From NCBI GenBank assembly GCA_002825515.1, contig PJET01000001.1, positions 1 to 64,000 on the forward strand: a stretch of 64,000 nt of DNA, given 5' to 3'. Within the stretch, counting starts at the first letter, position 1. Every line of letters starts with the position of its first letter. Positions 1 to 64,000 of this stretch are shown in pieces. The translations under genes and the position numbers were made by a program. The notes under the pieces were generated by a model. It had not been told where the DNA came from and searched no databases. It was given only the letters and a program-made list of their open reading frames with translations. The stretch is from Candidatus Thorarchaeota archaeon MP11T_1 (lineage in GTDB: Archaea; Asgardarchaeota; Thorarchaeia; Thorarchaeales; Thorarchaeaceae).

Positions 1-53
1 ACCTCAGGGTCATTCCACGCACGCTTTGCATCGGGTCTGATTAGTCGCCACAT
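1..53 (-). CDS. Possible start of a truncated protein (runs off the window)
   Basis: An ATG on the minus strand at 53 opens a frame that stays open to the window edge, reading MWRLIRPDAKRAWNDPE. It sits 51 bases after the stop of the upstream minus-strand gene, so it could be the next gene of the same operon. No clear ribosome binding site precedes it and only 17 residues are visible, so the call rests on an open frame and ordinary-looking composition. It cannot be assigned to a family. Confidence 0.25.
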   Translation of the reverse strand, partial: MWRLIRPDAKRAWNDPE

Positions 54-104
54 AACACTACAACAACAGGCATCTTAGGATAAAAGGACTATGAGAGAGG
101 AGTT

Positions 105-1079
105 TCATACCATTGATGATGTCGAACTTTCCATAAGATGTGCAAGTGTAGCAGCTAGAACGATGACACGATGCTTGAGCCAAAAATGCGTGATGTTTTG
201 ATCGCTCTCTAGGAGTTTCCTTGACGCTAGGAGGCTAGATTGAGATGGTGGAACAGTGGAAAACAAGCATCGTTCAGATATTGCAGCCTCATCAACAAAC
301 CAGTTCTTGAAATCTTTCGCAAAGGTTTGATTTCTCTCAGGATGATTGAAGTCATCAAGCCGCAACCAGTTCAGTGCAAAGACTGCATCAGCATCTTTGA
401 GAACTCCCTCGAATTCGTTTTCTTCCTCAAAAAGCACATTAGAACACATTGAGGTGTCTCGAGCGACCCTTCTTACTCTGTTGAGGAATGAGAACTCAGT
501 TGGAGTGACTAGACGCACATTAGCACCAAAAGCGAGGGCTGTGATTAATAGACTATGTGCTGGAGCAGGATTCACAAAAGCGTTCCCAAAACCCCAAGTC
601 ACTACAATCTGTTTCCCTGAAACACTCCCCAAACGTGATTCAAGACCCAAAAGAGCAGTCAGTGCATCCTGCCATGCGTAAACATCGTCATGCAGACTGA
701 CAAGTGGCACATGAGATGCTTGTGCAAACTGGTTCGTGAGAATCCTTCCTTCTCCAAAAGTATCACTACTGGAAAATGCAGTCAATAGAAAATCCACAGC
801 TTCACTTGACATCTTCACGGAATCAAGCATTGCATCCGTTGACATAGTCGCAGCATTATGCCACCCTAAGTCAACAAGTTCGTGGTCAAGCCGAGCAGCT
901 GTGATATCAGTGACCTGAGTCTCTAATGGTGAGGCTCCATAAAAGATGCGACCAATTACCTTGACTTTTTTGAGAGGGTCACGAGTTACTGAAAATCCAG
1001 ATGTGTCTATACTCTTCGCTATCTTGATGATGTTTTGAAGCATTGGTCTAGTGGGAAGTACATCATTATTGGGAGTCAT
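105..1079 (-). CDS. Aspartate/ornithine carbamoyltransferase-like protein with divergent motifs
   Basis: The protein resembles the carbamoyltransferase superfamily in overall order: an N-terminal half with a SLHDDVYAWQDAL stretch at the place of the HPxQ-type motif, followed by GKQIVVTWGFGNAF and a segment like the second, amino-acid-binding domain. It is closest in feel to the YgeW group of unknown specificity. The usual carbamoyl-phosphate motif STRTR and the HCLP motif are not evident, so the reaction is uncertain and activity may be lost or changed. An upstream in-frame ATG at 1142 is possible, but the ATG at 1079 leaves room for the divergent purB promoter. The stop is TGA. Confidence 0.55.
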   Translation of the reverse strand: MTPNNDVLPTRPMLQNIIKIAKSIDTSGFSVTRDPLKKVKVIGRIFYGASPLETQVTDITAARLDHELVDLGWHNAATMSTDAMLDSVKMSSEAVDFLLTAFSSSDTFGEGRILTNQFAQASHVPLVSLHDDVYAWQDALTALLGLESRLGSVSGKQIVVTWGFGNAFVNPAPAHSLLITALAFGANVRLVTPTEFSFLNRVRRVARDTSMCSNVLFEEENEFEGVLKDADAVFALNWLRLDDFNHPERNQTFAKDFKNWFVDEAAISERCLFSTVPPSQSSLLASRKLLESDQNITHFWLKHRVIVLAATLAHLMESSTSSMV

Positions 1080-1189
1080 TGCTGTTATACATCCTGCAAC
1101 AGTCACTGATAATATGTTTCCTACAAGACCCTTTCTGGGCAAATCATATCAGGAGAATTGAATTCAAACAAATAGGAGTGTTGAACATC

Positions 1190-2548
1190 ATGCCAGTGAG
1201 TCCAATCGACTTTGGAAGGTACGGCCATCAAGAGATGATCTCAATATTTGAAGAGGAGAATAGACACTCACTCTGGTTGAAGGTCGAAGCGGCAGTCGCA
1301 AATGCTCAAGCAGAGATTGGTCTGATACCAAAGGATGCGGCCAAAGACATCCATGACACAACTAAACCAGACATTGTAACATTGGACCGAACAATGGAGA
1401 TAGAGAAGAAAACTAGGCATGATGTTGTTGCACTTGTTGAGGCAATCGCTGAACAGTGTAAAGGTTCTGGTGCAAGGTGGGTTCATTTTGGTCTGACTAG
1501 TAACGACGTTAAAGACACAACTGTTGGACTCCAATTGAAGAGCGCGTTCGAGATTATCATGCCGCAACTCGATAAACTCTGTGAAACTCTAAGCAAAAGG
1601 GCAAAAGATACTGCAAGTCTTATCGCAGTTGGTCGATCGCATGGACAACATGCGGTACCAATCACATATGGTCTTAGATTTGCAGTCTGGCTTGACGAGA
1701 TAAGACGTCACAAGGTGAGATTACAAGCAGCACAGACTCGGTCGGCTGTGGGAAAAATTGCTGGAGCCACTGGGAGTCATGCAGCACTTGGGCTACAAGG
1801 GATTGAACTTCAGAAATTGGTCTTGACCAAACTTGGATTAAGCGTACCGATAGCTACTACTCAGATCGTGCAACGGGATCGCATAGCTGAAGTAATCACA
1901 GGTTTAGCTAACCTTGCTTCTAGCATTGATAAGATTTCAACTGATCTTAGAAATCTACAGCGCACGGAGATTGGTGAAGCATTCGAGCCCTTCGCAAAGG
2001 ATAAACAGGTTGGATCATCTGCGATGCCCCATAAACGGAATCCAGTGACTTGCGAGAAGATCTCTGGAATTGCTAGGATAGTGAGGTCTCTTGTACCGCC
2101 AGCTCTTGAGAATATTATCAGTTGGGAGGAACGGGACATATCACACTCTTCAACTGAGAGATTTATTCTACCTCAGGCGTTCATCCTGACTGATTATATA
2201 GTGAGAGAGATTACCCGAGTTTTAGATGGATTGACAATTGATGAGCATGCAGTGAGAAGAAACCTCAATCTCACCAAAGAGTCGATTCTGAGTGAACTCA
2301 TTGTTACTGTGCTTATACAAAGAGGGTTCGAACGTTTGAAAGCACATGAAAAGTTAAGGGCTCACAGTCAAGCAGCTCTACAAAGTAATAGAGGACTTCT
2401 CGATGTTGTGAAAAACGACCCAGACCTTAGAAACTTTATCAACGAAGGTGCTTTTGATGTTGAGAGATATTACGACAACATAAGAGATGTTTCAAGAAAG
2501 ATTGTTGACGATGCATTTTCTGAATATAAGAAGACATTTCCTAAGTAG
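1190..2548 (+). CDS. purB: Adenylosuccinate lyase
   Basis: This is the fumarase/aspartase-superfamily lyase that splits SAICAR and adenylosuccinate in purine synthesis. The family signature GSSAMPHKRNP lies near residues 274-284, and the histidine-bearing segments SHGQHAVPITYG and the TSNDVKDT motif are also present. The length, about 452 residues, is normal. The ATG at 1190 is preceded by AGGAG with a spacing of 11 bases; the open frame extends upstream but those residues do not look like the family. It is divergent from the carbamoyltransferase-like gene, and no other purine gene adjoins it. Confidence 0.93.
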   Translation: MPVSPIDFGRYGHQEMISIFEEENRHSLWLKVEAAVANAQAEIGLIPKDAAKDIHDTTKPDIVTLDRTMEIEKKTRHDVVALVEAIAEQCKGSGARWVHFGLTSNDVKDTTVGLQLKSAFEIIMPQLDKLCETLSKRAKDTASLIAVGRSHGQHAVPITYGLRFAVWLDEIRRHKVRLQAAQTRSAVGKIAGATGSHAALGLQGIELQKLVLTKLGLSVPIATTQIVQRDRIAEVITGLANLASSIDKISTDLRNLQRTEIGEAFEPFAKDKQVGSSAMPHKRNPVTCEKISGIARIVRSLVPPALENIISWEERDISHSSTERFILPQAFILTDYIVREITRVLDGLTIDEHAVRRNLNLTKESILSELIVTVLIQRGFERLKAHEKLRAHSQAALQSNRGLLDVVKNDPDLRNFINEGAFDVERYYDNIRDVSRKIVDDAFSEYKKTFPK

Positions 2549-2594
2549 ACAAGATGATATGAAGGAATGAAACTAGGAGGAGTAGTGAATCACT

Positions 2595-3362
2595 GTGAAG
2601 AAACTATTAGTCACATTGACTCCATCGGAGAGCAAAAGGTTGATTGCAAAGGGGTTGCTTGCACTTGACCTCATTCAGGAAGCCCTAGAGAGTGGGTATC
2701 TCTGTGTAACACTGGGAACAACATCTGGATATCTCGTTGAAGAGATTCTTGGTGAGTATGACAAGACTCGCCACATTGCTGGGATTACTGTACCAAAAGG
2801 ACTCTCCGTCACTGACAAAGAAACAAGAGCATTTGATGCCATATTCCATAAAGGAGAGTATATTGAGAACAAGAAAGTCATCGATGTTTTGGACAAGATG
2901 GGACCAAAAGATGTCATCGTAAAGAGTGCAAACGCTCTTGATGAGAACTATGTGCCAATCGTTCTACTTGCCAGTGAAACAGGGGGTACTGTCGGGTCGT
3001 TCATTGGTTCTGCAGCTGCGAGGAACATCAAGGTGATTGTTCCAGTTGGACTTGAAAAGTCAATACCAGTCGCGTATGAGGAGTTTTGCGGCCAGTTTGG
3101 AATGGATGACTGGGATTATGCTATTGGAACGCCAGTGGGAGCCATTGCCCTTATAGAAGGTATTGCCTTCACTGAGATTGAAGCTATTGAGGCGCTTTTT
3201 GACGCTACCGCAATTCCCATTGCAGCTGGTGGAGTCAATGGCGCAGAAGGTTCAATAAGCCTATTCATTGAAGGTGACGATGACGAGATTGCGCAGGCTT
3301 ACGAGTTCTTCAAAGACCTCAAAGGCGAGCCACCATTCCCAAAGGTTAATCGAGTTAAGTAA
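2595..3362 (+). CDS. Conserved archaeal protein of unknown function
   Basis: A 255-residue soluble protein that starts at GTG after the ribosome site GGAGGAG (about 2576-2582). It opens with KKLLVTLTPSESKRLIAKG and shows glycine-rich loops (TLGTTSGYLVEEI, ASETGGTVGSFIG, AIGTPVGAI, AAGGVNGAEGS) typical of a nucleotide- or CoA-binding alpha/beta fold. I recall similar proteins in methanogens, but cannot name the family or a reaction. It lies 46 bases downstream of purB and 17 bases upstream of the ABC ATPase gene, so it is probably co-transcribed. No membrane segments or metal motifs are visible. Confidence 0.7.
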   Translation: MKKLLVTLTPSESKRLIAKGLLALDLIQEALESGYLCVTLGTTSGYLVEEILGEYDKTRHIAGITVPKGLSVTDKETRAFDAIFHKGEYIENKKVIDVLDKMGPKDVIVKSANALDENYVPIVLLASETGGTVGSFIGSAAARNIKVIVPVGLEKSIPVAYEEFCGQFGMDDWDYAIGTPVGAIALIEGIAFTEIEAIEALFDATAIPIAAGGVNGAEGSISLFIEGDDDEIAQAYEFFKDLKGEPPFPKVNRVK

Positions 3363-3379
3363 AGTGAGAGAATCCAACA

Positions 3380-4156
3380 ATGCAGAGTGATATTGTCATA
3401 TCAACTAAAGGACTTACCAAGATTTTCGAGAGAGGGAAAAAAAGAGAGGTAGTGGCTCTCGATAATGTAGACTTGGATATTAAGCGCGGGGAGGTCTTTG
3501 GTCTCTTGGGGCCTAATGGTGCCGGGAAGACAACTCTCATCCGTATCTTGGTTGGACTGCTTACACCCACTGAGGGTACAGCCAATGTCCTTGGCAAAGA
3601 TGTGGTTCAGGAAATTGATGAGATCAGGGAGAGAGTTTCGCTCCTACCCCAAGAAGCTGGAATTTACAACAGGCTAACAGCACGTGAGAACTTGGTCTAT
3701 TATGGGGGACTCTATGGAATTTCTGAAGATGCTCTGAACCAACGTGCAGACAACCTTTTGGACTTGGTAGGGTTACGAGACCGGGAGGACTATCAAGTCA
3801 AAGGTTTCAGTGGAGGAATGAAGCGGAAGGTCCTTGTTGCTCGGGCATTGATCATCGAACCAGAGATAGTCTTCATGGACGAACCAACAACAGGCGTAGA
3901 CACACTCGGTGCACGAGTTGTCAGAAATGTTCTGAAGAGACTTAGCTCCGAAGAGAAGAGAACAATCATTCTTACCACTCATGATCTCAATGAGGTTTCT
4001 GAGCTTTGTGACAGAGTGGGGATTCTCAATGAAGGCAAGCTGGTGGCAGTTGGAAAACCAAGCGAACTAGAAGAGAAGTTCAAAGCAGCGAATCTGGAGG
4101 AAGTATTCACTGGTCTTGTTACTGGTGAAGGCGTCTATGGAGGTGTAGATAGATGA
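3380..4156 (+). CDS. ABC-2 type transporter ATP-binding protein
   Basis: The nucleotide-binding subunit of an exporter. Walker A GPNGAGKTT is at residues 43-51, the signature FSGGMKRK near 142, Walker B IVFMDEPTTG near 166, and the switch histidine follows in LTTHDLNE. The length, 258 residues, is typical of the drug/Na+/heme-export class. Its stop overlaps the start of the permease gene by 4 bases (ATGA), so the two make one transporter. The substrate cannot be read from the sequence. Confidence 0.9.
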   Translation: MQSDIVISTKGLTKIFERGKKREVVALDNVDLDIKRGEVFGLLGPNGAGKTTLIRILVGLLTPTEGTANVLGKDVVQEIDEIRERVSLLPQEAGIYNRLTARENLVYYGGLYGISEDALNQRADNLLDLVGLRDREDYQVKGFSGGMKRKVLVARALIIEPEIVFMDEPTTGVDTLGARVVRNVLKRLSSEEKRTIILTTHDLNEVSELCDRVGILNEGKLVAVGKPSELEEKFKAANLEEVFTGLVTGEGVYGGVDR

Positions 4157-5355
4157 AACGGCCCTCTTTGAACGCGAAGACAGTATGGATGCTCAAGAAG
4201 GAGATAAAAGAAGTCTTACGCTCACGTTGGCTCATTCTAGGATTCATCATCAGCCCGATGTTTGCCTGGTTATTCCAAGGTGCATTCTTGTCATTTATTG
4301 TGGCTCAGACATCTGAAGAGCCAGAGAGGGTCTTCATCACGATTGAGGATGATGGAGTATGGGGGAGGACTCTTTATGAAGAAATATACGCAAATAGGTC
4401 AGTGTTGCTCATTGATCCACTTGTAAATATTACAAGAGCGGAGGGAGAGGCATTAGTTGCAGAAAAAACTGTGTCAGTGTGGGTGTGGGTACCTGAAAAC
4501 TTCACACAGGAATTAAATGCGACAACCACTAGTACCATGGTCATTTGGGTAAATACAGGCAACTTCAGAGCGCAGGCTGCCGCAGCACGAATTGACGGAT
4601 TTTCTAGGCGAGTAATAGATTCTTTCATTGTCATTCGTGATCTAAATGTAAATTGGTACACAATCTCGCCAGAAGCAAATTACGGGCACTCCTTAGCGAT
4701 TTTTCTGGTTATGCTCACGTCAGTACTTGCACCAGCTCCGTATGTGGGACGTTCATTTGCTGGTGAACGAGAGAAGCATACCCTAGAGGCGCTCTTGGTC
4801 GTGCCAATGAGTCGGCTCAAAATTCTTGGCTCCAAGCTTGCCGCAGGACTTATCCTCCTCTTGATTTATTCATTATTCACAGCAGTTGGTATTCTTTCAT
4901 ACAACCTTTCAATCATCTTGAGGGTAGCTAATTATCCACCGGATATTCGAGATCTCAATATCAACATCTATACAGTGAATGTGCAAACAATACCACTAAT
5001 CATATTCTGTCAGTTACTTGTTCTACTGTGTGCGATTGGGATTGGCATTGTCATCTCATGTCTAGCAAAAGATCAAGCAACAGCCGAGTCTGTCAATAAC
5101 ATGGTCATGCTAATTCCTACCTTTGTGATTGGAATTCTAGGTTTCACTGGAAGTATCTTACAGTACAGCGGTGCCTTTGGTGTCTTTATCTTGGCAATCC
5201 CATTCACTCATGCAATCCTGTTCTTGAATGCGGTTCTGAGTGGAGTTGGTACACCAATTGGACTTCTAGGGAATGTGGCATATTTGATAGGGTTCACAGT
5301 GGTATTCCTGATAATTGGTGCTAAGCTCTTTGAGCGGGAGGCAATCATCAACTAG
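4153..5355 (+). CDS. ABC-2 type transporter permease
   Basis: A 400-residue membrane protein partnering the preceding ATPase. The first hydrophobic helix is near residues 20-50, followed by an extracytoplasmic region of about 120 residues, then five or six membrane helices in the C-terminal half. The loop GEREKHTLEALLVVPMSR is the hallmark of ABC-2 (NatB-like) permeases. Its end overlaps the convergent amidohydrolase gene by 4 bases. The substrate is unknown. Confidence 0.87.
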   Translation: MKRPSLNAKTVWMLKKEIKEVLRSRWLILGFIISPMFAWLFQGAFLSFIVAQTSEEPERVFITIEDDGVWGRTLYEEIYANRSVLLIDPLVNITRAEGEALVAEKTVSVWVWVPENFTQELNATTTSTMVIWVNTGNFRAQAAAARIDGFSRRVIDSFIVIRDLNVNWYTISPEANYGHSLAIFLVMLTSVLAPAPYVGRSFAGEREKHTLEALLVVPMSRLKILGSKLAAGLILLLIYSLFTAVGILSYNLSIILRVANYPPDIRDLNINIYTVNVQTIPLIIFCQLLVLLCAIGIGIVISCLAKDQATAESVNNMVMLIPTFVIGILGFTGSILQYSGAFGVFILAIPFTHAILFLNAVLSGVGTPIGLLGNVAYLIGFTVVFLIIGAKLFEREAIIN

Positions 5356-6746
5356 CGGATAGGCCATTTGGGCATGTTTTCTATCCCTGCTCGCTCCATC
5401 AACGCAGTACTATGTTCCCTTGCATTCTTCATGACTTCAGATTCATCAAGAGTAAGAAGGTGTTTGTTTTGCATGAGAATACGACCGTTCACAACCACTG
5501 TATCGACATACTCACCATTACCAGAATAAACCAGATTTGATACAGGATTGGTATGAGGCGTCAGACCTAACTCGTGCAGGTTAATTAGAATAAGATCTGC
5601 GAGCTTGCCTTTTTCTAGAGACCCAACCATATCTTGAATCCCCATAGCGACGGCCCCTCCAATCGTAGCCATCTCAATCGCTTCCTCAGCCGTAACAACC
5701 AAAGGATCATTGACATATGACTTGTGAATCAGTGCTGCAAGACGCATCTCGCGTATCATGTCATAGGTATTGTTTGATGGTCCTCCGTCGCAGCCAAGAG
5801 ACACAGGCACTCCAGCTTGAAGCATCTGTGGGACCTTGGCGAAACCTGACGCTAGTTTCATGTTGCTCGCTGGACAGTGGCTTATGTTTGACCTAGTCTC
5901 AGCAAGAACTTTGAGCTCGGAGTCTTCGAAGTGAATGCCATGGGCAAACACCATGTCTGGACCAAGAAGGTCATGCTGGCCAGCAAAAGTTGTCAGATTT
6001 GTTCCAAAGTTCTCCGTGACATAACGGACATCATCAACAACCTCACCGAGATGCATGGTCATTCTGGTCTGTTTCTCGCGTGTTCGTCTTGCTACATCTT
6101 TGAACAGCATTGGTGTCACAGCACCAAGTGACCGTAGTCCATACCATACCTGCAACCGACCATCAGCTTTTCCATGCCACTTCTTATACATCTCATCTGT
6201 TTCTTTTAGGCCAGAATCAGCATCTTCGATCATACCAGGATACATGATGTCAGCACTATCAGCATATCCCGTAGAATCCATAATGATTTTTGAGAGGGCG
6301 CCTCGCATTCCGACTCTTTCTACTGCCTTTGCTATGCCATCAAATCCGTATCTGGTGTGAATCATACATTCAATGAAGGAGGTTGTCCCGGTTCTAATCA
6401 TCTCAGCCATACACAACTCTGCAGAAACTCGACCATCATCCTTCGTGAAATTACCTTGGAGGACCCAGACATATTTCTTGAGCCAGTCAACAAGCGAAAC
6501 ATCATCAGCACAACCTCTGATAAGAGCCTGTGCAAGATGAGTGTGAGTGTCAATCAGTCCAGGCATAACCAACATTTTCCTCGCATCAATAACAAGTTCA
6601 GCTTTGTGACTCTTCATCTCCTCGGTCTTTCCAACATCCAAGATTGTGTCGTTCTCAATATAGATAGAACCATTTTCGATAATCTCACGTTTTGGGTTTA
6701 GGGTGAGTATGTAACCGTTTTTTATGAGAATTGATTTCGGTTGCAA
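5352..6746 (-). CDS. Amidohydrolase, probable 5-methylthioadenosine/S-adenosylhomocysteine deaminase
   Basis: A metal-dependent hydrolase of the cytosine deaminase/MtaD type. Zinc ligands are visible as DTHTHLAQ, the histidines in TMHLGE and FAHGIHF, and the aspartate in SLGCDGGPSNN; LIRGCADDVSLVDWLKKYVW is typical of the TrzA/AtzB/MtaD group. The TTG at 6746 was chosen because GGAGG sits nine bases upstream and the next residues (QPKSILIKNGYILTLNP) match the family start. A GTG at 6797 would add 17 atypical residues. It would deaminate MTA, SAH or adenosine; the precise substrate is inferred from the family. Confidence 0.82.
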   Translation of the reverse strand: MQPKSILIKNGYILTLNPKREIIENGSIYIENDTILDVGKTEEMKSHKAELVIDARKMLVMPGLIDTHTHLAQALIRGCADDVSLVDWLKKYVWVLQGNFTKDDGRVSAELCMAEMIRTGTTSFIECMIHTRYGFDGIAKAVERVGMRGALSKIIMDSTGYADSADIMYPGMIEDADSGLKETDEMYKKWHGKADGRLQVWYGLRSLGAVTPMLFKDVARRTREKQTRMTMHLGEVVDDVRYVTENFGTNLTTFAGQHDLLGPDMVFAHGIHFEDSELKVLAETRSNISHCPASNMKLASGFAKVPQMLQAGVPVSLGCDGGPSNNTYDMIREMRLAALIHKSYVNDPLVVTAEEAIEMATIGGAVAMGIQDMVGSLEKGKLADLILINLHELGLTPHTNPVSNLVYSGNGEYVDTVVVNGRILMQNKHLLTLDESEVMKNAREHSTALMERAGIENMPKWPIR

Positions 6747-6813
6747 GAGCTGCTGCCTCCGTGTAGAAGAAGTATCCACTGATGCGTGACATAACACTTA
6801 CGGTATAATGAGA

Positions 6814-8613
6814 CTAACTAGCAAGTTCAAATTTAATCTCAATTTTCAAGCCTTGAGTGGGCTTTCCCTTAACCCGATCTTTCACTTCAGGTGCATATCC
6901 ATACTTCTCAGCAAGTCTTCTGACCAGGTGAAGTCCGACTCCACCATAACGACGGGTGGGTTCAAAGAGCACCATTTTCTTTTCATCACTAAGACCAGGT
7001 CCATTGTCAGAAACACTTAGTGTGAGGGTCTTGCCTGACACCTTACCTTTGATTTGTACTAATTTCTTATCATCAGACAGGGGATTATGAACAACAGCAT
7101 TCTCAAGCAGATTCCAAACCAATTGGCTCAAGGCTTGATCAGCAAGCACCATAGCGTTGGAAGGAAGTTTCCCAAAACTCACCCGTACACCCCTTTGCTT
7201 GAACAATAGCTCAGACTCTGCATTAATCACTCGATTAATGTCTACAGGACAAAGAGGTTCTGTCTTTGCTTCTTCGGCTTTTCGAACCTTCTGAATAAGC
7301 TCAAGGCATCGAAGGGCACCATCCATAACGTATCTCTTTGATCTCAAAATCTGTTCAGGTGGTGAATCCTTCTCGAGGAAATCGCCGCCAGCAAGAATCA
7401 ATTGCAGTTGGTTACCAATATCATGGAGCAACAAATCAAGGAGGAAGTATATCTCAGCTTCAGCTTTTTTAATCTCGGAAATGTCAGTGAATATTGCTAT
7501 GCTACCCAAGAATTCGCCATCGGGCCCAAGCAATGGTGATGCTGAAACCATAACTGGTACTGTTCCTCCAGATTTATGTTTGAGTAGAGCCTCATAATGC
7601 TCGATTTTGCCCTTCTTTCGCTCCTCCATTTTTTCATGCACTTGGTTCTCTGTCCACCCGTGAAGAATGTCTGTGATAGGGATACCAATTAGAGTTTCGG
7701 GGTCATCACAACCCATCATTTTGCACAAGGCATCATTGGCAAGAACCATCACGCCATCAGCATTATCTACTCCTAAACCAGAGTCCATTGTTTCAATAAG
7801 GGACCTATACCTCCGCTCGCTTTCTTGAAGAGCAAACGCGCTTCTCTTCTCTTCTGTAATGTCGATAAGTTGTGCTACCGTCTTGATTTGTCCATCACGA
7901 CCGCGTATGGTTCCGACATTCATTCGAATATCTCGAACTTCACCATCTTTTCGGACGACTTTAAACTCATAAACAGAGGGGACAGTTTCACCTTTCTGAC
8001 GCTTACGATATCTGTTAGACACCAAATCCAAACTATCTGCATGTAAGAACTCTCTAAAGTCGTGATTGAGGAGTTCACTTCGTCGACGACCTAGAATGTC
8101 ACACATCTTATCGTTGACGTATTCAAACTTGTAATCATTACCAACCACAATGATTCCACTAAAACTGTAATAGTCCACTAAAAACTCTAGAATTTCCTTC
8201 CTATCTAATACTTTTTCTTCTGCAGCCACTCTACGACTTAAATCAATGATATATACAACAAACCCAACTGTTTCACCATTTTTAACTACTCGATCAGTGT
8301 AGACTTGCGTAGGAATTTTTACCTTATCACTCCGAACCACACGTAACGATATCGAAGATGGGGTTTCCCCATTGCTTAGTAGTTTCAGACCTTGGTCCAC
8401 TAAATCCTGTTGCTCTGGAGCCACAAGGTCATGCACTGTTACTTCATTCTCGAGTGAGTTTTTGTTCAATTTGAACAATTTGAGAGCTGCAGGATTTGCA
8501 TAGCATAAAACTGATTTTTCATCGAACTCGACCACAGGAATATGCATGGAGTCAGCTACTTCTCTGAACGCTTTCCTATCAGGGGACGGCTTTCGCTCAT
8601 AAGATCCGCTCAT
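6814..8613 (-). CDS. PAS-domain sensor histidine kinase
   Basis: A 599-residue cytoplasmic kinase with no evident membrane helix. Three PAS units follow one another (about 15-130, 140-255 and 265-385), the second and third with PAC ends such as GQIKTVAQLIDITEEK and GEFLGSIAIFTDISE. The phospho-acceptor is in DLLLHDIGNQLQL near 395, and the ATPase domain has N box LLENAVVHN, G1 SDNGPGL and G2 GGVGLHL. No response regulator lies nearby, so the partner is unknown. The gene is divergent from the ferredoxin/AOR pair, which might be a target; that is only context. Confidence 0.88.
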   Translation of the reverse strand: MSGSYERKPSPDRKAFREVADSMHIPVVEFDEKSVLCYANPAALKLFKLNKNSLENEVTVHDLVAPEQQDLVDQGLKLLSNGETPSSISLRVVRSDKVKIPTQVYTDRVVKNGETVGFVVYIIDLSRRVAAEEKVLDRKEILEFLVDYYSFSGIIVVGNDYKFEYVNDKMCDILGRRRSELLNHDFREFLHADSLDLVSNRYRKRQKGETVPSVYEFKVVRKDGEVRDIRMNVGTIRGRDGQIKTVAQLIDITEEKRSAFALQESERRYRSLIETMDSGLGVDNADGVMVLANDALCKMMGCDDPETLIGIPITDILHGWTENQVHEKMEERKKGKIEHYEALLKHKSGGTVPVMVSASPLLGPDGEFLGSIAIFTDISEIKKAEAEIYFLLDLLLHDIGNQLQLILAGGDFLEKDSPPEQILRSKRYVMDGALRCLELIQKVRKAEEAKTEPLCPVDINRVINAESELLFKQRGVRVSFGKLPSNAMVLADQALSQLVWNLLENAVVHNPLSDDKKLVQIKGKVSGKTLTLSVSDNGPGLSDEKKMVLFEPTRRYGGVGLHLVRRLAEKYGYAPEVKDRVKGKPTQGLKIEIKFELAS

Positions 8614-8790
8614 TGTCCCACATCTGTGTCCATAGCTAACTCCAAATCGCTCCGAATGTAGTGTTGGGCATTAGGTTCGACGAAGAGTGTCTTCATATAT
8701 TTTAGTTAGATGTATTCGTCCAAAGGCAACATCTTAAAGTGGCTAACGATAGAATCAGAGGGTTGAATATTCAATCGGAGAGACCGCTTA
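8614..8790. promoter_or_regulatory. Divergent promoter region between sensor kinase and ferredoxin/AOR genes
   Basis: This 177-base gap separates two divergently read genes, so it must hold both promoters. The segment CTTCATATATTTTAG around 8691-8705 is AT-rich and resembles an archaeal TATA box. No inverted repeat stands out. The start of the downstream ferredoxin is a TTG at 8791. Confidence 0.4.
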
Positions 8791-9282
8791 TTGAAGAGCT
8801 TCCTTGCAATTGACCTTCACAAATGCACTGGTTGTAGAAACTGTGAGTTGGCTTGTTCCGCCAAGCACGTCAAATCATTCAATCCAAGAAGGTCAAGGAT
8901 TCAGATTTTAAAGGATGAAACAAGAAACCTCGTGGTCCCAATGGTCTGTCTTCAGTGTGAGGAGCCACTGTGTGAACAGGATTGTCCAAACGGTGCAATC
9001 GTCTACAATGAGAAAGGCACTTTGTTTGTCAACAGTGATGTGTGCATTGGTTGCATGAACTGTGTGACAGCATGTGTCTACGGGGGGATAGAGATTGACC
9101 CGAAGACACTGAAGGCTGTGAAATGTGATTTATGCTCGGGAGACCCTGCATGTGTCAAAGCTTGTGATTACGGGGCGATCAGTCTTGTCGAAGCTAGAAA
9201 AGAAGGCTACAGAGCAAGGATGAAAGGCTTAGATATTGCCTTTCAAACAATTGACATAACAACCGAAGAGGTGGTTGAGTGA
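8791..9282 (+). CDS. Four-cluster [4Fe-4S] ferredoxin, partner of aldehyde oxidoreductase
   Basis: A 163-residue polyferredoxin of the HycB/AOR-partner type. Four cysteine groups are visible: CTGCRNCELAC, CLQCEEPLCEQDC, CIGCMNCVTAC and CDLCSGDPACVKAC, enough for four [4Fe-4S] clusters. It starts with TTG and its end overlaps the AOR gene by four bases (GTGA), so the two should form one electron-transfer unit in which this protein takes electrons from the tungsten enzyme. Confidence 0.88.
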   Translation: MKSFLAIDLHKCTGCRNCELACSAKHVKSFNPRRSRIQILKDETRNLVVPMVCLQCEEPLCEQDCPNGAIVYNEKGTLFVNSDVCIGCMNCVTACVYGGIEIDPKTLKAVKCDLCSGDPACVKACDYGAISLVEARKEGYRARMKGLDIAFQTIDITTEEVVE

Positions 9283-11207
9283 CATTTCCATATAAGGGAT
9301 ACGCGGGATATTACCTTGACATAGACCTGACAAAAGGCAAAGTTCACAAGAAAGAGCTGGAAAAAGATTGGGCAAGACTCTACCTGGGTGGCAGCGGAGT
9401 TGCTGCAAAGATTCTATGGGACAGAACAGGACCAGAAACTGATCCGCTTGGTCCAGAAAATGTTCTCGTGGTAGGAACAGGTCCACTCACTGGCTCTCTA
9501 TTCTCACCATCTGGACGTATGATGTTCGCCTCGAGAGGTCCCCTAACTGGAGTGTGGGCAGAGAGTCACGTTGGTGGTTTCTTGGGTGCTGAAATTAAAT
9601 ATTCAGGATTCGACTTCGTGGTGTTTAACGGACGTTCCGAAAAACCAGTTTATCTGTCACTTCGTGATGGTGCTGCTGAGCTTCTTGATGCATCTCACCT
9701 CTGGGGCAAAGAAACAAATGTGACAACTCAGATTATACGAGAAGATCATAAAGACCCCACCCTCAAAACTGGTGTTATAGGTCCTGCAGGAGAGAATGGA
9801 GTCCTTTACGGCTCAATCATAGTGGACTTTTATCGAGCTGCTGGAAGAGCAGGGCTGGGAACAGTTCTTGGATCCAAGAATGTGAAGGGGATTGCAGCAA
9901 GTGGAGCACAAGGTCTCGAAGTCCATGATATGGACAAATACCTTGAGGCTAATGAGGTAGAAATGCAGAGGATAAAAGACCCCATCTGGACTGAATCACT
10001 CACATCATTGAGAAAGTATGGCACAACTGATCTTGTGGCAATAATCAATGAGATTGGCAGGCTACCAACAAAGAATCATTGGACTGGATTCTATGAGAAT
10101 GCGGATGACATTGGTCCAGAGACCATTGCTGAGAAGTATAGGATTGCACAAGAAGCCTGTCATGGATGTGCAGTTGGATGCAAGTATATCATTCGCGTCA
10201 ATCAAGGCAAGTACTCAACAGGACCAATAGGTGGTCCAGAATATGAAACAATCATGGCGTTTGGTTCGAATTGCCTAAACAACGATATTGAGTCCGTGTT
10301 TTATCTAGGAAAGAGATGCGACCTGCTTGGTATGGACACTATAAGCTGTGGCAAGACTATCAGCTTTGCTATGGACCTCTTTGAACATGGGATTATCACA
10401 GCCAATGATGCAGATGGTTTAGACCTGGGCTGGGGCAATGCAGAATCGCAGGCTATACTAGTAGAGAAAATTGCGAGACGTGAAGGATTTGGAGATATCC
10501 TTTCGAAGGGTGTAAGAAAGGCTGCAGAATTGATTGGAGGTGAAGCTTGGAGGTATGCGGTGCATGTCAAAGGACTCGAAGCATCCGGACAAGACCCGAG
10601 AGCGCATCAAAGCATTGGACTGACATATGCTACTAATGTTAGGGGCGCAGATCATCTCAGAAGTCTTTCATCCTTGGAAGAACTAGGATATCCAGATATT
10701 GTCATTGAACGGTTTGGGAAGGAAAAGGCAGATGCAATCTTGGACATCATGTCTCCAGAACACAAAGGAGAGTTGGTCTGGGACATGGAAGATCTCTATG
10801 CAATAGTGGATTCTGCGGTCATCTGTAAATATGGAACTATGTGGCCACCAGTATATTACTTTGACACTTTTGTGAATGTGATTCCTCCATTGACCGGAAT
10901 GACAGAGTGGGCAGACCCGAAGTTTGTCAGGAAGGCTGCAGAGAGAATCAGCCATCTGAGGCGAGCCTATAACCACAGACTTGGTGTGACCAGGAAAGAA
11001 GAAACCTTACCACCACGATTGCTGCTGGAACCAATGCCAACAGGACCCTCGAAGGGAGGGCTTCCAGATCTTGAATATATGCTGGATGACTACTATGACT
11101 ATCGTGGATGTGATCGAGAAACTGGATATCCCAAGGAATCAAAACTGAAAGAACTTGGTCTTGATTTCGTGATTGAAGACTTGAAACCACGAGGAATGAT
11201 TCGGTAG
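9279..11207 (+). CDS. aor: Tungsten-dependent aldehyde:ferredoxin oxidoreductase (first copy)
   Basis: A 642-residue AOR-family enzyme that oxidises aldehydes to carboxylates using a tungsten bis-pterin and a [4Fe-4S] cluster. The N-terminal AOR domain has the motifs GPLTGSLFSPSGRMMF and ESHVGGFLGAEIKYSGFD. Cluster ligands are C294, C297 and C301 (CHGCAVGC), with the fourth expected in SAVICKYG near the C terminus. The start is GTG overlapping the ferredoxin stop. The aldehyde substrate cannot be told from sequence. A second, more divergent copy lies at 18672-20546. Confidence 0.92.
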   Translation: MTFPYKGYAGYYLDIDLTKGKVHKKELEKDWARLYLGGSGVAAKILWDRTGPETDPLGPENVLVVGTGPLTGSLFSPSGRMMFASRGPLTGVWAESHVGGFLGAEIKYSGFDFVVFNGRSEKPVYLSLRDGAAELLDASHLWGKETNVTTQIIREDHKDPTLKTGVIGPAGENGVLYGSIIVDFYRAAGRAGLGTVLGSKNVKGIAASGAQGLEVHDMDKYLEANEVEMQRIKDPIWTESLTSLRKYGTTDLVAIINEIGRLPTKNHWTGFYENADDIGPETIAEKYRIAQEACHGCAVGCKYIIRVNQGKYSTGPIGGPEYETIMAFGSNCLNNDIESVFYLGKRCDLLGMDTISCGKTISFAMDLFEHGIITANDADGLDLGWGNAESQAILVEKIARREGFGDILSKGVRKAAELIGGEAWRYAVHVKGLEASGQDPRAHQSIGLTYATNVRGADHLRSLSSLEELGYPDIVIERFGKEKADAILDIMSPEHKGELVWDMEDLYAIVDSAVICKYGTMWPPVYYFDTFVNVIPPLTGMTEWADPKFVRKAAERISHLRRAYNHRLGVTRKEETLPPRLLLEPMPTGPSKGGLPDLEYMLDDYYDYRGCDRETGYPKESKLKELGLDFVIEDLKPRGMIR

Positions 11208-11302
11208 GTGTATTCTGACGTAATAGCAGGATTAGACTTAAGTGAATTACCAAAACTCGGAAAACTACATTCGTTTTACCTAAGAGAAGGCGAATAAGTA
11301 CG

Positions 11303-13105
11303 ATGATTGAAAGAGACACAATGGAACGACAGATTATTCTTTATACTCTGGGCGCTCTCATTGGTGTCATATCCGGTTTTACATCAATCCTATTTAGACT
11401 GCTAATTCTCGGTATGAGCCTTATTTTTGTTATGATCCCACAAGTGTTGGGGATTGTTGGTTGGATTATTGTACCAGGAATAGGTGGGTTACTAGTAGCT
11501 GTAATCGTCATAAAATATGCACCAGAAGCTAAAGGCCATGGAGTGCCTGAGGTAATGGAGGCATATGCTCTTCATAGCGGGAAGATACGTTTTCGTGTTC
11601 CACTTCTGAAGAGCATCGGATCAGCTATAACCATAAGTTCCGGCGGATCGTGTGGTCGTGAAGGCCCAATTGCACAAATTGGTGCAGGTGTAGGGTCAGT
11701 AGTCGCAGCAACATTCAAACTTGACAAAAGAGAGAGAAAAACACTACTTGTATGCGGGCTTTCTTCAGGAATAGCAGCAACCTTCAACGCACCTTTGGGA
11801 GGGGCCCTGTTTGGAATTGAAGTCCTAGCGGGCGGAATCATTGGATTCTCAATCTTACCAGTAATTCTGGCATCTGTTATTGCTACAGCGATATCTCGCT
11901 TCATTCTTGGAGCGGCTGTTTCATTTCAGGCACCAATTTTTGTAATGGCAAATCCTATCGAGCTTGTTTTCTATCTAGCTCTGGGCATCATCTTAGGGAC
12001 TGCTAGCGTTATTTGGATGAGGGGATTCTACTCGATTGAAGACTTGATTGAAAAGGTGCGTGTTTCGAGGTATGCTCTTCCTGCAATTGGTGGTTTACTC
12101 ACCGGAGTTCTCGGAGTACTCACCATCTATTTCGAGAGTGTGTTTGGATATTCTGGAGAATTCACTTCGCCCCAACCCTATTATCCTGCAATAATGGGAG
12201 TAGAGTATGCTTTCGTTGATGCCACATTAATAGGCAATGTGGCATTGGGAGCGCTTTTTGTGTTTGGGGCTTTGAAATATTTCGCAACCAGCTTCACCCT
12301 AGGATCCGGAGGGTCCGGTGGAGTTTTTGCGCCGACCCTTTATATGGGAGCAGCCTTTGGGGGTGCATTTGGGCTTGTCTGTTCTTTATTGCTTCCATGG
12401 GCCATTCCACAACCCATGGCATTTGCGCTTGTTGGCATGGCTGCTCTTTTTGCAGGAACTGGACGCGCTCCAATCACCTGCATAGTCATGATAATGGAGA
12501 TGACAGCTGATTATTCACTTATTTTACCACTCATGATTGCTGTGTCAACATCCTATTTGGTTTCCTCACTAATTGAATCTGAGAGCATTTACACAATGAA
12601 ATTAGTCCGAAGAGGTGTGCATCTCAGAAGAGGTTCACATATAGAGGTCCTCAGGACAATCAGAGTGGATGAAATAATGACAACCAATCCTACTGTCCTT
12701 TCTGCTGAAATGACTGTGTCCGAGGTCCATGCAATAATTGATAGAACACATCATACAAAATTCCCTGTTATAGATGATAAGAACAACGTACTTGGTATCT
12801 TGATAGCTGAGGACCTATTTCATGAGCCAAAAGAGGATGGACAAGAGTATCGAGTGCGCGAGCTCATGAATCCTGACTTCTTGCATCTCTCACCAGAAAG
12901 TACAATGGATGGAGCATTACAAGCGATGATAAGGCGGGATGAAGGTCATGCAGTCATTGTAAATCCAATGGAGCCAAGGCGAATGTTGGGGTATATCACG
13001 AAAGCTGATGTCCTCAAAGCGTATGAGATTGCTATCATCAGACTTCAAAAATCGGGAGTTGATGTGGAAGACATCAATCCAGCTGATATCATTGATGTGA
13101 CCTGA
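11303..13105 (+). CDS. ClC-type chloride channel/antiporter with CBS domains
   Basis: A 600-residue protein: a ClC membrane domain (about 1-430, many hydrophobic helices) followed by two CBS repeats (about 450-580). Selectivity-filter segments are recognisable: GHGVPE, GREGPIAQIG with the gating glutamate, and GSGGSGGVFAPTLYMG. The CBS pair usually binds adenine nucleotides and tunes transport. It could be a channel or a Cl-/H+ exchanger; the gating glutamate fits either. It starts at ATG 11303, with an alternative ATG at 11321. The gene stands alone between the AOR unit and the DHOD-like gene. Confidence 0.9.
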   Translation: MIERDTMERQIILYTLGALIGVISGFTSILFRLLILGMSLIFVMIPQVLGIVGWIIVPGIGGLLVAVIVIKYAPEAKGHGVPEVMEAYALHSGKIRFRVPLLKSIGSAITISSGGSCGREGPIAQIGAGVGSVVAATFKLDKRERKTLLVCGLSSGIAATFNAPLGGALFGIEVLAGGIIGFSILPVILASVIATAISRFILGAAVSFQAPIFVMANPIELVFYLALGIILGTASVIWMRGFYSIEDLIEKVRVSRYALPAIGGLLTGVLGVLTIYFESVFGYSGEFTSPQPYYPAIMGVEYAFVDATLIGNVALGALFVFGALKYFATSFTLGSGGSGGVFAPTLYMGAAFGGAFGLVCSLLLPWAIPQPMAFALVGMAALFAGTGRAPITCIVMIMEMTADYSLILPLMIAVSTSYLVSSLIESESIYTMKLVRRGVHLRRGSHIEVLRTIRVDEIMTTNPTVLSAEMTVSEVHAIIDRTHHTKFPVIDDKNNVLGILIAEDLFHEPKEDGQEYRVRELMNPDFLHLSPESTMDGALQAMIRRDEGHAVIVNPMEPRRMLGYITKADVLKAYEIAIIRLQKSGVDVEDINPADIIDVT

Positions 13106-13149
13106 GAGTTCGTAGAACTCTTTATGTTGAAGTCTTCATAGATTGTGGT

Positions 13150-14244
13150 ATGGTCGATATCAGTACTGAGTTTGCAGGGCTGAAATTGAAAAATCCAGTC
13201 ATGACAGCAGCAGGTCCGACCTCTAGGGATGGGATGACTCTTTTGAATGCTGCAGCAGGAGGCGTTGGAGGTCTTGTTGCGAAAACTGTCAGCGTTAAGC
13301 CAGCAGATGTACCTCGGCCTAATATGGCTGCACTTAGAGAGGGTAGAGTAGGGTCCCGAAGAGGTATTCTGAATGCCGAGCTCTGGAGCGAACTTCCTGT
13401 TGAGCAATGGCTTGAGAGGGAATATGCAATTGCACTCAGTTCTGGTCTACCACTGATTGCTAGTGTTGGATATACTCCACAAGAGGTGTCTGAGCTTGGT
13501 CCTAAACTAGAGAAAGCAAGAGTAAACGGTATCGAGTTCAGCACTCATTATGTAGGAGGCCATACTGAGATTGCCAAAGCACTCAAAGAGGTAGTTGGAA
13601 TTCCAATCTTCGCAAAGCTCAGTCCGAAGGTAGATGTTGCTGAAGTAGCAAAATCACTCGAGCCCTATGTCGACGGTATTGTTGGCATAAATACTTACGG
13701 CCCTTGTTTGAGAATCGATATTGAAACAGGAAAACCAATGCTTGGAAGTGGTGATGGGTTTGGGTGGATGAGTGGAGCAGCTCTGAAACCAATTGCCATA
13801 AGATGCATCGCAGACATCGCTAGAGCTGTCAAGGTTCCAGTCATTGGTGTGGGTGGTATTGCAACAGGAGAGGATGTGATCGAATTCTCAATGGTTGGAG
13901 CTTCTGCTGTTGAGGTCTGTACTGCAGCAATCCTAGAGGGAGATACAGTATACGGGAAGATAGCCAATGAAACAGCAGAATGGCTCAAGAGTCACGGATA
14001 TGATTCCATTGAGGACATAAGAGGAATAGCATTACGTCATGTGGATGGAGGTGCGACCCTAACACCACCACCATCAGTCGATATGGAAAAATGCACTCTA
14101 TGTGGTCTCTGTCCAAAATCATGTGTATATGGTGCAATCACAGTGGACAAAAAGGAGGAGCTATTCGAGATTAGTAAGGATCTCTGTCAGGCTTGTGGAA
14201 TGTGCATCTCTGTCTGCCCATATCATGCACTATATGCAGACTAG
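13150..14244 (+). CDS. Dihydroorotate/dihydropyrimidine dehydrogenase-like flavoprotein with two [4Fe-4S] clusters
   Basis: An FMN-binding TIM-barrel of the DHOD family (about 1-290) with the FMN phosphate loops PVIGVGGIATGEDVIEF and GASAVEVCTA, fused to a C-terminal ferredoxin-like part with CTLCGLCPKSC and CQACGMCISVC. This layout resembles the PreA subunit of NAD-dependent dihydropyrimidine dehydrogenase more than classical DHOD. The substrate may be a pyrimidine; a cyclic amidohydrolase at 16774 would fit such a pathway, but the two are not in one operon. Its end overlaps the convergent peptidase gene by four bases. Confidence 0.78.
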   Translation: MVDISTEFAGLKLKNPVMTAAGPTSRDGMTLLNAAAGGVGGLVAKTVSVKPADVPRPNMAALREGRVGSRRGILNAELWSELPVEQWLEREYAIALSSGLPLIASVGYTPQEVSELGPKLEKARVNGIEFSTHYVGGHTEIAKALKEVVGIPIFAKLSPKVDVAEVAKSLEPYVDGIVGINTYGPCLRIDIETGKPMLGSGDGFGWMSGAALKPIAIRCIADIARAVKVPVIGVGGIATGEDVIEFSMVGASAVEVCTAAILEGDTVYGKIANETAEWLKSHGYDSIEDIRGIALRHVDGGATLTPPPSVDMEKCTLCGLCPKSCVYGAITVDKKEELFEISKDLCQACGMCISVCPYHALYAD

Positions 14245-15425
14245 ACCAATAGTATTGATTCAAGGTTTCTCGTAAGGAGTTTGGCTTTACCCTTGGTCAC
14301 TAAGTAATCATTCTCGATTCTAATCCCGCCTATATCCTCGAGATAAACACCGGGTTCTATTGTCACAACATGATCTTCAGAGAAGTGTGCTTCGTAATCA
14401 TAGAAACTTGGTTGTTCGTGTATCTCCAACCCAATACCATGACCAAGACCATGCGTCATTCCATCTTTCGCTTCTGGGTTTAATCTTGTAGAATCAAACC
14501 CATGCTGTTTCAATGCATTAAAGCATGCAAGGTTAACATCGTCTATCTTTGCGTCATGAGTAAGGGCGTCCACAGCTGCATCAACTGCTGCTTGTACTGC
14601 TTCGTACATCTCCTCCAATCTCTTGGAGAAAGTTCCTTTTACGATGGTGCGTGTAACATCAGCCACGTATCGTTCCTGTTTGAGGCGTGGAAAAACATCA
14701 AGGATGATTGGCAGATCTGCTTTTAGTTCATCCTCAGGTTTTCCAAGATAGTGCCAATCAAATCCCTTGTCACCAACAGCAAGAATGGTATCCTCTGAAC
14801 ATTCTGCATCCCTATCAAGCAGGAAGTGCTCAAGAGCAAGTTTCACTTTTCCTGCAGTAAGTGGGACACCTTCAAACATCAGCGTCTTGTTATCACCAAC
14901 ATCTGAGTCCTTAATCATCTCTGCCACTTTTGAGATTGCACCTACAGTTGCATCCCCAGCTTTGGTAATCTTCTTGACCTCATCAGGGGACTTTGTAGCC
15001 CTCGCGTCAAGAACTAGGTTACGAACTACCTTGACATCATATCCCAGATTCTGAAGAATGACTAGCACACTTGCAGGAATATCATCAGGAACCCCGAGTG
15101 TCTTCCCAGAGAACTCATCACGAAGCATTGGACCAATGAGCGCGGCTCTATTTTCCATGACTTGCTTGTTCTCTTTTAGAAGCTGAATAACTAACTCACT
15201 AACATCATAGGATTTCTTGACAAAACTCTCTTTCTTGACTCGTTCAAGCGTGTTGGCATATGCGCCAATTATACCCTTCTCGCCCTTATTCTGAAGATAA
15301 TAGATTCTATCGACTGAGCGGAATCCAGTGAGCCATAGAAGATTTGGAGAATCAAACGGACTACCATATGCAAAGAGTCCATCAATCCCATTAGTTTCCA
15401 TGAGAGCATCCATGTCATCAAGCAT
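14241..15425 (-). CDS. M24 family Xaa-Pro aminopeptidase-like protein
   Basis: A pita-bread-fold metallopeptidase of about 394 residues. The five metal ligands can be read: two aspartates in LDVFPRLKQERYVADVTRT, the histidine in HGLGHGIGLEIHE, and glutamates in TIEPGVYLE and GGIRIENDYLV. A creatinase-type N-terminal domain occupies about the first 150 residues. The ATG at 15425 was chosen over the upstream start at 15455 because AGGGGAA precedes it closely and the protein then starts LDDMDALMETNG. It probably removes N-terminal residues before proline, but related proteins act on other peptides. Confidence 0.82.
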   Translation of the reverse strand: MLDDMDALMETNGIDGLFAYGSPFDSPNLLWLTGFRSVDRIYYLQNKGEKGIIGAYANTLERVKKESFVKKSYDVSELVIQLLKENKQVMENRAALIGPMLRDEFSGKTLGVPDDIPASVLVILQNLGYDVKVVRNLVLDARATKSPDEVKKITKAGDATVGAISKVAEMIKDSDVGDNKTLMFEGVPLTAGKVKLALEHFLLDRDAECSEDTILAVGDKGFDWHYLGKPEDELKADLPIILDVFPRLKQERYVADVTRTIVKGTFSKRLEEMYEAVQAAVDAAVDALTHDAKIDDVNLACFNALKQHGFDSTRLNPEAKDGMTHGLGHGIGLEIHEQPSFYDYEAHFSEDHVVTIEPGVYLEDIGGIRIENDYLVTKGKAKLLTRNLESILLV

Positions 15426-15480
15426 AATGTTTCCCCTGCAGATACTGTTCCGCATTTGAATAGCTGAAAAACACTTCCAT

Positions 15481-16377
15481 TCAAGCCAGTAGATAGTGTC
15501 GCATCCTAGATTCCACCATCAGCCGGTCAGGCATATCGTAGGGACCCATTGTTTCCACATTAAACGAGGAACATGTTGCAGCAAAGAGACCTGCACGCCG
15601 CACGTTGGAAGACCGCATATATTCAAGTAAGAAGCCAATCGCATAGGTATCTCCACAGCCAGTTGAGTCCATTTGTGTATCTGCGAGGACAAGAGGAATA
15701 TCCACATACGTGTCATGCGTATAGATTGTGGACCCCCTCAAATCACGCGTGACTATCACAATTCTGGGACCAATGTCAAGGATATGAGATACAATTGATG
15801 GTTCGGATTCATCTGCGGAAATAGATTGCAGTTCAGAGTCATGGAGCTTGACAACATCAACAACATTAAGGATTTGATCGTAGTCAGCCCAGCTCTGGAG
15901 AGTGACAGCACCGTCATCAGAAATGTATCTCAAATAGCCTTGTACATCAAGTGAGATTAAAGCGCCAGCTTCACTTGCGATAGCAAAACAAGTCTTATCG
16001 ATTTCATCACTAGATAGAGGTGAGAAATGAATGATACTTGATTCAAAGTGTGCTTCAGAAAAATCAGAGGGTGTGATTTTTGGTGCGAGAGATTCCACCC
16101 TTTGAGAACGTTCTCCATTTGCATCGTATATATTGACGAAACGAGTTGAGCGGTCACCTTCATAGTGTAGCCCTGCTAGATCAAGACCTGATGAACTCAA
16201 ATCAGTCTTGTATCTGGCGTCAAAATCCAAACCAACCTTGGATACGAAGCCAGCGCCGAAAGCTCCAATCTTGGGAGCTAGCATTGCATATGCGGGAGCT
16301 CCACCAAGCAGTTCTTTTCTGGTTTCAGGGGTGACTATCAAATCCCTACTAAGATGTCCGACTACAACAATCTCCAT
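15481..16377 (-). CDS. PfkB-family carbohydrate/nucleoside kinase-like protein
   Basis: A 298-residue ribokinase-family protein. The start EIVVVGHLSRDLIV and the C-terminal anion-hole motif STGCGDTYAIGFL near 245-257 are characteristic, with the catalytic aspartate in GCGD. A similar archaeal group acts on inositol or nucleosides, but I cannot specify the substrate. It is upstream of the M24 peptidase gene on the same strand, with a 55-base gap, so the two may be co-transcribed. Confidence 0.78.
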   Translation of the reverse strand: MEIVVVGHLSRDLIVTPETRKELLGGAPAYAMLAPKIGAFGAGFVSKVGLDFDARYKTDLSSSGLDLAGLHYEGDRSTRFVNIYDANGERSQRVESLAPKITPSDFSEAHFESSIIHFSPLSSDEIDKTCFAIASEAGALISLDVQGYLRYISDDGAVTLQSWADYDQILNVVDVVKLHDSELQSISADESEPSIVSHILDIGPRIVIVTRDLRGSTIYTHDTYVDIPLVLADTQMDSTGCGDTYAIGFLLEYMRSSNVRRAGLFAATCSSFNVETMGPYDMPDRLMVESRMRHYLLA

Positions 16378-16491
16378 TCTGATTACACTGGCATATTCTG
16401 TGAATGATTCCTATAACTTCTACGCTCTCAATAGGGCAGAAGGCAACGGTTTTAATCTCTCATACCTTCTCGATATAGTAGGTGAAGTAAT

Positions 16492-16773
16492 TTGGCTCAG
16501 GTCTTGGTGAAGTTTTTTGCAACTGTCAGAGAAATTACAGGGGTCAAGAGTATAGAACTTGAGGCAGAGAACATCAAAGAACTACTTCAGTTGCTAGTAC
16601 AGACCTATGGTAACAAGTTCAAAGATACTGTTCTTAAAGGTGATACCGGAGAGCTCAAACAGTTCTTCTCATGTATGGTGAATGGCAAGCGTATCGAGCT
16701 GCTCGATGGATATGAAACAGTTCTGAAAGACGATGATGCTGTAGCATTATTCCCGCCAGTTGGAGGGGGATGA
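16492..16773 (+). CDS. MoaD/ThiS-like small protein (possible SAMP)
   Basis: A 93-residue beta-grasp protein with the start VLVKFFATVREITGV and the end LFPPVGGG, i.e. a terminal Gly-Gly motif ready for adenylation and thiocarboxylation. It could supply sulfur to molybdopterin/tungstopterin (MoaD role) or act as a ubiquitin-like archaeal modifier. TTG start after AGGTGAAG. Its stop directly abuts the ATG of the cyclic amidohydrolase gene, followed by a ferredoxin and an AOR gene; the AOR context favours a role in tungstopterin synthesis. Confidence 0.85.
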   Translation: MAQVLVKFFATVREITGVKSIELEAENIKELLQLLVQTYGNKFKDTVLKGDTGELKQFFSCMVNGKRIELLDGYETVLKDDDAVALFPPVGGG

Positions 16774-18180
16774 ATGAGCAGCACCCTCACGTCAACCTTT
16801 AGAAAACAAACGAGGGGCTCTATCGATCTTGTTGTGAGAAACGCAAAACTTCTTCTCGAGCCTGGGATTGTACGTGGAGGGATAGGTGTCTTAGATGGGA
16901 AGATTGTTGTTATTGCCAGTGATGAGCACTTACCAGAGGCCAGTACAGTTATTGATGCAGATGGAAATATCCTAATGCCGGGGCTTATTGATGTTCATGC
17001 GCACATCCATGATCCAACAATGCTGGAGCATGAGACTTTTACAACAGGCTCGAAGGCTGCAGTTGCAGGTGGAATTACTACTTTTGTTGATATGCCTCTT
17101 ACAAATCAGGTCGACACAAACAAGGCAGTAGAGGAGAAGATAGCTCAAGGAGAAGAAATGAGCGTAGCTGACTTCACCTTCTATGCTGGGATGATGAACT
17201 CAGAGAATCTTGTAGCGATTCCAGCCCTTATTGAAAAAGGAGTAGCAGCTTTCAAGGCGTTTACTTGTATGCCCTACCAGACAAATAGTGGAGTAATTGT
17301 GAAGTGTCTTAGTGCAATGTCTGAGTATGGAGGGCATCTCACAATACATGCTGAGGATCAAGGTATATTGGATGAGTTTAGCAGTGAGATGGATAATGAT
17401 TGGGATGCTCCAATCAGCCATTCTCTTGCAAGACCGAACATTGCTGAGCAGTTAGCGATACGACAAAGCATCAACATTGCTGAACAGACAGGAGGGCATC
17501 TTCACATAGCTCATGTTACAACTAGAGAAGGCTTACTTGAGATTGAGAGAGGTAGACTTGGTGGAGTCATGGTGACTACTGAAGTTTGTCCACATCACCT
17601 AGTCTTTCATAGAGATGAAATGAATCGCTTAGGGACCAAGAGTAAGATGAATCCACCACTTAGGTCCAGACAGGACAGAGCTGCACTCTGGTCAGCTTTA
17701 CTTCGAGGATCTATAGATGTCGTTGTGAGTGATCATGCGCCCTGTCCAGTTGAGAAAAAAGAGGCAGGTTCAGAAGACATTAGAAACGCATGGTCAGGTG
17801 TTGATGGGATTCAGATGTTTCTAAGAGTCCTCCTATCGGAAGGAGTCAATAAAGCAAGAATGACCTATTCAAGACTCTTGAGAGTATGTTCTCGAAATCC
17901 TGCAAGAATATTTGGACTCTATCCCAAGAAGGGAGTGCTTCAAATTGGAGCAGATGCAGACTTTGTGATAATTGACCAGAACAGGGAAGAGAAGATTACA
18001 AACGATATGATGGAATCAAAATGTGGCTGGACACTGTATGAGGGAATGACTATGATGGGGGTGCCAGTCATGACCTTTATCAGAGGCACACAGGTCTTCA
18101 AAGAGGGCAACATCACAATCAAACCAGGATTTGGTAAATTCCAAGCGATGGGAAGCGGAAACAAACCTATTGGAGATTGA
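16774..18180 (+). CDS. Cyclic amidohydrolase (dihydroorotase/allantoinase/hydantoinase family)
   Basis: A 468-residue TIM-barrel amidohydrolase with every metal ligand in place: DVHAHIH, the carboxylated lysine in AAFKAFTC, histidines in TIHAED and HIAHVTT, and the aspartate in VVSDHAPC. Such enzymes open cyclic amides such as dihydroorotate, allantoin or hydantoins; the sequence alone does not decide. It begins immediately after the MoaD-like gene and ends three bases before the next ferredoxin gene, so four genes (16492-20546) look like one operon. Confidence 0.85.
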   Translation: MSSTLTSTFRKQTRGSIDLVVRNAKLLLEPGIVRGGIGVLDGKIVVIASDEHLPEASTVIDADGNILMPGLIDVHAHIHDPTMLEHETFTTGSKAAVAGGITTFVDMPLTNQVDTNKAVEEKIAQGEEMSVADFTFYAGMMNSENLVAIPALIEKGVAAFKAFTCMPYQTNSGVIVKCLSAMSEYGGHLTIHAEDQGILDEFSSEMDNDWDAPISHSLARPNIAEQLAIRQSINIAEQTGGHLHIAHVTTREGLLEIERGRLGGVMVTTEVCPHHLVFHRDEMNRLGTKSKMNPPLRSRQDRAALWSALLRGSIDVVVSDHAPCPVEKKEAGSEDIRNAWSGVDGIQMFLRVLLSEGVNKARMTYSRLLRVCSRNPARIFGLYPKKGVLQIGADADFVIIDQNREEKITNDMMESKCGWTLYEGMTMMGVPVMTFIRGTQVFKEGNITIKPGFGKFQAMGSGNKPIGD

Positions 18181-18183
18181 ACC

Positions 18184-18675
18184 TTGACAGAACTAAATTT
18201 TGTATTCGGTGACCCGCGAGTATGCTCTGGATGTATGACCTGCTCAAATACATGCAGTATGTATTACTTTAAGGTGATTAGTCCTGTACGTGCACGAAAC
18301 AGAGTTGTTAGGGTTGAACCTGCTCTTGACTTTCCACTCTTTTGTAGAAATTGCGAAGATGCACCGTGTATCTCAGCCTGTCCAGAGCAGGCACTTATGC
18401 GCACGTCAAAGGGTGTTGTGATTGTCAACAACAAGAAGTGTGTGGGTCATGGTGAGTGTGTGAAAGCATGCCCATACTGTGCCATCCGTATCCACCCAGA
18501 CACAGGGAAAGCGTTCAAGTGTATTCAGTGTGGGCAGTGTGTTGATCGGTGTCCTGCGGACGCAATCTGGATGACTACAGAACGAGAACTTGCTGAGAAA
18601 GACCAAGATGGAAGCATGATGGCGTTGTACGAGCAGTATAAGGAAGAGATTTACAACAAGGAGGACTTACTGTGA
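18184..18675 (+). CDS. Four-cluster [4Fe-4S] ferredoxin, partner of second AOR
   Basis: A 163-residue polyferredoxin like the one at 8791, with CSGCMTCSNTC, CRNCEDAPCISAC, CVGHGECVKAC and CIQCGQCVDRC. In the third group a histidine-glycine pair replaces the second cysteine of the usual CxxCxxC order (CVGHGEC), so that cluster may have a modified ligand set. TTG start; the end overlaps the next gene by four bases. It should accept electrons from the adjoining AOR. Confidence 0.86.
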   Translation: MTELNFVFGDPRVCSGCMTCSNTCSMYYFKVISPVRARNRVVRVEPALDFPLFCRNCEDAPCISACPEQALMRTSKGVVIVNNKKCVGHGECVKACPYCAIRIHPDTGKAFKCIQCGQCVDRCPADAIWMTTERELAEKDQDGSMMALYEQYKEEIYNKEDLL

Positions 18676-20546
18676 TCCATGGAGTTGGTGGTCAAATACT
18701 CCTTGTTAATCTGACAAAGGGGTCCATCGAGAAGCAACCATTAGATAAGGGAATTATCAAAAACTATCTCTTGGGAGCGGGCTATCTTTCTAGAGTCCTC
18801 TTTGACAACATACCAGCAGGTATTGATCCTCTCAGTGAAAAGAATGTTCTGGGGATTGCAACAGGACTTCTCACGGGCTCCATGTTTCCTCAGGCTTCCA
18901 GACATGTAGTTGCAGCTCTGTCCCCTCTGACAGATGTGTGGGGTGAGAGTCATGCTGCAGGATTTTGGGGAGCGGAACTGAAGTTTGCAGGCTATGATGC
19001 CATAATATTCACAGGGGCATCTTCGAGTCCAGTATACCTCAATATTAAGGACAATAATGTCGAACTCTTGGATGCAGAGAATCCACAAATTTGGGGCAAG
19101 GATGTCTTTGAAACTGATGAGATTCTAAAGAAAAAGCATGGTAAAAGAATCAGGACTCTCTCAATCGGACAAGCGGGAGAGAACCTCGTGAGATTCGCAG
19201 CTATTATGAATGACAGAGACCGTGCATCAGCACGATCTGGACTTGGAGCTGTCATGGGCGCTAAGAGGTTAAAGGCAGTCTCGGTTAGAGGGACCGGCAA
19301 ACTCAGTGTTGCGGATCCTAAGAATTACTTGAAGGAGATAGATGTATTCCATAAACGAATGATGGCAAATCCGTTCACGCCAGGTCGTATCAAGTATGGA
19401 ACCACTAGTCTCGTTGAACTGATGCAGCATATCGGGAGACTACCCAGCTACAATATGAAGCAGGGAGTCTTCGAGGGCTTTGATAAGATCAGCGGCGATG
19501 CCATCAATGAAAAGTATCTTGTCAAAGCAAGGGCAGACTTTTCATGCTTGCAGCGTTGCGGAAGGTATACAGCTGTAAGGACAGGACCTTATGCATATGA
19601 GGGCGGAGCTCCTGAGTTTGAGACACAATCATCAATGGGCTCACGCTGTGGTAATGATAACCTAGAATCCGTGCTCTTTGGACATCATCTGTCAAATCAG
19701 TATGGAATGGACACAATCTCTCTTGGAGCAACAATCTCTTGGGCAATGGAGGCGTGGGATGAGGGTCTTCTGACTACCGAGGACACGGGTGGTGTTGACC
19801 TCAGTTGGGGGAACCACGAAACTGTTGTGAAACTAACTCGAATGATTGCATTTCGGGAGGGTTTTGGAGATGTTCTTGCAGAGGGTAGTGCAAGAGCCGC
19901 CCAGAAGATTGGTAGGGGTACCGGAAAGTTCGTTATGGCAGTGAAGAAGCAGGAGATTGCAGGGCAAGAGCCCCGAGCCCAGAAATCCATGGGACTTGCT
20001 GCAGTAACAGCCGCCCGAGGTGCCGACCATCTATATGCATTTCCGGTCCTTGATGAAGCTGGCTTTGACGACGAGATCAAAGAACGATTTGGTGAGGAAT
20101 ATCTTCCCGAGATGGCGGACCGTTTGAGTCCAAAATACAAGGGAATCATGGTAAAAGAATGCGAAGACTTTATGGTCATGGTGGAGAGCGTGGGGTTATG
20201 TAAATATGGAACGCAAATTCCTCCAGAGTTCTTCTACGATGATATCGCGTTGGCTCTAAAAATCCATAATGGTCTGAATCTGACAGGGAAGGAACTACAA
20301 GTCATTGGTGAAAGAACTGTCAATCTCAATAGACTCTTCAACGCACGACTTGGAATCACAAGGAAGGATGACTGTCTTCCAGACAGACTCACACAGGAAA
20401 AAGCACCTTTGGGGCCATCAGCTGGACAGGTTGTAGAGCTCGACATGATGCTAGATGAGTACTATTCCGTGCGAGGGTGGGACCTTAAGACAGGACTACC
20501 ACTGAAAGAAACTCTGGAACGGCTTGGTCTCAGTGGGGATGTGTAG
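18672..20546 (+). CDS. Aldehyde:ferredoxin oxidoreductase family protein (second copy)
   Basis: A 624-residue AOR paralogue beginning at GTG and overlapping its ferredoxin gene. It keeps the AOR N-terminal motifs (ATGLLTGSMFPQASRHV, ESHAAGFWGAELKFAGYD), the central loop and the late cysteine in VESVGLCKYG. The first cluster ligand is changed: C294 of the first copy aligns with D289 here (DFSCLQRC), leaving C292 and C296. Asp can bind [4Fe-4S] clusters in some ferredoxins, so the cluster may persist with a different potential. The substrate may also differ. Confidence 0.88.
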   Translation: MIHGVGGQILLVNLTKGSIEKQPLDKGIIKNYLLGAGYLSRVLFDNIPAGIDPLSEKNVLGIATGLLTGSMFPQASRHVVAALSPLTDVWGESHAAGFWGAELKFAGYDAIIFTGASSSPVYLNIKDNNVELLDAENPQIWGKDVFETDEILKKKHGKRIRTLSIGQAGENLVRFAAIMNDRDRASARSGLGAVMGAKRLKAVSVRGTGKLSVADPKNYLKEIDVFHKRMMANPFTPGRIKYGTTSLVELMQHIGRLPSYNMKQGVFEGFDKISGDAINEKYLVKARADFSCLQRCGRYTAVRTGPYAYEGGAPEFETQSSMGSRCGNDNLESVLFGHHLSNQYGMDTISLGATISWAMEAWDEGLLTTEDTGGVDLSWGNHETVVKLTRMIAFREGFGDVLAEGSARAAQKIGRGTGKFVMAVKKQEIAGQEPRAQKSMGLAAVTAARGADHLYAFPVLDEAGFDDEIKERFGEEYLPEMADRLSPKYKGIMVKECEDFMVMVESVGLCKYGTQIPPEFFYDDIALALKIHNGLNLTGKELQVIGERTVNLNRLFNARLGITRKDDCLPDRLTQEKAPLGPSAGQVVELDMMLDEYYSVRGWDLKTGLPLKETLERLGLSGDV

Positions 20547-20558
20547 TTCAAAGAAGAG

Positions 20559-20795
20559 CTACTCACAGGTAGCGCAAACATTAGTAATTGTGTCTTTCAC
20601 TCCATCGACCTTCCGGAGCTCATTTACAACAAATGAACTCAAGGCTTCTGGTGTTTTGAAAACACATTTGATGAGAAGGTCATAAGCCCCGTAAATCAGA
20701 TAGGCTTCTTCAACCTGTTCGAGATTGCGAACCGCATCAAGAATTGCTCTCGATTTTGTCGATTCGACTTTAGCCATGATAAAGGCAATGATCAC
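20559..20795 (-). CDS. Stand-alone Lrp/AsnC ligand-binding (RAM) domain protein
   Basis: A 78-residue protein consisting only of the effector domain of Lrp/AsnC regulators: AFIMAKVEST, YLIYGAYDLLIKCVF and the terminal DTITNVCATCE. The DNA-binding helix-turn-helix is missing, as in many archaeal stand-alone RAM proteins that sense amino acids or form mixed oligomers with full regulators. GTG start. It is convergent to the second AOR gene. Confidence 0.8.
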   Translation of the reverse strand: MIIAFIMAKVESTKSRAILDAVRNLEQVEEAYLIYGAYDLLIKCVFKTPEALSSFVVNELRKVDGVKDTITNVCATCE

Positions 20796-20976
20796 TTCTA
20801 TCTCACCATCAGTTTCTTGATACTTGTTCTATCTTCTTCACCAAGCATAAAACTCTTGCTAGAAAAACGAATTCATTCATTTTATGTAACAAAACTTTCT
20901 GGTTCTCGATTCGAGTTGAATAATTTCGATAGAACTATCTAGTGGGTTCTACTTTTGGAATTGACGAGTTTGCAAC
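20796..20976. promoter_or_regulatory. Divergent intergenic region
   Basis: This AT-rich gap of 181 bases separates the RAM-domain gene from the DUF998-like gene. The stretch TTCATTTTATGTAAC near 20877-20891 could be a TATA element on either strand. I see no open frame, repeat or structured element worth naming here. Confidence 0.3.
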
Positions 20977-21630
20977 ATGAAGATTAAGAAGCTGATAGAC
21001 AGGCGATATTTTTCATTTTGGGGCATTTTAGGGTCAATTGTAGGCTTGATCTTCATTCTCACGCCACAGGTTTTCTATGAAGGTACTCTTGGTGAACCAT
21101 TTTCCATCTTCAACCATTATATATCAGAACTGGGAGAACTTGGTGTTTCTGAACTAGCTTGGATGTTCAATATTGGATTGATTTTAGCGGGCATCCTATT
21201 CATCCCATTCATGATTGGACTTAGCTTCTATGTTGATAATATCATTAGCAAAATTACAATCTTGGTTGGCGTCTTCTCTTGTGTAGCAATTGTGTTTGTT
21301 GGAATCTATCCGATGAACTATCTGAATGAACATACCATCTCAGCGATATCGTTTTTCCTCAGTGGAATGGTAATGACTTTCCTGTGGGCTATAGCAATCT
21401 TGTTTCAAAAAGAGATCAAAATCCATAAAGGACTCTCTCTAGGAGGGTTCTTGAATATGTCAATATTCATTCTGTTCCTCTATGGACCTTGGGAGGCAAC
21501 TGGTGGGACCAGACCTGAATTCTCAATGAGCGTGACTCTTGAGTGGGCAATATACTTTGCAATAGTTGGCTATCTGTTGACACTAGCGCTCTACGTATGG
21601 AGAAAGGAATCGAGAGTAGAGAGTCTTTAG
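20977..21630 (+). CDS. DUF998-like integral membrane protein
   Basis: A 217-residue protein with about six membrane helices (near 15-35, 60-82, 88-108, 118-138, 150-170 and 185-207). The loop FNHYISELGELGVSELAWMFN after the first helix and the overall six-helix plan match the DUF998 family, whose role is unknown. The gene is alone, divergent from the RAM-domain gene and convergent with leuS (12-base gap). Confidence 0.72.
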   Translation: MKIKKLIDRRYFSFWGILGSIVGLIFILTPQVFYEGTLGEPFSIFNHYISELGELGVSELAWMFNIGLILAGILFIPFMIGLSFYVDNIISKITILVGVFSCVAIVFVGIYPMNYLNEHTISAISFFLSGMVMTFLWAIAILFQKEIKIHKGLSLGGFLNMSIFILFLYGPWEATGGTRPEFSMSVTLEWAIYFAIVGYLLTLALYVWRKESRVESL

Positions 21631-21642
21631 TATAACTGCTCC

Positions 21643-24543
21643 TCACTCCAAGAATAGAGATACTCTACCAGGTAGAGCAAATCTTGCCTTGTTCTGTGGA
21701 TCATAATCTGGCTTCTCTGAACTATGAATAACAATGTCCATTCTCACTTCTGACCCAATGTATGACGCGGCATCCTTTAGAGCTGTTATTTCCTCTTTCG
21801 AACTTGAAGAGTGCTCCCATAGACCATTCTCCTTGGCAATACGATCTACTATGGCCTTGACCTGTTGTCCATGTTTCCGAAATTCTTCGTTCGTCATCAG
21901 ATGCTTCATAATGTCTCCAATGATGATGGACAAGTTCGCCTCTCTGATGCTATTCATAGCTTTGAACATCCATTCTGGAGCCACATAGATATGAACAGTT
22001 GATGCTTTCTTTCCTTTTAGCAGCTTCAGAATCTCTCGTATATCACTGACTGTGGATTCTACAACTTCATGTGCCATCTCAACCGAGGAGTCTATCAGCT
22101 TCTTGTCGGATTTTGGCCAGTCAGCTGTTGAGACATATCCATGGCCATTCATTTTTGCCCAGAACTCTTCACTGATATGAGGCGTCATTGGAGCAATCAA
22201 TCGAACCCATTTGTCACAGACGTATGCCATAGTCGCTTCGCGTTCCTCTTTAGGTACGTCCTGTTTCAAGTATTGATTGACTGAACGAATCATCTCAGAC
22301 ATGACTGTAATCGCATAGTCCCGTATCCTGAAGCTCTCCAAATATTCTGTACACTCTTCGACTATGGAATTCACACGAGATAGAATCCATCTAGTTATTG
22401 CTGTTGGCTTGTCTTTCTTAGTATATGCCTTAGGAGTCTTCGTGGAGTATTTCTTCATAACCTCACTGAATTGACGAATACGGTTCCGCACAGCTGGTAC
22501 ATCTCGTTCTCGCCAATCCAAGAGACTGCCTGGTTCAGCCGCTGAAACAACATATGTTCTAAACACATCAGCTCCATATTTCTTGGGTATTTCTCCAAGG
22601 GGTATAGTATTTCCCTTGCTCTTTGACATCTTCCCGCCCTCCATGTTCATATGCTCATTGAGACTGATACATTGTATCCAGTGTTTCTTGGGAAATATGG
22701 CAGCGTGGTGGAAGATTGCAAAGCTCAGATGATTCGAGATGTGTGATGGAGCTGTATGGCGCTGGTCATTCGGATACCAATACAAGAACTCATCACGCAT
22801 GGACTTCAACAGATCAGATGCGACTCCTGTTTCCTCTGAAGTCCGCTCTGGTTTTCCTTTACCTAGAAATACATAGTCAAAGAAATTCAGCGACAACTGC
22901 TCAGGTTTCAGCTTGTTGTGTGTGATCTTGTGAGCAATCGTATAGAATGCCATATAGATTGTTGAGTCGGAAAGAGCTTCTATTATCCATTCAGGGTCAA
23001 AGGGCAATGGAGTGCCAATTCCTCTCTTGCGTGCGCACGGTCTCTGAGCCAACCAGTGAAATGTGGACTCGAATAAGATTCGAAAGTTGCTAGGGATTAT
23101 TGCCATTGTGTTCAGGGCATCCCAAGCCTTGTCTTTCCAGCCAGGGCTTTCGTAGTCCAAAAACCATTGTCCTGCTAAAACGGCAATCTGAACATCAGTC
23201 CCACATTTACAGATGACAGGTCGTTCGTCAGGCTCGTAGAAAACATCAGCACGATTCTGAGATTTCAACCAACCAATTACGTCATCCTTCACTTCACTTA
23301 CTTTCCGTCCTGCAAAGGGGCCGCAGTTCTTCATCATGACTCCTTCATAGAACTCAGCTTTGTATACTTCTTGAGTTGCCTCCTCGAGCTTGTCTAGGTC
23401 ATTTTGAGAAGTCACTCCAAGTTTATCAACAGTATCCTTTGTCAGAAAATCGCTTCCGCCTTCGATTTGTATCATCATCACAATTTCGATATTGCGCACT
23501 TCATCTGCTGATATTTCGTATTTTTCCAGATCAGTCGGATTTTGTATCAAATCCTGCAATGCGATATAGTCGTACGGAGCATGACCAGGAACTGAGTAGA
23601 CTACTCCAGTGGCATTATTGACATCAACAAAGTCTGCTGGAAAGATTGGAATCATTCGATTATCATGAACTGTATGGAAGGACTCTCCAATAATCTTGGA
23701 GCCAGAAAATGTTTCCAATATTTCGACGTCTTTTGCCTGTATCTTCAACTTCTCCGCGGCTTTTGCGGACACAATCCATTTTTCTCCGTTCACTTTGGCT
23801 TTGACATATTTTTCTGTTGGATTAATCCACATGTTAGTTATACCAAAAGTTGTTTCAGGTCGCAAGGTCGCTGCAATAAGAAACCCGTCTTCGAAAGGGT
23901 ATTTGATAGTTGTAAACTCCTTGACTTTTGCGGTAGTTCCTTCTAGTAAGTCGTCTTCACCCACTGGGTTTCCACAGTTGGGACAATAGAGTAGTGGATA
24001 TGATCCCTTTTTGATATAGCCAAGGTCCATGAACTTCTGATATTGCCAAGTGATAAAGCGATTATAGATATCATCGCCAGTTGTAAATCTACGACGCCAA
24101 TCAATACTATATCCGAGAGCCTTGAAGTCAGCGGAAATTGCATCTGCAAAGAATCTAACCGTTGCCCAGGGATCAGTGAATTTCATGACCTGCGCTTCGA
24201 CTTTCTCCTCAGTGTCCAAGTAGACACGAAGGTCTCGTTTGTATTGTTCAATGGCTTCTGGATCCCCATTCTTGACTCTGTCTACCATTCCCAATATTGG
24301 TGTACCAGTGATATGAGACGCCATTGGATATAGAACATTGAACCCTCTCATTCTTTTGTATCGAGCTATCAGGTCCCCTATAGTGTAAGTTCGACCATGA
24401 CCAATATGCAGGGCACCATTGGGATAGGGATAGGGCACTGTAAGGAAAAACTTCTTGCGCTTGGTATCTGAATCTACCTCAAATACACGGTCCTTCATCC
24501 AACGCTTCTGCCACTTTTTCTCAATATTGACTGACTCGCTCAT
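21643..24543 (-). CDS. leuS: Leucyl-tRNA synthetase, archaeal type
   Basis: A class I aminoacyl-tRNA synthetase of about 966 residues that charges tRNA-Leu. HIGH is at residues 46-49 (NGALHIGHGRT) and KMSKS appears as GGKMSKSKGNT near residue 640; between them is the large CP1 editing domain. The archaeal/eukaryal arrangement is supported by the long C-terminal region. The ATG at 24543 was chosen because GAGGTG precedes it; the upstream start at 24573 adds ten atypical residues. No neighbours appear functionally linked. Confidence 0.95.
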   Translation of the reverse strand: MSESVNIEKKWQKRWMKDRVFEVDSDTKRKKFFLTVPYPYPNGALHIGHGRTYTIGDLIARYKRMRGFNVLYPMASHITGTPILGMVDRVKNGDPEAIEQYKRDLRVYLDTEEKVEAQVMKFTDPWATVRFFADAISADFKALGYSIDWRRRFTTGDDIYNRFITWQYQKFMDLGYIKKGSYPLLYCPNCGNPVGEDDLLEGTTAKVKEFTTIKYPFEDGFLIAATLRPETTFGITNMWINPTEKYVKAKVNGEKWIVSAKAAEKLKIQAKDVEILETFSGSKIIGESFHTVHDNRMIPIFPADFVDVNNATGVVYSVPGHAPYDYIALQDLIQNPTDLEKYEISADEVRNIEIVMMIQIEGGSDFLTKDTVDKLGVTSQNDLDKLEEATQEVYKAEFYEGVMMKNCGPFAGRKVSEVKDDVIGWLKSQNRADVFYEPDERPVICKCGTDVQIAVLAGQWFLDYESPGWKDKAWDALNTMAIIPSNFRILFESTFHWLAQRPCARKRGIGTPLPFDPEWIIEALSDSTIYMAFYTIAHKITHNKLKPEQLSLNFFDYVFLGKGKPERTSEETGVASDLLKSMRDEFLYWYPNDQRHTAPSHISNHLSFAIFHHAAIFPKKHWIQCISLNEHMNMEGGKMSKSKGNTIPLGEIPKKYGADVFRTYVVSAAEPGSLLDWRERDVPAVRNRIRQFSEVMKKYSTKTPKAYTKKDKPTAITRWILSRVNSIVEECTEYLESFRIRDYAITVMSEMIRSVNQYLKQDVPKEEREATMAYVCDKWVRLIAPMTPHISEEFWAKMNGHGYVSTADWPKSDKKLIDSSVEMAHEVVESTVSDIREILKLLKGKKASTVHIYVAPEWMFKAMNSIREANLSIIIGDIMKHLMTNEEFRKHGQQVKAIVDRIAKENGLWEHSSSSKEEITALKDAASYIGSEVRMDIVIHSSEKPDYDPQNKARFALPGRVSLFLE

Positions 24544-24750
24544 TTGTGGGCACCTCTGAACCTGTTTGAACAACCGGAGGAGCCGTATCTAGTCCCCTCT
24601 ATAAAGGACTCGCAAAAGCAATATGTATTAGGTTTCGAGAACGCAATCCATCCTGGCTCACTCTCTCCGCATAGAGAATAGGGGCGCCCTTATTAGACCT
24701 ATGGTTAGCTGGGTTTGACTAGGACTGTTGAATAAAAAAGTGGGAAGGGA

Positions 24751-25377
24751 ATGGTCCATCAACATGAGTATATAGATATTCATAAGAAACTCTTGCCTTA
24801 CGCTGTGGTCCATCTTTTCTTGAGAGGGCTCGAACGGAAAGGAGATGTAAAATCATATTGCGATGGAGCGAATGTTGCCGGCAGATGGTTCTTTCAGATT
24901 TTTAACAGAGAGTTTGTCGAGGAGTTGGCGCAGGTGATAAACAGAGCTTTAGGGAAGAGAAGAAAAAATCCACCTGTCCTCGAAGTAATGAGTGGTGATG
25001 GACGGCTAACTGAATTTCTTCAACCATTGATTAAAAGACATTGTATTGCTACAGATAGTAAGGATGGGCGTTATAGCATTGAGTACCCGAAATGGGTGGA
25101 AAAACTTGATGCAATAGAGGCAGTTGAGAAGTATTCTCCATCATTCATCATCATAAGTTGGGAACCCTATCTTTCTATGATTGGGATTGAAATCGTGAAA
25201 TTGGGTATTCCCACGGCGTGGATAGGAAATCCTCAGATGTGTGGACACACTGATATCTTCGACCATCCACATATTCCAATGCAGAGTAAGTACGCTCTTT
25301 GTAGACATGATTACTTCTTGGAAAAGGAGTTCAAATCAGACGTCTTCTTTTTCAACTGCAAACCTGAATGGATTTGA
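24751..25377 (+). CDS. Unknown protein, possible methyltransferase-like fold
   Basis: A 208-residue protein not recognised with confidence. The stretch PPVLEVMSGDGRLTEFL near residues 75-90 looks like motif I of Rossmann methyltransferases, followed by an acidic turn (ATDSKDG). The C-terminal half (FIIISWEPYLSM, PTAWIGNPQMCGHTD) is hydrophobic but not membrane-spanning. A good ribosome site, GGGAAGGGA, precedes the ATG. It may share a transcript with the following M14-like gene, 77 bases downstream. Confidence 0.6.
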   Translation: MVHQHEYIDIHKKLLPYAVVHLFLRGLERKGDVKSYCDGANVAGRWFFQIFNREFVEELAQVINRALGKRRKNPPVLEVMSGDGRLTEFLQPLIKRHCIATDSKDGRYSIEYPKWVEKLDAIEAVEKYSPSFIIISWEPYLSMIGIEIVKLGIPTAWIGNPQMCGHTDIFDHPHIPMQSKYALCRHDYFLEKEFKSDVFFFNCKPEWI

Positions 25378-25454
25378 GCATGGAGCTGAGGTCTTACACT
25401 GCTTCTTATTTTAAGACCACTTGCTAAAGCCATCAGTTGAAAGAAGGTCTTACC

Positions 25455-26396
25455 ATGATCAAGGCAGTAGTTGATGCTGTAGACATCGACTTAAAGACTG
25501 GATCTACACTTGGTTACTATACATTTGGAGAAGAGCGGCCAAATGTATTCATCTTAGCCGCAATGAATGGACGGTCAGCCACAGATGTCTATGCAAGCTA
25601 TCTAATAATGAGGCATCTTGAGGGTCTGGACAGGATTGACGGTTCGGTGACGTTCCTCCCTGTGGCAAGTCCATTAGCCTTCCGTCTTGGAGTGAAGGTG
25701 TCTCCACTTGACTCAAAAGATCTTGATACTGTTTTTCCAGGAAACGAACATGGTACGATGACCGAAAGGACCGCGTGGGAAATTTGGCGGAGAGCGTCAA
25801 ACGCTGACTACATCATAGATCTACGTACAGGTTGGCAGAACTGTACAAGTCATATCATTGCATTACATAGAGATTACATTCATGTGAGAAATCTTGCCTC
25901 ACAGATTGGACTTCCCTATGTTGTACAGTCAACAGGAATGAGAGGATCATTTGCAACTGAAGCAGCCCATGAGGGGATACCAGCAGTTTCAGTTGAAATG
26001 AGAGGTGATACAGACCAAGTTGATTCACAGGCGGCTGTGGAAGTGAGGGAAGCCATACTCAATTTCTTACGTACAAAAGATATGATAGCTGGAGAAAGAA
26101 TCGAGGCGTCAAACACGCTCATGGGAAGATTGCAACAGGTCAATGCAGACACAGAAGGATTCTTCGTCCCAACAATGAATCTCGGTGAAACTGTGAAGAG
26201 TGGTGATGTTTTAGGACATGTTCAGGATAAAAGCGAGGTAATGACTCCATTTGATGGAGCAGTGATATCATTAAGTAGAATAAACTACGTCTTTGAGGGC
26301 GATATGATCGCTCGTATAGCCGCCTCGCTTGGAGACCAGTGGACTTCTAAGGCAGTTGAGCATGATGAACCTACGCCAAAGCGTAGGAAATGGTGA
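25455..26396 (+). CDS. Succinylglutamate desuccinylase/aspartoacylase-family protein lacking zinc ligands
   Basis: A protein of about 313 residues with the layout of the M14-like AstE/AspA family, including the C-terminal beta-barrel region (GETVKSGDVLGHVQD). The family binds zinc through HGxE and DLH motifs; here the matching positions read MNGRSATD (about 37-44) and DLRTG (about 122-126), so the histidines and the first glutamate are gone. The later glutamate in VSVEMRG remains. It is therefore probably not a zinc hydrolase and may bind its ligand only. ATG 25455 follows AAGG closely; a TTG lies at 25437. Confidence 0.68.
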   Translation: MIKAVVDAVDIDLKTGSTLGYYTFGEERPNVFILAAMNGRSATDVYASYLIMRHLEGLDRIDGSVTFLPVASPLAFRLGVKVSPLDSKDLDTVFPGNEHGTMTERTAWEIWRRASNADYIIDLRTGWQNCTSHIIALHRDYIHVRNLASQIGLPYVVQSTGMRGSFATEAAHEGIPAVSVEMRGDTDQVDSQAAVEVREAILNFLRTKDMIAGERIEASNTLMGRLQQVNADTEGFFVPTMNLGETVKSGDVLGHVQDKSEVMTPFDGAVISLSRINYVFEGDMIARIAASLGDQWTSKAVEHDEPTPKRRKW

Positions 26397-26839
26397 TAGT
26401 GAGCGAAGATTGTAGGGTTTCACAACAACTCATGTGTATCAACGTGGGAGACCAGCGTCTTAAAGAGAAGAAGAGTTTGTTGCTGGTTGGGAGCTGTATA
26501 GATAGATATCCAGATATTGTGAAGAAGATCTGTGAAAGAGTTGGAGATTCCATTACACTTCACGTCTGTCTTGAAGAAACCCACATGAATCAAGCAGGTT
26601 TCAAACTTGGGTCTATTGTGAAATACTCGAGTATCAAGAAAGTCACAACTCTTACTGTTGATGGAAGCCCCCATTGCGTTCAATTACACTATATGGTAGA
26701 AGACATCAAACGACACTTCACTCCAGAACTTGATACAGCTCATTTTGTTATTGAGAAGGGAGAGGTCCATGAGATAACTGCAGATGCTGTGAAACGCTCG
26801 AGGCATCTGTCGAAGATTCAAAAGACACTCAAGATCTAA
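26390..26839 (+). CDS. Small cysteine/histidine-containing conserved protein, function unknown
   Basis: A 149-residue protein whose start overlaps the previous gene by seven bases, implying translational coupling. It contains HVCLEETHMNQAGFK and the motif VDGSPHCVQLHYMVEDI, which I recall from archaeal hypothetical proteins of redox gene neighbourhoods but cannot name. The histidines and cysteines suggest metal binding. No membrane segment. It is convergent with the following membrane methyltransferase-like gene (4-base overlap). Confidence 0.6.
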   Translation: MVIVSEDCRVSQQLMCINVGDQRLKEKKSLLLVGSCIDRYPDIVKKICERVGDSITLHVCLEETHMNQAGFKLGSIVKYSSIKKVTTLTVDGSPHCVQLHYMVEDIKRHFTPELDTAHFVIEKGEVHEITADAVKRSRHLSKIQKTLKI

Positions 26840-27417
26840 CCCAACTTTGGAATGATAAAACCAGCCCTCTTCCTATACTCAAGATACTCATCACCATAAT
26901 GCAATACAAGTTTACGTTCCTCAAAGTATGCACCAATGATTGTGTAGAATATCATACATACTGAGAATACAATTACAGGTAAGAATGGATAGATGAGTGC
27001 TAGTGCTAAGAAGACTAAGACAGTTGCTAGATATAGCGGGTGTCTTACACGAGAGTAGATTCCACCTGTGACAAGTTCTGCTTTCCTATCAGTTCTCATA
27101 TCTGCCACTGTACTGACAGATATTACTCTACCAGCCATCGTTGCAATGATTACGCCTATTAGACCTAAAATAACTCCTAACATAAAGAAAAGAGGCTGAA
27201 TCAGGGCAGGATTCATGACAAAATACAGCCAATCCCAGAAATTCATCGAGATGAATGCGATTAGAAGAGTAATCACACTAAAAGAAGAAAACAAACGTGC
27301 ATAGCCTTCCTTTCCCCATTTGTCAATGATTTTTCCTTTGACTCCGAGTGCCGACATTCCAGAATGCTGTAGTCCAAACAGTGTGGATGCTAGAATTATG
27401 TACAGATACTCAATCAT
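26836..27417 (-). CDS. Isoprenylcysteine carboxyl methyltransferase-like membrane protein
   Basis: A protein of about 193 residues with five or so membrane helices and the family C-terminal signature: GIYSRVRHPLYLA followed by FEERKLVLHYGDEYLEYRKR. These residues bind S-adenosylmethionine in the ICMT/PEMT/NnrU group. Substrates may be prenylated or lipid molecules; none is shown. ATG 27417 follows AGAGGG; the start at 27456 would add 13 charged residues. The upstream region contains an inverted repeat shared with the divergent gene. Confidence 0.75.
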   Translation of the reverse strand: MIEYLYIILASTLFGLQHSGMSALGVKGKIIDKWGKEGYARLFSSFSVITLLIAFISMNFWDWLYFVMNPALIQPLFFMLGVILGLIGVIIATMAGRVISVSTVADMRTDRKAELVTGGIYSRVRHPLYLATVLVFLALALIYPFLPVIVFSVCMIFYTIIGAYFEERKLVLHYGDEYLEYRKRAGFIIPKLG

Positions 27418-27468
27418 GGTATAAACCCTCTTTTTGCTGGCCAATTCATGTTGCATTAACCTTATAAG

Positions 27469-27497
27469 TTAACTATTGTGTATTTAACAATAGTTAA
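27469..27497. promoter_or_regulatory. Perfect 11-bp inverted repeat, probable operator
   Basis: TTAACTATTGT at 27469-27479 is repeated in inverse at 27487-27497 as ACAATAGTTAA, with a seven-base spacer (GTATTTA). It lies between divergent start codons at 27417 and 27523. The position and symmetry fit a dimeric repressor site of MarR, ArsR or TrmB type controlling one or both genes. TTATAAG just to its left could be the TATA box of the minus-strand gene. The regulator is unknown. Confidence 0.6.
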
Positions 27498-27522
27498 TAC
27501 ATCCAATTTGGGTGAATGATAA

Positions 27523-28095
27523 ATGATTGAAGCTGCAAAAAACCCCTTCTCTGCAATAGAGATGTGGGATGACACAATGGTCACCGTAAACGAAGGTGAA
27601 GAAAAGAAGAGAGTGGATGCGAAGAGATACAGAATCCGCTATATGGTTGGAGAGAGTGAAGACAAGAGATATGTCGATGGAGGTAGTGATGATATCGCAG
27701 AACTAACTGAGAAGACGATATTTCTTGCGCCATCAGTTCATCGACTTTCCGGAGACCCATTCCATTACGACCATGCCAGAGTAGAAAGTATCAGTGGAAA
27801 AACAAGAATTTCTGAGAGGACAAAGCATCTGGAGCGACATCAGACTTGTGAGGATCATAAGACGATTGAAGTAATTTTCGAAAGCCCTGGAGTTGAGTGT
27901 TGTGCAATGTCCAAAGAGCAGGCTGACGAGATGCGTGTTCCACTCCAATACATGGCGGGATACATGCTCGGCAAGAGCGAGGGAATGGTGAAATTAGCCC
28001 TCTCTAAGACAGTGATTGATGAAGATACCGAGTACTATGATAACATCCACATCATCCCGGAATCAACAATCAAACAAATGTCCTGTTTGGAGTGA
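27523..28095 (+). CDS. Conserved protein of unknown function
   Basis: A 190-residue, acidic, soluble protein not recognised. It has paired cysteines in SPGVECCAMSKEQ and a late MSCLE end. No nucleotide-binding or DNA-binding motif is evident. It follows the inverted-repeat operator and diverges from the ICMT-like gene, so the two may respond to the same signal. The stop is TGA; reading beyond it meets another stop after 12 codons, giving no support for selenocysteine there. Confidence 0.6.
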   Translation: MIEAAKNPFSAIEMWDDTMVTVNEGEEKKRVDAKRYRIRYMVGESEDKRYVDGGSDDIAELTEKTIFLAPSVHRLSGDPFHYDHARVESISGKTRISERTKHLERHQTCEDHKTIEVIFESPGVECCAMSKEQADEMRVPLQYMAGYMLGKSEGMVKLALSKTVIDEDTEYYDNIHIIPESTIKQMSCLE

Positions 28096-28106
28096 TTCAT
28101 AACAAA

Positions 28107-28198
28107 GAGGTTGAACGTCCGATCATCTCCTTGATCTGGCTGCCCCCACACAGCTGGACTTCCTTTCGCTTCGGACGTTCACCTCGCCCCTCTTTTTT
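28107..28198 (+). ncRNA. Candidate structured small RNA ending in a U-run
   Basis: The arms GAGGTTGAACGTCCGA (28107-28122) and TCGGACGTTCACCTC (28171-28185) pair over 15 base pairs with one bulged T. Inside, TCA/TGA (extending to GATCA/TGATC if the outer stem opens) makes one short arm at 28121-28135, and CTGGCTG/CAGCTGG makes a seven-pair arm (two wobble pairs) at about 28136-28157. A run of six T follows at 28193-28198, as expected for an archaeal terminator. It is upstream of the TFB1 promoter and after a complete gene, so it is a 3' UTR element or a free RNA. No known RNA family is recognised. Confidence 0.5.
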
Positions 28199-28301
28199 AT
28201 TGCCATAGTTTTTCGATAGTGGTCATACGTATGTATGAGGATAATATACTTTCTTTGAAAAATCAGGAAAAGGTTGGTGCATTAGCTCACTCATGCTTAG
28301 A

Positions 28302-28310
28302 CTTATATAC
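28302..28310 (+). promoter_or_regulatory. Probable TATA box for the TFB1 gene
   Basis: CTTATATAC matches the archaeal box A. Transcription would start near 28330-28335, leaving a leader of about 90 bases before the ATG at 28423. The rest of 28199-28422 holds no other gene that I can support. Confidence 0.5.
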
Positions 28311-28422
28311 GTAAATAATAGCGCTTGGGGAAGCATCCTCCTTGGACTGTGATTTTGCATATCCTCTGGCCAAGTATGTTCGCGGCCATATCTCAAGTGG
28401 ATGTAAACAGGTGATTCAAAAA

Positions 28423-29367
28423 ATGGCAAGACCGGCACGACCCGCAATGAATAATCGACAAGGCATGGTCGTTTGTTCCGTATGTGGTGGTAGTGATTTT
28501 TACCAAGACTTGACACGTGGTGAGCATATCTGCACTTCTTGCGGATGTGTGATGAATGAGAGAATATTAGATTCTGGACCTGAGTGGCGAGCGTTCACTG
28601 CTGAGGAACGAAATTCTAGGGCACGAACAGGTTCACCAATGACATTGACAATGGCAGACAAGGGTCTTGCTACAACAATTGGCTGGAGCGATAGAGACGC
28701 AAATGGACGTGCGATTGCAGCAAACAGTCGTGCAGCAATCTATCGAATGCGAAAGTGGCAAATCAGAACTCTTGTTCATAGTTCTCAGCATAGGAATCTC
28801 AGCATTGCTATGAGTGAGATGGATAGACTCACTTCTCAGCTTGGCGTTCCTCAAGAAACAAAAGAAACCTCAGCTCTCATCTACCGAAAAGCCTTGAGCA
28901 GGCGTCTCGTTAGAGGTAGAAGTATTGAAGGCATGGTAGCTGCAACCATCTATCTCTCCTGCAGGATTCACAAAATCCCAAGACAGCTTGACGAGATAGT
29001 CACGGAGGCGCGAGTCAACCGAAAGGAGCTTGGTCAATGCGTACGTCTTATTCTCCGCAATGTTGATGTCAAGGTACCAATTCCATCAGCGAACGATCTA
29101 ATGCCGAGAATCTCAGCAGACCTTGGTCTTGATGGGAAGACTGTCCAGACTGCAATGGGCATAATTAATGATGCCCGAAAGAGGGGTATCACTGCAGGAA
29201 AGGACCCAGGTGGTCTCGCTGCAGCAGCTCTATACATTGCGGGAATCATTGAGGATGATCGACGCACTCAGAGAGAGATTGCTGAGGCTTCAAATGTCAC
29301 TGAAGTGACTGTTCGGAATAGGTACAAAGACCTAGCCAACAGCTTGCAGATTACAATCAAACCATAG
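28423..29367 (+). CDS. tfb: Transcription initiation factor B (first copy)
   Basis: The archaeal TFIIB homologue that recruits RNA polymerase to TBP-bound promoters. The zinc ribbon has CSVCGG and CTSCGC pairs, followed by the B-reader/linker with GPEWRAF, and two cyclin repeats (about 110-200 and 205-300). The C-terminal TEVTVRNRYKDL is the recognition helix for the BRE. ATG 28423 is preceded by AGGTGA; a TTG at 28342 would add 27 residues that do not look like TFB. A second copy lies at 45316. Confidence 0.93.
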   Translation: MARPARPAMNNRQGMVVCSVCGGSDFYQDLTRGEHICTSCGCVMNERILDSGPEWRAFTAEERNSRARTGSPMTLTMADKGLATTIGWSDRDANGRAIAANSRAAIYRMRKWQIRTLVHSSQHRNLSIAMSEMDRLTSQLGVPQETKETSALIYRKALSRRLVRGRSIEGMVAATIYLSCRIHKIPRQLDEIVTEARVNRKELGQCVRLILRNVDVKVPIPSANDLMPRISADLGLDGKTVQTAMGIINDARKRGITAGKDPGGLAAAALYIAGIIEDDRRTQREIAEASNVTEVTVRNRYKDLANSLQITIKP

Positions 29368-29453
29368 TAGTTGGGAATTTCCAACTACTCTCATCTTCTT
29401 TTTCAATACATTAGATTCATTTGTTCGAACAATTTAGTAGATGCTGAATTACT

Positions 29454-30203
29454 ATGACCCAGTTCATTCTTGCTCTGTGTGGACTTCCAGCTTCAGGTAA
29501 GTCAGAACTCGCTGATTCGATAAAAAGGGTAATGGATTCTGGAATAGAAATAGTAAGGACAGACGACTGGAGAGATGAGTCGTACTATGATGACTGGAAG
29601 CCTGAGAGAGAGGCCCCAGTGCGCGAAGCTGCATTAGACCGTGTCAAACAATTGATCGCACAGGGTAAAAGCGTTATTCATGATGATACTAACTATTACA
29701 CAAGTATGCGGCATGAACTATTCAAAATCGCTGTTGTTAGTAGCTGTGCATTTGCAATCATTCATGTGACTACGCCGATAGAAGTAGCAATGAAATGGAA
29801 TGATGAAAGGCCTAATTCTAAGATTCCCGGTGAAGTAATAGAACGAATCAATGACCGATTCGATCTACCTGGAAGGCGTTATCTCTGGGATGACTCTTTG
29901 ATTGAAGTGGATATGTCTATAGATGAAACTGATGCAAAGGTAGCTGAGATTGTGGAGATTGTTCGAGACCTCGAGATTGCGGCGGACTCAGAGCCAAGAT
30001 CAGTAACAAATAATGAGTTTGAAAGGTTAGATGTGATATCTCGAAAAGTAGTTACGAAGTTTCTTGAGGACTATCCGAGTCTGCGTGGAAATAGAGATGT
30101 ATCGAAAGTTAGACGAGCCATTCTCAGTCGTGCTACTCGAAATAGGATATCCGAAAAAGTTGTACAGGAACTACTTCTTGAAGAGCTTAGCAAGCTGCTA
30201 TGA
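29454..30203 (+). CDS. pstK: L-seryl-tRNA(Sec) kinase (PSTK)
   Basis: A P-loop kinase of 249 residues, the family's usual size, that phosphorylates Ser-tRNA(Sec) to Sep-tRNA(Sec). The P-loop GLPASGKS is at residues 10-17, an acidic segment TDDWRDESYYDDW follows, and DDTNYYTSMR and the C-terminal basic helices match PSTK. The identity is greatly strengthened by context: the tRNA(Sec) gene starts two bases past its stop on the other strand, and SepSecS and SelB genes follow. The stop is TGA, so this organism still ends genes with UGA. Confidence 0.92.
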   Translation: MTQFILALCGLPASGKSELADSIKRVMDSGIEIVRTDDWRDESYYDDWKPEREAPVREAALDRVKQLIAQGKSVIHDDTNYYTSMRHELFKIAVVSSCAFAIIHVTTPIEVAMKWNDERPNSKIPGEVIERINDRFDLPGRRYLWDDSLIEVDMSIDETDAKVAEIVEIVRDLEIAADSEPRSVTNNEFERLDVISRKVVTKFLEDYPSLRGNRDVSKVRRAILSRATRNRISEKVVQELLLEELSKLL

Positions 30204-30205
30204 AA

Positions 30206-30296
30206 TGGCGGCCTCCCAAGAGAATCGAACTCTCAACGCTTGCACGTTCATGGGTTTGAAGCCCACGGAACCAGACCACCGGTCCTGTAGGAGGCC
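30206..30296 (-). tRNA. selC: tRNA-Sec, anticodon UCA, CCA encoded
   Basis: Read on the minus strand from 30296. The 5' GGCCTCCTA pairs with TGGGAGGCC to give a nine-pair acceptor stem (one G-T pair). The anticodon arm GTGGG/CCCAT holds the loop CTTCAAA with anticodon TCA. A long variable arm (AACG/CGTT) and a four-pair T stem with loop TTCGATT follow. Thus the acceptor-plus-T geometry is 9/4, as in archaeal and eukaryal tRNA(Sec). Discriminator G and a templated CCA end the gene at 30206. It lies 43 bases downstream of an unknown gene and tail to tail with pstK. Confidence 0.93.
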
Positions 30297-30339
30297 AAAT
30301 GTAAGTAAGAGTTGCAATGTTGAACAGTCAATTCTGAAT

Positions 30340-30993
30340 CTAAATGTAACGGCTGATTATGTCTTGGGTTTCTTTCTTCCACTCAATACTCTTTTTCGCA
30401 AGCTCTGAAGCAATGTTTCCGGGTAGTGTTTCTTCACGAGGGAGTGACTCTATTCTTGAAAGCCAACCAGATGTTGTCAACGTAAGAGATGGCACATTTG
30501 CCTCACCTTCAGTTGCTTTTATCATCATTTCTCGACCATGAGCGACTTGTATGTAGACATCGTTAAGAGGTGATTTATTGAGAATTTCCCGGACTGTTTT
30601 ATCCCAACAGGCTTTTGCCACAAGAGCCCGTTTCAACTTTCCCTTGTCAGTATCAGGCAATGAGGCATATTTCGCAAGAGCATCGTTCAATGAGCCTGCA
30701 AGACCATCTAGAAAGGCTCCTAACGCAACTTCATCAATACCTTCTGCTTCGACTCCAATAGTAGACTTAGCACCGTTGACAGTGATGTTTACCAAGGCTT
30801 TTTCATTAGCAATCCGAAGTGAAAATTTTGCCACACCATCAAAGACCTGACTCTCAGCTTCGCTATGTTCTTCCAAAATCACATTGGGTTTTGAAGCAAC
30901 AGAATACCAAGCGATTCTGAAGACTGTGGCTGAATCATCAGTAGTATAATTCAGCGTGCGTGAAACCTTCACTGTATCTTCCGATGTTTCCAA
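30340..30993 (-). CDS. Unknown protein encoded inside the selenocysteine cluster
   Basis: A protein of about 217 residues that I do not recognise. The N-terminal half is beta-rich (RTLNYTTDDSATVFRIAWY, FSLRIANEKALVNITVNG), the middle is a helical segment (GAFLDGLAGSLNDALAKY) and the C-terminal half contains KLKRALVAKACWDKTVREIL. No metal or nucleotide motif is seen. A TTG at 30993 has GGAGG eight bases upstream and is preferred to the TTG at 31011. It lies between sepSecS (12-30 base gap) and tRNA(Sec), probably on the same transcript, which suggests but does not prove a role in Sec synthesis or decoding. Confidence 0.7.
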   Translation of the reverse strand: METSEDTVKVSRTLNYTTDDSATVFRIAWYSVASKPNVILEEHSEAESQVFDGVAKFSLRIANEKALVNITVNGAKSTIGVEAEGIDEVALGAFLDGLAGSLNDALAKYASLPDTDKGKLKRALVAKACWDKTVREILNKSPLNDVYIQVAHGREMMIKATEGEANVPSLTLTTSGWLSRIESLPREETLPGNIASELAKKSIEWKKETQDIISRYI

Positions 30994-31022
30994 CAGTCTG
31001 ACCTCCCTCAAGGGTCTATAGT

Positions 31023-32342
31023 TTATTTACTGAGTTCCTTATAGAGTTTGGTCGTAGCTGTTTCCACATCATTTCTGGATGCTCCGATAGCCGCATTCAT
31101 CACCAAGTAGCTATGCGGATAGTTGTCGCATGACGAACCATACTCCCCCCTCTCAATAGCCCTTGGTCCTGTGACCCGCGCATTATACAACCTTGCTCCA
31201 ATCTCTTTGACATTAAACCCGTCCATTGTTATAGCACATGCGACAGGATTCCATAAAGAGAGAACTCTTTGCCCAAGCCTTACTGCGATTTCATTCATCT
31301 TATCATTGAGAAGTTCCAGATTTTCAGATTGTTTTCGCTGAAGATCTTTGTATGAATCCAATCCGAGCGCTAAAAGAGCAGCGAATGTTTGAACAATTGG
31401 TGCTGCAGATGCCCGTCCTGCATAGGTTTCAGTGATTTCCTTAATGAAATCTTTCGATGGAGACACTATAATTGATGCTCCTACCGGTGAGAGAAAGTTC
31501 TTGTCACTACTCTGAACAACTGCATCAACACGTCCAGCGTCAACAGCAGAACGAATCTCTCTCATAATCCTATCAGATTGAACCCCATAGGCATTATTGA
31601 TGACTAAAGGAACATCATTGTCTGAACAAGACCTTGCAATCTCTTTCACAGGATCAGATTCTCTTGGTGGAAAGAATGTGGTTGTGGCAAGCACAGCGGT
31701 TGCTTCAGCTCCTTTGATTAGGCGTTCTAGTATCCCAAGATCTACTCGAACAGCGTCCCCTTCAATAATTGTTGGAACATTAATCTCTTCAAGTCCTGCA
31801 AAAGCAATCGCACGATGAGGAGAGGTATGATCAATGCGAGGGAAAAGTACTCGCCTGACTTCGTGCTCCCTACGTAATGCGCTCAGAATGAGGGCAATAC
31901 TCATTCCAGTTGACAGAGGTGTCACGATGCCAGATTTCATATTGCTCAGACCAAGTTTCCGAATTGCGTCTAATGCTACACTATTGGTAACTTGCTGCAT
32001 CAAAGAAGAGCCAGGTGCCTTTGGTTGTGGTGCTGCAAGCTCACCGCTTCTTCCTACACCGTGATTGAAACCTGCAGATAACCTATTAATAAAAGGCGAA
32101 GCCACTCGAGCTTCACGTTCACCAACTCTTGCAGCTTCGGGGTCTTTGTCAGTATCGAGAGAGGAAAGAAGTTGTAGCATAATCTCAAGTTGAAAATCTG
32201 TGAGTGCCTTTTCAGGAAAGAGCCTTCTGTTAAGAACATCTCTTACGGGACCCAATAGGGAATCCACTGTTGTTCTACCACGTTTTAACATACTCTCTGG
32301 GATGTTCTTCTCAAGAATACGATCAATTTCATCCTTGTCCAA
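31023..32342 (-). CDS. spcS: O-phosphoseryl-tRNA(Sec) selenium transferase (SepSecS)
   Basis: A PLP-dependent enzyme of 439 residues that converts Sep-tRNA(Sec) to Sec-tRNA(Sec) with selenophosphate. The conserved N-terminal loop GVGRSGELAAPQPKAPGSSL near 95-114 and the PLP lysine K281 in VVQSSDKNFLSPVG are diagnostic. TTG start, overlapping the selB stop by 14 bases, so the two are translationally coupled. It is the archaeal/eukaryal route, not the bacterial SelA route. Confidence 0.95.
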   Translation of the reverse strand: MDKDEIDRILEKNIPESMLKRGRTTVDSLLGPVRDVLNRRLFPEKALTDFQLEIMLQLLSSLDTDKDPEAARVGEREARVASPFINRLSAGFNHGVGRSGELAAPQPKAPGSSLMQQVTNSVALDAIRKLGLSNMKSGIVTPLSTGMSIALILSALRREHEVRRVLFPRIDHTSPHRAIAFAGLEEINVPTIIEGDAVRVDLGILERLIKGAEATAVLATTTFFPPRESDPVKEIARSCSDNDVPLVINNAYGVQSDRIMREIRSAVDAGRVDAVVQSSDKNFLSPVGASIIVSPSKDFIKEITETYAGRASAAPIVQTFAALLALGLDSYKDLQRKQSENLELLNDKMNEIAVRLGQRVLSLWNPVACAITMDGFNVKEIGARLYNARVTGPRAIERGEYGSSCDNYPHSYLVMNAAIGASRNDVETATTKLYKELSK

Positions 32343-33726
32343 ACTTGTATTCCTCCTCTATCACCCGCTGATATGTTACTTGTTCTGACTCTTTCACTGA
32401 ACCTTTGAATTCTACTGAAACAACCCCTCGAGTACCAAAGGTCTGCTTAATAATACCAACCACACCGCTATTCGTGGTCACTTTGGAGCCAACTAGTCTT
32501 TCAGCAATCTCTTTTTTGGATGCGAGAGATTCCACAAGGACATCTTTCTCACGGATACGTTGGACTCTCCCAACCCTAGTACGAGGTCTGGAAAGAATCA
32601 TCTTATCTGGAATGTCTACGACTTCACCGGATCCGACTATTCTCATCTGTGTGGGCGGTAAATCAGTACGAAGTAGCAACACCTTGGTTCCTTTTGTGAT
32701 TGCTACAGGTTTTTGAAGAAGAAGTGCTGCATCGAACGCTTGGGTTTCTATCATATCCTGAACAACTTTTGCTTCATCGATAACTTTGAAGGGAATTATC
32801 TGTCCGGTAGCAACCGGCATTCCCGCTGAAACACTGACTGTCATCCTCTTCGTGATGCGACCTTTATACAATGGATTAACATCAAGTCTCGTTATCAGTC
32901 CTGATGCTTTGGTCATACTCGTGGGTGTACAGAGATAATCTCCTCTGGTGATTTCAGCATCACTGATCTCTGGAATATTAACACCCACTCGATCACCAGC
33001 ACTGGCACTTTCACGATTTTCACCAAAAGTCTGTATTGATCGAATTCTACCCTTTTTACCGAGTGGAGATAGCTCTACAACATCACCAAGCCTGATGGTT
33101 CCGCTTTGAATTGTTCCCGTTACTACTGTACCATGACCTTTAACTGGAAATGCGTGGTCGATAGGAATTGACAAGGGACCCTCTGGGTTTCTTGGGCGAG
33201 GGGTAAGAATTTGCAAAAGTGTGGACTTGAGTTCATCTATGCCATCTTCCTTTAATGCTGAAACTCGTACAATCTTGGCATCAGCAAAAGAGGTCTCTGC
33301 TAGAATCAATCGTATTTTTTCTTCCACATTCACGAGTTTGGATGATGGAACAAGATCAGTCTTGGTCACAGCAACGAGTATCTTTTCCACACCCATTGTC
33401 TGAAGAACAACAAGATGCTCCCCAGTTTGTACCTTTGGACCTTCGTCAGCAGCCACTACTAGAATAGCTGCATCAATTATATTCGCACCCGCAACGACAC
33501 TTCGAATCAAGTCAGCATGCCCAGGAGCGTCAACTAATGTCACCAAATAGTTGTCAAGTACAAACATTGTGAACCCAAGATCAATTGTAATACCACGTTT
33601 CTGTGCCTGAGGATGTCTGTCTAACCCAGCAGTGGAAACTTTCTCGCTGAGTACCTTTGCAAGAGCTGTTTTCCCATGATCAATATGACCCATGAGACCT
33701 ACGTGAACGGGGACAAGATTGTCCAT
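32329..33726 (-). CDS. selB: Selenocysteine-specific elongation factor SelB
   Basis: A GTPase of 465 residues that carries Sec-tRNA(Sec) to UGA. G1 GHIDHGKT is at 13-20, G3 DAPGH at 66-70 and the G4 position reads TKTD (121-124). Domains II and III follow (PVKGHGTVVTGTI marks domain II), then a short C-terminal domain IV. The bacterial winged-helix SECIS-binding domain is absent, as in archaeal SelB. It is the first gene of the minus-strand Sec operon; ATG with AAGGAT upstream. Confidence 0.93.
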   Translation of the reverse strand: MDNLVPVHVGLMGHIDHGKTALAKVLSEKVSTAGLDRHPQAQKRGITIDLGFTMFVLDNYLVTLVDAPGHADLIRSVVAGANIIDAAILVVAADEGPKVQTGEHLVVLQTMGVEKILVAVTKTDLVPSSKLVNVEEKIRLILAETSFADAKIVRVSALKEDGIDELKSTLLQILTPRPRNPEGPLSIPIDHAFPVKGHGTVVTGTIQSGTIRLGDVVELSPLGKKGRIRSIQTFGENRESASAGDRVGVNIPEISDAEITRGDYLCTPTSMTKASGLITRLDVNPLYKGRITKRMTVSVSAGMPVATGQIIPFKVIDEAKVVQDMIETQAFDAALLLQKPVAITKGTKVLLLRTDLPPTQMRIVGSGEVVDIPDKMILSRPRTRVGRVQRIREKDVLVESLASKKEIAERLVGSKVTTNSGVVGIIKQTFGTRGVVSVEFKGSVKESEQVTYQRVIEEEYKFGQG

Positions 33727-33829
33727 ATCCTTGCCTCAGGTCAAGATGGATACTACCTGCATAAAACCTTAGTCAAAAGCCAAAGGAGGTATAGAGTACT
33801 TTATTGGGTCCATTGCTAGACAGAAATGT

Positions 33830-34255
33830 ATGGTATCACGATCTCTTGAGAAGATGATTCTTATTGCAATTGGACTATCAACGGTTGTAATTATAGGCGT
33901 GCCAGTTTTGATGTATGCAATTGATACTATTAACACAACCACACAGTTGCAGGAAGCTGTGATAATTGCAGAAAAGATTCACAATGCAACAAGAGATTTA
34001 GACACTGGCTTGCTCAACACTACTTCCATTACATTTTGGACCAATCAAGGAATCTCTGTAACTGCAAGTGGGAAGACGTTAACTGTGTTATTTGATAATG
34101 GAGTAGAATCATCAAACATTTGGTCAGCATCATATAGCCATGACATCATAATCGATGAACCACTATTATCGCATACTAGAAGAGTGCTCTATTCAGCAGA
34201 GTTCAGTTTAGTTGATGATGTCATCCACATCACATTTCTTGAAGTTCCAATTTAG
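33830..34255 (+). CDS. Small single-helix membrane-anchored protein
   Basis: A 141-residue protein with a short basic N terminus and one hydrophobic helix at about residues 9-31, followed by an outside domain with polar, threonine-rich beta strands. The plan resembles archaeal pilin-like or DUF7287-type proteins with unknown roles. No clear signal-peptidase site is visible. It diverges from selB and precedes the membrane ferredoxin gene, without an obvious functional link. Confidence 0.6.
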   Translation: MVSRSLEKMILIAIGLSTVVIIGVPVLMYAIDTINTTTQLQEAVIIAEKIHNATRDLDTGLLNTTSITFWTNQGISVTASGKTLTVLFDNGVESSNIWSASYSHDIIIDEPLLSHTRRVLYSAEFSLVDDVIHITFLEVPI

Positions 34256-34341
34256 ATTGGTATAATCAGGAAATGGAACACAACGTTTTTAATCTAGGCT
34301 CGGGTTCACGCCGCCAACACCTCAGGTGAGGACTGAAAGCA

Positions 34342-35403
34342 ATGGCAGAGGATGTCGACGGAATCGACGAAACTGGTATAGATGATGAAGAGTCCGAACC
34401 AGAGGAGGAAATGCCAGAGGATGAACCAAAGACCGTTGAGATGAGAGAGCCAAGGAGGATAAGCCTCAAATCAAATCCTCTTGGACTGATACTGAACATT
34501 AGGATGTTACGTCGAATCTTTCAGATTCTTGCATTCATTGGGATCAATGGCTATATTCTTCTCGCATGGTTTCGTATGCCAAGTGTTCAAGCTTTTTGGC
34601 TATCTATCTGGCAAAACTTACCGACATTACCTGTTTTAGCTCCGTTAGAAGCGCCCTTTGGTGTTATAGCAGGTTCATTTGATACAATGATACGTGAGTT
34701 CTCAACAGGTATTTTTCCATTTTTCACAATAGGAGCTATGTTGATCATTGTTGTAATTTTTGGAAGAGCTGGCTGTGGATGGATATGCCCCATTGGCACT
34801 ATTCAAGATTTCATCACATTACCAAAGAGAACTAAAATACGCCCAACACATGGTACAGAAGCAGAACTCAGAAAGGTCAAAGCTTACGTCTTTGTAGTTG
34901 TAGCCTTCCTTGCTGTGTGGGTTGGCTTTTCTAGAATTACAGGAACTTCTGAAACTCTTGAGGCCGCTTTGGGTGCATTTGTTAATGATGCCTTCGCTCC
35001 TCTGAATCCAGCGTACATCATCTTCGTTCTTTTGCCGGATCAAGTATGGCCAACAGGTCTCGATACTCTGTGGTACTTTTCGCAATGGGGATGGCCACTC
35101 GTACAGATGATATTTGTAATCTTCGTGTTTCTCATTTCTTTCTGGATTCCACGATGGTTCTGTAGATGGCTGTGTCCTGCTGGCTGGTTCTATAGTGTTT
35201 TCTCACGGGATGCCTTGATTGGGATTGGACGTAATCCTGCACGCTGCACCCCTGACACATGCAATGTGTGTGAAGTTGTATGTCCAATGAATATACGAAT
35301 TAGAAAATTCCCATACCAACACATGTACAGCCCAGATTGTATAATGTGCTTGGACTGTAAGAGTCATTGTCCGAATAATGCCATTATCTTGAAGTTTTCA
35401 TAA
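34342..35403 (+). CDS. NapH/CcoG-like membrane [4Fe-4S] protein
   Basis: A 353-residue polytopic membrane protein with an acidic N-terminal tail of about 40 residues and about five helices. The cytoplasm-facing motifs CGWICPIG and CRWLCPAG are typical of NapH/RdxA/YccM proteins, and the C-terminal domain holds two ferredoxin groups (CTPDTCNVCEVVC and CIMCLDCKSHC). Such proteins pass electrons between quinol or ferredoxin pools and other redox enzymes. ATG 34342 lies about 20 bases after an AGGTGAGG run. The electron partner is not evident; a ModE-type regulator gene is convergent. Confidence 0.82.
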   Translation: MAEDVDGIDETGIDDEESEPEEEMPEDEPKTVEMREPRRISLKSNPLGLILNIRMLRRIFQILAFIGINGYILLAWFRMPSVQAFWLSIWQNLPTLPVLAPLEAPFGVIAGSFDTMIREFSTGIFPFFTIGAMLIIVVIFGRAGCGWICPIGTIQDFITLPKRTKIRPTHGTEAELRKVKAYVFVVVAFLAVWVGFSRITGTSETLEAALGAFVNDAFAPLNPAYIIFVLLPDQVWPTGLDTLWYFSQWGWPLVQMIFVIFVFLISFWIPRWFCRWLCPAGWFYSVFSRDALIGIGRNPARCTPDTCNVCEVVCPMNIRIRKFPYQHMYSPDCIMCLDCKSHCPNNAIILKFS

Positions 35404-35757
35404 ATCCAATTGATTGGATGACTCAAGAACCTCATTGAATGCATTGTTGATATTAGAATATAATTCCATTAGTTTCAGACCGTTCTCGGTAACTCTTGCA
35501 CCACCACCACCTTCGGTTCCACCTTTGAAGGTTTCAACCAAAATGATGCCTAGCTTCTTCTCTATCTTTTTTATTACACCCCATGCATAGCGATAGGACA
35601 TACCGAGTTTTTTTGCGCCTTTTGTTATGGTGCCTTCTTCATATACGGACTTCAGTATCGCGTAAGCCCCTGGTCCAAAAATATACTCCCCGTCTCGTTC
35701 AAACCAAAGCTTGTAGTCTGGGACCAGAGTGAGATTACGTTTCTCCTTTCCACACAT
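35398..35757 (-). CDS. ModE-type N-terminal HTH transcription regulator
   Basis: A LysR/ModE-type winged helix protein. The segment AKKLGMSYRYAWGVIKKIEKKLG is the ModE recognition helix and the wing TFKGGTEGGGGARVTENG follows closely. The C-terminal molybdate-binding domains are absent, as in many archaeal versions. It probably regulates molybdate/tungstate uptake or the use of the metal enzymes. The start is uncertain: ATG 35757 gives MCGKEKRNLTL; an upstream ATG at 35814 overlaps the preceding gene by 13 bases and would add 19 residues. Confidence 0.78.
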   Translation of the reverse strand: MCGKEKRNLTLVPDYKLWFERDGEYIFGPGAYAILKSVYEEGTITKGAKKLGMSYRYAWGVIKKIEKKLGIILVETFKGGTEGGGGARVTENGLKLMELYSNINNAFNEVLESSNQLDL

Positions 35758-35801
35758 GTGAAACCACCCCATGCACAAGATTTGAGAATCATAATTGCGA
35801 T

Positions 35802-36026
35802 TCAATGACCCCATCTAAGTCGTTCTGGTTTTGTTTCTTTCTTGAAGACTTTCTTCACTGTTTTCCAATGGTCAGTGCACAGGTATACTGTTCTTGATCG
35901 TGCATCTTTGACTTTGAGATTGGATTTTGTTACACTCTCAGCAATCCGATCTCTCTTCATGGATCTCTTTGAAGGCTTCCTGCAACCAACAATACTGCAA
36001 ATCTTTTCCTCTGACACTTGGGACAC
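35802..36026 (-). CDS. Small zinc-binding conserved archaeal protein
   Basis: A 74-residue basic protein with a putative zinc site: CSIVGCRKP near the N terminus and YLCTDHWK near the C terminus. The end KPERLRW is also conserved in similar proteins I remember from archaea. Its job is unknown. GTG start at 36026. It is probably co-transcribed with the ModE-like gene downstream. Confidence 0.6.
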   Translation of the reverse strand: MSQVSEEKICSIVGCRKPSKRSMKRDRIAESVTKSNLKVKDARSRTVYLCTDHWKTVKKVFKKETKPERLRWGH

Positions 36027-36075
36027 TTCAAATGTCCTATCTGTTGAATGGTATTATAACTATAGCGCATTGATG

Positions 36076-37074
36076 TCATGTATTGGCATTCTTTGGTGTA
36101 AGAAAGCCACCCTTTGAAAAGTCAAAGAATACACGTTCATCTTCACCTAGTGTCAATCTAACTGCTTTAGAATCGTCAGCTCTTCCAAAGAGGGTGGTGG
36201 AAAGACCATGTGCTTGTGCAATCCGATTCACGCCCGGAAGATTACTTTCAGGCGTAGCTACAAGAAAACCTAGTGAGATAAACATCCGAATCCAGTCTTC
36301 CAGTGGAATGTCAAATGGTCGAGTTGCATCAAGGGAGTCTAAATTCAGTGTACCGCCGCATCCAGAATATTCCAACATCATACCAGCTGTTCCTATTACT
36401 CCTGCAACAGAAACATCCTTGGCCGCTGTCAACAACTTTTCACTAGCGAGTTCATTCATCACTGAGAGTCTGTGGACAATCTCCTCAGATGTCCGACCTG
36501 TTACCGAGTCCCAACCCAGTGTGTAGCTCTCACCTCTCTGCCCAACTTTATCAAACAACAGAACCAAAACATTGCCTGACTCAGCTCCGCCGGCAGTAAG
36601 AAGATTGGTTTTCATCACTTTACCTGTTGCAGAACCAACAACATATGTAGAGTTTGACCGAGGGTTTGTGTGCCCTCTAACAATGGGTACGTGAAAGATC
36701 TGGGACCCAGTAATTAAACCATCAAGTAACTCCTCTCCAATTTTTGGATCAGAATATGATAGCGCTACAGCAAAGGATGTTGGTGTTCCACCTGCTGCGT
36801 AGATATCCATCATATTAGCTAGAACAGCGTTGAATCCTGCGGCCCGAGGATAGTTTAGACAAAGATCTTCAACGATTCCATCGGTGGTCAAGAGTACATA
36901 CTCGTCAGACTCTGTTCCGATTGCGGCTGAGTCCTCACCAAGACTGTGTGGAGTGTTGCCATTGAAGGATTCTAAACGAAGTCTATCAAATATGGATGGA
37001 AGGACGAACTTCCGAGAGATTCCATCAAAGCTCAAGAGGAGCCTTACAATCTCATCGAGACGGTTCAAGTCCAA
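36076..37074 (-). CDS. PurM-like (AIR synthase-related) protein, methanogenesis marker 2-like
   Basis: A 332-residue ATP-binding protein of the PurM/ThiL/SelD/HypE superfamily. LGEDSAAIG resembles the Mg/ATP loop, LLTTDGIVEDL and MMDIYAAGGTPTSFAVALS are superfamily signatures. It resembles the AIR synthase-related methanogenesis marker 2 group. It lacks the N-terminal Cys/Sec loop of selenophosphate synthetase, so it is not an obvious SelD even though the Sec cluster is only 3 kb away. TTG start at 37074. Product and substrate unknown. Confidence 0.72.
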   Translation of the reverse strand: MDLNRLDEIVRLLLSFDGISRKFVLPSIFDRLRLESFNGNTPHSLGEDSAAIGTESDEYVLLTTDGIVEDLCLNYPRAAGFNAVLANMMDIYAAGGTPTSFAVALSYSDPKIGEELLDGLITGSQIFHVPIVRGHTNPRSNSTYVVGSATGKVMKTNLLTAGGAESGNVLVLLFDKVGQRGESYTLGWDSVTGRTSEEIVHRLSVMNELASEKLLTAAKDVSVAGVIGTAGMMLEYSGCGGTLNLDSLDATRPFDIPLEDWIRMFISLGFLVATPESNLPGVNRIAQAHGLSTTLFGRADDSKAVRLTLGEDERVFFDFSKGGFLTPKNANT

Positions 37075-37084
37075 TCACTCTAAA

Positions 37085-37225
37085 CTAGGGAACCAGTGTT
37101 GTTGGACCAGGAAGTAAGCCAAGTGCAAAAGCAGCTTGACCAAGTAGAATACCTATTCCTAGGAGAGATATTCCGACCATGAAGTAAATGAGCGCCCGCA
37201 TCTCGGGGCGGATTTCCTCGAACAC
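37085..37225 (-). CDS. Tiny single-helix membrane protein
   Basis: A 46-residue protein starting at GTG with MFEEIRPEMRALIYF, followed by one hydrophobic stretch of about 28 residues and the end LPGPTTLVP. It sits ten bases upstream of the PurM-like gene start on the same strand. It is below usual gene-finder cut-offs. It is not Sec61-beta or SecE by motif, and no family is known to me. Confidence 0.5.
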   Translation of the reverse strand: MFEEIRPEMRALIYFMVGISLLGIGILLGQAAFALGLLPGPTTLVP

Positions 37226-37305
37226 TTTAGTTCACCTTCGTTGAACAGCGAGTTACGTGTCACTTATAGACATTACGCAGTGAAAACTGCTAAAGGACAA
37301 TTCTT

Positions 37306-37605
37306 TCATCTCAGCTTGAATTTTTTTGCAATGTCTTTTGGCATCGAATCAGGATACGGGTCATCAAGTCTTACATGTACCTCTTTTGGTACCGGTATAA
37401 TTGCTTGATTGCACTTCCCATCCTGTGTCAATTTACGTATTGCGCACTTGGAATGAATACACCAGCCTTGATCACACTCTTCATCAATCCAAGTACACCA
37501 GACTATTTTCTTATTTCCTTGATTCCTGATCTTAAGAGCAGGAGGTTTCTTTGTACATACAAATTTTTCACACAGAGCTGTACATTCTACATTGTTGCTG
37601 ACCAT
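37306..37605 (-). CDS. Cysteine-rich small conserved protein
   Basis: A 99-residue protein with nine cysteines: CTALCEKFVC, WCTWIDEECDQGWCIHSKC and DGKC. The spacing suggests one or two metal sites, zinc or Fe-S. ATG 37605 follows GGAGCGG; a TTG at 37620 lies inside that site and is less likely. The family is unknown to me. It sits with other small unknown genes on the minus strand. Confidence 0.62.
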   Translation of the reverse strand: MVSNNVECTALCEKFVCTKKPPALKIRNQGNKKIVWCTWIDEECDQGWCIHSKCAIRKLTQDGKCNQAIIPVPKEVHVRLDDPYPDSMPKDIAKKFKLR

Positions 37606-37633
37606 CGCTGACCGCTCCAAAGTTTGATTATGT

Positions 37634-38434
37634 TCACCTCACCTCAGCAATCCTGAGTAGCGATATCAAACGTTTTTGACCACCTTCTACAATCTTGATG
37701 CTTCTTTCGAGCCTTGTTTTTGATGAATCATAAGCGTCACGAGATATGTCTCCAATCTTGAACTTGGCCTCGACCCTACTGAGCTCCTTGTTAAGGGTCT
37801 TGATTGTCTTTTTAGTGCCTTTCACCCATTTCTTCGCAGTTTTTATCGCACTCTTAAGATTCTCATGGAGGTCCTTAATTGAGTGAAGTATCTCACGTCG
37901 CTGTTCCTTGTAGACACTCTTATCGACAGTACTTGAAATAGCTTCAAGCTTCTCAAGTCGTTCCTCATCCCGATCCAGAGCATCTAGCACCCGTTCTAAG
38001 ACCAACGGTGTTGAAACAGCAGCTAGTTCTCTTCGACGGTTTTTAGTCTTTTCAAATTCATCACGGAGCTCTTCAGCTCTAGCATTGAGCACATCTTTAT
38101 TCGCTTGTTGAAGTTGCAATGCTTGCCTGGTTGCTTTGGTTCGTTCTATAATGCTATCGAGCTCCATATCAACAACATCAAGCTCGGACCTTGACAAAAG
38201 TACAACAGCCGCCTCATTATCCATATCCTCAATTGAAATTTCAAAATGAGGTAGTTCTACCTTTTCAAGCTCTACTGGAGGCGTTATAGATTCAGGTTCC
38301 TCTTCAGAGTTGAACTCAAGTTCTGGAGGCCTGATGGATTCATTTACCTCTAGTGGTTTTCCACAAATCTTGCAGAAACGTCCTTCAGGGACTTCCAGAC
38401 CACAGGAAGGACATGTAACAAGCGTGTCTGACAT
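37634..38434 (-). CDS. Zinc-ribbon and coiled-coil protein
   Basis: A protein of about 266 residues. The N terminus is a zinc ribbon (CPSCGLEVPEGRFCKICGKPL), then an acidic proline-rich linker (about 35-70), then about 190 residues of heptad-rich charged helix with two likely coiled-coil arms separated near residue 165. Such a plan suggests a scaffold or a filament-forming adaptor. It is not recognised; I considered an ESCRT-like or CdvA-like role but see no diagnostic motif. Start ATG 38434; a TTG at 38446 is possible. Confidence 0.65.
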   Translation of the reverse strand: MSDTLVTCPSCGLEVPEGRFCKICGKPLEVNESIRPPELEFNSEEEPESITPPVELEKVELPHFEISIEDMDNEAAVVLLSRSELDVVDMELDSIIERTKATRQALQLQQANKDVLNARAEELRDEFEKTKNRRRELAAVSTPLVLERVLDALDRDEERLEKLEAISSTVDKSVYKEQRREILHSIKDLHENLKSAIKTAKKWVKGTKKTIKTLNKELSRVEAKFKIGDISRDAYDSSKTRLERSIKIVEGGQKRLISLLRIAEVR

Positions 38435-38499
38435 GGCTTTACACAATCCATGATAAAGTTCCTAGCCGGATTCATATCCGTATCTATTATCGATCTTAT

Positions 38500-38817
38500 T
38501 CATGTTAAAGTGCCCAGTCGACTGCTCACTTCATCGAGCTTAGCTTTTGTCGTGACTATTGTATCTGCACCATATGTTGGTAATACTTTCAACTCCTCTA
38601 TAAGAAGAGCTATTGCCTTATTGGAGTCTATCTCCTTCTTATCAATTGAGCCATCGGGAAAAGTAAGCGAGGCTTCTATCCATTTTGTTTTTGTTTCATC
38701 AGAAGGGAAGAGACAGTAGATGTAGTCGTCGTTGCTGCAGATAAACGAGGGAGTGTTCTCCCAAGCTTGAGCCAACAGCACACCAAAAGCCTTTGCATTT
38801 TCAGCCTTATCAGCCAT
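38500..38817 (-). CDS. Unknown small protein
   Basis: A 105-residue acidic soluble protein starting at ATG 38817 with GAGG nine bases upstream. The sequence (SFICSNDDYIYCLFPSDETKTKWIEASLTFPDG) does not recall any family. It lies between the coiled-coil protein gene and endA, all on the minus strand. Confidence 0.5.
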   Translation of the reverse strand: MADKAENAKAFGVLLAQAWENTPSFICSNDDYIYCLFPSDETKTKWIEASLTFPDGSIDKKEIDSNKAIALLIEELKVLPTYGADTIVTTKAKLDEVSSRLGTLT

Positions 38818-38900
38818 CAAGATAACCTCTGGGGCCAGATATTGTGTCGGACAAAGTAATTGCGAACTTAATTGTTTTGCTCATGGACTAAATTGCAAAA

Positions 38901-39464
38901 CTATGGTCTATGCCAGACAAAGGAATAGTAAGCGACCTCAGCATTTTCTTTGACGGTAGCAATGATGAATTTTTTCCTCACACTTGTTGCTAATCGTCCA
39001 GCCCGAACAATATCAAGCGGAACTACACCTTTCCTCTGAGGAATTACATGAACAAGAAAGGGTGCATGGTCTTTCCCCGGACCAAATTCATAGACAGCGA
39101 AATCAGTGCCAAACTTCAACCCAGGTCGTACAATATACCCATGTTCACGTAGCTGCGAATATACAATGAAACGGTCTTTGAACTCATCCGACCATTCGGA
39201 TCCGAGTTTTAGAAGATCCTCGACACTCAGAACTTTGTCTTCATCATTTCTTCGAACATTCAGTCTTTTTTGTTGAGTGAGGTATACGCACTCGATTAAT
39301 GATAACTCGAGAGGTTTGTCGAAAACTGAAGACTTGGGTTTTCTTATCCCCACGGGTTGACCAAAATAACCTTCTTCATAAAGTTGCATACCATAATCAG
39401 GGTCCCAGACGATTCCTCTGTCGCCTACAAGTCTGGCTTCTGCAACAGTGGATGTCTTTTCCAA
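38901..39464 (-). CDS. endA: tRNA-splicing endonuclease
   Basis: Cuts introns from pre-tRNAs at bulge-helix-bulge sites. The catalytic half is clear: RFIVYSQLREHGYIV, then KFGTDFAVYEFG with the Tyr, GKDHAPFLVHV with the His, and GRLATSVRKKFIIA with the Lys. The length is 187 residues, matching the alpha4 or alpha2beta2 subunit sizes of archaea. The frame starts at TTG 39464. An N-terminal domain of about 80 residues precedes the catalytic part. Confidence 0.9.
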   Translation of the reverse strand: MEKTSTVAEARLVGDRGIVWDPDYGMQLYEEGYFGQPVGIRKPKSSVFDKPLELSLIECVYLTQQKRLNVRRNDEDKVLSVEDLLKLGSEWSDEFKDRFIVYSQLREHGYIVRPGLKFGTDFAVYEFGPGKDHAPFLVHVIPQRKGVVPLDIVRAGRLATSVRKKFIIATVKENAEVAYYSFVWHRP

Positions 39465-39482
39465 TTCATGGCACCGACTATT

Positions 39483-40145
39483 TCAGCTGTTGAGCGTAAG
39501 TGAGAGAGTTCGAATCACGAGTGCTGCATCCTCACCAAAGTTAGCTATATCCTCTAACATGTTTATGAAATCTCGAAACCGGAGCATTACAGCAAGGGGG
39601 ATTTCTACGGGATACAATAAGGATAGAATCTTTCTCTGTACGATGTCTATTTGTTTCTCAAGTTTGCAAATCTCGTCAGCACGTTTCATGGACTCTTCCA
39701 TATTGATAGAGAGAAAGCGTACTGCTTCTCTTTGTGCAGATAGCTGGGAGCTCATCAGCTTTCCCAGTTCTGCTATATTCTCTTTTAATTCACCATCTGG
39801 TGTCCAATGCTCAACAACTGCTGCAAGGTGATAGCATGCAATTTCTGCACCATCCACTGATTTGTCATTGTAAAATACGAGCTTCAGGAGATCTTCACGT
39901 TGCATCAACGAACTTGCTTTAGCTAGTTCATTGAGTATAGTGCGCTTCAGAACATCACCCTTTTCTTCAAGATTTGTGATCTTCTCAAGTTCTTCAGTCG
40001 CAATGGACTTCTTGCCGTCTAACCAATCAGTGATTGCATTGACTACTATTTTATGGGCTGATACTGCTACACGAAAATGCTCGTCTAACATCTGTGTTAT
40101 GTTTCCTAGCTCAGAGCTGATGAATCGTCCATTATCGAGAACCAT
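39483..40145 (-). CDS. PhoU/DUF47-family protein
   Basis: A 220-residue all-helical protein of the DUF47/PhoU-like group. The repeat-like segment with EEKGDVLKRTILNEL and the second ADEICKLEKQIDIVQRKIL near 165 are typical E/D-rich metal-coordinating helices. Such proteins are usually next to phosphate transporters (PitA); none is found here, the neighbour being uppP, which releases phosphate. The ATG at 40145 was chosen; the open frame upstream is atypical and overlaps the uppP start on the other strand. Confidence 0.75.
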   Translation of the reverse strand: MVLDNGRFISSELGNITQMLDEHFRVAVSAHKIVVNAITDWLDGKKSIATEELEKITNLEEKGDVLKRTILNELAKASSLMQREDLLKLVFYNDKSVDGAEIACYHLAAVVEHWTPDGELKENIAELGKLMSSQLSAQREAVRFLSINMEESMKRADEICKLEKQIDIVQRKILSLLYPVEIPLAVMLRFRDFINMLEDIANFGEDAALVIRTLSLTLNS

Positions 40146-40227
40146 AATGCGCACCTCTATTGTGCTGAGTCGGTTGGAGTAGCTTTTTAATTCTTCTGGA
40201 CCTTGACCAAAACAGGAGAAAAGAATA

Positions 40228-41028
40228 GTGGAGCTCTGGCAGCTTATCGTTGCTCTCATCCAGGGACTTGTAGAATGGCTTCCAATAAGCAGTGAGGGAC
40301 AGGTCGTCCTGTTCTTGTACAACTTTTCATCTGTTTCCACGGAAGAGATCTTCTCTCTTGTAGTCTGGCTTCATCTTGGAACTGCTCTTGCGGTGGTTGT
40401 TAGGTATCCAAGAGTCATATTTGAAATACTAAGCTTCAAAGACCAAAAACTGCTGAGGCTCCTTCTTCTGGCTACGATAGGCACTGCTGTTACTGCATTG
40501 CCTCTTTACTTCTTTCTGAAAAGCAGCTTGACACCCATGCATGGTGAACTCTTGAACGTAGTAGTAGGAGTATTGTTGTTGATTACAGCGATTGTCTTGT
40601 ATCTACCAACTAGACAGGGTGAGGAAAAGAATACTGAAATTGAGCGAGCAGTTGAGAATACAGAAGCGGCCGCAACTGGACTTGTGCAGGGATTGGCTGT
40701 ACTACCTGGCTTGAGTAGGTCAGGAGTTACTATATCCGCACTTCTGATGCAGAGAGTAGACAAAGAAACTGCAATGAAGTTCAGTTTCTTGATGAGTGTA
40801 CCTGCAGTTTTAGCCATCCTTGTTTTGGAGATTATGACTGGAAGCACGATTCCTGCAGGCATAGGTACAGTTGATTTCATAGTGATTGAAGGTCTAGTTT
40901 TTGTGACAGGTCTCATATCAATGGAATTTCTGTTGAAGCTTGCAAGAAGAATCAGTTTCTGGAAGTTGTGTCTTGTCCTTGCAGTTGTTGCAATCTTCTT
41001 TGGTATCCCAGCATTGACTCAATTATAG
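40228..41028 (+). CDS. uppP: Undecaprenyl-diphosphatase-like protein (UppP/BacA)
   Basis: A polytopic membrane phosphatase of 266 residues that recycles polyprenyl diphosphate. The two catalytic segments are visible: ALIQGLVEWLPISSEGQ near residues 8-24 and GLAVLPGLSRSGVTIS near 152-167. In archaea it presumably acts on the lipid carrier used for glycan or S-layer glycosylation. GTG start at 40228. The gene is divergent from the PhoU-like gene. Confidence 0.88.
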   Translation: MELWQLIVALIQGLVEWLPISSEGQVVLFLYNFSSVSTEEIFSLVVWLHLGTALAVVVRYPRVIFEILSFKDQKLLRLLLLATIGTAVTALPLYFFLKSSLTPMHGELLNVVVGVLLLITAIVLYLPTRQGEEKNTEIERAVENTEAAATGLVQGLAVLPGLSRSGVTISALLMQRVDKETAMKFSFLMSVPAVLAILVLEIMTGSTIPAGIGTVDFIVIEGLVFVTGLISMEFLLKLARRISFWKLCLVLAVVAIFFGIPALTQL

Positions 41029-41031
41029 AAA

Positions 41032-41751
41032 TCACTCAGTCCTTTTCTGGAACATTATAGCTATAGGTGAATTAGCTTTTCGCCATTCTGCAAGCTTACC
41101 TTCATAATTAAGAGGAATTGGATGGCGACCATGATTACCAACCACGATGAACAATGTTCCTACTCTGGCTTGTTTAAGAAGCACCTTGATCCAATTATCA
41201 GTCCTACGAACAATCTTCTCGAGTAATGTCTTGGGAGGTGTTCTATGACCATATTGTGCATAGAGACTCTCAAAGTCTAAGAAATGAAGATATAGGAGCT
41301 CGCTCTTGAAGATGTGTTTTGTCGCCTCAATATAGGTAGCCATATCGTCACGTGGACGCACAGTATATGATGGGTCGAAATCCCATTGAAGCATATCTTC
41401 TTCGCGACAAATTACGCGAGTCAGTTTCCCATGGTTCTTGACATGTTTGATAAGGTGAAAATCTGTTCTGTGTCCCCTTAGGAGTCTTTTGATGAGGGGC
41501 AGCGCATACGGATCATTCGTTTCAAGTAGAGCCAAAGCTTCCATGTTCTTGATGAGTGCCTCAGGTTTGTACACCACAGCCTCGAAAAGTCCGAAATTAT
41601 CAATCATAATGATCACTACAGCTTTTGGATTGAACTTCTTTAGCAACTCCTGATTCGGAGGAAAGAGGCCTTCAGGAATCTCTACACCTAAAAGTTTCAA
41701 GACAGTTGAAGGAAACTCCAATGCTGTAGTTCGGACCTGTGGAAACGACAT
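41032..41751 (-). CDS. Alkaline-phosphatase-superfamily-like protein
   Basis: A 239-residue protein with traits of the alkaline phosphatase superfamily: VVIIMIDNFGLFE (metal-binding Asp), LYLHFLDFESLYAQYGHRTP, and TLFIVVGNHGRHP where phosphodiesterases carry SDHG. The Asp of that last motif is Asn here, so one metal site may be weakened. Substrate unknown. It is convergent with uppP (three-base gap). Confidence 0.6.
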   Translation of the reverse strand: MSFPQVRTTALEFPSTVLKLLGVEIPEGLFPPNQELLKKFNPKAVVIIMIDNFGLFEAVVYKPEALIKNMEALALLETNDPYALPLIKRLLRGHRTDFHLIKHVKNHGKLTRVICREEDMLQWDFDPSYTVRPRDDMATYIEATKHIFKSELLYLHFLDFESLYAQYGHRTPPKTLLEKIVRRTDNWIKVLLKQARVGTLFIVVGNHGRHPIPLNYEGKLAEWRKANSPIAIMFQKRTE

Positions 41752-41926
41752 TCAACATTCCTCTAAGGTATTCCCGTCTTTAAGCCTGCACTACGCTCAA
41801 GAATCTTGTTTGGGCGTGGTCATTATCTTATGTCAATGTTGTTGTTATTATCCAAGCTTCTTTAACCTATGGCCTATGGAAGGGTTAAAAACCCCTGTAG
41901 AAGGAGTGAGCAATAGAGGTAGGTAC

Positions 41927-42883
41927 ATGACCTTAAGGGACATCATTTACAAGGACACAGTCAAGTTCATTCTCTCAGGAGGAAAAGGTGGAGTTGGAAA
42001 AACTAGCAGTGCTGGAGCTATGGCAGTTCTATCAGCTCGTCACGGTTTCCGGACCCTAGTGCTATCTACAGATCCCGCTCATAGCCTTAGTGACAGCTTT
42101 GATCAAGATCTGTCGGGTGGAGAGATTATCCCAATAGAAGGATTTGACAATCTTTGGGGTATGGAGATAAGTACTGAGAAAGGAATGGAAGATTTTCAGA
42201 AAGTAGTAGGTGATGGTGCCATAGGTCCAGAAGCACAGATGGCAGCTGGTCTTATGGGAGATATGACTGGAATGGCACCACCTGGGTCTGATGAAGCAAT
42301 GGCTTTTGGGAAGATTCTTGAATTTCTGGAGGACTCTTCATATGACCGTGTGATATTTGACACCGCACCAACAGGCCACACCTTAAAATTACTTGAATTA
42401 CCAGACCTTCTAGATAGTTGGCTTGGAAAGATACTCACACTGAGACAGCGACTAAGCTCTATGATGGGGGCGCTTCGAGGTTTCTTTGGTAGTGAACAAG
42501 AGGACAACTCTTGGCAAATGATTCAACAGACCAAGGATAAGATACGTGCGGCCAGGATTGAACTCTCTGACCCAGATACCACGCAGTTCATCGTGGTGAT
42601 GATTCCTGAAGCTATGGCAGTTTTTGAAACACAGCGTCTGCTAACAAGTCTCAATTCTTGGCATATCCCTGCAACTCATCTCATAATTAACCAACTAGTT
42701 CCTCCAAACCCAGCATGTGGCTTTTGTTCCAAGAGATATGAGATGCAGCAGTCCAACTTAAGAGATATCAGAGAACTATATTCTGATATGGATCTTACAG
42801 AAGTTCCACTCTTCGATGGAGAAATTAGAGGAGTTGAAGGTCTTACTAAATTGGGTGAGATACTGATTGACGAAGAGGATTAG
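41927..42883 (+). CDS. get3: Get3/ArsA-type ATPase
   Basis: A 318-residue P-loop ATPase. The deviant Walker A SGGKGGVGKT is at 17-26, switch I STDPAHSLSD near 52, FDTAPTGHTLKLLELP near 144. Near residue 265 the CGFC pair and SKRYEMQQSNLRDI match the zinc-binding dimer site and the following helix of Get3, which captures tail-anchored proteins; arsenite-pump ArsA differs there. ATG 41927 follows GAGGT; the frame runs open to 41810 but those residues are not family-like. It is followed at once by a gene for a tiny membrane protein. Confidence 0.88.
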   Translation: MTLRDIIYKDTVKFILSGGKGGVGKTSSAGAMAVLSARHGFRTLVLSTDPAHSLSDSFDQDLSGGEIIPIEGFDNLWGMEISTEKGMEDFQKVVGDGAIGPEAQMAAGLMGDMTGMAPPGSDEAMAFGKILEFLEDSSYDRVIFDTAPTGHTLKLLELPDLLDSWLGKILTLRQRLSSMMGALRGFFGSEQEDNSWQMIQQTKDKIRAARIELSDPDTTQFIVVMIPEAMAVFETQRLLTSLNSWHIPATHLIINQLVPPNPACGFCSKRYEMQQSNLRDIRELYSDMDLTEVPLFDGEIRGVEGLTKLGEILIDEED

Positions 42884-42888
42884 TGAAA

Positions 42889-42993
42889 ATGAAACGTTCT
42901 CTTAAAATAAAAGTAGCAGCAATCTGTTTGATATTACTATTCATAGTATCCTTCGCTATAGCAATTTCAGTCCTCTACCTACCATGGCTGTAG
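42889..42993 (+). CDS. 34-residue tail-anchor-like membrane protein
   Basis: The frame starts at ATG 42889, six bases after the get3 stop, with GAGGA upstream. The protein has a basic N terminus (MKRSLKIK) and then one hydrophobic helix that reaches the C terminus (CLILLFIVSFAIAISVLYLPWL). It has the shape of a minimal tail-anchored protein. Its position in the get3 operon suggests a client or membrane partner, but that is inference. No homologue is known to me. Confidence 0.5.
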   Translation: MKRSLKIKVAAICLILLFIVSFAIAISVLYLPWL

Positions 42994-43004
42994 AGATGGG
43001 ACAA

Positions 43005-43148
43005 CTAAACGCCTTTGACACGTTTCACGACTGGAGGGCGTATCTTGTATAGAATTCTGCCTCCACAGTATGGACATTTCACTCCGGGGAGTGTTTTAAG
43101 ACCCTCTGGTGTCACTTCTCTGTGGCATTTATGACAAACGTAAACCAT
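43005..43148 (-). CDS. rpoP: DNA-directed RNA polymerase subunit P (Rpo12)
   Basis: A 47-residue zinc protein: CHKC near the start and CPYCGG at 25-30, ending with ILYKIRPPVVKRVKGV, which is the diagnostic tail of archaeal RpoP/eukaryal Rpb12. It is a small assembly subunit of RNA polymerase. It follows the radical SAM gene on the same strand after 57 bases. Confidence 0.92.
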   Translation of the reverse strand: MVYVCHKCHREVTPEGLKTLPGVKCPYCGGRILYKIRPPVVKRVKGV

Positions 43149-43205
43149 TCCAGTCACCAATGGTTTTCGCGGAGTAAGACAATATGAAGCTTTTCTTAGG
43201 GCAAA

Positions 43206-44804
43206 TCATGAATCTGATGTTCTACTTACAACTTCTCCTTCAACAAGACCACTGCTGAGTACTTGAGTGACTCTGACTAAAAGAAGAGAGCCAGCTGAGA
43301 AACCACCTGAAACTGTCATAAGTGGACCCTCCTCGAGGGGATAGACCATTGTGAACCCATGATGCGTCCTTGATGGCTCTGCAGCAATTCCTCGTATCAA
43401 CTCACCAAGGTATTGGTCTTTCTTCTTGCGATTGATATTCTCAGCCTCTTTTCGAAGTATCAAGCCAAATTCGTCAGTTAGTGATGAGTCTGGATAGTTT
43501 GCGAATGCAGAACCAGGCAACGACCTGAAGCCGTACAATATTATTCTCTCTGCACCAGCCTCACTCACAGTACGCATTAGCTTGACTGATTGTTCTACTG
43601 TTTCAGCTGTTTCACCAGGCAGTCCATAAATCAAGTAGACAAAGGGTGTCATGCCATGAGCTCTAGCTACCTTTACAGCACGAATGACATCTTCTGGAGT
43701 TCCACATTTGCCAATCTGACGCATATGATACTCAGATCCCGTTTCTAATCCAATATTCGGAGAACTGGAAATCATAGATTTCTTGAGAGTCTGAGCGACC
43801 ACATCTGTAAACAAGCATGCTTTCATATTTTCAACACCGATGTGGACAGACCCTTCAGAAACCTGAGGTAGTGAGTTGAGTTTGACAAGTAGGTCTTCAA
43901 TTGCTACAAGATTTGCGGGCGGTTTACATGGATCTGTTAAAGGCTCAGGTCCTCTCATGTAATCTAAGAAATCCGGGGCTTCTAGGATGATTCGATGAAC
44001 GCCTAGGTCTAATAGCTCTGTTACCTCTTGAATTATGGAATTCGAAGTTCGACTTCGTGGAGGCCCCCAAGTGCCCGGAACACTACAGAACCCACATCCA
44101 GGTGGAATGTCCTCAGGACAATCCATTCGTGCAGATGCATCTGCTGAATCGCAATTATCACATTCTGTGCATTCCTTCCCGTTGGAAAGAGGGTATCTTG
44201 TCCGCTTGAAATTTGAACAGCCACGAAGTATCTCAACATATACCTTACAGGCTTGGTAAGCAGGGTAGTCAATGATCCTTGCGGTTGAGGGAGAGAACCT
44301 CACTGATAGTTCATGTGATGAAAGCAGGTTTCTTGGTTTATTGATTCGCGGCTTATTAGCTTCAAGAAAGGCAATACCATCAATGTCTACTAACGGGATT
44401 TCTTCGTCTAGAAAATTATTCTCTATCAATTCGTTGAGAGTTGCCTCGCCCTCACCCATCACAAGAACATCAGGCCTAATCTGTTTGAGGATGCTATCAG
44501 GGTCTGAAGCAATTGGACCACCTAGAAGTATTCTTCCCCTTAACCGGTAATGTTTCCAAGTCTTGACAATTTTCTTGACAGCTATTTGGTCCATTGTCAT
44601 AGCACTTATGGCTATATGATCAAACCGTTTTAGAACTCCTTTCTTTGAGAGTACATCCTCTGCTCGACGGATTGCACATTTAGTTCCATGACTCTCAAAC
44701 ACACCCGCAACTGTACGAGGACCACAACCAACCGAGTCTCTCGAACTTGTGCGTTCTCCTGAGCCTGCGCTTAGGGCATCAATAATTAGAACTTGACCGG
44801 TCAT
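43206..44804 (-). CDS. B12-binding-domain radical SAM protein with a cysteine-rich insert
   Basis: A 532-residue radical SAM enzyme with an N-terminal cobalamin-like Rossmann region (RGRILLGGPIASDPDSIL, DVLVMGEGEATLNEL). The radical SAM cysteines are split: EILRGC is followed by 40 residues, then CGFCSVPGTW. The insert itself has CTECDNC and a fourth Cys, so an extra metal site is likely. The SAM-binding and barrel parts (GLETGSEYHMRQIGKCGTPEDV, FVYLIYGLPGET) are normal. Reaction unknown. GTG or ATG start near 44804, with 143 bases to the divergent aIF1 gene. Confidence 0.85.
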   Translation of the reverse strand: MTGQVLIIDALSAGSGERTSSRDSVGCGPRTVAGVFESHGTKCAIRRAEDVLSKKGVLKRFDHIAISAMTMDQIAVKKIVKTWKHYRLRGRILLGGPIASDPDSILKQIRPDVLVMGEGEATLNELIENNFLDEEIPLVDIDGIAFLEANKPRINKPRNLLSSHELSVRFSPSTARIIDYPAYQACKVYVEILRGCSNFKRTRYPLSNGKECTECDNCDSADASARMDCPEDIPPGCGFCSVPGTWGPPRSRTSNSIIQEVTELLDLGVHRIILEAPDFLDYMRGPEPLTDPCKPPANLVAIEDLLVKLNSLPQVSEGSVHIGVENMKACLFTDVVAQTLKKSMISSSPNIGLETGSEYHMRQIGKCGTPEDVIRAVKVARAHGMTPFVYLIYGLPGETAETVEQSVKLMRTVSEAGAERIILYGFRSLPGSAFANYPDSSLTDEFGLILRKEAENINRKKKDQYLGELIRGIAAEPSRTHHGFTMVYPLEEGPLMTVSGGFSAGSLLLVRVTQVLSSGLVEGEVVSRTSDS

Positions 44805-44947
44805 TATCTATGAGTAAATAGTTCATGGCGGGCTCTTTACTGTTACCAAACCTAATTTTTGCCTAGACTCATAGCACTTTTAAGGCTCTGAGATTACATC
44901 TTGTTCCGGCAGAAAACGATAGCCAAAACTAAGGAGTATAATGCTGC

Positions 44948-45292
44948 GTGAGCGACGACGAAGGCGGAATTTGCCCGAATTGCGGATTGCCTCAGGACCT
45001 GTGTGTCTGTGAAACAATAGCACAGGAAGAGGCGAGGATTACTGTAACTATTGAACGAAGAAAATGGGGTCGTTTGACAACAATTGTGGAAGGTTTTGAC
45101 AAGAACATCGACCTCAGTGATTTATCGACCAAGTTGAAGGCAAAACTTGCTTGTGGAGGTGCTGCAAAGCATGGCCACATTGAACTTCAGGGAGACCACA
45201 GAGGGTCAATCCAAGACGTACTTGCCAAACTAGGATTTCCAGAAGAAATGGTCCAAGTGGACTGGTCGTTTCAAACCACAGGAAGAAGGTAG
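44948..45292 (+). CDS. Translation initiation factor aIF1 (SUI1)
   Basis: A 114-residue SUI1-domain protein that guards start-codon choice on the small ribosomal subunit. An N-terminal zinc-knuckle-like CPNCGLPQDLCVC precedes the domain; RRKWGRLTTIVEGFD, KLACGGAAKHGHIELQGDH and LAKLGFPEEMVQVDW are the family core. GTG start with AAGGAG 11 bases upstream. It is divergent from the radical SAM gene and convergent with TFB2. Confidence 0.92.
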   Translation: MSDDEGGICPNCGLPQDLCVCETIAQEEARITVTIERRKWGRLTTIVEGFDKNIDLSDLSTKLKAKLACGGAAKHGHIELQGDHRGSIQDVLAKLGFPEEMVQVDWSFQTTGRR

Positions 45293-45315
45293 TTGAATAG
45301 CAGACTTAATTGATT

Positions 45316-46284
45316 CTAACCAAGAGTCATCGAATCGATTCCAAGTTTCTTGACAATTTCCTTGTATCGATTCCTAACAGTCACTTCAGTGACTCTAGCA
45401 ACCTCAGCGATTTCACGTTGTGTCCTGCGTTCATCAAGCATAATAGATGCAACATAGATAGCTGCTGCTGCTAAACCTAGTGGGTCTCGACCGATAGTGA
45501 GACCAATATCTCTGCTTCTCTGTAGAATTTCTACAGTTCTCAGTTGCACTGGACTCGATAAAGAAAGTTGAGAGGCAAAACGAGAGATATAGTCGATTGG
45601 ATTGCTGAGTGGTATCTTGATTGAAAGACTCCGCAGGAGCAATCGATAGCATTGACCAAGCTTCTTCTTATCAACCCTTGAGGCATCAGCGACCTCATCC
45701 AATGGACGAGGTTTCATTCTAATTCTACATGCAGCGTAAAGTGTTGCTGCAACCATTGCTTCAATAGAACGACCTCTGACGAGTTTTTGAATTATTGATT
45801 TTCGGTATAATAGTGCTGCCAATTCACGGATCGGACCTGGAATCCCTAGCTGGGAGGATAGACGTTCGAGTTCTGACATTGCTTGTGCCAAGTTCCGGTC
45901 CATTGAACTGTGAACACGTGAACGTATCTGCCATTTTCTCAGACGATAGATTTCTGACCTTCGGGTAGGACTGAGTTTCTTTCCAGAGGTGTCTCGGTCC
46001 CTCCAATCAATCACAGTTGAAAGACCCTTATCGTGGACTGTGTATCTTATTGGTGCTCCAACACGACTGCGAGCATCACTCTCTTCTGAACTGAAAGCCC
46101 GCCACTCGGCACCCGTGTCAATTCTATGATCCGATAGAACGAGACCACATCCACCACAGACACGCTCGCCTCGAGTCACATCCTCAACAACAGATACAGA
46201 ACCACATTCAGAACAAGCTGTTTGCTCAATGGCCACATCAGAAACGGTACCCTTTCTAGGTGTAGCACCACGCGTACGGTCCAA
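45316..46284 (-). CDS. tfb: Transcription initiation factor B (second copy)
   Basis: A 322-residue TFB paralogue: zinc ribbon CSECGS...CGGCGL, linker GAEWRAFSSEE, two cyclin repeats and the BRE-reading RVTEVTVRNRYKEIVKKLG near the end. The N-terminal extension (DRTRGATPRKGTVSD) is basic. TTG start with GGAGGAG upstream; no ATG fits better. Having two TFBs allows alternative promoter choice; differences are mainly in the linker and the second repeat. Confidence 0.92.
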   Translation of the reverse strand: MDRTRGATPRKGTVSDVAIEQTACSECGSVSVVEDVTRGERVCGGCGLVLSDHRIDTGAEWRAFSSEESDARSRVGAPIRYTVHDKGLSTVIDWRDRDTSGKKLSPTRRSEIYRLRKWQIRSRVHSSMDRNLAQAMSELERLSSQLGIPGPIRELAALLYRKSIIQKLVRGRSIEAMVAATLYAACRIRMKPRPLDEVADASRVDKKKLGQCYRLLLRSLSIKIPLSNPIDYISRFASQLSLSSPVQLRTVEILQRSRDIGLTIGRDPLGLAAAAIYVASIMLDERRTQREIAEVARVTEVTVRNRYKEIVKKLGIDSMTLG

Positions 46285-46462
46285 TGTCTCTCCTCCATCT
46301 TAGTTGGAACCGGAAAAACCGCCAGAGTACACTGCCTAGTCATTGCTTTAACGACAGTCTCCCGGAACCCACAATAAACCAAATGAAAAAAGAACTTTTA
46401 ATGTTTCTGAATCATTAGATGAGCGTTTGAGAACTTATTTGCGCATGCACAAAAGGTTCGGA

Positions 46463-47392
46463 TTAGGTTGTTTTCTCGTGTCCACGCTCAGTGATAATGA
46501 CAGTATGCTCATGTTGTGACACAAACTCGTCTTTTTCTTCAGCGAGAATATGGTGCCCGAAGAGTGCACCATTCTTTTCGAGCTCTTTGATTGCCATCTC
46601 AAGTGAAGCTGGAGACATTTGTTCAGCAATCCATCGTTTGGCAAATGGAAACTCCTTGTATTCTTTCCTAGCAATCCCCAAGAATTGCTTTGTCCCTTTG
46701 AATCGTACAGGAACTCTAACTGGTAGAAGTTGGTAGATCAGAGGTCGTGGTAGATCTGAGATGTTTCCAGATCCTGTACTGGCGAAAGTTTCAATGGCAT
46801 ACACCTCACCCTCCTCAACAAGTACCTCAGACTTCCCAGAAACACAAGGTACTTGCTTCTCAGCATGAAGTTCGTATTCTTTTAGTTGGTGTCCTGAGAG
46901 CTGTTTTATTGGCTGAAATCCAGCAGATTGGATTGTGTCTTCAATCAATGCGCCGATTGTGTTGAGTTTAGCCCCAGGGCGCATCATCTGGATAGCCACA
47001 TTCGTAGCATCAACAGCGGCTTTGACAAGTGCGTCGTGGTCTGGATTGAGTGCGATTGTAAATGCTGTATCTGCTATACACCCATCAATGTGAGAGCCGC
47101 AATCAACGGTAACTAGGTCACCTTCCCCAATGATAGTTTCGTCATTGAGAGGGGATGTATAGTGTGCGGCAACATTGTTCAAAGCCACATTACATGGAAA
47201 TGATGTGCCCGATGAGTTCTCACGAATATAGTTCTCAACTGTATCAATTATATCTATTACTTTAGTACCAGGCTTTACTAGGGGACGAGCCAACTCTAGA
47301 GCCTCACGTGCAACGATGCCGGCACGCCGCCATTTGTCCCAAATATCTTCTGATTCCTCTTCAGTTTTGTCAACGGGTTTATCATCTGCCAT
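46463..47392 (-). CDS. map: Methionine aminopeptidase, type II
   Basis: Removes N-terminal methionine from new proteins. A 309-residue pita-bread metalloenzyme: metal ligands in VDCGSHIDGCIADTAF (two Asp), SGHQLKEYELH, YAIETFAST and the late HEHTVIITE. The insert of the type II class is present around residues 170-240. An acidic N-terminal tail (DDKPVDKTEEESEDIWD) precedes the domain. ATG start. It is on the same strand as the roadblock-domain and GGGP synthase genes. Confidence 0.93.
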   Translation of the reverse strand: MADDKPVDKTEEESEDIWDKWRRAGIVAREALELARPLVKPGTKVIDIIDTVENYIRENSSGTSFPCNVALNNVAAHYTSPLNDETIIGEGDLVTVDCGSHIDGCIADTAFTIALNPDHDALVKAAVDATNVAIQMMRPGAKLNTIGALIEDTIQSAGFQPIKQLSGHQLKEYELHAEKQVPCVSGKSEVLVEEGEVYAIETFASTGSGNISDLPRPLIYQLLPVRVPVRFKGTKQFLGIARKEYKEFPFAKRWIAEQMSPASLEMAIKELEKNGALFGHHILAEEKDEFVSQHEHTVIITERGHEKTT

Positions 47393-47452
47393 GAGATCAC
47401 CAACAAAATGGCTCGTGCAGTGTTGAATAGATAAAAGTGACGGAAAGACAAT

Positions 47453-47848
47453 CTATGATAATACTTTCTCTATACGTTTAGCAATCCGAGTCATCATAAA
47501 GAACATGTAACCAATGTTCGCTCGTTTTGTTGTAAGAACTGCAAGGATGGCATCGGCACCAGCATCGCAAATAATGACATAACCCGTTTCACCCTCAATG
47601 AGCATTCTCACGAGCGGTCCGCGTTGGAGTTGTTTGAAGACCTTTCGTGTGGCTTCTTGTATTTGGGTGGATCTTCCTGCTATCACATCCTCATCCGGGA
47701 CCATCTTCTCATCAGTCCCCTCAGGATAATGAGAACAAATAGTGAGCCCCTGTGATTTCGAAATGACAGCACTTGCTTCTACGTTTCCTTGAGATGCTCG
47801 ACTCAGGTCCAATAGAAGCTCATTCAACATTTCGGTCTTTGAGGACAA
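47453..47848 (-). CDS. Roadblock/LC7-domain protein
   Basis: A 131-residue roadblock-fold protein: LLLDLSRASQGNVEASAVISKSQGLTICS, then ADAILAVLTTKRANIGYMFFMMTR. Such proteins form dimers that regulate small GTPases of the Ras/MglA type and are especially numerous in Asgard archaea. No GTPase gene is in this window. It lies between the GGGP synthase and map genes, on the same strand. Confidence 0.85.
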   Translation of the reverse strand: MSSKTEMLNELLLDLSRASQGNVEASAVISKSQGLTICSHYPEGTDEKMVPDEDVIAGRSTQIQEATRKVFKQLQRGPLVRMLIEGETGYVIICDAGADAILAVLTTKRANIGYMFFMMTRIAKRIEKVLS

Positions 47849-47898
47849 GTTAAGGCAATCCTCCCATGGGGTCTTTGGTCCAATGGATTGTCAAGTAT

Positions 47899-48672
47899 TT
47901 AAACTCTCTTGGCGCCTGCTTTCTTAAGTCCCTTGATTATCCTCGCTAGCTCTGCCCCCTGATCACCCTGAACATGTTTTTCAAGGTAGGTCCCTTGGAC
48001 CACAATGGAAGCGCCAGCCTCGATAGCAGCAACGACTGACTTCTCATCATTGAAACCACCGCCAGTAATTACTGGTATGTCGATATAATTGGAAACGGTT
48101 CCAATCATTTCAAGTGGCACTCCGCCTCCTTCTGCGCCGCTACCAGCCTCAAGATATACCAATTTCATACCTAAAAGTTCAGCAGCAATAGCATACATCG
48201 CGGGAAGTTTCGGTTTATCCCTCGGAAAAGGTTTGGCATCTCCAACCCATGCAGCGGTCTTTCCTGGCGCAACGATGAGATAAGCCATTGGAATAGCTTC
48301 GATTCCCATTAGCTTAATCTTTGGTGCAGCGAGAGCTTGAGCTCCAATAATGTAGTAGGGGTTCGTACTGTTAAGAAGAGTCATGAAGAACATTGCATCA
48401 GCATTTTCTGATACTCCGGTTATATTTCCTGGAAATAGAATCGTTGGAATATCGATTGCTTCACAGATCTTTTCACAAGCATCATCTATTACACCAAAGA
48501 TTGTGCTTCCCCCAATCATAATTGCATCACTACCAGATTTTTCAGCTAGTGTAGCTATTTCAACTATATTCTCAATTCTAGTAGACAGAGGATCGGGGTC
48601 TAGAAGAGAGAAGTGACAGGCGCCCTCTGATTCGAGTTTTTCTGTGATATATTTCCAGACCTTTCCGACCAT
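47899..48672 (-). CDS. Geranylgeranylglyceryl phosphate synthase
   Basis: Makes the first ether bond of archaeal membrane lipids from G1P and GGPP. A TIM-barrel of 257 residues with HFSLLDPDPLST, GSDAIMIGGST, LEAGSGAEGGGVP and PVITGGGFNDEKS, all family hallmarks. ATG start at 48672. It lies upstream of the roadblock-domain gene on the same strand (50-base gap). Confidence 0.93.
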   Translation of the reverse strand: MVGKVWKYITEKLESEGACHFSLLDPDPLSTRIENIVEIATLAEKSGSDAIMIGGSTIFGVIDDACEKICEAIDIPTILFPGNITGVSENADAMFFMTLLNSTNPYYIIGAQALAAPKIKLMGIEAIPMAYLIVAPGKTAAWVGDAKPFPRDKPKLPAMYAIAAELLGMKLVYLEAGSGAEGGGVPLEMIGTVSNYIDIPVITGGGFNDEKSVVAAIEAGASIVVQGTYLEKHVQGDQGAELARIIKGLKKAGAKRV

Positions 48673-49060
48673 TAGTTAGCCTCCGAGTTGATAGTGTTTC
48701 CCTCTAGTCGTGCTTTTTACGCTTTTGGTAAATTCCCAAAATATATTCGGGCTTTGTACAATGCATGGAATCGACTTGGAAAGCTTCTAGAGATGTCTAT
48801 TCAAATCAGAACAGCAAAACCACAATTAAAGAGCTACGATTTCAAATGATATTGGACTCACTGATATCATGAACAGCATAATTGGCTGCTACTATTATAT
48901 CCATTAAATCCGGGCAAATAGTTGTTTGAATATGGACATCTCGTGGCGGTTTTTGCTCTATCCGAAATATAGTAGGAGCTTCATACTTCTGATTCTCAAC
49001 CTTTATTACTAATATTGAAAGAAGCTGCAAAGTTGAGTTCTGCAGAACGAGGCTTGGCAA
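48673..49060. promoter_or_regulatory. 388-base divergent intergenic region before hdrA
   Basis: The region separates the GGGP synthase gene (minus) from hdrA (plus) and must hold both promoters. CTTTATTACTAA near 48999-49010 is a likely TATA box for hdrA. CAAAATATATTCGG near 48737-48750 could serve the minus strand. A minus-strand open frame (48842-49060) gives a peptide ending in SESNII; it overlaps the hdrA promoter and is not called as a gene. No other repeat or gene is seen. Confidence 0.4.
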
Positions 49061-51625
49061 ATGACCACAAGTGATTCAAAAGGAAGTAGTGCAGGACCTT
49101 CAGACATTGAAGTTGTATCAATAGATCCTGAGCTACGTATAGGTGTGTTTCCTTGTAAATGTGGTAAGAATATTGGTGCCGTAGTAGATATTGAAGCTGT
49201 AGCTGAATATGCAAAAACACTCCCCGGTGTCGTACATGTGCAGGTGAATGTGTACACTTGTGCAGATCCGGGTCAGAGAGAGATCCAAGAAGCAATTGCG
49301 GAACATGGTCTCAACCGCATAGTTGTTGCATCTTGTAGCCCGACTATGCATGAAGACACATTCAGGAAGACAGTCAAAGCTGCAGGCCTTAATCCATATT
49401 TGTGTATCATGGCCAATATCAGAGAACACGTATCCTGGGTGCACCAACATGATCATGAGGCTGCAACTCAGAAGGCAAAGGACCTTGTCGCAATGGCAGT
49501 TGCCAAAGCAGCAACCCTTCAAGCACAGCCCGAATTAGATGTTCCAGTGACTCAAGCCGCTTTGGTAGTAGGAGCTGGTGTGGCGGGAATGCAAGCAGCC
49601 CTTGATCTTGCAGAAGCAGGTTTCAAGGTTCACTTAGTAGAAAAGCAGTCTACAATCGGAGGAATCATGGCCATTCTTGATAAGGTGTTCCCCCAGAATG
49701 ACTGTTCTATCTGTATCCTTGGACCAAAAATGGTTGACGTAGCCAAACATCCAAACATCAACATGATGACTATGGCAGAGGTCGAGTCAATATCAGGGTA
49801 TGTTGGTAACTTTGAAGTTAGGGTGAAGCAACGAGCAAGGTATGTGGATATCGAGGCTTGTACTGCTTGTGGTGATTGTGTTGAAGTCTGTCCAGTGGAT
49901 GTCCCAAGTAGAACAGACCAAAACCTGACCTGGCAAAAAGCAATTCAAATACCATTCCCTCAAGCTGTTCCGTCATGCTATTTCATAGACCCTGAAGCAT
50001 GTCTGGGTATGGACTTAATCCGGTGCGGAAAATGTATCGACCGTTGCGAGCAAGAAGCAATTGTGGCTTCTGACAAGGACAAGTATATTGATCTCGATGT
50101 GGGGGTCATTATTCTAGCTACCGGGTTCAAACCCGCCGACCCTAGCAAGGTTCCTCGCCTTGGTTGGGGCAGATATCCAAATGTAATCACGTCATTGGAG
50201 TTCGAACGACTCATCAACGCAGCAGGTCCTACAGAGGGGTCTCTAGTTAGACCATCAGACCTTTCGAAACCAAAATCAGTGGCAATTGCTCAATGCGTCG
50301 GTTCTCGGGATATCAGCACTCGGTCAGGATGTTCAAACTTCTGTTGTGCTGAATCAGTAAAGTGTGCGTTACTAATCAAAGAACACTATCCAGATACTGA
50401 AGTCTCTATCTTCTACCAAGACTTGAGGATGCATGGTAAATATTTTGAGGACCAATATCAAAAGGCAAGAGAAGAGGGCGTCAAATTCATTCGAGGACGA
50501 ATCGGTGAAATCCAGCAGTATCCAAAGATCAAGAGCCTTCGGGTGAGTGTAGAGGATACAACTCACAACAAGCTTCTCCTAGAAGATTTTGACATGGTTA
50601 TTTTGTCAATGGGCGCAGAGGGCACAGCTGGTAGCTTCCCACTTCCAATCTCTTGTACGCACGATTCATTCTATATCGAGTCACATCCAAAGCTAAGACC
50701 TGTAGATACAAGCTCCGCAGGAGTGTTCATCTGTGGAGGTGCAGAGAGTCCAAAGGACATTAGGGACTCTGTTATTCAAGCAAGTGCTGCTGCAGGTAGA
50801 GCATCTATTATTCTTCAGAAGGGAAGATATCCAATTGAAGCGCTTAGTGCAAAGATAATGCAAGATCTTTGTAATAGATGCGGCACCTGTGTGAAACGCT
50901 GTCCCTATGGAGCTATCTCGCAGGATGGTACAGGTAAATTCACAGTAATGGGAGCACTTTGTCAGGCTTGTGGGACATGTGCAGGTGATTGTCCGCAGGA
51001 TGCAATCTATATGCCAAACTTCACAAGTGAGCAGATTGAGTCACAGATTGATATCGCACTTCAGGAAGACCCAGGCAACAAGATAGTCGCATTTGCATGT
51101 GCGTTTTGTTCATATAGAGGATCGGACCTGGCTGGCGTGTCCAGAATGCAGTATCCGACTAATGCAAGAGTCATTCGTGCCATGTGTTCAGGAAGATACT
51201 CTACAAAGTTTGCTCAAAAGGCATTTGAACAAGGAGCTGGAGCTGTCCTCTATTCAGGGTGTCATCTTCCTTCAGACTGTCACTTCCAAACAGGAAATCA
51301 TTGGATGGCTAAACGAGAGCCTAGAATTAGAGGATGGATGAAAAGGAATGGTATTGAGGATGAGAGATTCAGAGTGGAGTGGGTATCTGCTGGAGAAGGT
51401 AAGAAATGGCAGACTATAATGACTGAGTTATCAGAAGTTGTGAAAACTCCAAGAAAAGATATAGTCAAGCCAAAGAAAGCAGTAGACAGCAAGTCCAGGA
51501 AACCATCCAAAACAAAGAGAGGTACTAAGCCAAAGTCTGGAACCAAGACCAAGCAAAAACCAAAGAAGAAAGTTAGTAGTTCCAAATCGGAAGCTCGCAA
51601 GAAAAAGAGTACAAAGAAGAAGTGA
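49061..51625 (+). CDS. hdrA: HdrA-type flavin iron-sulfur subunit fused to an MvhD-like domain, with a lysine-rich tail
   Basis: An 854-residue electron-bifurcating heterodisulfide reductase subunit A. The N-terminal FAD fold has GAGVAG at 171-176; NDCSICILGPKM has Cys where I recall methanococcal HdrA carrying selenocysteine. Ferredoxin groups include CTACGDCVEVC, CNRCGTCVKRC and CQACGTCAGDC. From about residue 673 the MvhD/FlpD-like part begins (CAFCSYRGSDLAG, CHLPSDCHFQTGN). The last 65 residues are Lys/Ser-rich. It is followed by hdrC and hdrB, so HdrABC would couple electrons from a partner to ferredoxin and a disulfide-like acceptor. Confidence 0.92.
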   Translation: MTTSDSKGSSAGPSDIEVVSIDPELRIGVFPCKCGKNIGAVVDIEAVAEYAKTLPGVVHVQVNVYTCADPGQREIQEAIAEHGLNRIVVASCSPTMHEDTFRKTVKAAGLNPYLCIMANIREHVSWVHQHDHEAATQKAKDLVAMAVAKAATLQAQPELDVPVTQAALVVGAGVAGMQAALDLAEAGFKVHLVEKQSTIGGIMAILDKVFPQNDCSICILGPKMVDVAKHPNINMMTMAEVESISGYVGNFEVRVKQRARYVDIEACTACGDCVEVCPVDVPSRTDQNLTWQKAIQIPFPQAVPSCYFIDPEACLGMDLIRCGKCIDRCEQEAIVASDKDKYIDLDVGVIILATGFKPADPSKVPRLGWGRYPNVITSLEFERLINAAGPTEGSLVRPSDLSKPKSVAIAQCVGSRDISTRSGCSNFCCAESVKCALLIKEHYPDTEVSIFYQDLRMHGKYFEDQYQKAREEGVKFIRGRIGEIQQYPKIKSLRVSVEDTTHNKLLLEDFDMVILSMGAEGTAGSFPLPISCTHDSFYIESHPKLRPVDTSSAGVFICGGAESPKDIRDSVIQASAAAGRASIILQKGRYPIEALSAKIMQDLCNRCGTCVKRCPYGAISQDGTGKFTVMGALCQACGTCAGDCPQDAIYMPNFTSEQIESQIDIALQEDPGNKIVAFACAFCSYRGSDLAGVSRMQYPTNARVIRAMCSGRYSTKFAQKAFEQGAGAVLYSGCHLPSDCHFQTGNHWMAKREPRIRGWMKRNGIEDERFRVEWVSAGEGKKWQTIMTELSEVVKTPRKDIVKPKKAVDSKSRKPSKTKRGTKPKSGTKTKQKPKKKVSSSKSEARKKKSTKKK

Positions 51626-51630
51626 TTGGT

Positions 51631-52128
51631 ATGGCAGACGATTCTCAGGAGCAACTACTCAAAGATCTTAAAGAACGGGCAAGACCTTGTTTTCAATGTG
51701 GTATATGTACATCCTCTTGTCCGGTTTTTAGGGTGGCACCTGAGCTGAACCCAAGAGTTTCAGTTGATTCTATCATAACAAAAGGAGAGGTTCCGAGAGA
51801 AGGAAATGAGTGGCTGTGTGCATATTGCCTAATGTGTGACCAGAGATGTCCGATGGGAGTGTCACTTGCAGAAATCTTGATGGAAATAAAAAATATCTCT
51901 GCAAGGGAGGGAAAAGCCCCACCAGATGTCATAGAGTCTGCTGCGTCTTTAATGCAAGATGGTTGTCTATCTCCTATCTCAAACAGGTCTGAGAAGATAC
52001 GATCCGAATTGGGATTACCAGATTTACCTAGAGCCAACCTAGCTGATGTCGTGAAGTTGTTCAAGGCTACAGGAGCTGAAGAGGTCCTTGAAATCAACAG
52101 AGCAGAACAAGAGGAGGCGTCTGAATGA
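51631..52128 (+). CDS. hdrC: HdrC-type iron-sulfur subunit
   Basis: A 165-residue protein with two [4Fe-4S] sites, CFQCGICTSSC and CAYCLMCDQRC, joined by the usual HdrC helix. It would carry electrons from HdrA to HdrB. ATG 51631 is preferred; a GTG nine bases upstream overlaps the hdrA stop. The stop overlaps the hdrB start by four bases. Confidence 0.9.
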   Translation: MADDSQEQLLKDLKERARPCFQCGICTSSCPVFRVAPELNPRVSVDSIITKGEVPREGNEWLCAYCLMCDQRCPMGVSLAEILMEIKNISAREGKAPPDVIESAASLMQDGCLSPISNRSEKIRSELGLPDLPRANLADVVKLFKATGAEEVLEINRAEQEEASE

Positions 52129-53042
52129 AATACGCATTCTTCCCAGGTTGCACAATGGCTTATCGGCTCCAGTTTACAGAGAAGTCAATCAGAATGGTGG
52201 CACCGAAATTTGATATCGATCTAGTTGACCTCCCATTCACATGTTGCCCTGAACCTAATGCAGTGAGAGCATTGTCTGATGACACATGGCTAACCTTTGC
52301 CGCTAGAAACATTGCTCTTGCAGAGGCAGAAGGACTCAACATCCTAACTGCATGTGCAGGATGTCATGAGTCACTATCCTTAGCAAAACATGAACTAGAT
52401 GAAAAACCAGAGAGAAAGAACAAGGTAAATCAGATTTTAAAGGACTTAGGTCTTGAATACAAAGGGAACTCAACAGTAACACATATGCATCAGTTACTAT
52501 TCGATGAGATTGGCATTGAAACCATTTCTTCAAAGGTGACTCGTCCAATTCCAATCAAGGTTGTGACTCACTCGGGTTGCCATCTTCTTAGACCAGAGAG
52601 GATTCTGCATGTTGATAATGCAGAGGTTCCTGTGAAACTTGATCTTCTATGTGAGGCTCTTGGAATGGAACCATTGGAATATATGGACAAGACCATGTGT
52701 TGTGGCGCAGGAGTTCGAAAGACGAATTCAGTCACTTCATACGCGGTATTACGTGAAAAGATGATAAGCATGGAAATGGTGGAGCCCGATGCAATCGTTG
52801 TCTTTTGTCCAACATGTTTCATAACCTTTGAGTCTGGCCAGAAGGTTGCGAATAGAATATTCAGTACTGACTTCAAGTTCCCAGTCTTTTATTATACAGA
52901 ACTACTAGCGATTGCAATGGACCTTCCAGAAACGGACTTGTTGCTTGCAGAGCATAGGGTCAAGCTTGAACTTCCTAGGAGAGCTGAAACAAAGAAGGAA
53001 GAAGAGATGGATATGGGTGATTCGATTGCATCGAGTTCATAG
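52125..53042 (+). CDS. hdrB: HdrB-type CCG-domain subunit
   Basis: A 305-residue protein with two CCG modules: GCTMAYRL, TCCPEP and CAGCHES form the first, SGCHLLRPE, MCCGAGVRK and CPTCF the second. In HdrB these bind non-cubane [4Fe-4S] clusters where disulfides are reduced. The acceptor is unclear, as no methanogenesis genes are present; a related thiol or a different electron acceptor is possible. The C-terminal tail (KKEEEMDMGDSIASSS) is extra. Confidence 0.9.
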   Translation: MKYAFFPGCTMAYRLQFTEKSIRMVAPKFDIDLVDLPFTCCPEPNAVRALSDDTWLTFAARNIALAEAEGLNILTACAGCHESLSLAKHELDEKPERKNKVNQILKDLGLEYKGNSTVTHMHQLLFDEIGIETISSKVTRPIPIKVVTHSGCHLLRPERILHVDNAEVPVKLDLLCEALGMEPLEYMDKTMCCGAGVRKTNSVTSYAVLREKMISMEMVEPDAIVVFCPTCFITFESGQKVANRIFSTDFKFPVFYYTELLAIAMDLPETDLLLAEHRVKLELPRRAETKKEEEMDMGDSIASSS

Positions 53043-53269
53043 AAACTCCATTCCCAAAACACTTTATTAATACCAATCAACGCGCATGATGTTCAGCAGA
53101 AAATGCTGTATATTTAGCTCAACTTGTACCATTGTTGCAATCTCATTGCAGCAGTATATTGACAGTTCGATTAAGGCGATGAATGAAAATACCTCTCTGG
53201 TCTTAAAGAAAACACTAGTAGTGCTCACGTAAAAACTATCACCTTGTAAAGATGGAGCAAAAGAGAATA

Positions 53270-53899
53270 ATGGAAAAAGTGACAGCCGCGATTCTAGCAG
53301 GAGGGACATCCAAAAGATTTGGAGCAGAGAAAGCTTTAGCTGATTATCAAGGTAAACCACTCATATCATATATGGTCAAAATAGCAAGAAAGCTATCATC
53401 TGAAATCATTGTTGTTGTATCAGATGAAAAGCAAGAAGCTAAACTTGGCAAGATTGTAGAAGATGTTCGAATGGTTGTCGATCCTCCAGGGGAAACTAGG
53501 TGTGCACTTACTGGTGCTCTAACTGCTTTCGAATATACTCTTACGCCTCACACGTTACTCCTTCCAGTTGACACGCCACTCGCTAGTGTGGACCTACTAA
53601 AAGTACTAATTGAAATGGGTCCCGGGCACGGGGCAGTTGTACCAGCGTGGCCTTCAGGATACATTGAACCTCTTCATTCAGTCTATTTGGCTGAACATGC
53701 ATACTATCAGGGTTTCAAGGTAATGGAGAAGGGGTTCTGTAAAATGAGTGATATGCTAGATGCCCTGCAGAACGTGCTCTTTGTATCAACTGAAACTCTA
53801 AAACAATTCGATCCCAACTTAGAAACCTTTGAAAACTTCAACACACTCAAAGACCTAAAGAGAGCTGAGATAAAGCGTTCCAAGAAGCGAGGGCTTTAG
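53270..53899 (+). CDS. mobA: Molybdenum cofactor guanylyltransferase-like protein (MobA family)
   Basis: A 209-residue nucleotidyltransferase. AAILAGGTSKRFGAEKAL at the start is the NTP-binding loop, LLLPVDTPLAS holds the metal-binding Asp. It would attach GMP to molybdopterin or tungstopterin. The ATG at 53270 has GGAG 12 bases upstream and begins right at the motif; an ATG at 53252 lacks such a site. The C-terminal part is somewhat divergent, so related NTP transferases remain possible. It is convergent with hypD (4-base overlap). Confidence 0.8.
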   Translation: MEKVTAAILAGGTSKRFGAEKALADYQGKPLISYMVKIARKLSSEIIVVVSDEKQEAKLGKIVEDVRMVVDPPGETRCALTGALTAFEYTLTPHTLLLPVDTPLASVDLLKVLIEMGPGHGAVVPAWPSGYIEPLHSVYLAEHAYYQGFKVMEKGFCKMSDMLDALQNVLFVSTETLKQFDPNLETFENFNTLKDLKRAEIKRSKKRGL

Positions 53900-54975
53900 T
53901 CCATTGTATATTCATGTCTGATACGACAAGTCCCCTCATGTCCGACCATACAAGGACCATATGGATCTTCAGGAGTACATCGATTTCCGAAAAGAGAACA
54001 ATCAGTAGGATCAACCATTCCAAGAATTACTTCATGACATCTACACCCAGGGAGGATATCCACTGATTCAATCTCAGGAAATTTAAAACCAAGGCGGGCA
54101 TCGTATTCAGCATATTCCTCACGAATGTAATAGCCAGAATTTTCAATGGTTCCAAGGCCTCTCCATGGTGCATCATCCAGACGGAAAGCATCAGTTAGAA
54201 TCTTTTGTGCAGCCAGATTTCCATCTGGTTTTACAACTCGAGTATACTCATTTTCCGATTCTGCACGGCCATCTTTGATTTGCTTGAGAATCATACGTAT
54301 TGATTCGAGAACATCCAGAGGCTCGAAACCAGCCACTACACATGGTACTCTGTTTTTCCTAGCAAATTGTTGAAAGGCATTTGACCCAATTATTGTTGAA
54401 ACGTGCCCTGGAGTTATGAAACCGTCTACCTCAAACCCTTTGATGTTGACAAGAATCTCCATAGCAGGAGGAATCACTTTGAGTGATGTTAGTATTGAGA
54501 AGTTTTTTGGTGGGTTTCCAAGAAGTTCTATAGCAATTGTCGGTGCTGTTGTTTCAAATCCAACACCAACGAATACAACTTTCTTCTCAGGATTATCACG
54601 AGCAATTGCAACAGCCTCGCCAGCACCGTAGACAACTCGAACATCTGCACCAGCAGCACGTTCCTTTGCCAACGATGAATCCGTTGACGGGACACGTATC
54701 ATATCACCAAAAGTTGTAATTATGTGTCCTTGGCGAGCAAGCTCAATTGCTCTATCAACATCCTCAGCAGCGCTCACACATACCGGACAACCCGGTCCTG
54801 CGACAAGCTTGAGGGAAGGTGGGAGAAGAGAACGAATACCGTGGTGACTTATTGTGTCCTCGTGGGTTCCACAAACATGTACAATCCTTGTGTCACTTCC
54901 TTCATTCAGAGCGGCGATCTCTTTAGCAACGGCTTGAGCATATCTGGCATTACGAAATCCTGTGTCCTCGCTCAT
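53896..54975 (-). CDS. hypD: Hydrogenase maturation protein HypD
   Basis: The Fe-S scaffold protein that builds the Fe(CN)2CO centre of [NiFe] hydrogenases with HypC and HypE. The length is 359 residues. Diagnostic segments: IVHVCGTHEDT, VAGPGCPVCVS, GFETTAPT, GHVSTIIG, VVAGFEPLD and the C-terminal CxC region GCRCHEVI...CTPEDPYGPCMV. ATG start. HypC, HypE and the hydrogenase are not in the window. It is convergent with mobA. Confidence 0.93.
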   Translation of the reverse strand: MSEDTGFRNARYAQAVAKEIAALNEGSDTRIVHVCGTHEDTISHHGIRSLLPPSLKLVAGPGCPVCVSAAEDVDRAIELARQGHIITTFGDMIRVPSTDSSLAKERAAGADVRVVYGAGEAVAIARDNPEKKVVFVGVGFETTAPTIAIELLGNPPKNFSILTSLKVIPPAMEILVNIKGFEVDGFITPGHVSTIIGSNAFQQFARKNRVPCVVAGFEPLDVLESIRMILKQIKDGRAESENEYTRVVKPDGNLAAQKILTDAFRLDDAPWRGLGTIENSGYYIREEYAEYDARLGFKFPEIESVDILPGCRCHEVILGMVDPTDCSLFGNRCTPEDPYGPCMVGHEGTCRIRHEYTMD

Positions 54976-55042
54976 TGAATCTCAATCCAGTCACACTCAA
55001 CTTACAATCGCATAAAAGTGCAGATGTCTGTACGACAAGGAC

Positions 55043-55321
55043 TTACTCGGTTTCACGACTGTCAAGTATAGCCAAAGCTTCTCCCAGTGTTATGGATAGC
55101 TTACTAGCTAATTCTCTAGCAGTAATATTTGGATTTTCTGGCAAAATGTAATTCTGAGCGTATCCTGCATTACCGGCAAATAGTGGATTGCTCTTGGCAG
55201 TTTCGATGAGAAGTGAGTAGAGTGGATGACCCTTGAAATCTGCAATATTGATATCGATTGTACGACCTGATTCCTTCTTGGTAGTCTTAATTTTTCGTGG
55301 CTTCTTTGTGGAATCAGTCAT
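55043..55321 (-). CDS. Unknown small protein
   Basis: A 92-residue basic protein that begins TDSTKKPRKIKTTKK and ends with a helical segment NITARELASKLSITLGEALAILDS, which resembles a helix-turn-helix half. No family is recognised. ATG 55321 is preceded by AGGGA. It is downstream of hypD's end by orientation only; the genes are both on the minus strand but hypD lies below. Confidence 0.5.
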   Translation of the reverse strand: MTDSTKKPRKIKTTKKESGRTIDINIADFKGHPLYSLLIETAKSNPLFAGNAGYAQNYILPENPNITARELASKLSITLGEALAILDSRETE

Positions 55322-55603
55322 AATGATGTCCCTGTTTAGTCCTGTCAGTCTCTGTTGCTTCAAGGCAGCGTCCCTACCTTATTTTCCCGGCGAGACCTAC
55401 AAAAGTAAGTAGTAGGCTCCTGAAAGAAATCTCGAACAGTCGATATAAGGATTGGGGAGCTGATACAAATTATCGGCATCATTGAATCTGCCATGCAAAA
55501 TATCAAGGAAAGTTTCTTCATAGATGGCGCGCTTCCCACGTAGTAAGGTTTAACAAGGCTTGGCAAGAAGTAACGCAGGAAGAATATGGCCTAAGGGTCT
55601 TGA
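55322..55603. other. Intergenic region without supported gene
   Basis: This stretch of 282 bases separates the minus-strand unknown gene from the plus-strand DUF211 gene. TCGATATAAGG near 55440-55450 could be a TATA box on the plus strand. A minus open frame spanning 55360-55566 encodes a cysteine- and serine-rich peptide with poor codon composition and is not called. Confidence 0.3.
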
Positions 55604-55915
55604 ATGGGGAATGAATTATTGCCTCATGGCATACGAAGAATAGTTCTTGATGTGTTGAAACCTCACAGCCCGAGACTTACCGACCTTGCTTTGATGCTTT
55701 CGCACAATGACCGTGTCACTGGGTTGAACATTACACTAAAAGAGGTTGACCAGAATACTGAGAGCATTACAATAACATTAGAGGGGGATGATCTTGTTTA
55801 TGACTCGATTAAGGAAATACTTGAGCAGGCGGGAGCAGTTATTCACTCAATAGACCAAGTTGTTGCTGGTCGGCGATTTGTTGAAGAAGTGACTCTGCAA
55901 CCAGAGAACTCATAG
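55604..55915 (+). CDS. DUF211-family protein
   Basis: A 103-residue archaeal protein of the DUF211 family: RRIVLDVLKPHSPRLTDLAL, ITLEGDDLVYDSIKEILEQ and VIHSIDQVVAGRRFVEEV. Its ferredoxin-like fold resembles ACT-type ligand-binding domains, but its role is unknown. ATG start. It is convergent with the cyclin-fold protein gene. Confidence 0.8.
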   Translation: MGNELLPHGIRRIVLDVLKPHSPRLTDLALMLSHNDRVTGLNITLKEVDQNTESITITLEGDDLVYDSIKEILEQAGAVIHSIDQVVAGRRFVEEVTLQPENS

Positions 55916-55920
55916 GTGAG

Positions 55921-56538
55921 TTATTCCCGCCGTGACAGCTGATCGCTAAGTTTCTTACTCTCTTCCTCTATCTTACGTCGTACAAGATTATGGACATCCT
56001 GTTCGAAGACAATTGGAACTATCTTTACAACATTACATAGTCTATCAACTATACTGTCAGCAAGTTTGGTATATGATACAGGACTTCCAGAAACAATACC
56101 TCGAACAACCACTTCACCTACACTAGAACTAACAACAGAGTTGACTACACTTGCGATAATTCCTTGAGGATCCATGAAGAAAGGAAGATGTGCATTATCG
56201 TGTAGAGTTGTAAATCCTAATTTTTCAACAATACTGTCAGTGTACCACTCAAGGCTGGATTCTTTCATCCGCAATTTATTTGCGAACTCCGTTTTGGTAA
56301 GAGGATTAGGATGACTCCACGGATGTCTAGTTACCATATACAAGGCGGCTCCGAAGAAAGGGTCAACCTCTCTAGGAACACCTTCCTTGGATACGAATCT
56401 GCGTACAAGATCTAAAGCCATGGTTTCATAACGTTCATCGATTTTGTTTTCCATGAAGAACTCGTGAGCATCTCGTACAACTTTGACGATTATTTGTGGA
56501 CTCACGGCCAAATGTTCATCGTCAAAGTGTGTAACCAT
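55921..56538 (-). CDS. Cyclin/TFB-core-like protein of unknown function
   Basis: A 205-residue protein. Residues 30-115 read like a single TFB/cyclin repeat: YETMALDLVRRFV, FFGAALYMVTRHPW and PLTKTEFANKLRMKESSLEWY resemble the helices of a cyclin fold. The C-terminal half is not recognised. There is no zinc ribbon, so it is not a TFB. It could be a transcription accessory factor or a degenerate paralogue. ATG with GGAGG seven bases upstream. Confidence 0.6.
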   Translation of the reverse strand: MVTHFDDEHLAVSPQIIVKVVRDAHEFFMENKIDERYETMALDLVRRFVSKEGVPREVDPFFGAALYMVTRHPWSHPNPLTKTEFANKLRMKESSLEWYTDSIVEKLGFTTLHDNAHLPFFMDPQGIIASVVNSVVSSSVGEVVVRGIVSGSPVSYTKLADSIVDRLCNVVKIVPIVFEQDVHNLVRRKIEEESKKLSDQLSRRE

Positions 56539-56659
56539 TGCCTCCGCTCCAAAATTTCTCCGTGAACAAAGCGTCGCTTAGCGTTTTTTGGTTATCTAGC
56601 AGTATTTGACTCTTTTGCAATAGAAGGCGAGGTCAGTTCTGTACGCGCCAATTTTTATA

Positions 56660-57244
56660 CTATCTTGCACGATAGATTTTTTCTAATGTCCATCTAAGAG
56701 TACGTTGTATCTCTCCTAATCTGGATTCGTCACCGAAGTTTTTGATAATGATCTCATCCAGAATCTTATCATCTGATTTGACTTCAAAGTCAAAAGCATC
56801 ATCCCATTCGAGCTCACCATTCTCGACACGGTGACGGTCTTCCTGTTGGAACTTGCCCAATATGTCCTGAACAAAGAATCTAGCAAAAGCGCCGCGGGTG
56901 ATATTATATACTGCATGGTCAGCAGGAATTATTCTAAGACTATTTTCAATGACTTCTATGGTTGCAAGTTCCAAGTCGCCAGGTTTGTTCAACACAACAA
57001 TATTTCGGGGTTCACCTGTTGCAGCTAATGTTTCCGTGGGAGTCATCTCAGGAGCGATAACAGAAGCTTCCATAGCTACATCCGCAGTGGCAAAACTACC
57101 TTTACTAATTGTAGAATCCAATGCTTGAATGAACTCTTCAAGTTGTTCAATTCTTTCTCTTAGCCGGTCTACCTCTTCTCCGAGCTGGGTTCGCAATTCA
57201 AGCAGGACACGAATTTGGGGATCTGACACTACATACACCAACAT
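56660..57244 (-). CDS. Unknown protein with N-terminal coiled coil
   Basis: A protein of about 194 residues. The first 45 residues hold heptads (LRTQLGEEVDRLRERIEQLEE), followed by a low-complexity acidic linker and a C-terminal globular part (about 85-194) with YNITRGAFARFFVQDIL and DEIIIKNFGDESRL. No family recognised. The start is uncertain: ATG 57244 or GTG 57274. On the same strand as the cyclin-like gene. Confidence 0.55.
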   Translation of the reverse strand: MLVYVVSDPQIRVLLELRTQLGEEVDRLRERIEQLEEFIQALDSTISKGSFATADVAMEASVIAPEMTPTETLAATGEPRNIVVLNKPGDLELATIEVIENSLRIIPADHAVYNITRGAFARFFVQDILGKFQQEDRHRVENGELEWDDAFDFEVKSDDKILDEIIIKNFGDESRLGEIQRTLRWTLEKIYRAR

Positions 57245-57361
57245 ATCACGCGGACACTCTGATGAGGAGTCCACTAATATATGTTTGATTGTATTATTAG
57301 AACTCGTAGAAGTAAGGTTCTCTCGGTATTGTTGAGTGACAAGAATGAGTTGACAGAAAAA

Positions 57362-57589
57362 CTACTCTTCAATCTCAGCCACTGAGATGGCAAAATCTGG
57401 ACATTCCATTTCGCATAATTTACAATTTTTACATGCTTCGAGATCTACGACTATGGGAAGAAAGAATCCGCGGTTGTCAACTACTTCTGATTTCTTCAGG
57501 ACACCGTGCTGACAAACGGAGATGCATATGTGGCAACCTTTGCATAACTTCGGATCGACTATGATAGCTTTCGCTTTCTTCGTCAACAT
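57362..57589 (-). CDS. Two-cluster [4Fe-4S] ferredoxin
   Basis: A 75-residue ferredoxin with CKGCHICISVC and CKNCKLCEMEC, each followed by the proline-like turn before the fourth cysteine position. It resembles the delta subunit of 2-oxoacid:ferredoxin oxidoreductases (KorD/VorD) but no alpha or beta subunit gene adjoins it. ATG 57589 has CGGAG seven bases upstream. Confidence 0.85.
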   Translation of the reverse strand: MLTKKAKAIIVDPKLCKGCHICISVCQHGVLKKSEVVDNRGFFLPIVVDLEACKNCKLCEMECPDFAISVAEIEE

Positions 57590-57703
57590 GTGAGTCTCCG
57601 ACTTCACCCGCAATCTAATAATCATATAACGATATTCATCAGAACCAAGAGAGCGAGTATTATATACAGTCGGACATGACTGTTTTGTAGTAGGTGAATA
57701 CAG

Positions 57704-58417
57704 ATGCAGCCATTCTTAGTTTTCATGTGTTCGAAGTGTCGAAATTTCACAAATGCACCTGCAGGTCAGAAACACAGAAGATGTAGTTATTGTGGAACTA
57801 TCATTGATATCACAAAAGCGGCTTCGGCCCTCTTCGACACACCTGAAATGGCATCAAAAGCAGTAAAGGAGTTTAATGCATCACGAGGCGGAGATGAGTT
57901 TGAGAAAGCTGTTGAGAGATCTAGAGAACGGGTATTGGCGCTCCTCCCAAAAGAGCGTTTGAGTATTGAAGAAGTTGCAAGTAAAGATGAACTGTCTAAA
58001 CTCCCTGGAAAGAGAAAACGACTGATGCAGCTTCTCCATAAAGAGGCAAAATCCAAACCAAGTCCTTTGGACAGAATAGAGGAGCTATGTCAGGACTATG
58101 AACTAGAATGGAAATGGGTCGAGGAACAACTTGAGAAACTAGCAAATAATGGAACACTAATATTCCCCAGACCTTGGTCAGTCCAACTTGTTGTAAGGGA
58201 AGATATGCCAAAGCCTATAGAAACCACTAGTAAAGATGTAACAGGTGAGATTCTTGCCCTTCTTCAAGGACCTGAGAAGATACTTCGAGTTATAGACGTC
58301 ATTGACAGTCTAAAAAACAAGGGAATATCTGAGAGGACTGTAGAAACCTCACTTGAGAGATTGATGCAAAAGGGTGAAATCTTTGAACCAAAGAGTGGTT
58401 ATATTAGCTTAGTATGA
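57704..58417 (+). CDS. DUF1922-like zinc ribbon plus winged-helix protein
   Basis: A 237-residue protein. Its first 35 residues form a zinc ribbon (MCSKCRNFTNAPAGQ...CSYCGTI) typical of DUF1922, then a helical linker and two winged-helix-like segments, the last (LRVIDVIDSLKNKGISERTVE) like the MCM C-terminal wHTH. It is probably DNA-associated. It is 49 bases upstream of the next wHTH-like gene. Confidence 0.68.
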   Translation: MQPFLVFMCSKCRNFTNAPAGQKHRRCSYCGTIIDITKAASALFDTPEMASKAVKEFNASRGGDEFEKAVERSRERVLALLPKERLSIEEVASKDELSKLPGKRKRLMQLLHKEAKSKPSPLDRIEELCQDYELEWKWVEEQLEKLANNGTLIFPRPWSVQLVVREDMPKPIETTSKDVTGEILALLQGPEKILRVIDVIDSLKNKGISERTVETSLERLMQKGEIFEPKSGYISLV

Positions 58418-58466
58418 AGATTTCGATTAATTGAATAGGGCTCAAACCTAAGGTGATACGAGAACA

Positions 58467-58856
58467 ATGCCAATCGTGGAACTAGTGGCTAAAAAAACAC
58501 TTGAGCGCAATCCAGGCATAGGTCTCGATGTAGTGGATCTCATAGTTCTACTCTGGATGTATTCAAATCCCTATGATAACAACCGCCGTCAGCTTAGCTC
58601 CATGCGAACAGTTCTTAGGATGTCAGAAACTCTCCAAGTTCCTGGCGGTGGACTTGATGTTACAGAAGATGAGCTTACGCAGATAGTACTTAGTAGCCTT
58701 CAGAAGCTAAAGAGTAAAGGACTTGTCTATATCCGTTCAGCAGGAGTCCACTTTGTGAAAGGTACTTTGACCGAATCAGGAGTTGACCTTGTAAAGAGGT
58801 TAATTACGACACCAGTTCTAAAACGCGTAACAGCAGAATTTGGAAATAATCCTTAG
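58467..58856 (+). CDS. Small winged-helix-like protein
   Basis: A 129-residue protein with the look of a winged helix: TEDELTQIVLSSLQKLKSKGLVYI is a helix-turn-helix candidate. It starts at ATG 58467 and shares a strand with the zinc-ribbon gene upstream. No named family is recognised. Confidence 0.55.
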   Translation: MPIVELVAKKTLERNPGIGLDVVDLIVLLWMYSNPYDNNRRQLSSMRTVLRMSETLQVPGGGLDVTEDELTQIVLSSLQKLKSKGLVYIRSAGVHFVKGTLTESGVDLVKRLITTPVLKRVTAEFGNNP

Positions 58857-58885
58857 TTTTTTGGTAAACAAATTCGGACAAGTGA

Positions 58886-58898
58886 CAACGTTTAAATG
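58886..58898 (+). promoter_or_regulatory. Probable promoter (TATA box) of the ribosomal operon
   Basis: The segment ACAACGTTTAAATG contains TTTAAATG, which matches an archaeal box A. It lies in the gap before uL22, the first gene of the operon in this window. Transcription would begin near 58918-58924. Confidence 0.45.
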
Positions 58899-58931
58899 CA
58901 AAACTATTCCGAAACCGAATTGTTGCTCATA

Positions 58932-58945
58932 GAAACAGCTGTTTC
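58932..58945. promoter_or_regulatory. 14-base perfect palindrome near the transcription start
   Basis: GAAACAGCTGTTTC is its own reverse complement and sits just after the predicted start of transcription of the ribosomal operon. It could be the site of a dimeric repressor or a short RNA hairpin. The case is based on symmetry and position only. Confidence 0.45.
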
Positions 58946-58963
58946 AGAACCAAAGGAAGCAGT

Positions 58964-58998
58964 GCAGACAACTAGTTCTGCTCGCGAGAACAGTCTGC
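58964..58998 (+). other. Leader hairpin upstream of rpl22
   Basis: GCAGAC (58964-58969) pairs with GTCTGC (58993-58998) and GTTCT (58975-58979) with AGAAC (58987-58991), giving a two-part hairpin with a small internal loop. It lies in the approximately 180-base leader between the promoter and the uL22 start. A 56-codon frame (58896-59066) also crosses the area, but its composition is odd and I do not call it. Leader control by a ribosomal protein is possible. Confidence 0.45.
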
Positions 58999-59101
58999 AG
59001 ACGTGTGCCAGCAGGGTCTGGAGTGGCTTGTGGAGCAAGATGAAGACTTTGCAGCTTACAGAGTAGGCGGGATGAAGTCCGAATAATGGAAGTGAGGCAA
59101 T

Positions 59102-59566
59102 ATGCCATCATATGGATACTCAATCATAGGCATTGACCCGGATAAGACAGCCATAGCTAGTGGAAGGAATATGCGGGTTTCACCAAAGCAATGCAGAGAG
59201 GTCTGTAATCATATTCAAGGAATGATGCTAGACAAGGCAATCGACCTACTGGAGTTAGTAATCGAAGAAAAAGCTTGGATTCCTTACAGACGACACAAGA
59301 AAAAACGCGGACATCATCCAGGAATGAAAAAATGGGCAGCTGGAGGACATCCTGTAAAAGCCTCCGAATATATTCTGAAAGTCCTGAAGAATGCAGAGGC
59401 AAATGCAGATAGCAAAGGCCTTGATATTGACCGTCTAAGGATTTCTCATGCTGCAACTCAGCAAGGTCGAACCTACAAGAAGTACATAGAACGAGCGTTC
59501 GGTCGAAGTTCACCGTACTTTGAGAAGACCTCTCATGTGGAGATCATATTGGAAGAGGTGGGTTAA
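59102..59566 (+). CDS. rpl22: Large-subunit ribosomal protein uL22
   Basis: A 154-residue archaeal L22. SPKQCREVCNHIQGMMLDKAIDLLE and the C-terminal RISHAATQQGRTYKKYIERAFGR are family hallmarks. It is the first gene of the operon here; the usual upstream uS19 gene is absent, replaced by a 245-base leader. ATG 59102 follows GGAAGTGAGG. Confidence 0.93.
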   Translation: MPSYGYSIIGIDPDKTAIASGRNMRVSPKQCREVCNHIQGMMLDKAIDLLELVIEEKAWIPYRRHKKKRGHHPGMKKWAAGGHPVKASEYILKVLKNAEANADSKGLDIDRLRISHAATQQGRTYKKYIERAFGRSSPYFEKTSHVEIILEEVG

Positions 59567-60481
59567 ATGTCAGCTGTCAAATACTTCATAGAACAGAACT
59601 CCCGTAAACTAGCAATCGATGAGTTCCTTTCAAACGAACTCAATGCTGCAGGATATGGGGGAGTAGAGATTCGAAAGATGCCCATGAAATCAGAGGTAGT
59701 GATTCATGCTTCTAGACCTGGTGTCGTCATTGGTCGTCGTGGTGCAAAGATAAGAGAACTGACCTACATTCTAGAGAATGAGTTCGGAATAGAGAATGTC
59801 CAACTTGAGGTTAGTGAAATTGAGAATCCATGGCTGGATGCAGCGGTTATGGCATCACGATTGGCTAGACAACTCGAGAGAGGTGTCCGTTTTCGCAGAA
59901 TGGCGTATTGGATCCTCAGACGTGTGATGAGAGCGGGTGCTTTAGGCTGCGAGATAATTGTCAAAGGGAAACTTTCAAGCCGAAGAGCCCGATATCAGAA
60001 GTTCAAGCAGGGAAATATAGCAAAGACTGGAGAACCAGCTGATACCTTCGTGGACCATGCAAATGATATGGCAGTTCTAAAGCCAGGTGTTATTGGCATA
60101 ACTGTTCGCATCATGAAACCCGAGTCACAAGTTCCTGGTGTCATTCATATAAAACAACCAAAGCCAAGGAAGAAGGAAGAGATTGAGCTATTAAAGAAGC
60201 CTGAAGAAGAAGAGGCAGTTGAGGAAGCAGAAGTCGTTGAAGAGGCGCTTGAGGGAATCACCGACATTGATGAATTACGTGAACTGGAAGAACTTGATGG
60301 ACTTGAGCTAGTGGATGAACCTATTGAAGTTGAGGAAAAGACCGAACCTGAACCTGAGGAGGAAATGTCATCCAAGGATGATGAGCCAGAGCTCAAGGAT
60401 GAATCTGAAGAGGTAGATGAAGACAAAATTCTGGAAGATCTCAAGGAATTGGATTCCTTAGATGAGGGAGGTGCGGAGTAG
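59567..60481 (+). CDS. rps3: Small-subunit ribosomal protein uS3 with long acidic tail
   Basis: A 304-residue S3. The KH domain (VVIHASRPGVVIGRRGAKI) and the S3-C domain (KGKLSSRRARYQKFKQGNIAKTG) occupy the first 205 residues. Then come about 100 residues rich in Glu and Asp (KPEEEEAVEEAEVVEEAL onward). Archaeal S3 usually ends near 210 residues, so this tail is unusual. ATG directly after the uL22 stop. Its end overlaps the uL29 start by one base. Confidence 0.93.
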   Translation: MSAVKYFIEQNSRKLAIDEFLSNELNAAGYGGVEIRKMPMKSEVVIHASRPGVVIGRRGAKIRELTYILENEFGIENVQLEVSEIENPWLDAAVMASRLARQLERGVRFRRMAYWILRRVMRAGALGCEIIVKGKLSSRRARYQKFKQGNIAKTGEPADTFVDHANDMAVLKPGVIGITVRIMKPESQVPGVIHIKQPKPRKKEEIELLKKPEEEEAVEEAEVVEEALEGITDIDELRELEELDGLELVDEPIEVEEKTEPEPEEEMSSKDDEPELKDESEEVDEDKILEDLKELDSLDEGGAE

Positions 60482-60693
60482 TGCCAGGACTCAATGCAAA
60501 AGAGATTAGAAAACTGACTCCTGCAGAACGTCAGAAGAAGCTGGAGGAGCTATATAATGAAATGTCCACTATCAGAATCGAGTCAGCAACTGGTGGGGGC
60601 ACTGAGAATCCATATAGGATTCGCAACGTGAGGAAAGCAATCGCTCGCATTCTCACTATTCAACATGAAGAGGAGTTGGGAACATCAGAATGA
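60481..60693 (+). CDS. rpl29: Large-subunit ribosomal protein uL29
   Basis: A 70-residue L29 with ELTPAERQKKLEELYNEM-like N-terminal helix and the GGGTENPYRIRNVRKAIARILT segment. GTG start at 60481, overlapping the uS3 stop, and the end overlaps the Rpp29 gene by four bases. Part of the standard archaeal order uS3, uL29, Rpp29, uS17. Confidence 0.9.
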   Translation: MPGLNAKEIRKLTPAERQKKLEELYNEMSTIRIESATGGGTENPYRIRNVRKAIARILTIQHEEELGTSE

Positions 60694-60974
60694 CAATAAC
60701 TCCTCAAAATATCATAAACCACGAGCTTGTGGGTCTCCGAACACACATCGTTGAATCAAAGGACCCTAGCCATGTATGCAGAAAGGGAATCATTCTATCT
60801 GAATCAAAAGAGATGGTTCAAATTAGCACAGTTCGGGGTACAATTGCTGTTCCCAAGGGAATCTGTGTCTTTGATATGACTCTTCCTGATAGTACCGTAG
60901 TCCGAATTAATGGAGAACTACTCAAGGGAAGACCAGAGGACCGAGTAAAGAAACGCTTCAGTAGGAGCTGGTGA
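60690..60974 (+). CDS. rnp1: RNase P protein component 1 (Rpp29)
   Basis: A 94-residue Sm-like barrel protein of RNase P, which trims the 5' ends of tRNAs. [31 protein letters not shown] and [11 protein letters not shown] match archaeal Rpp29, which lies at this same spot in most archaeal ribosomal operons. ATG start, translationally coupled to uL29. Confidence 0.9.
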
Positions 60975-60976
60975 TT

Positions 60977-61345
60977 ATGGCTGCAACTAAGAATAAAGTC
61001 CGAAACATTGGAATCCCAAATGTGGAGCCTCCAGAGAAGACCTGTGATGATAGAAACTGTCCATTTCATGGTAATCTTTCAGTCAGAGGTCGAGTTAGGG
61101 AAGGTACGGTCACTAGTACTAGGATGTATAAGACAATTGTCTTTCAAACCGATTATCTCAGTCTAATCAAAAAGTATGCACGATACGAACGTCGTAGATC
61201 AAAGAAATTAGCACACATACCACCATGTATTGAGGTAAATGTGGGAGATATCGTAAAAGTTGTGGAATGCCGCCCATTGAGCAAGAATGTGGCAAGTGTA
61301 GTTGTAGCAGTCACGCCAGCTGAAGAAGGAAAAATGGAGGAATAG
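60977..61345 (+). CDS. rps17: Small-subunit ribosomal protein uS17
   Basis: A 122-residue archaeal S17 with the N-terminal [18 protein letters not shown] and central motif [22 protein letters not shown] 60977 has AGGAG nine bases upstream; a GTG six bases earlier is in frame but less well placed. In order with uL14 downstream. Confidence 0.92.
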
Positions 61346-61348
61346 CCT

Positions 61349-61771
61349 GTGTCAAGAAAAGTTGGAAGAGGTATTAGGAAATTTATGCCTCGAATAGCTC
61401 GAGGGCTCCCAATCGGTGCTAGGCTTTTGTGTACTGATAACTCTGGAGCCAAAGAACTGCAGCTAATTACTGTCTATGGCTACAAAGGTAAATTGCGAAA
61501 GCTTGGGAAAGCTGGAGTTGGTGACATGGTAAATGTAGCAGTCACCAAGGGAAAGCAGGAACTGCGAAAACAGGTCCTTCAAGCAATAATTGTGAGACAA
61601 AGAAAACCATACAGAAGACCAGATGGAACCTGGATGCAGTTCGAAGATAATGCAGCTGTCCTAGTAAAACCAGGAGGCGAACCACAGGGCTCTGAACTTA
61701 GAGGTCCTATGGCAAGAGAGGTCACTCTGAAGTGGCCAAGAGTCGCCGCTATTGCGTCTAAGATTGTGTGA
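61349..61771 (+). CDS. rpl14: Large-subunit ribosomal protein uL14
   Basis: A 140-residue L14. The GARLLCTDNSGAKELQLI start and RPDGTWMQFEDNAAVLV core are diagnostic. GTG start three bases after the uS17 stop. Binds 23S rRNA near the GTPase-factor side. Confidence 0.93.
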   Translation: MSRKVGRGIRKFMPRIARGLPIGARLLCTDNSGAKELQLITVYGYKGKLRKLGKAGVGDMVNVAVTKGKQELRKQVLQAIIVRQRKPYRRPDGTWMQFEDNAAVLVKPGGEPQGSELRGPMAREVTLKWPRVAAIASKIV

Positions 61772-61782
61772 GGGTATGAGTC

Positions 61783-62172
61783 ATGGTAAAGAAACCAGTA
61801 TCAAAATCTCCAAGAAAACAACGCAGACGTGTGCAAAAAGCGTCTTTGCACGAACGAAAGAACTTGCTTAAGTGCCGACTTGATGAGTTCCTTCAGGAAG
61901 AATATGGCCTACGTTCCCTTGTTGTCAAGAAGGGTGATCTTGTCAAAATCATGAGAGGCCAGTTTCGTGACACAGAAGGTAAGGTCACTGGCGTTAGTTA
62001 CAAGAAAGGTGTAGTCTTTCTTGATAATACTACAATCACAAAATCAGATGGAAAAGAATCAGTTGTTCCAATGCATCCATCAAACCTCATGCTTGTGAAG
62101 TTGGAGATAGATGATGAGAGGAAGGCTCTCATAGACAGTAAGATGATGAAAATCGTGGAGAGTGAGGAATAA
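61783..62172 (+). CDS. rpl24: Large-subunit ribosomal protein uL24
   Basis: A 129-residue L24 with KOW motif VKKGDLVKIMRGQFRDTEGKV. A basic N-terminal extension SPRKQRRRVQKASLHERK and the C-terminal alpha tail are typical of archaea. ATG start; the stop overlaps the eS4 start by one base. Confidence 0.93.
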   Translation: MVKKPVSKSPRKQRRRVQKASLHERKNLLKCRLDEFLQEEYGLRSLVVKKGDLVKIMRGQFRDTEGKVTGVSYKKGVVFLDNTTITKSDGKESVVPMHPSNLMLVKLEIDDERKALIDSKMMKIVESEE

Positions 62173-62927
62173 TGGCAAGAAGAGGTCAGAAAAAACACCT
62201 GAAACGGCTACCCGCACCCAGACACTGGCCAATCAAGAGAAAAGAGGCAAAATTCACAACGCGACCAATACCAGGACCACATCCCAAAGAACACAGTCTT
62301 ACACTCGCTGTACTTCTAAGAGATGTTCTCGGATATGCAGAAAATATGCGTGAAGTTAAAGCAATACTCTCCAGTGGTCAGGTTAAAGTCGATGGCGACA
62401 TTCGCAAGAATATACGATTCCCTGTAGGACTAATGGATGTAGTAGAAATCACTACATCAGGAGAGCGTTTCAGACTGCTTCCAAAGATTCGAGGGGGTTT
62501 GAAACTTGTCAACATTGATGATGCAGAATCGAAATTCAAGCTGTGCCGGATTGAGAACAAGACAATGGTCAAAGGTGGCAAAATCCAACTTAGCCTTCAT
62601 GATGGAAGGACCTTGCTACTTCCTGAGGGAGAGAACCCCTCGGATTATCATACTCTTGACACTCTAAAGCTTGGAATTCCAGAGCAGAAACTCATGAAGA
62701 CAATAGCTCTTGACAAAGGAGTTTATGCAGTTGTTTCGCGTGGAAAGAACATTGGAATCGAAGGAAAAATCCTTGAAATTGAGAGGAGAGTTGGAACCCA
62801 CGCGAGTACAGTTACACTGCAGGATCCTGAAGGCAATAGGTTCCAGACTGCACTTGAATATGTCTTTGTTGTAGGAAAGAGTAAGCCAGAAGTCACTCTA
62901 GAAACCGGTGGAGGTGGTTCAGAGTGA
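62172..62927 (+). CDS. rps4e: Small-subunit ribosomal protein eS4
   Basis: A 251-residue eS4, found only in archaea and eukaryotes. RGQKKHLKRLPAPRHWPIKRKEAKF at the start, an S4 RNA-binding segment and a KOW-like C-terminal region are visible. The stop overlaps the uL5 start by four bases. Confidence 0.93.
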   Translation: MARRGQKKHLKRLPAPRHWPIKRKEAKFTTRPIPGPHPKEHSLTLAVLLRDVLGYAENMREVKAILSSGQVKVDGDIRKNIRFPVGLMDVVEITTSGERFRLLPKIRGGLKLVNIDDAESKFKLCRIENKTMVKGGKIQLSLHDGRTLLLPEGENPSDYHTLDTLKLGIPEQKLMKTIALDKGVYAVVSRGKNIGIEGKILEIERRVGTHASTVTLQDPEGNRFQTALEYVFVVGKSKPEVTLETGGGGSE

Positions 62928-63499
62928 GTATTGAGAATGAGCAAGTCTTTGTAGAAGACTGGAAAGCATTTCCAATGAGAGCGCCCCATATAGCCAAGGT
63001 TGTCATAGACATTTGCACTGGTGGTGGTGAACCACTTAGCAAGGCAGCAACAATTCTCGAAGAGCTCACTGGACAGACTCCGACTCAGTCTAAGGCTCGT
63101 CAAACTGTCCGTGATTTTGGTATTCGTAGAAAGGAGCCAATTGCAGTTAGAGTTACTTTGAGACACAAGAAAGCTGTGGATTTCCTATCTAGAGCACTAA
63201 AAGCCAAGGATAATGTTTTGCTGATCAAGAATTGGGATCTTGATGGTAATTTTGCGTTTGGAATTGCAGAACACATTGACATTCCAGATGTAAAGTATGA
63301 TCCGCAGCTTGGAATTCAGGGCATGAACATAACAGTATGTATTGAACGACCTGGCTTCAGAGTGAAGCGCAGACGAAGAAGAAAGACGAAGGTTCCATAC
63401 AGGCATCGCCTGACTCCTGAAGAGAGTATGGTCTTCGTCAAGAACAAGTTTGGAATCGAGATACTCGAGAAAGAGCGTGAGCGGACATATCTGTTCTGA
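62924..63499 (+). CDS. rpl5: Large-subunit ribosomal protein uL5
   Basis: A 191-residue L5 that contacts 5S rRNA. The sequence APHIAKVVIDICTGGGEPL, TGQTPTQSKARQTVRDFGIRRKEPI and GIQGMNITVCIERPGFRVKRR are family features. The GTG/ATG-overlap start is at 62924. The basic tail RRRRRKTKVPYRHRL is present as usual in archaea. Confidence 0.93.
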   Translation: MSIENEQVFVEDWKAFPMRAPHIAKVVIDICTGGGEPLSKAATILEELTGQTPTQSKARQTVRDFGIRRKEPIAVRVTLRHKKAVDFLSRALKAKDNVLLIKNWDLDGNFAFGIAEHIDIPDVKYDPQLGIQGMNITVCIERPGFRVKRRRRRKTKVPYRHRLTPEESMVFVKNKFGIEILEKERERTYLF

Positions 63500-63510
63500 G
63501 GTGACCAAAG

Positions 63511-63681
63511 ATGAGTACAAAGAAAGAGCGGACTAGACAACGCAAAAAGATGGGCAAAGGCAGCAGAACATGTGTCCGGTGTGGTACACATCAGGCTATA
63601 ATTAGATCATATGGCTTGAACATGTGCCGACGTTGTTTCAGAGAAACTGCGGAAAAACTTGGTTTCCGTAAGTATGAGTAA
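63511..63681 (+). CDS. rps14: Small-subunit ribosomal protein uS14, zinc type
   Basis: A 56-residue S14, too short for many gene finders. Zinc ligands CVRCG and CRRCF are visible with the expected [22 protein letters not shown] end. ATG 63511 follows GAGGTG. It lies between uL5 and uS8 in the usual order. Confidence 0.93.
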
Positions 63682-63699
63682 GGAGGCTTAACAGAAAAA

Positions 63700-64000
63700 A
63701 TGACACTACTAGACCCATTGGCCGATGCAATGTCAAACATATACAACAGTGAGATTGTGGGTAAGCCCGAAGTGGTAATTGCTCCCGCATCGCGCCTAAT
63801 AGAGAAGGTATTGCAGGTGATGCAATCGAAGGGGTACATCGGAGAGTTTGAACGGATTGATGATGGAAAAGCGGGTAGATTCCGCATTCAACTAATGGGC
63901 CGTACAAACAAGTGTGGTGTGATCAAGCCTAGATTCCCAGTTCGACGGGATGGGTTCGAGAAATTCGAGAAACGCTTCCTACCAGCCTACAACTATGGCA
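63700..64000 (+). CDS. rps8: Small-subunit ribosomal protein uS8 (cut by window end)
   Basis: The first 100 residues of S8. [23 protein letters not shown] is the N-terminal helix and the sequence continues through [16 protein letters not shown] to the window edge. The AGGAGG site stands seven bases after the uS14 stop, upstream of ATG 63700. It is partial only because the window ends. Confidence 0.92.

Follow-up and report, generated by a model that had tools for sequence, protein, structure and literature searches.

Does every gene of a compact selenocysteine (Sec) locus serve selenocysteine, or has an unrelated gene settled among them? The question arises from a thorarchaeal locus in which a gene of the family NF045535, named "putative selenocysteine system protein", lies between sepSecS and the gene for tRNA-Sec. 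We analysed this locus in its window, the whole stretch of 64,000 nucleotides under study, and compared it with 227 genomes, mostly MAGs.

The selenocysteine locus and its pathway

The features that bear on the question are as follows (window coordinates):

29454-30203, + strand: pstK, Ser-tRNA(Sec) kinase homologue, convergent on tRNA-Sec (TIGR03574, PF08433)
30206-30296, - strand: tRNA-Sec, anticodon UCA, encoded CCA (ARAGORN; RF01852 on 30210-30296)
30340-31011, - strand: NF045535 (start at 30993 for the 217-aa database form)
31023-32342, - strand: sepSecS, Sep-tRNA(Sec):Sec-tRNA(Sec) synthase (TIGR03531, PF05889)
32329-33726, - strand: selB/EFSec, Sec-specific elongation factor (TIGR00475, PF21440, PF21131)
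33830-34255, + strand: 141-aa gene without family; adjoins NF045535 in both thorarchaeal Sec-less loci
34342-35403, + strand: X376, NapH/Fer4_5-like protein; direct flank of NF045535 in Sec-less loci
37634-38446, - strand: ZnR, 270-aa member of the neighbourhood's zinc-ribbon gene family (neighbourhood comparison)
38901-39464, - strand: tRNA-splicing endonuclease EndA, conserved neighbour (PF01974, PF02778)
39483-40340, - strand: DUF47/PhoU_div, conserved neighbour (PF01865)
40228-41028, + strand: UppP/BacA, conserved neighbour (PF02673)

Judged by its gene families, the locus encodes Sec synthesis and delivery of the archaeal/eukaryal type, and the family matches bear out the preliminary description, which had read it as the tRNA-dependent steps of this route plus SelB. 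The coordinates, strands and identities given there for pstK, tRNA-Sec (UCA), sepSecS and selB within 29454-33726 likewise hold in ARAGORN, Rfam, Pfam and NCBIfam. The sepSecS product scored 455 bits with TIGR03531 (cut-off 225) and 389 bits with PF05889, and the selB product 294 bits with TIGR00475 (cut-off 242), with archaeal domain III (aSelB_III) and the fourth domain (eEFSec_4th) both matched. For tRNA-Sec, Rfam RF01852 gave 58.8 bits against a gathering threshold of 47, and ARAGORN read the anticodon as tca. The pstK product matched PF08433 (KTI12) at 115 bits in the Pfam search and TIGR03574 (PSTK) at 132 bits across almost the entire model, under its cut-off of 290.5. The fifth gene, described earlier as unknown, is placed as stated but already has a family, since its product matches NF045535 at 212 bits (cut-off 132).

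The genes are tightly packed. The stop codon of pstK (TGA, 30201-30203) is followed by AA, the two-base gap previously reported, when the tRNA end is taken from ARAGORN with CCA included; the gap is six bases by the Rfam model, which excludes CCA. On the other strand, selB runs 14 nt into sepSecS, with 11 nt from sepSecS to NF045535 and 43 nt from there to the tRNA, overlaps and abutting genes that are compatible with one transcript and thus suggest co-transcription.

As assigned from gene families rather than from experiment, the pathway would begin with SerRS, encoded outside the locus, loading Ser onto tRNA-Sec; PSTK would then phosphorylate Ser-tRNA-Sec, SepSecS would swap the phosphate for selenium from selenophosphate (with SelD encoded elsewhere), and SelB/EFSec would bring Sec-tRNA to SECIS-marked UGA codons. 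Sec use in Thorarchaeia is already in print (Huang et al. 2024, PMC11227280, available text), and the Asgard system in the accessible portions of that paper and of Sun et al. 2021 (PMC9723677) is alike in SepSecS, PSTK, SelB/EFSec, tRNA-Sec and a Sec-containing SelD. A selD with one in-frame TGA was found in three thorarchaeal relatives (G001, G002 and G003), including the nearest (G001, the genome of locus L001, SMTZ1-45), whose SepSecS is 85% identical to that of the window. Within the window, none of 61 in-frame UGA candidates was judged by eye to be a selenoprotein, the filter requiring 60 or more open codons ahead of the UGA and 25 or more behind it and being blind to Sec near a gene start, as in selD. 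No SECIS in the window matched Rfam at gathering thresholds, nor did any at four selD loci at E<=10, and Rfam may not model Asgard SECIS. Two candidates were rejected: a radical-SAM frame (43005-44804), in which TGA readthrough leads into a zinc ribbon and the second part resembles a separate gene that we take to be Rpo12/RpoP-like, and an AIR-synthase gene (36076-37074), which as selD reached 37 bits with TIGR00476 against a cut-off of 125.

Gene order among relatives

The clustering of these genes had been thought notable; it is in fact usual for Thorarchaeota, the order SelB>SepSecS>NF045535>tRNA-Sec><PSTK recurring in 22 of the 23 Thor-type loci whose sequence runs on for at least 3.5 kb to the right (21 scored by rule, L030 by eye). 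The neighbourhood comparison that the preliminary description had proposed showed NF045535 as the next gene after sepSecS in 75 of 81 loci, and in Lokiarchaeota this adjacency persists though the remainder of the row has relocated. Among the neighbours, the ZnR family has a zinc ribbon in its L108 member, and the window copy gave no Pfam match. The comparison also met the PSTK-SelB fusion of Bathyarchaeota, already published (PMC9499178, available text).

The flanking genes are common to Sec-bearing and Sec-less loci: eight Sec-less loci (L106-L113) have the same neighbours with selB-sepSecS gone. Such flanks favour a reading in which NF045535 is wholly unconnected with Sec and sits beside sepSecS because the neighbourhood is old, and this is also favoured by the 13 Sec-less genomes that keep NF045535 and the two Borrarchaeal-type Sec users without it, both described below. 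The strong co-occurrence of NF045535 with SepSecS and its retained adjacency in Lokiarchaeota after the row's other genes had moved argue the other way, and we consider complete independence from Sec a possibility to be taken seriously, if a somewhat doubtful one.

NF045535 with and without selenocysteine genes

NF045535 and SepSecS occur together in 117 of the 227 genomes. Another 18 have NF045535 and no strong SepSecS (strong meaning a PF05889 best E below 1e-50), and 13 of these were counted as Sec-less (G074-G081, G182, G013, G014, G202 and G212), leaving out G228, three contig-edge cases (G157, G158 and G167) and a short contig (G082). In none of the 13 did the window's SepSecS find a match or SelD or tRNA-Sec exceed the cut-off, and the SelB matches were all factor paralogues scoring 126 bits or less, where SelB-bearing thorarchaeal genomes give 549-570 bits. 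PSTK had no match in 12 of them; that in G182 (26.6 bits) has 25% identity and an internal stop. Neither this hit nor a 75-bit PF05889 match there was taken for a Sec gene, given that the window's SepSecS matches nothing in that genome. PF05889 also gives matches in four control genomes. NF045535 is thus kept by 13 Asgard genomes that appear to lack credible SepSecS, PSTK, SelB and SelD, and in which no tRNA-Sec passes the cut-off, which is new. Eleven of the 13 pass the family's own cut-off (G074-G081 at 138-160 bits, G182 at 143, G202 at 225 and G212 at 215), with G013 and G014 at 82 bits, under 132. The database name therefore over-calls, as membership in a Sec system is not found in these 11 genomes; the over-calling bears on the family, not on its place beside the window's Sec genes.

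Strong SepSecS without NF045535 was found in 13 genomes; of the 12 that were inspected (all but G102), five look like contig-edge cases (G010, G106, G138, G144 and G155). Nine genomes matched NF045535 weakly, at a best E of 6e-10 or worse, and were not considered further, their hits being probably to longer relatives. Also new is the absence of any NF045535 match from two Borrarchaeal-type genomes, G009 (Borrarchaeum) and G184 (similar locus), which have SepSecS, SelB and a UGA-containing SelD.

Two thorarchaeal loci preserve traces of Sec loss. Beside an intact 222-aa NF045535 copy, L123 (G212) retains the C-terminal end of SepSecS, split over two frames, together with a tRNA-Sec remnant of 37.6 bits, 89% identical to that of the window as against 98-99% in the closest kin (L001-L004), and L124 (G202) retains a 32-residue SepSecS shred, again beside an intact copy. 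The two copies sit in separate places on the protein tree, and the rate of the L123 copy is not raised relative to six outgroups. Pairwise dN/dS for NF045535 (L124 excluded) is 0.07-0.13, values that can only be approximate, as synonymous sites are almost saturated. F31, D137, Y153, R160 and E161 are invariant in all 71 Sec-context and all 15 Sec-less sequences, 13 of the latter being distinct. G228, with fragments of sepSecS, selB and pstK, was considered as a third loss and dropped because its UGA-containing selD persists, so that decay and misassembly are indistinguishable.

These data bear on whether NF045535 is a dedicated Sec factor, be it a stand-in for SBP2 or a helper of tRNA-Sec or SepSecS, its Sec-less copies being relics or changed in function. 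Its company with SepSecS in 117 genomes and its position immediately downstream of sepSecS support this, as does the available text of Huang et al. 2024 (PMC11227280), in which Asgard archaea have eukaryote-like SECIS elements and no SBP2, and a hypothetical protein near secS/efSec/pstk, probably NF045535, is noted and named as a candidate. If NF045535 were a SECIS factor, it would supply the step that SBP2 covers in eukaryotes, but no sequence kinship between the two was found and the distribution of NF045535 is not strictly Sec-bound. Moreover, the family is intact in apparently Sec-less genomes, twice beside decaying Sec genes and at a normal rate after the loss in G212, shares its invariant residues with the Sec-less clade, is missing from the two Borrarchaeal-type Sec users and has no RNA-binding family by Pfam, so a dedicated role is unlikely.

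Predicted fold and longer relatives

Predicted structures and fold matches point to a TBP/appendage-like domain followed by a Vps28-C-like helical bundle; the 217-aa model has beta-alpha-beta4-alpha and helical parts only, with no IG-like domain. SBP2 carries an L7Ae-type RNA-binding domain, and L7Ae was not among 12 weak Pfam families over 30 NF045535 homologues (best E 0.018). The window protein itself matched no Pfam family, PDB sequence searches with both profiles gave nothing or nothing useful, and the subset of the window's proteins that was scanned contained no ESCRT family. A kinship to HEPN/RnlA was rejected, with low Foldseek probability (0.18-0.38) and no such entry among the 50 matches listed for the helical domain alone. 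Longer Asgard relatives match Pfam PCI, E3_UFM1_ligase (UFL1), DDRGK and, in part, VPS28, and five that were aligned lack the D/Y/RE signature. In the accessible text of Makarova et al. 2024 (PMC10936438), there are Asgard proteins with Vps28-C and adaptin-appendage (IG+TBP) parts; NF045535 may share with them the succession of TBP-like domain and Vps28-C-like bundle, and is without their IG-like and winged-helix parts. The available portions of the two Asgard Sec papers (PMC11227280, PMC9723677) describe neither the fold of the hypothetical protein nor its Sec-less keepers or Sec-loss remnants.

We therefore favour, with good though not full confidence, an ordinary archaeal-type Sec locus joined by an adaptor-like NF045535 whose core role is independent of Sec and which may also contribute to Sec synthesis in genomes having both. 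Going by models and distant relatives, NF045535 would be an Asgard adaptor-like protein marked by the invariant residues F/D/Y/R-E, which has long stood beside the Sec genes and is retained upon their loss; since it persists where the rest of the system seems lost, it is probably not a dedicated Sec part. We give little credence to a more specific version, in which NF045535, an adaptor with two roles and related to UFL1/DDRGK-like proteins, came to take the place of SBP2 in Asgard archaea, connecting SepSecS/SelB with ribosomes that are SECIS-bearing or membrane-bound, and resumed an older role once Sec was lost. In practice, the present database name will flag Sec-less genomes as Sec users, and the link to Asgard adaptors that carry Vps28-C and UFL1-like parts offers another, testable direction.

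Assembly and contig integrity

The Sec-less cases could be artefacts of incomplete or misassembled MAGs, as most genomes are MAGs of unstated completeness and contig edges account for several mismatches (G157, G158 and G167). This is improbable: several independent markers are jointly missing in 13 genomes, and the loci lie on unbroken sequence that still has its conserved flanks and decayed remnants. A foreign Sec cluster in the window, whether by recent transfer or by the contaminating join that the preliminary description had raised, has no supporting point and is scarcely credible, because G+C is even (42-44.5% across 2-kb steps between 24 and 42 kb), the window has zero N, and the gene order, flanks included, is repeated on further thorarchaeal contigs. 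The contig is thorarchaeal.

Layout of the selenocysteine locus

Re-analysis of the window bore out the placement of pstK, tRNA-Sec(UCA), an unknown gene, sepSecS and selB proposed in the preliminary description:

29454–33726: selenocysteine (Sec) locus, with all five genes
30340–31011 (−): fifth gene (217–223 aa), between sepSecS and tRNA-Sec, family NF045535
33830–34255 (+): orf141, a 141-aa gene
34342–35403 (+): X376, NapH/Fer4_5-like
37634–38446 (−): ZnR, member of a zinc-ribbon gene family

The window has an N content of 0, and G+C is even over the Sec locus. selB overlaps sepSecS by 14 nt, gaps of 11 nt and 43 nt separate NF045535 from sepSecS and from tRNA-Sec, respectively, and only two bases lie between pstK and the encoded CCA of the tRNA. 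All tRNA-dependent steps that follow SerRS appear to be covered by the locus. The best named relatives of its SepSecS are Thorarchaeota, with SMTZ1-45 (L001, genome G001) as the nearest fetched contig (85% SepSecS identity).

GTDB species genomes were scanned using aligned SepSecS sequences; of 97 loci encoding a relative, the best 80 were kept, making 81 with the window. Thirty-one of these (L001–L030 and the window) are of the thorarchaeal type, and 23, with ≥3.5 kb on the right, were evaluable. The order SelB>SepSecS>NF045535>tRNA-Sec><PSTK occurs in 21 of the 23 by rule and in 22 by eye, the addition being L030, which misses the rule solely through an overlap of its pstK frame with the tRNA. 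These Sec genes are usually scattered in methanogens, and their clustering had been called notable here; given the order shared by 22 of 23 loci, clustering is instead normal for Thorarchaeota, and the window locus is ordinary for its group. The exception, L021, lacks tRNA-Sec and pstK and has undetermined residues within NF045535; it belongs to a chromosome-level MAG (CP070761.1; genome G003) in which selB and sepSecS are present and tRNA-Sec and pstK are absent nearby. L030 (WJMJ01000022.1) is labelled Lokiarchaeota, yet its gene order and sequence are thorarchaeal, and the label may be wrong. Within Lokiarchaeota, tRNA-Sec, where ARAGORN calls one, mostly lies just upstream of sepSecS, and selB, where seen, is on the opposite strand ~3–6 kb off.

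NF045535 immediately follows sepSecS, in the same orientation, in 75 of the 81 loci; the remaining six are L026 (at a contig end), L033 (with a Sigynarchaeota label), L037 and L041 (Bathyarchaeota), and L043 and L057 (Borrarchaea).

Distribution of NF045535 and Sec genes

The family is annotated as a “putative selenocysteine system protein”, and neither its accession nor its name is mentioned in the literature searched. Huang et al. (PMC11227280) describe an Asgard-only hypothetical protein, MBD3157761.1, that is often encoded close to secS, efSec and pstk and is probably the same protein. MBD3157761.1 is mentioned only there in the literature searched, and the available part of a 2026 review citing that study (PMC13188914) does not mention the protein.

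At E ≤ 0.001, NF045535 matched in 144 of 227 genomes of the phylum of SMTZ1-45 and in 0 of 14 controls; nine weak genomes were set aside, leaving 135. Strong SepSecS (PF05889 best E below 1e-50) was found in 130 of the 227. Both were present in 117 genomes, NF045535 only in 18, SepSecS only in 13 and neither in 79 (hand-typed lists, kinship uncorrected). Thirteen of the 18 (G074–G081, G182, G013, G014, G202, G212) were judged Sec-less: the window SepSecS gave zero matches, the window SelB matched only factor paralogues (≤126 bits, versus 549–570 where SelB is present in thorarchaeal genomes and 314 for the diverged SelB of G158), PSTK gave zero matches in 12 and one non-credible 26.6-bit match in G182, and no SelD exceeded the cut-off. 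No tRNA-Sec exceeded 47 bits (best 45.3, G080), a weak test because just 71 of the 227 genomes clear it and genomes such as G009 and G184 are lost as well. G009 (Borrarchaeum yapensis) and G184, with neighbours as in G009, encode SepSecS, SelB and a UGA-containing SelD and have no match to the family profile at E ≤ 0.001. In L101 (G085:C1:349170-349682), a divergent homologue lies near selB, and the family match spans one in-frame TGA.

Sec-less loci and thorarchaeal remnants

In six loci (L106–L109, L111, L113), NF045535 sits between a HerA-type gene and an X376-ZnR-SPFH-EndA-DUF47-UppP row from which selB and sepSecS are absent (HerA and SPFH named by eye); except for SPFH, this row is the one flanking the window's selB. 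L110 and L112, truncated by contig ends, agree in the part that remains, and in L102 and L103 an SPFH-type gene lies 1.3–1.4 kb off. One of the NCBI names for P0268, which is close to this clade (80% identity with the L108 protein), is Hodarchaeota. In the protein tree, the Hodarchaeota-type clade forms one group (SH-aLRT 98); the deeper part of the tree has long, uncertain branches, and the Sec-context sequences do not come together as one group. Either Sec was lost in this clade or it was gained elsewhere; PMC11227280 favours an Asgard ancestor that had Sec. Residues F31, D137, Y153, R160 and E161 occur in 71/71 Sec-context and 15/15 Sec-less sequences (of which 13 are distinct), and K212 in 70/71 and 15/15.

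Two thorarchaeal loci retain remnants. In L123 (G212), NF045535 is intact (222 aa) and its neighbours are in place (TFB, orf141, NapH-like gene, ModE, AIR-synthase gene). pstK is gone, and at the selB-sepSecS position only a SepSecS C-terminus split over two frames remains (tblastn 3.5e-7). On the other side of NF045535, a tRNA-Sec remnant is 89% identical to the window, versus 98–99% in the closest kin (L001–L004) and 86–96% in more distant thorarchaeal loci with a called tRNA-Sec; it scores 37.6 bits (RF01852), carries eight mispair marks versus two in the window, and was uncalled by ARAGORN. The distance of L123 NF045535 to six outgroups is no greater than that of Sec-bearing L002, nor, for five of the six, than that of the window, and its rough pairwise dN/dS against five nearest relatives is 0.07–0.13. 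L124 (G202) likewise has an intact NF045535, with SepSecS reduced to a 32-residue shred (5e-5) and neither tRNA-Sec nor pstK found in the locus. L123 and L124 stand apart on the protein tree, and the losses therefore look independent. In L125 (G228), the selB N-terminus abuts the sepSecS C-terminus, pstK is cut to 81 aa, tRNA-Sec is uncalled, and NF045535 and a TGA-containing selD persist, reflecting either recent decay or misassembly.

NF045535 is not shared by all Asgard Sec users and does not depend on Sec, yet wherever both genes occur its link to sepSecS is tight. We read it best as a Sec-independent adaptor, which may have been recruited to a Sec function. That it is a pure lodger beside the Sec genes is possible, with its persistence in Sec-less loci on one side and the tight linkage on the other; a dedicated Sec factor, as linkage and annotation would have it, is unlikely given the 13 genomes judged Sec-less. 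In L096, L097, L098 and L104, an NF045535-like module, partly VPS28-matching, forms the C-terminus of 720–796-aa proteins matching PCI, UFL1-like and DDRGK.

Sec use

A selD over the family cut-off with in-frame TGA was found in 7 of 19 relatives searched (G001, G002, G003, G009, G184, G008, G084), with two such copies in G008 and a TGA plus a TAA in G084. Of another 12 genomes, nine carry a selD that exceeds the cut-off and contains one TGA; in G083 such a selD is split into two pieces, and no selD exceeds the cut-off in G202 or G212. Rfam searches of four selD loci gave no SECIS match. Within the window, a filter for in-frame UGA candidates, which would miss Sec near gene starts, recognised no selenoprotein. 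The radical-SAM/B12 frame at 43005–44804 was rejected: the gene stops at TGA and a separate same-frame gene follows, presumably Rpo12/RpoP-like, and the pair mimics a selenoprotein in read-through scans. At 49061–53042, HdrA-FlpD fusion, HdrC and HdrB frames are open with no internal UGA, unlike the HdrA listed among selenoprotein families of other Asgards in the available text of PMC11227280.

G008 (CP070805.1, titled chromosome; locus L053) has SepSecS, tRNA-Sec and its two UGA-containing selD genes, with no SelB over the TIGR00475 cut-off and none credible with the window's SelB. In Bathyarchaeota, a single-frame PSTK-SelB fusion lies upstream of sepSecS (L037:6252-8552, L041:6513-8882), as already published (PMC9499178), accompanied by a divergent selD-like gene (assigned by eye) with a reading frame that begins immediately after a TGA codon.
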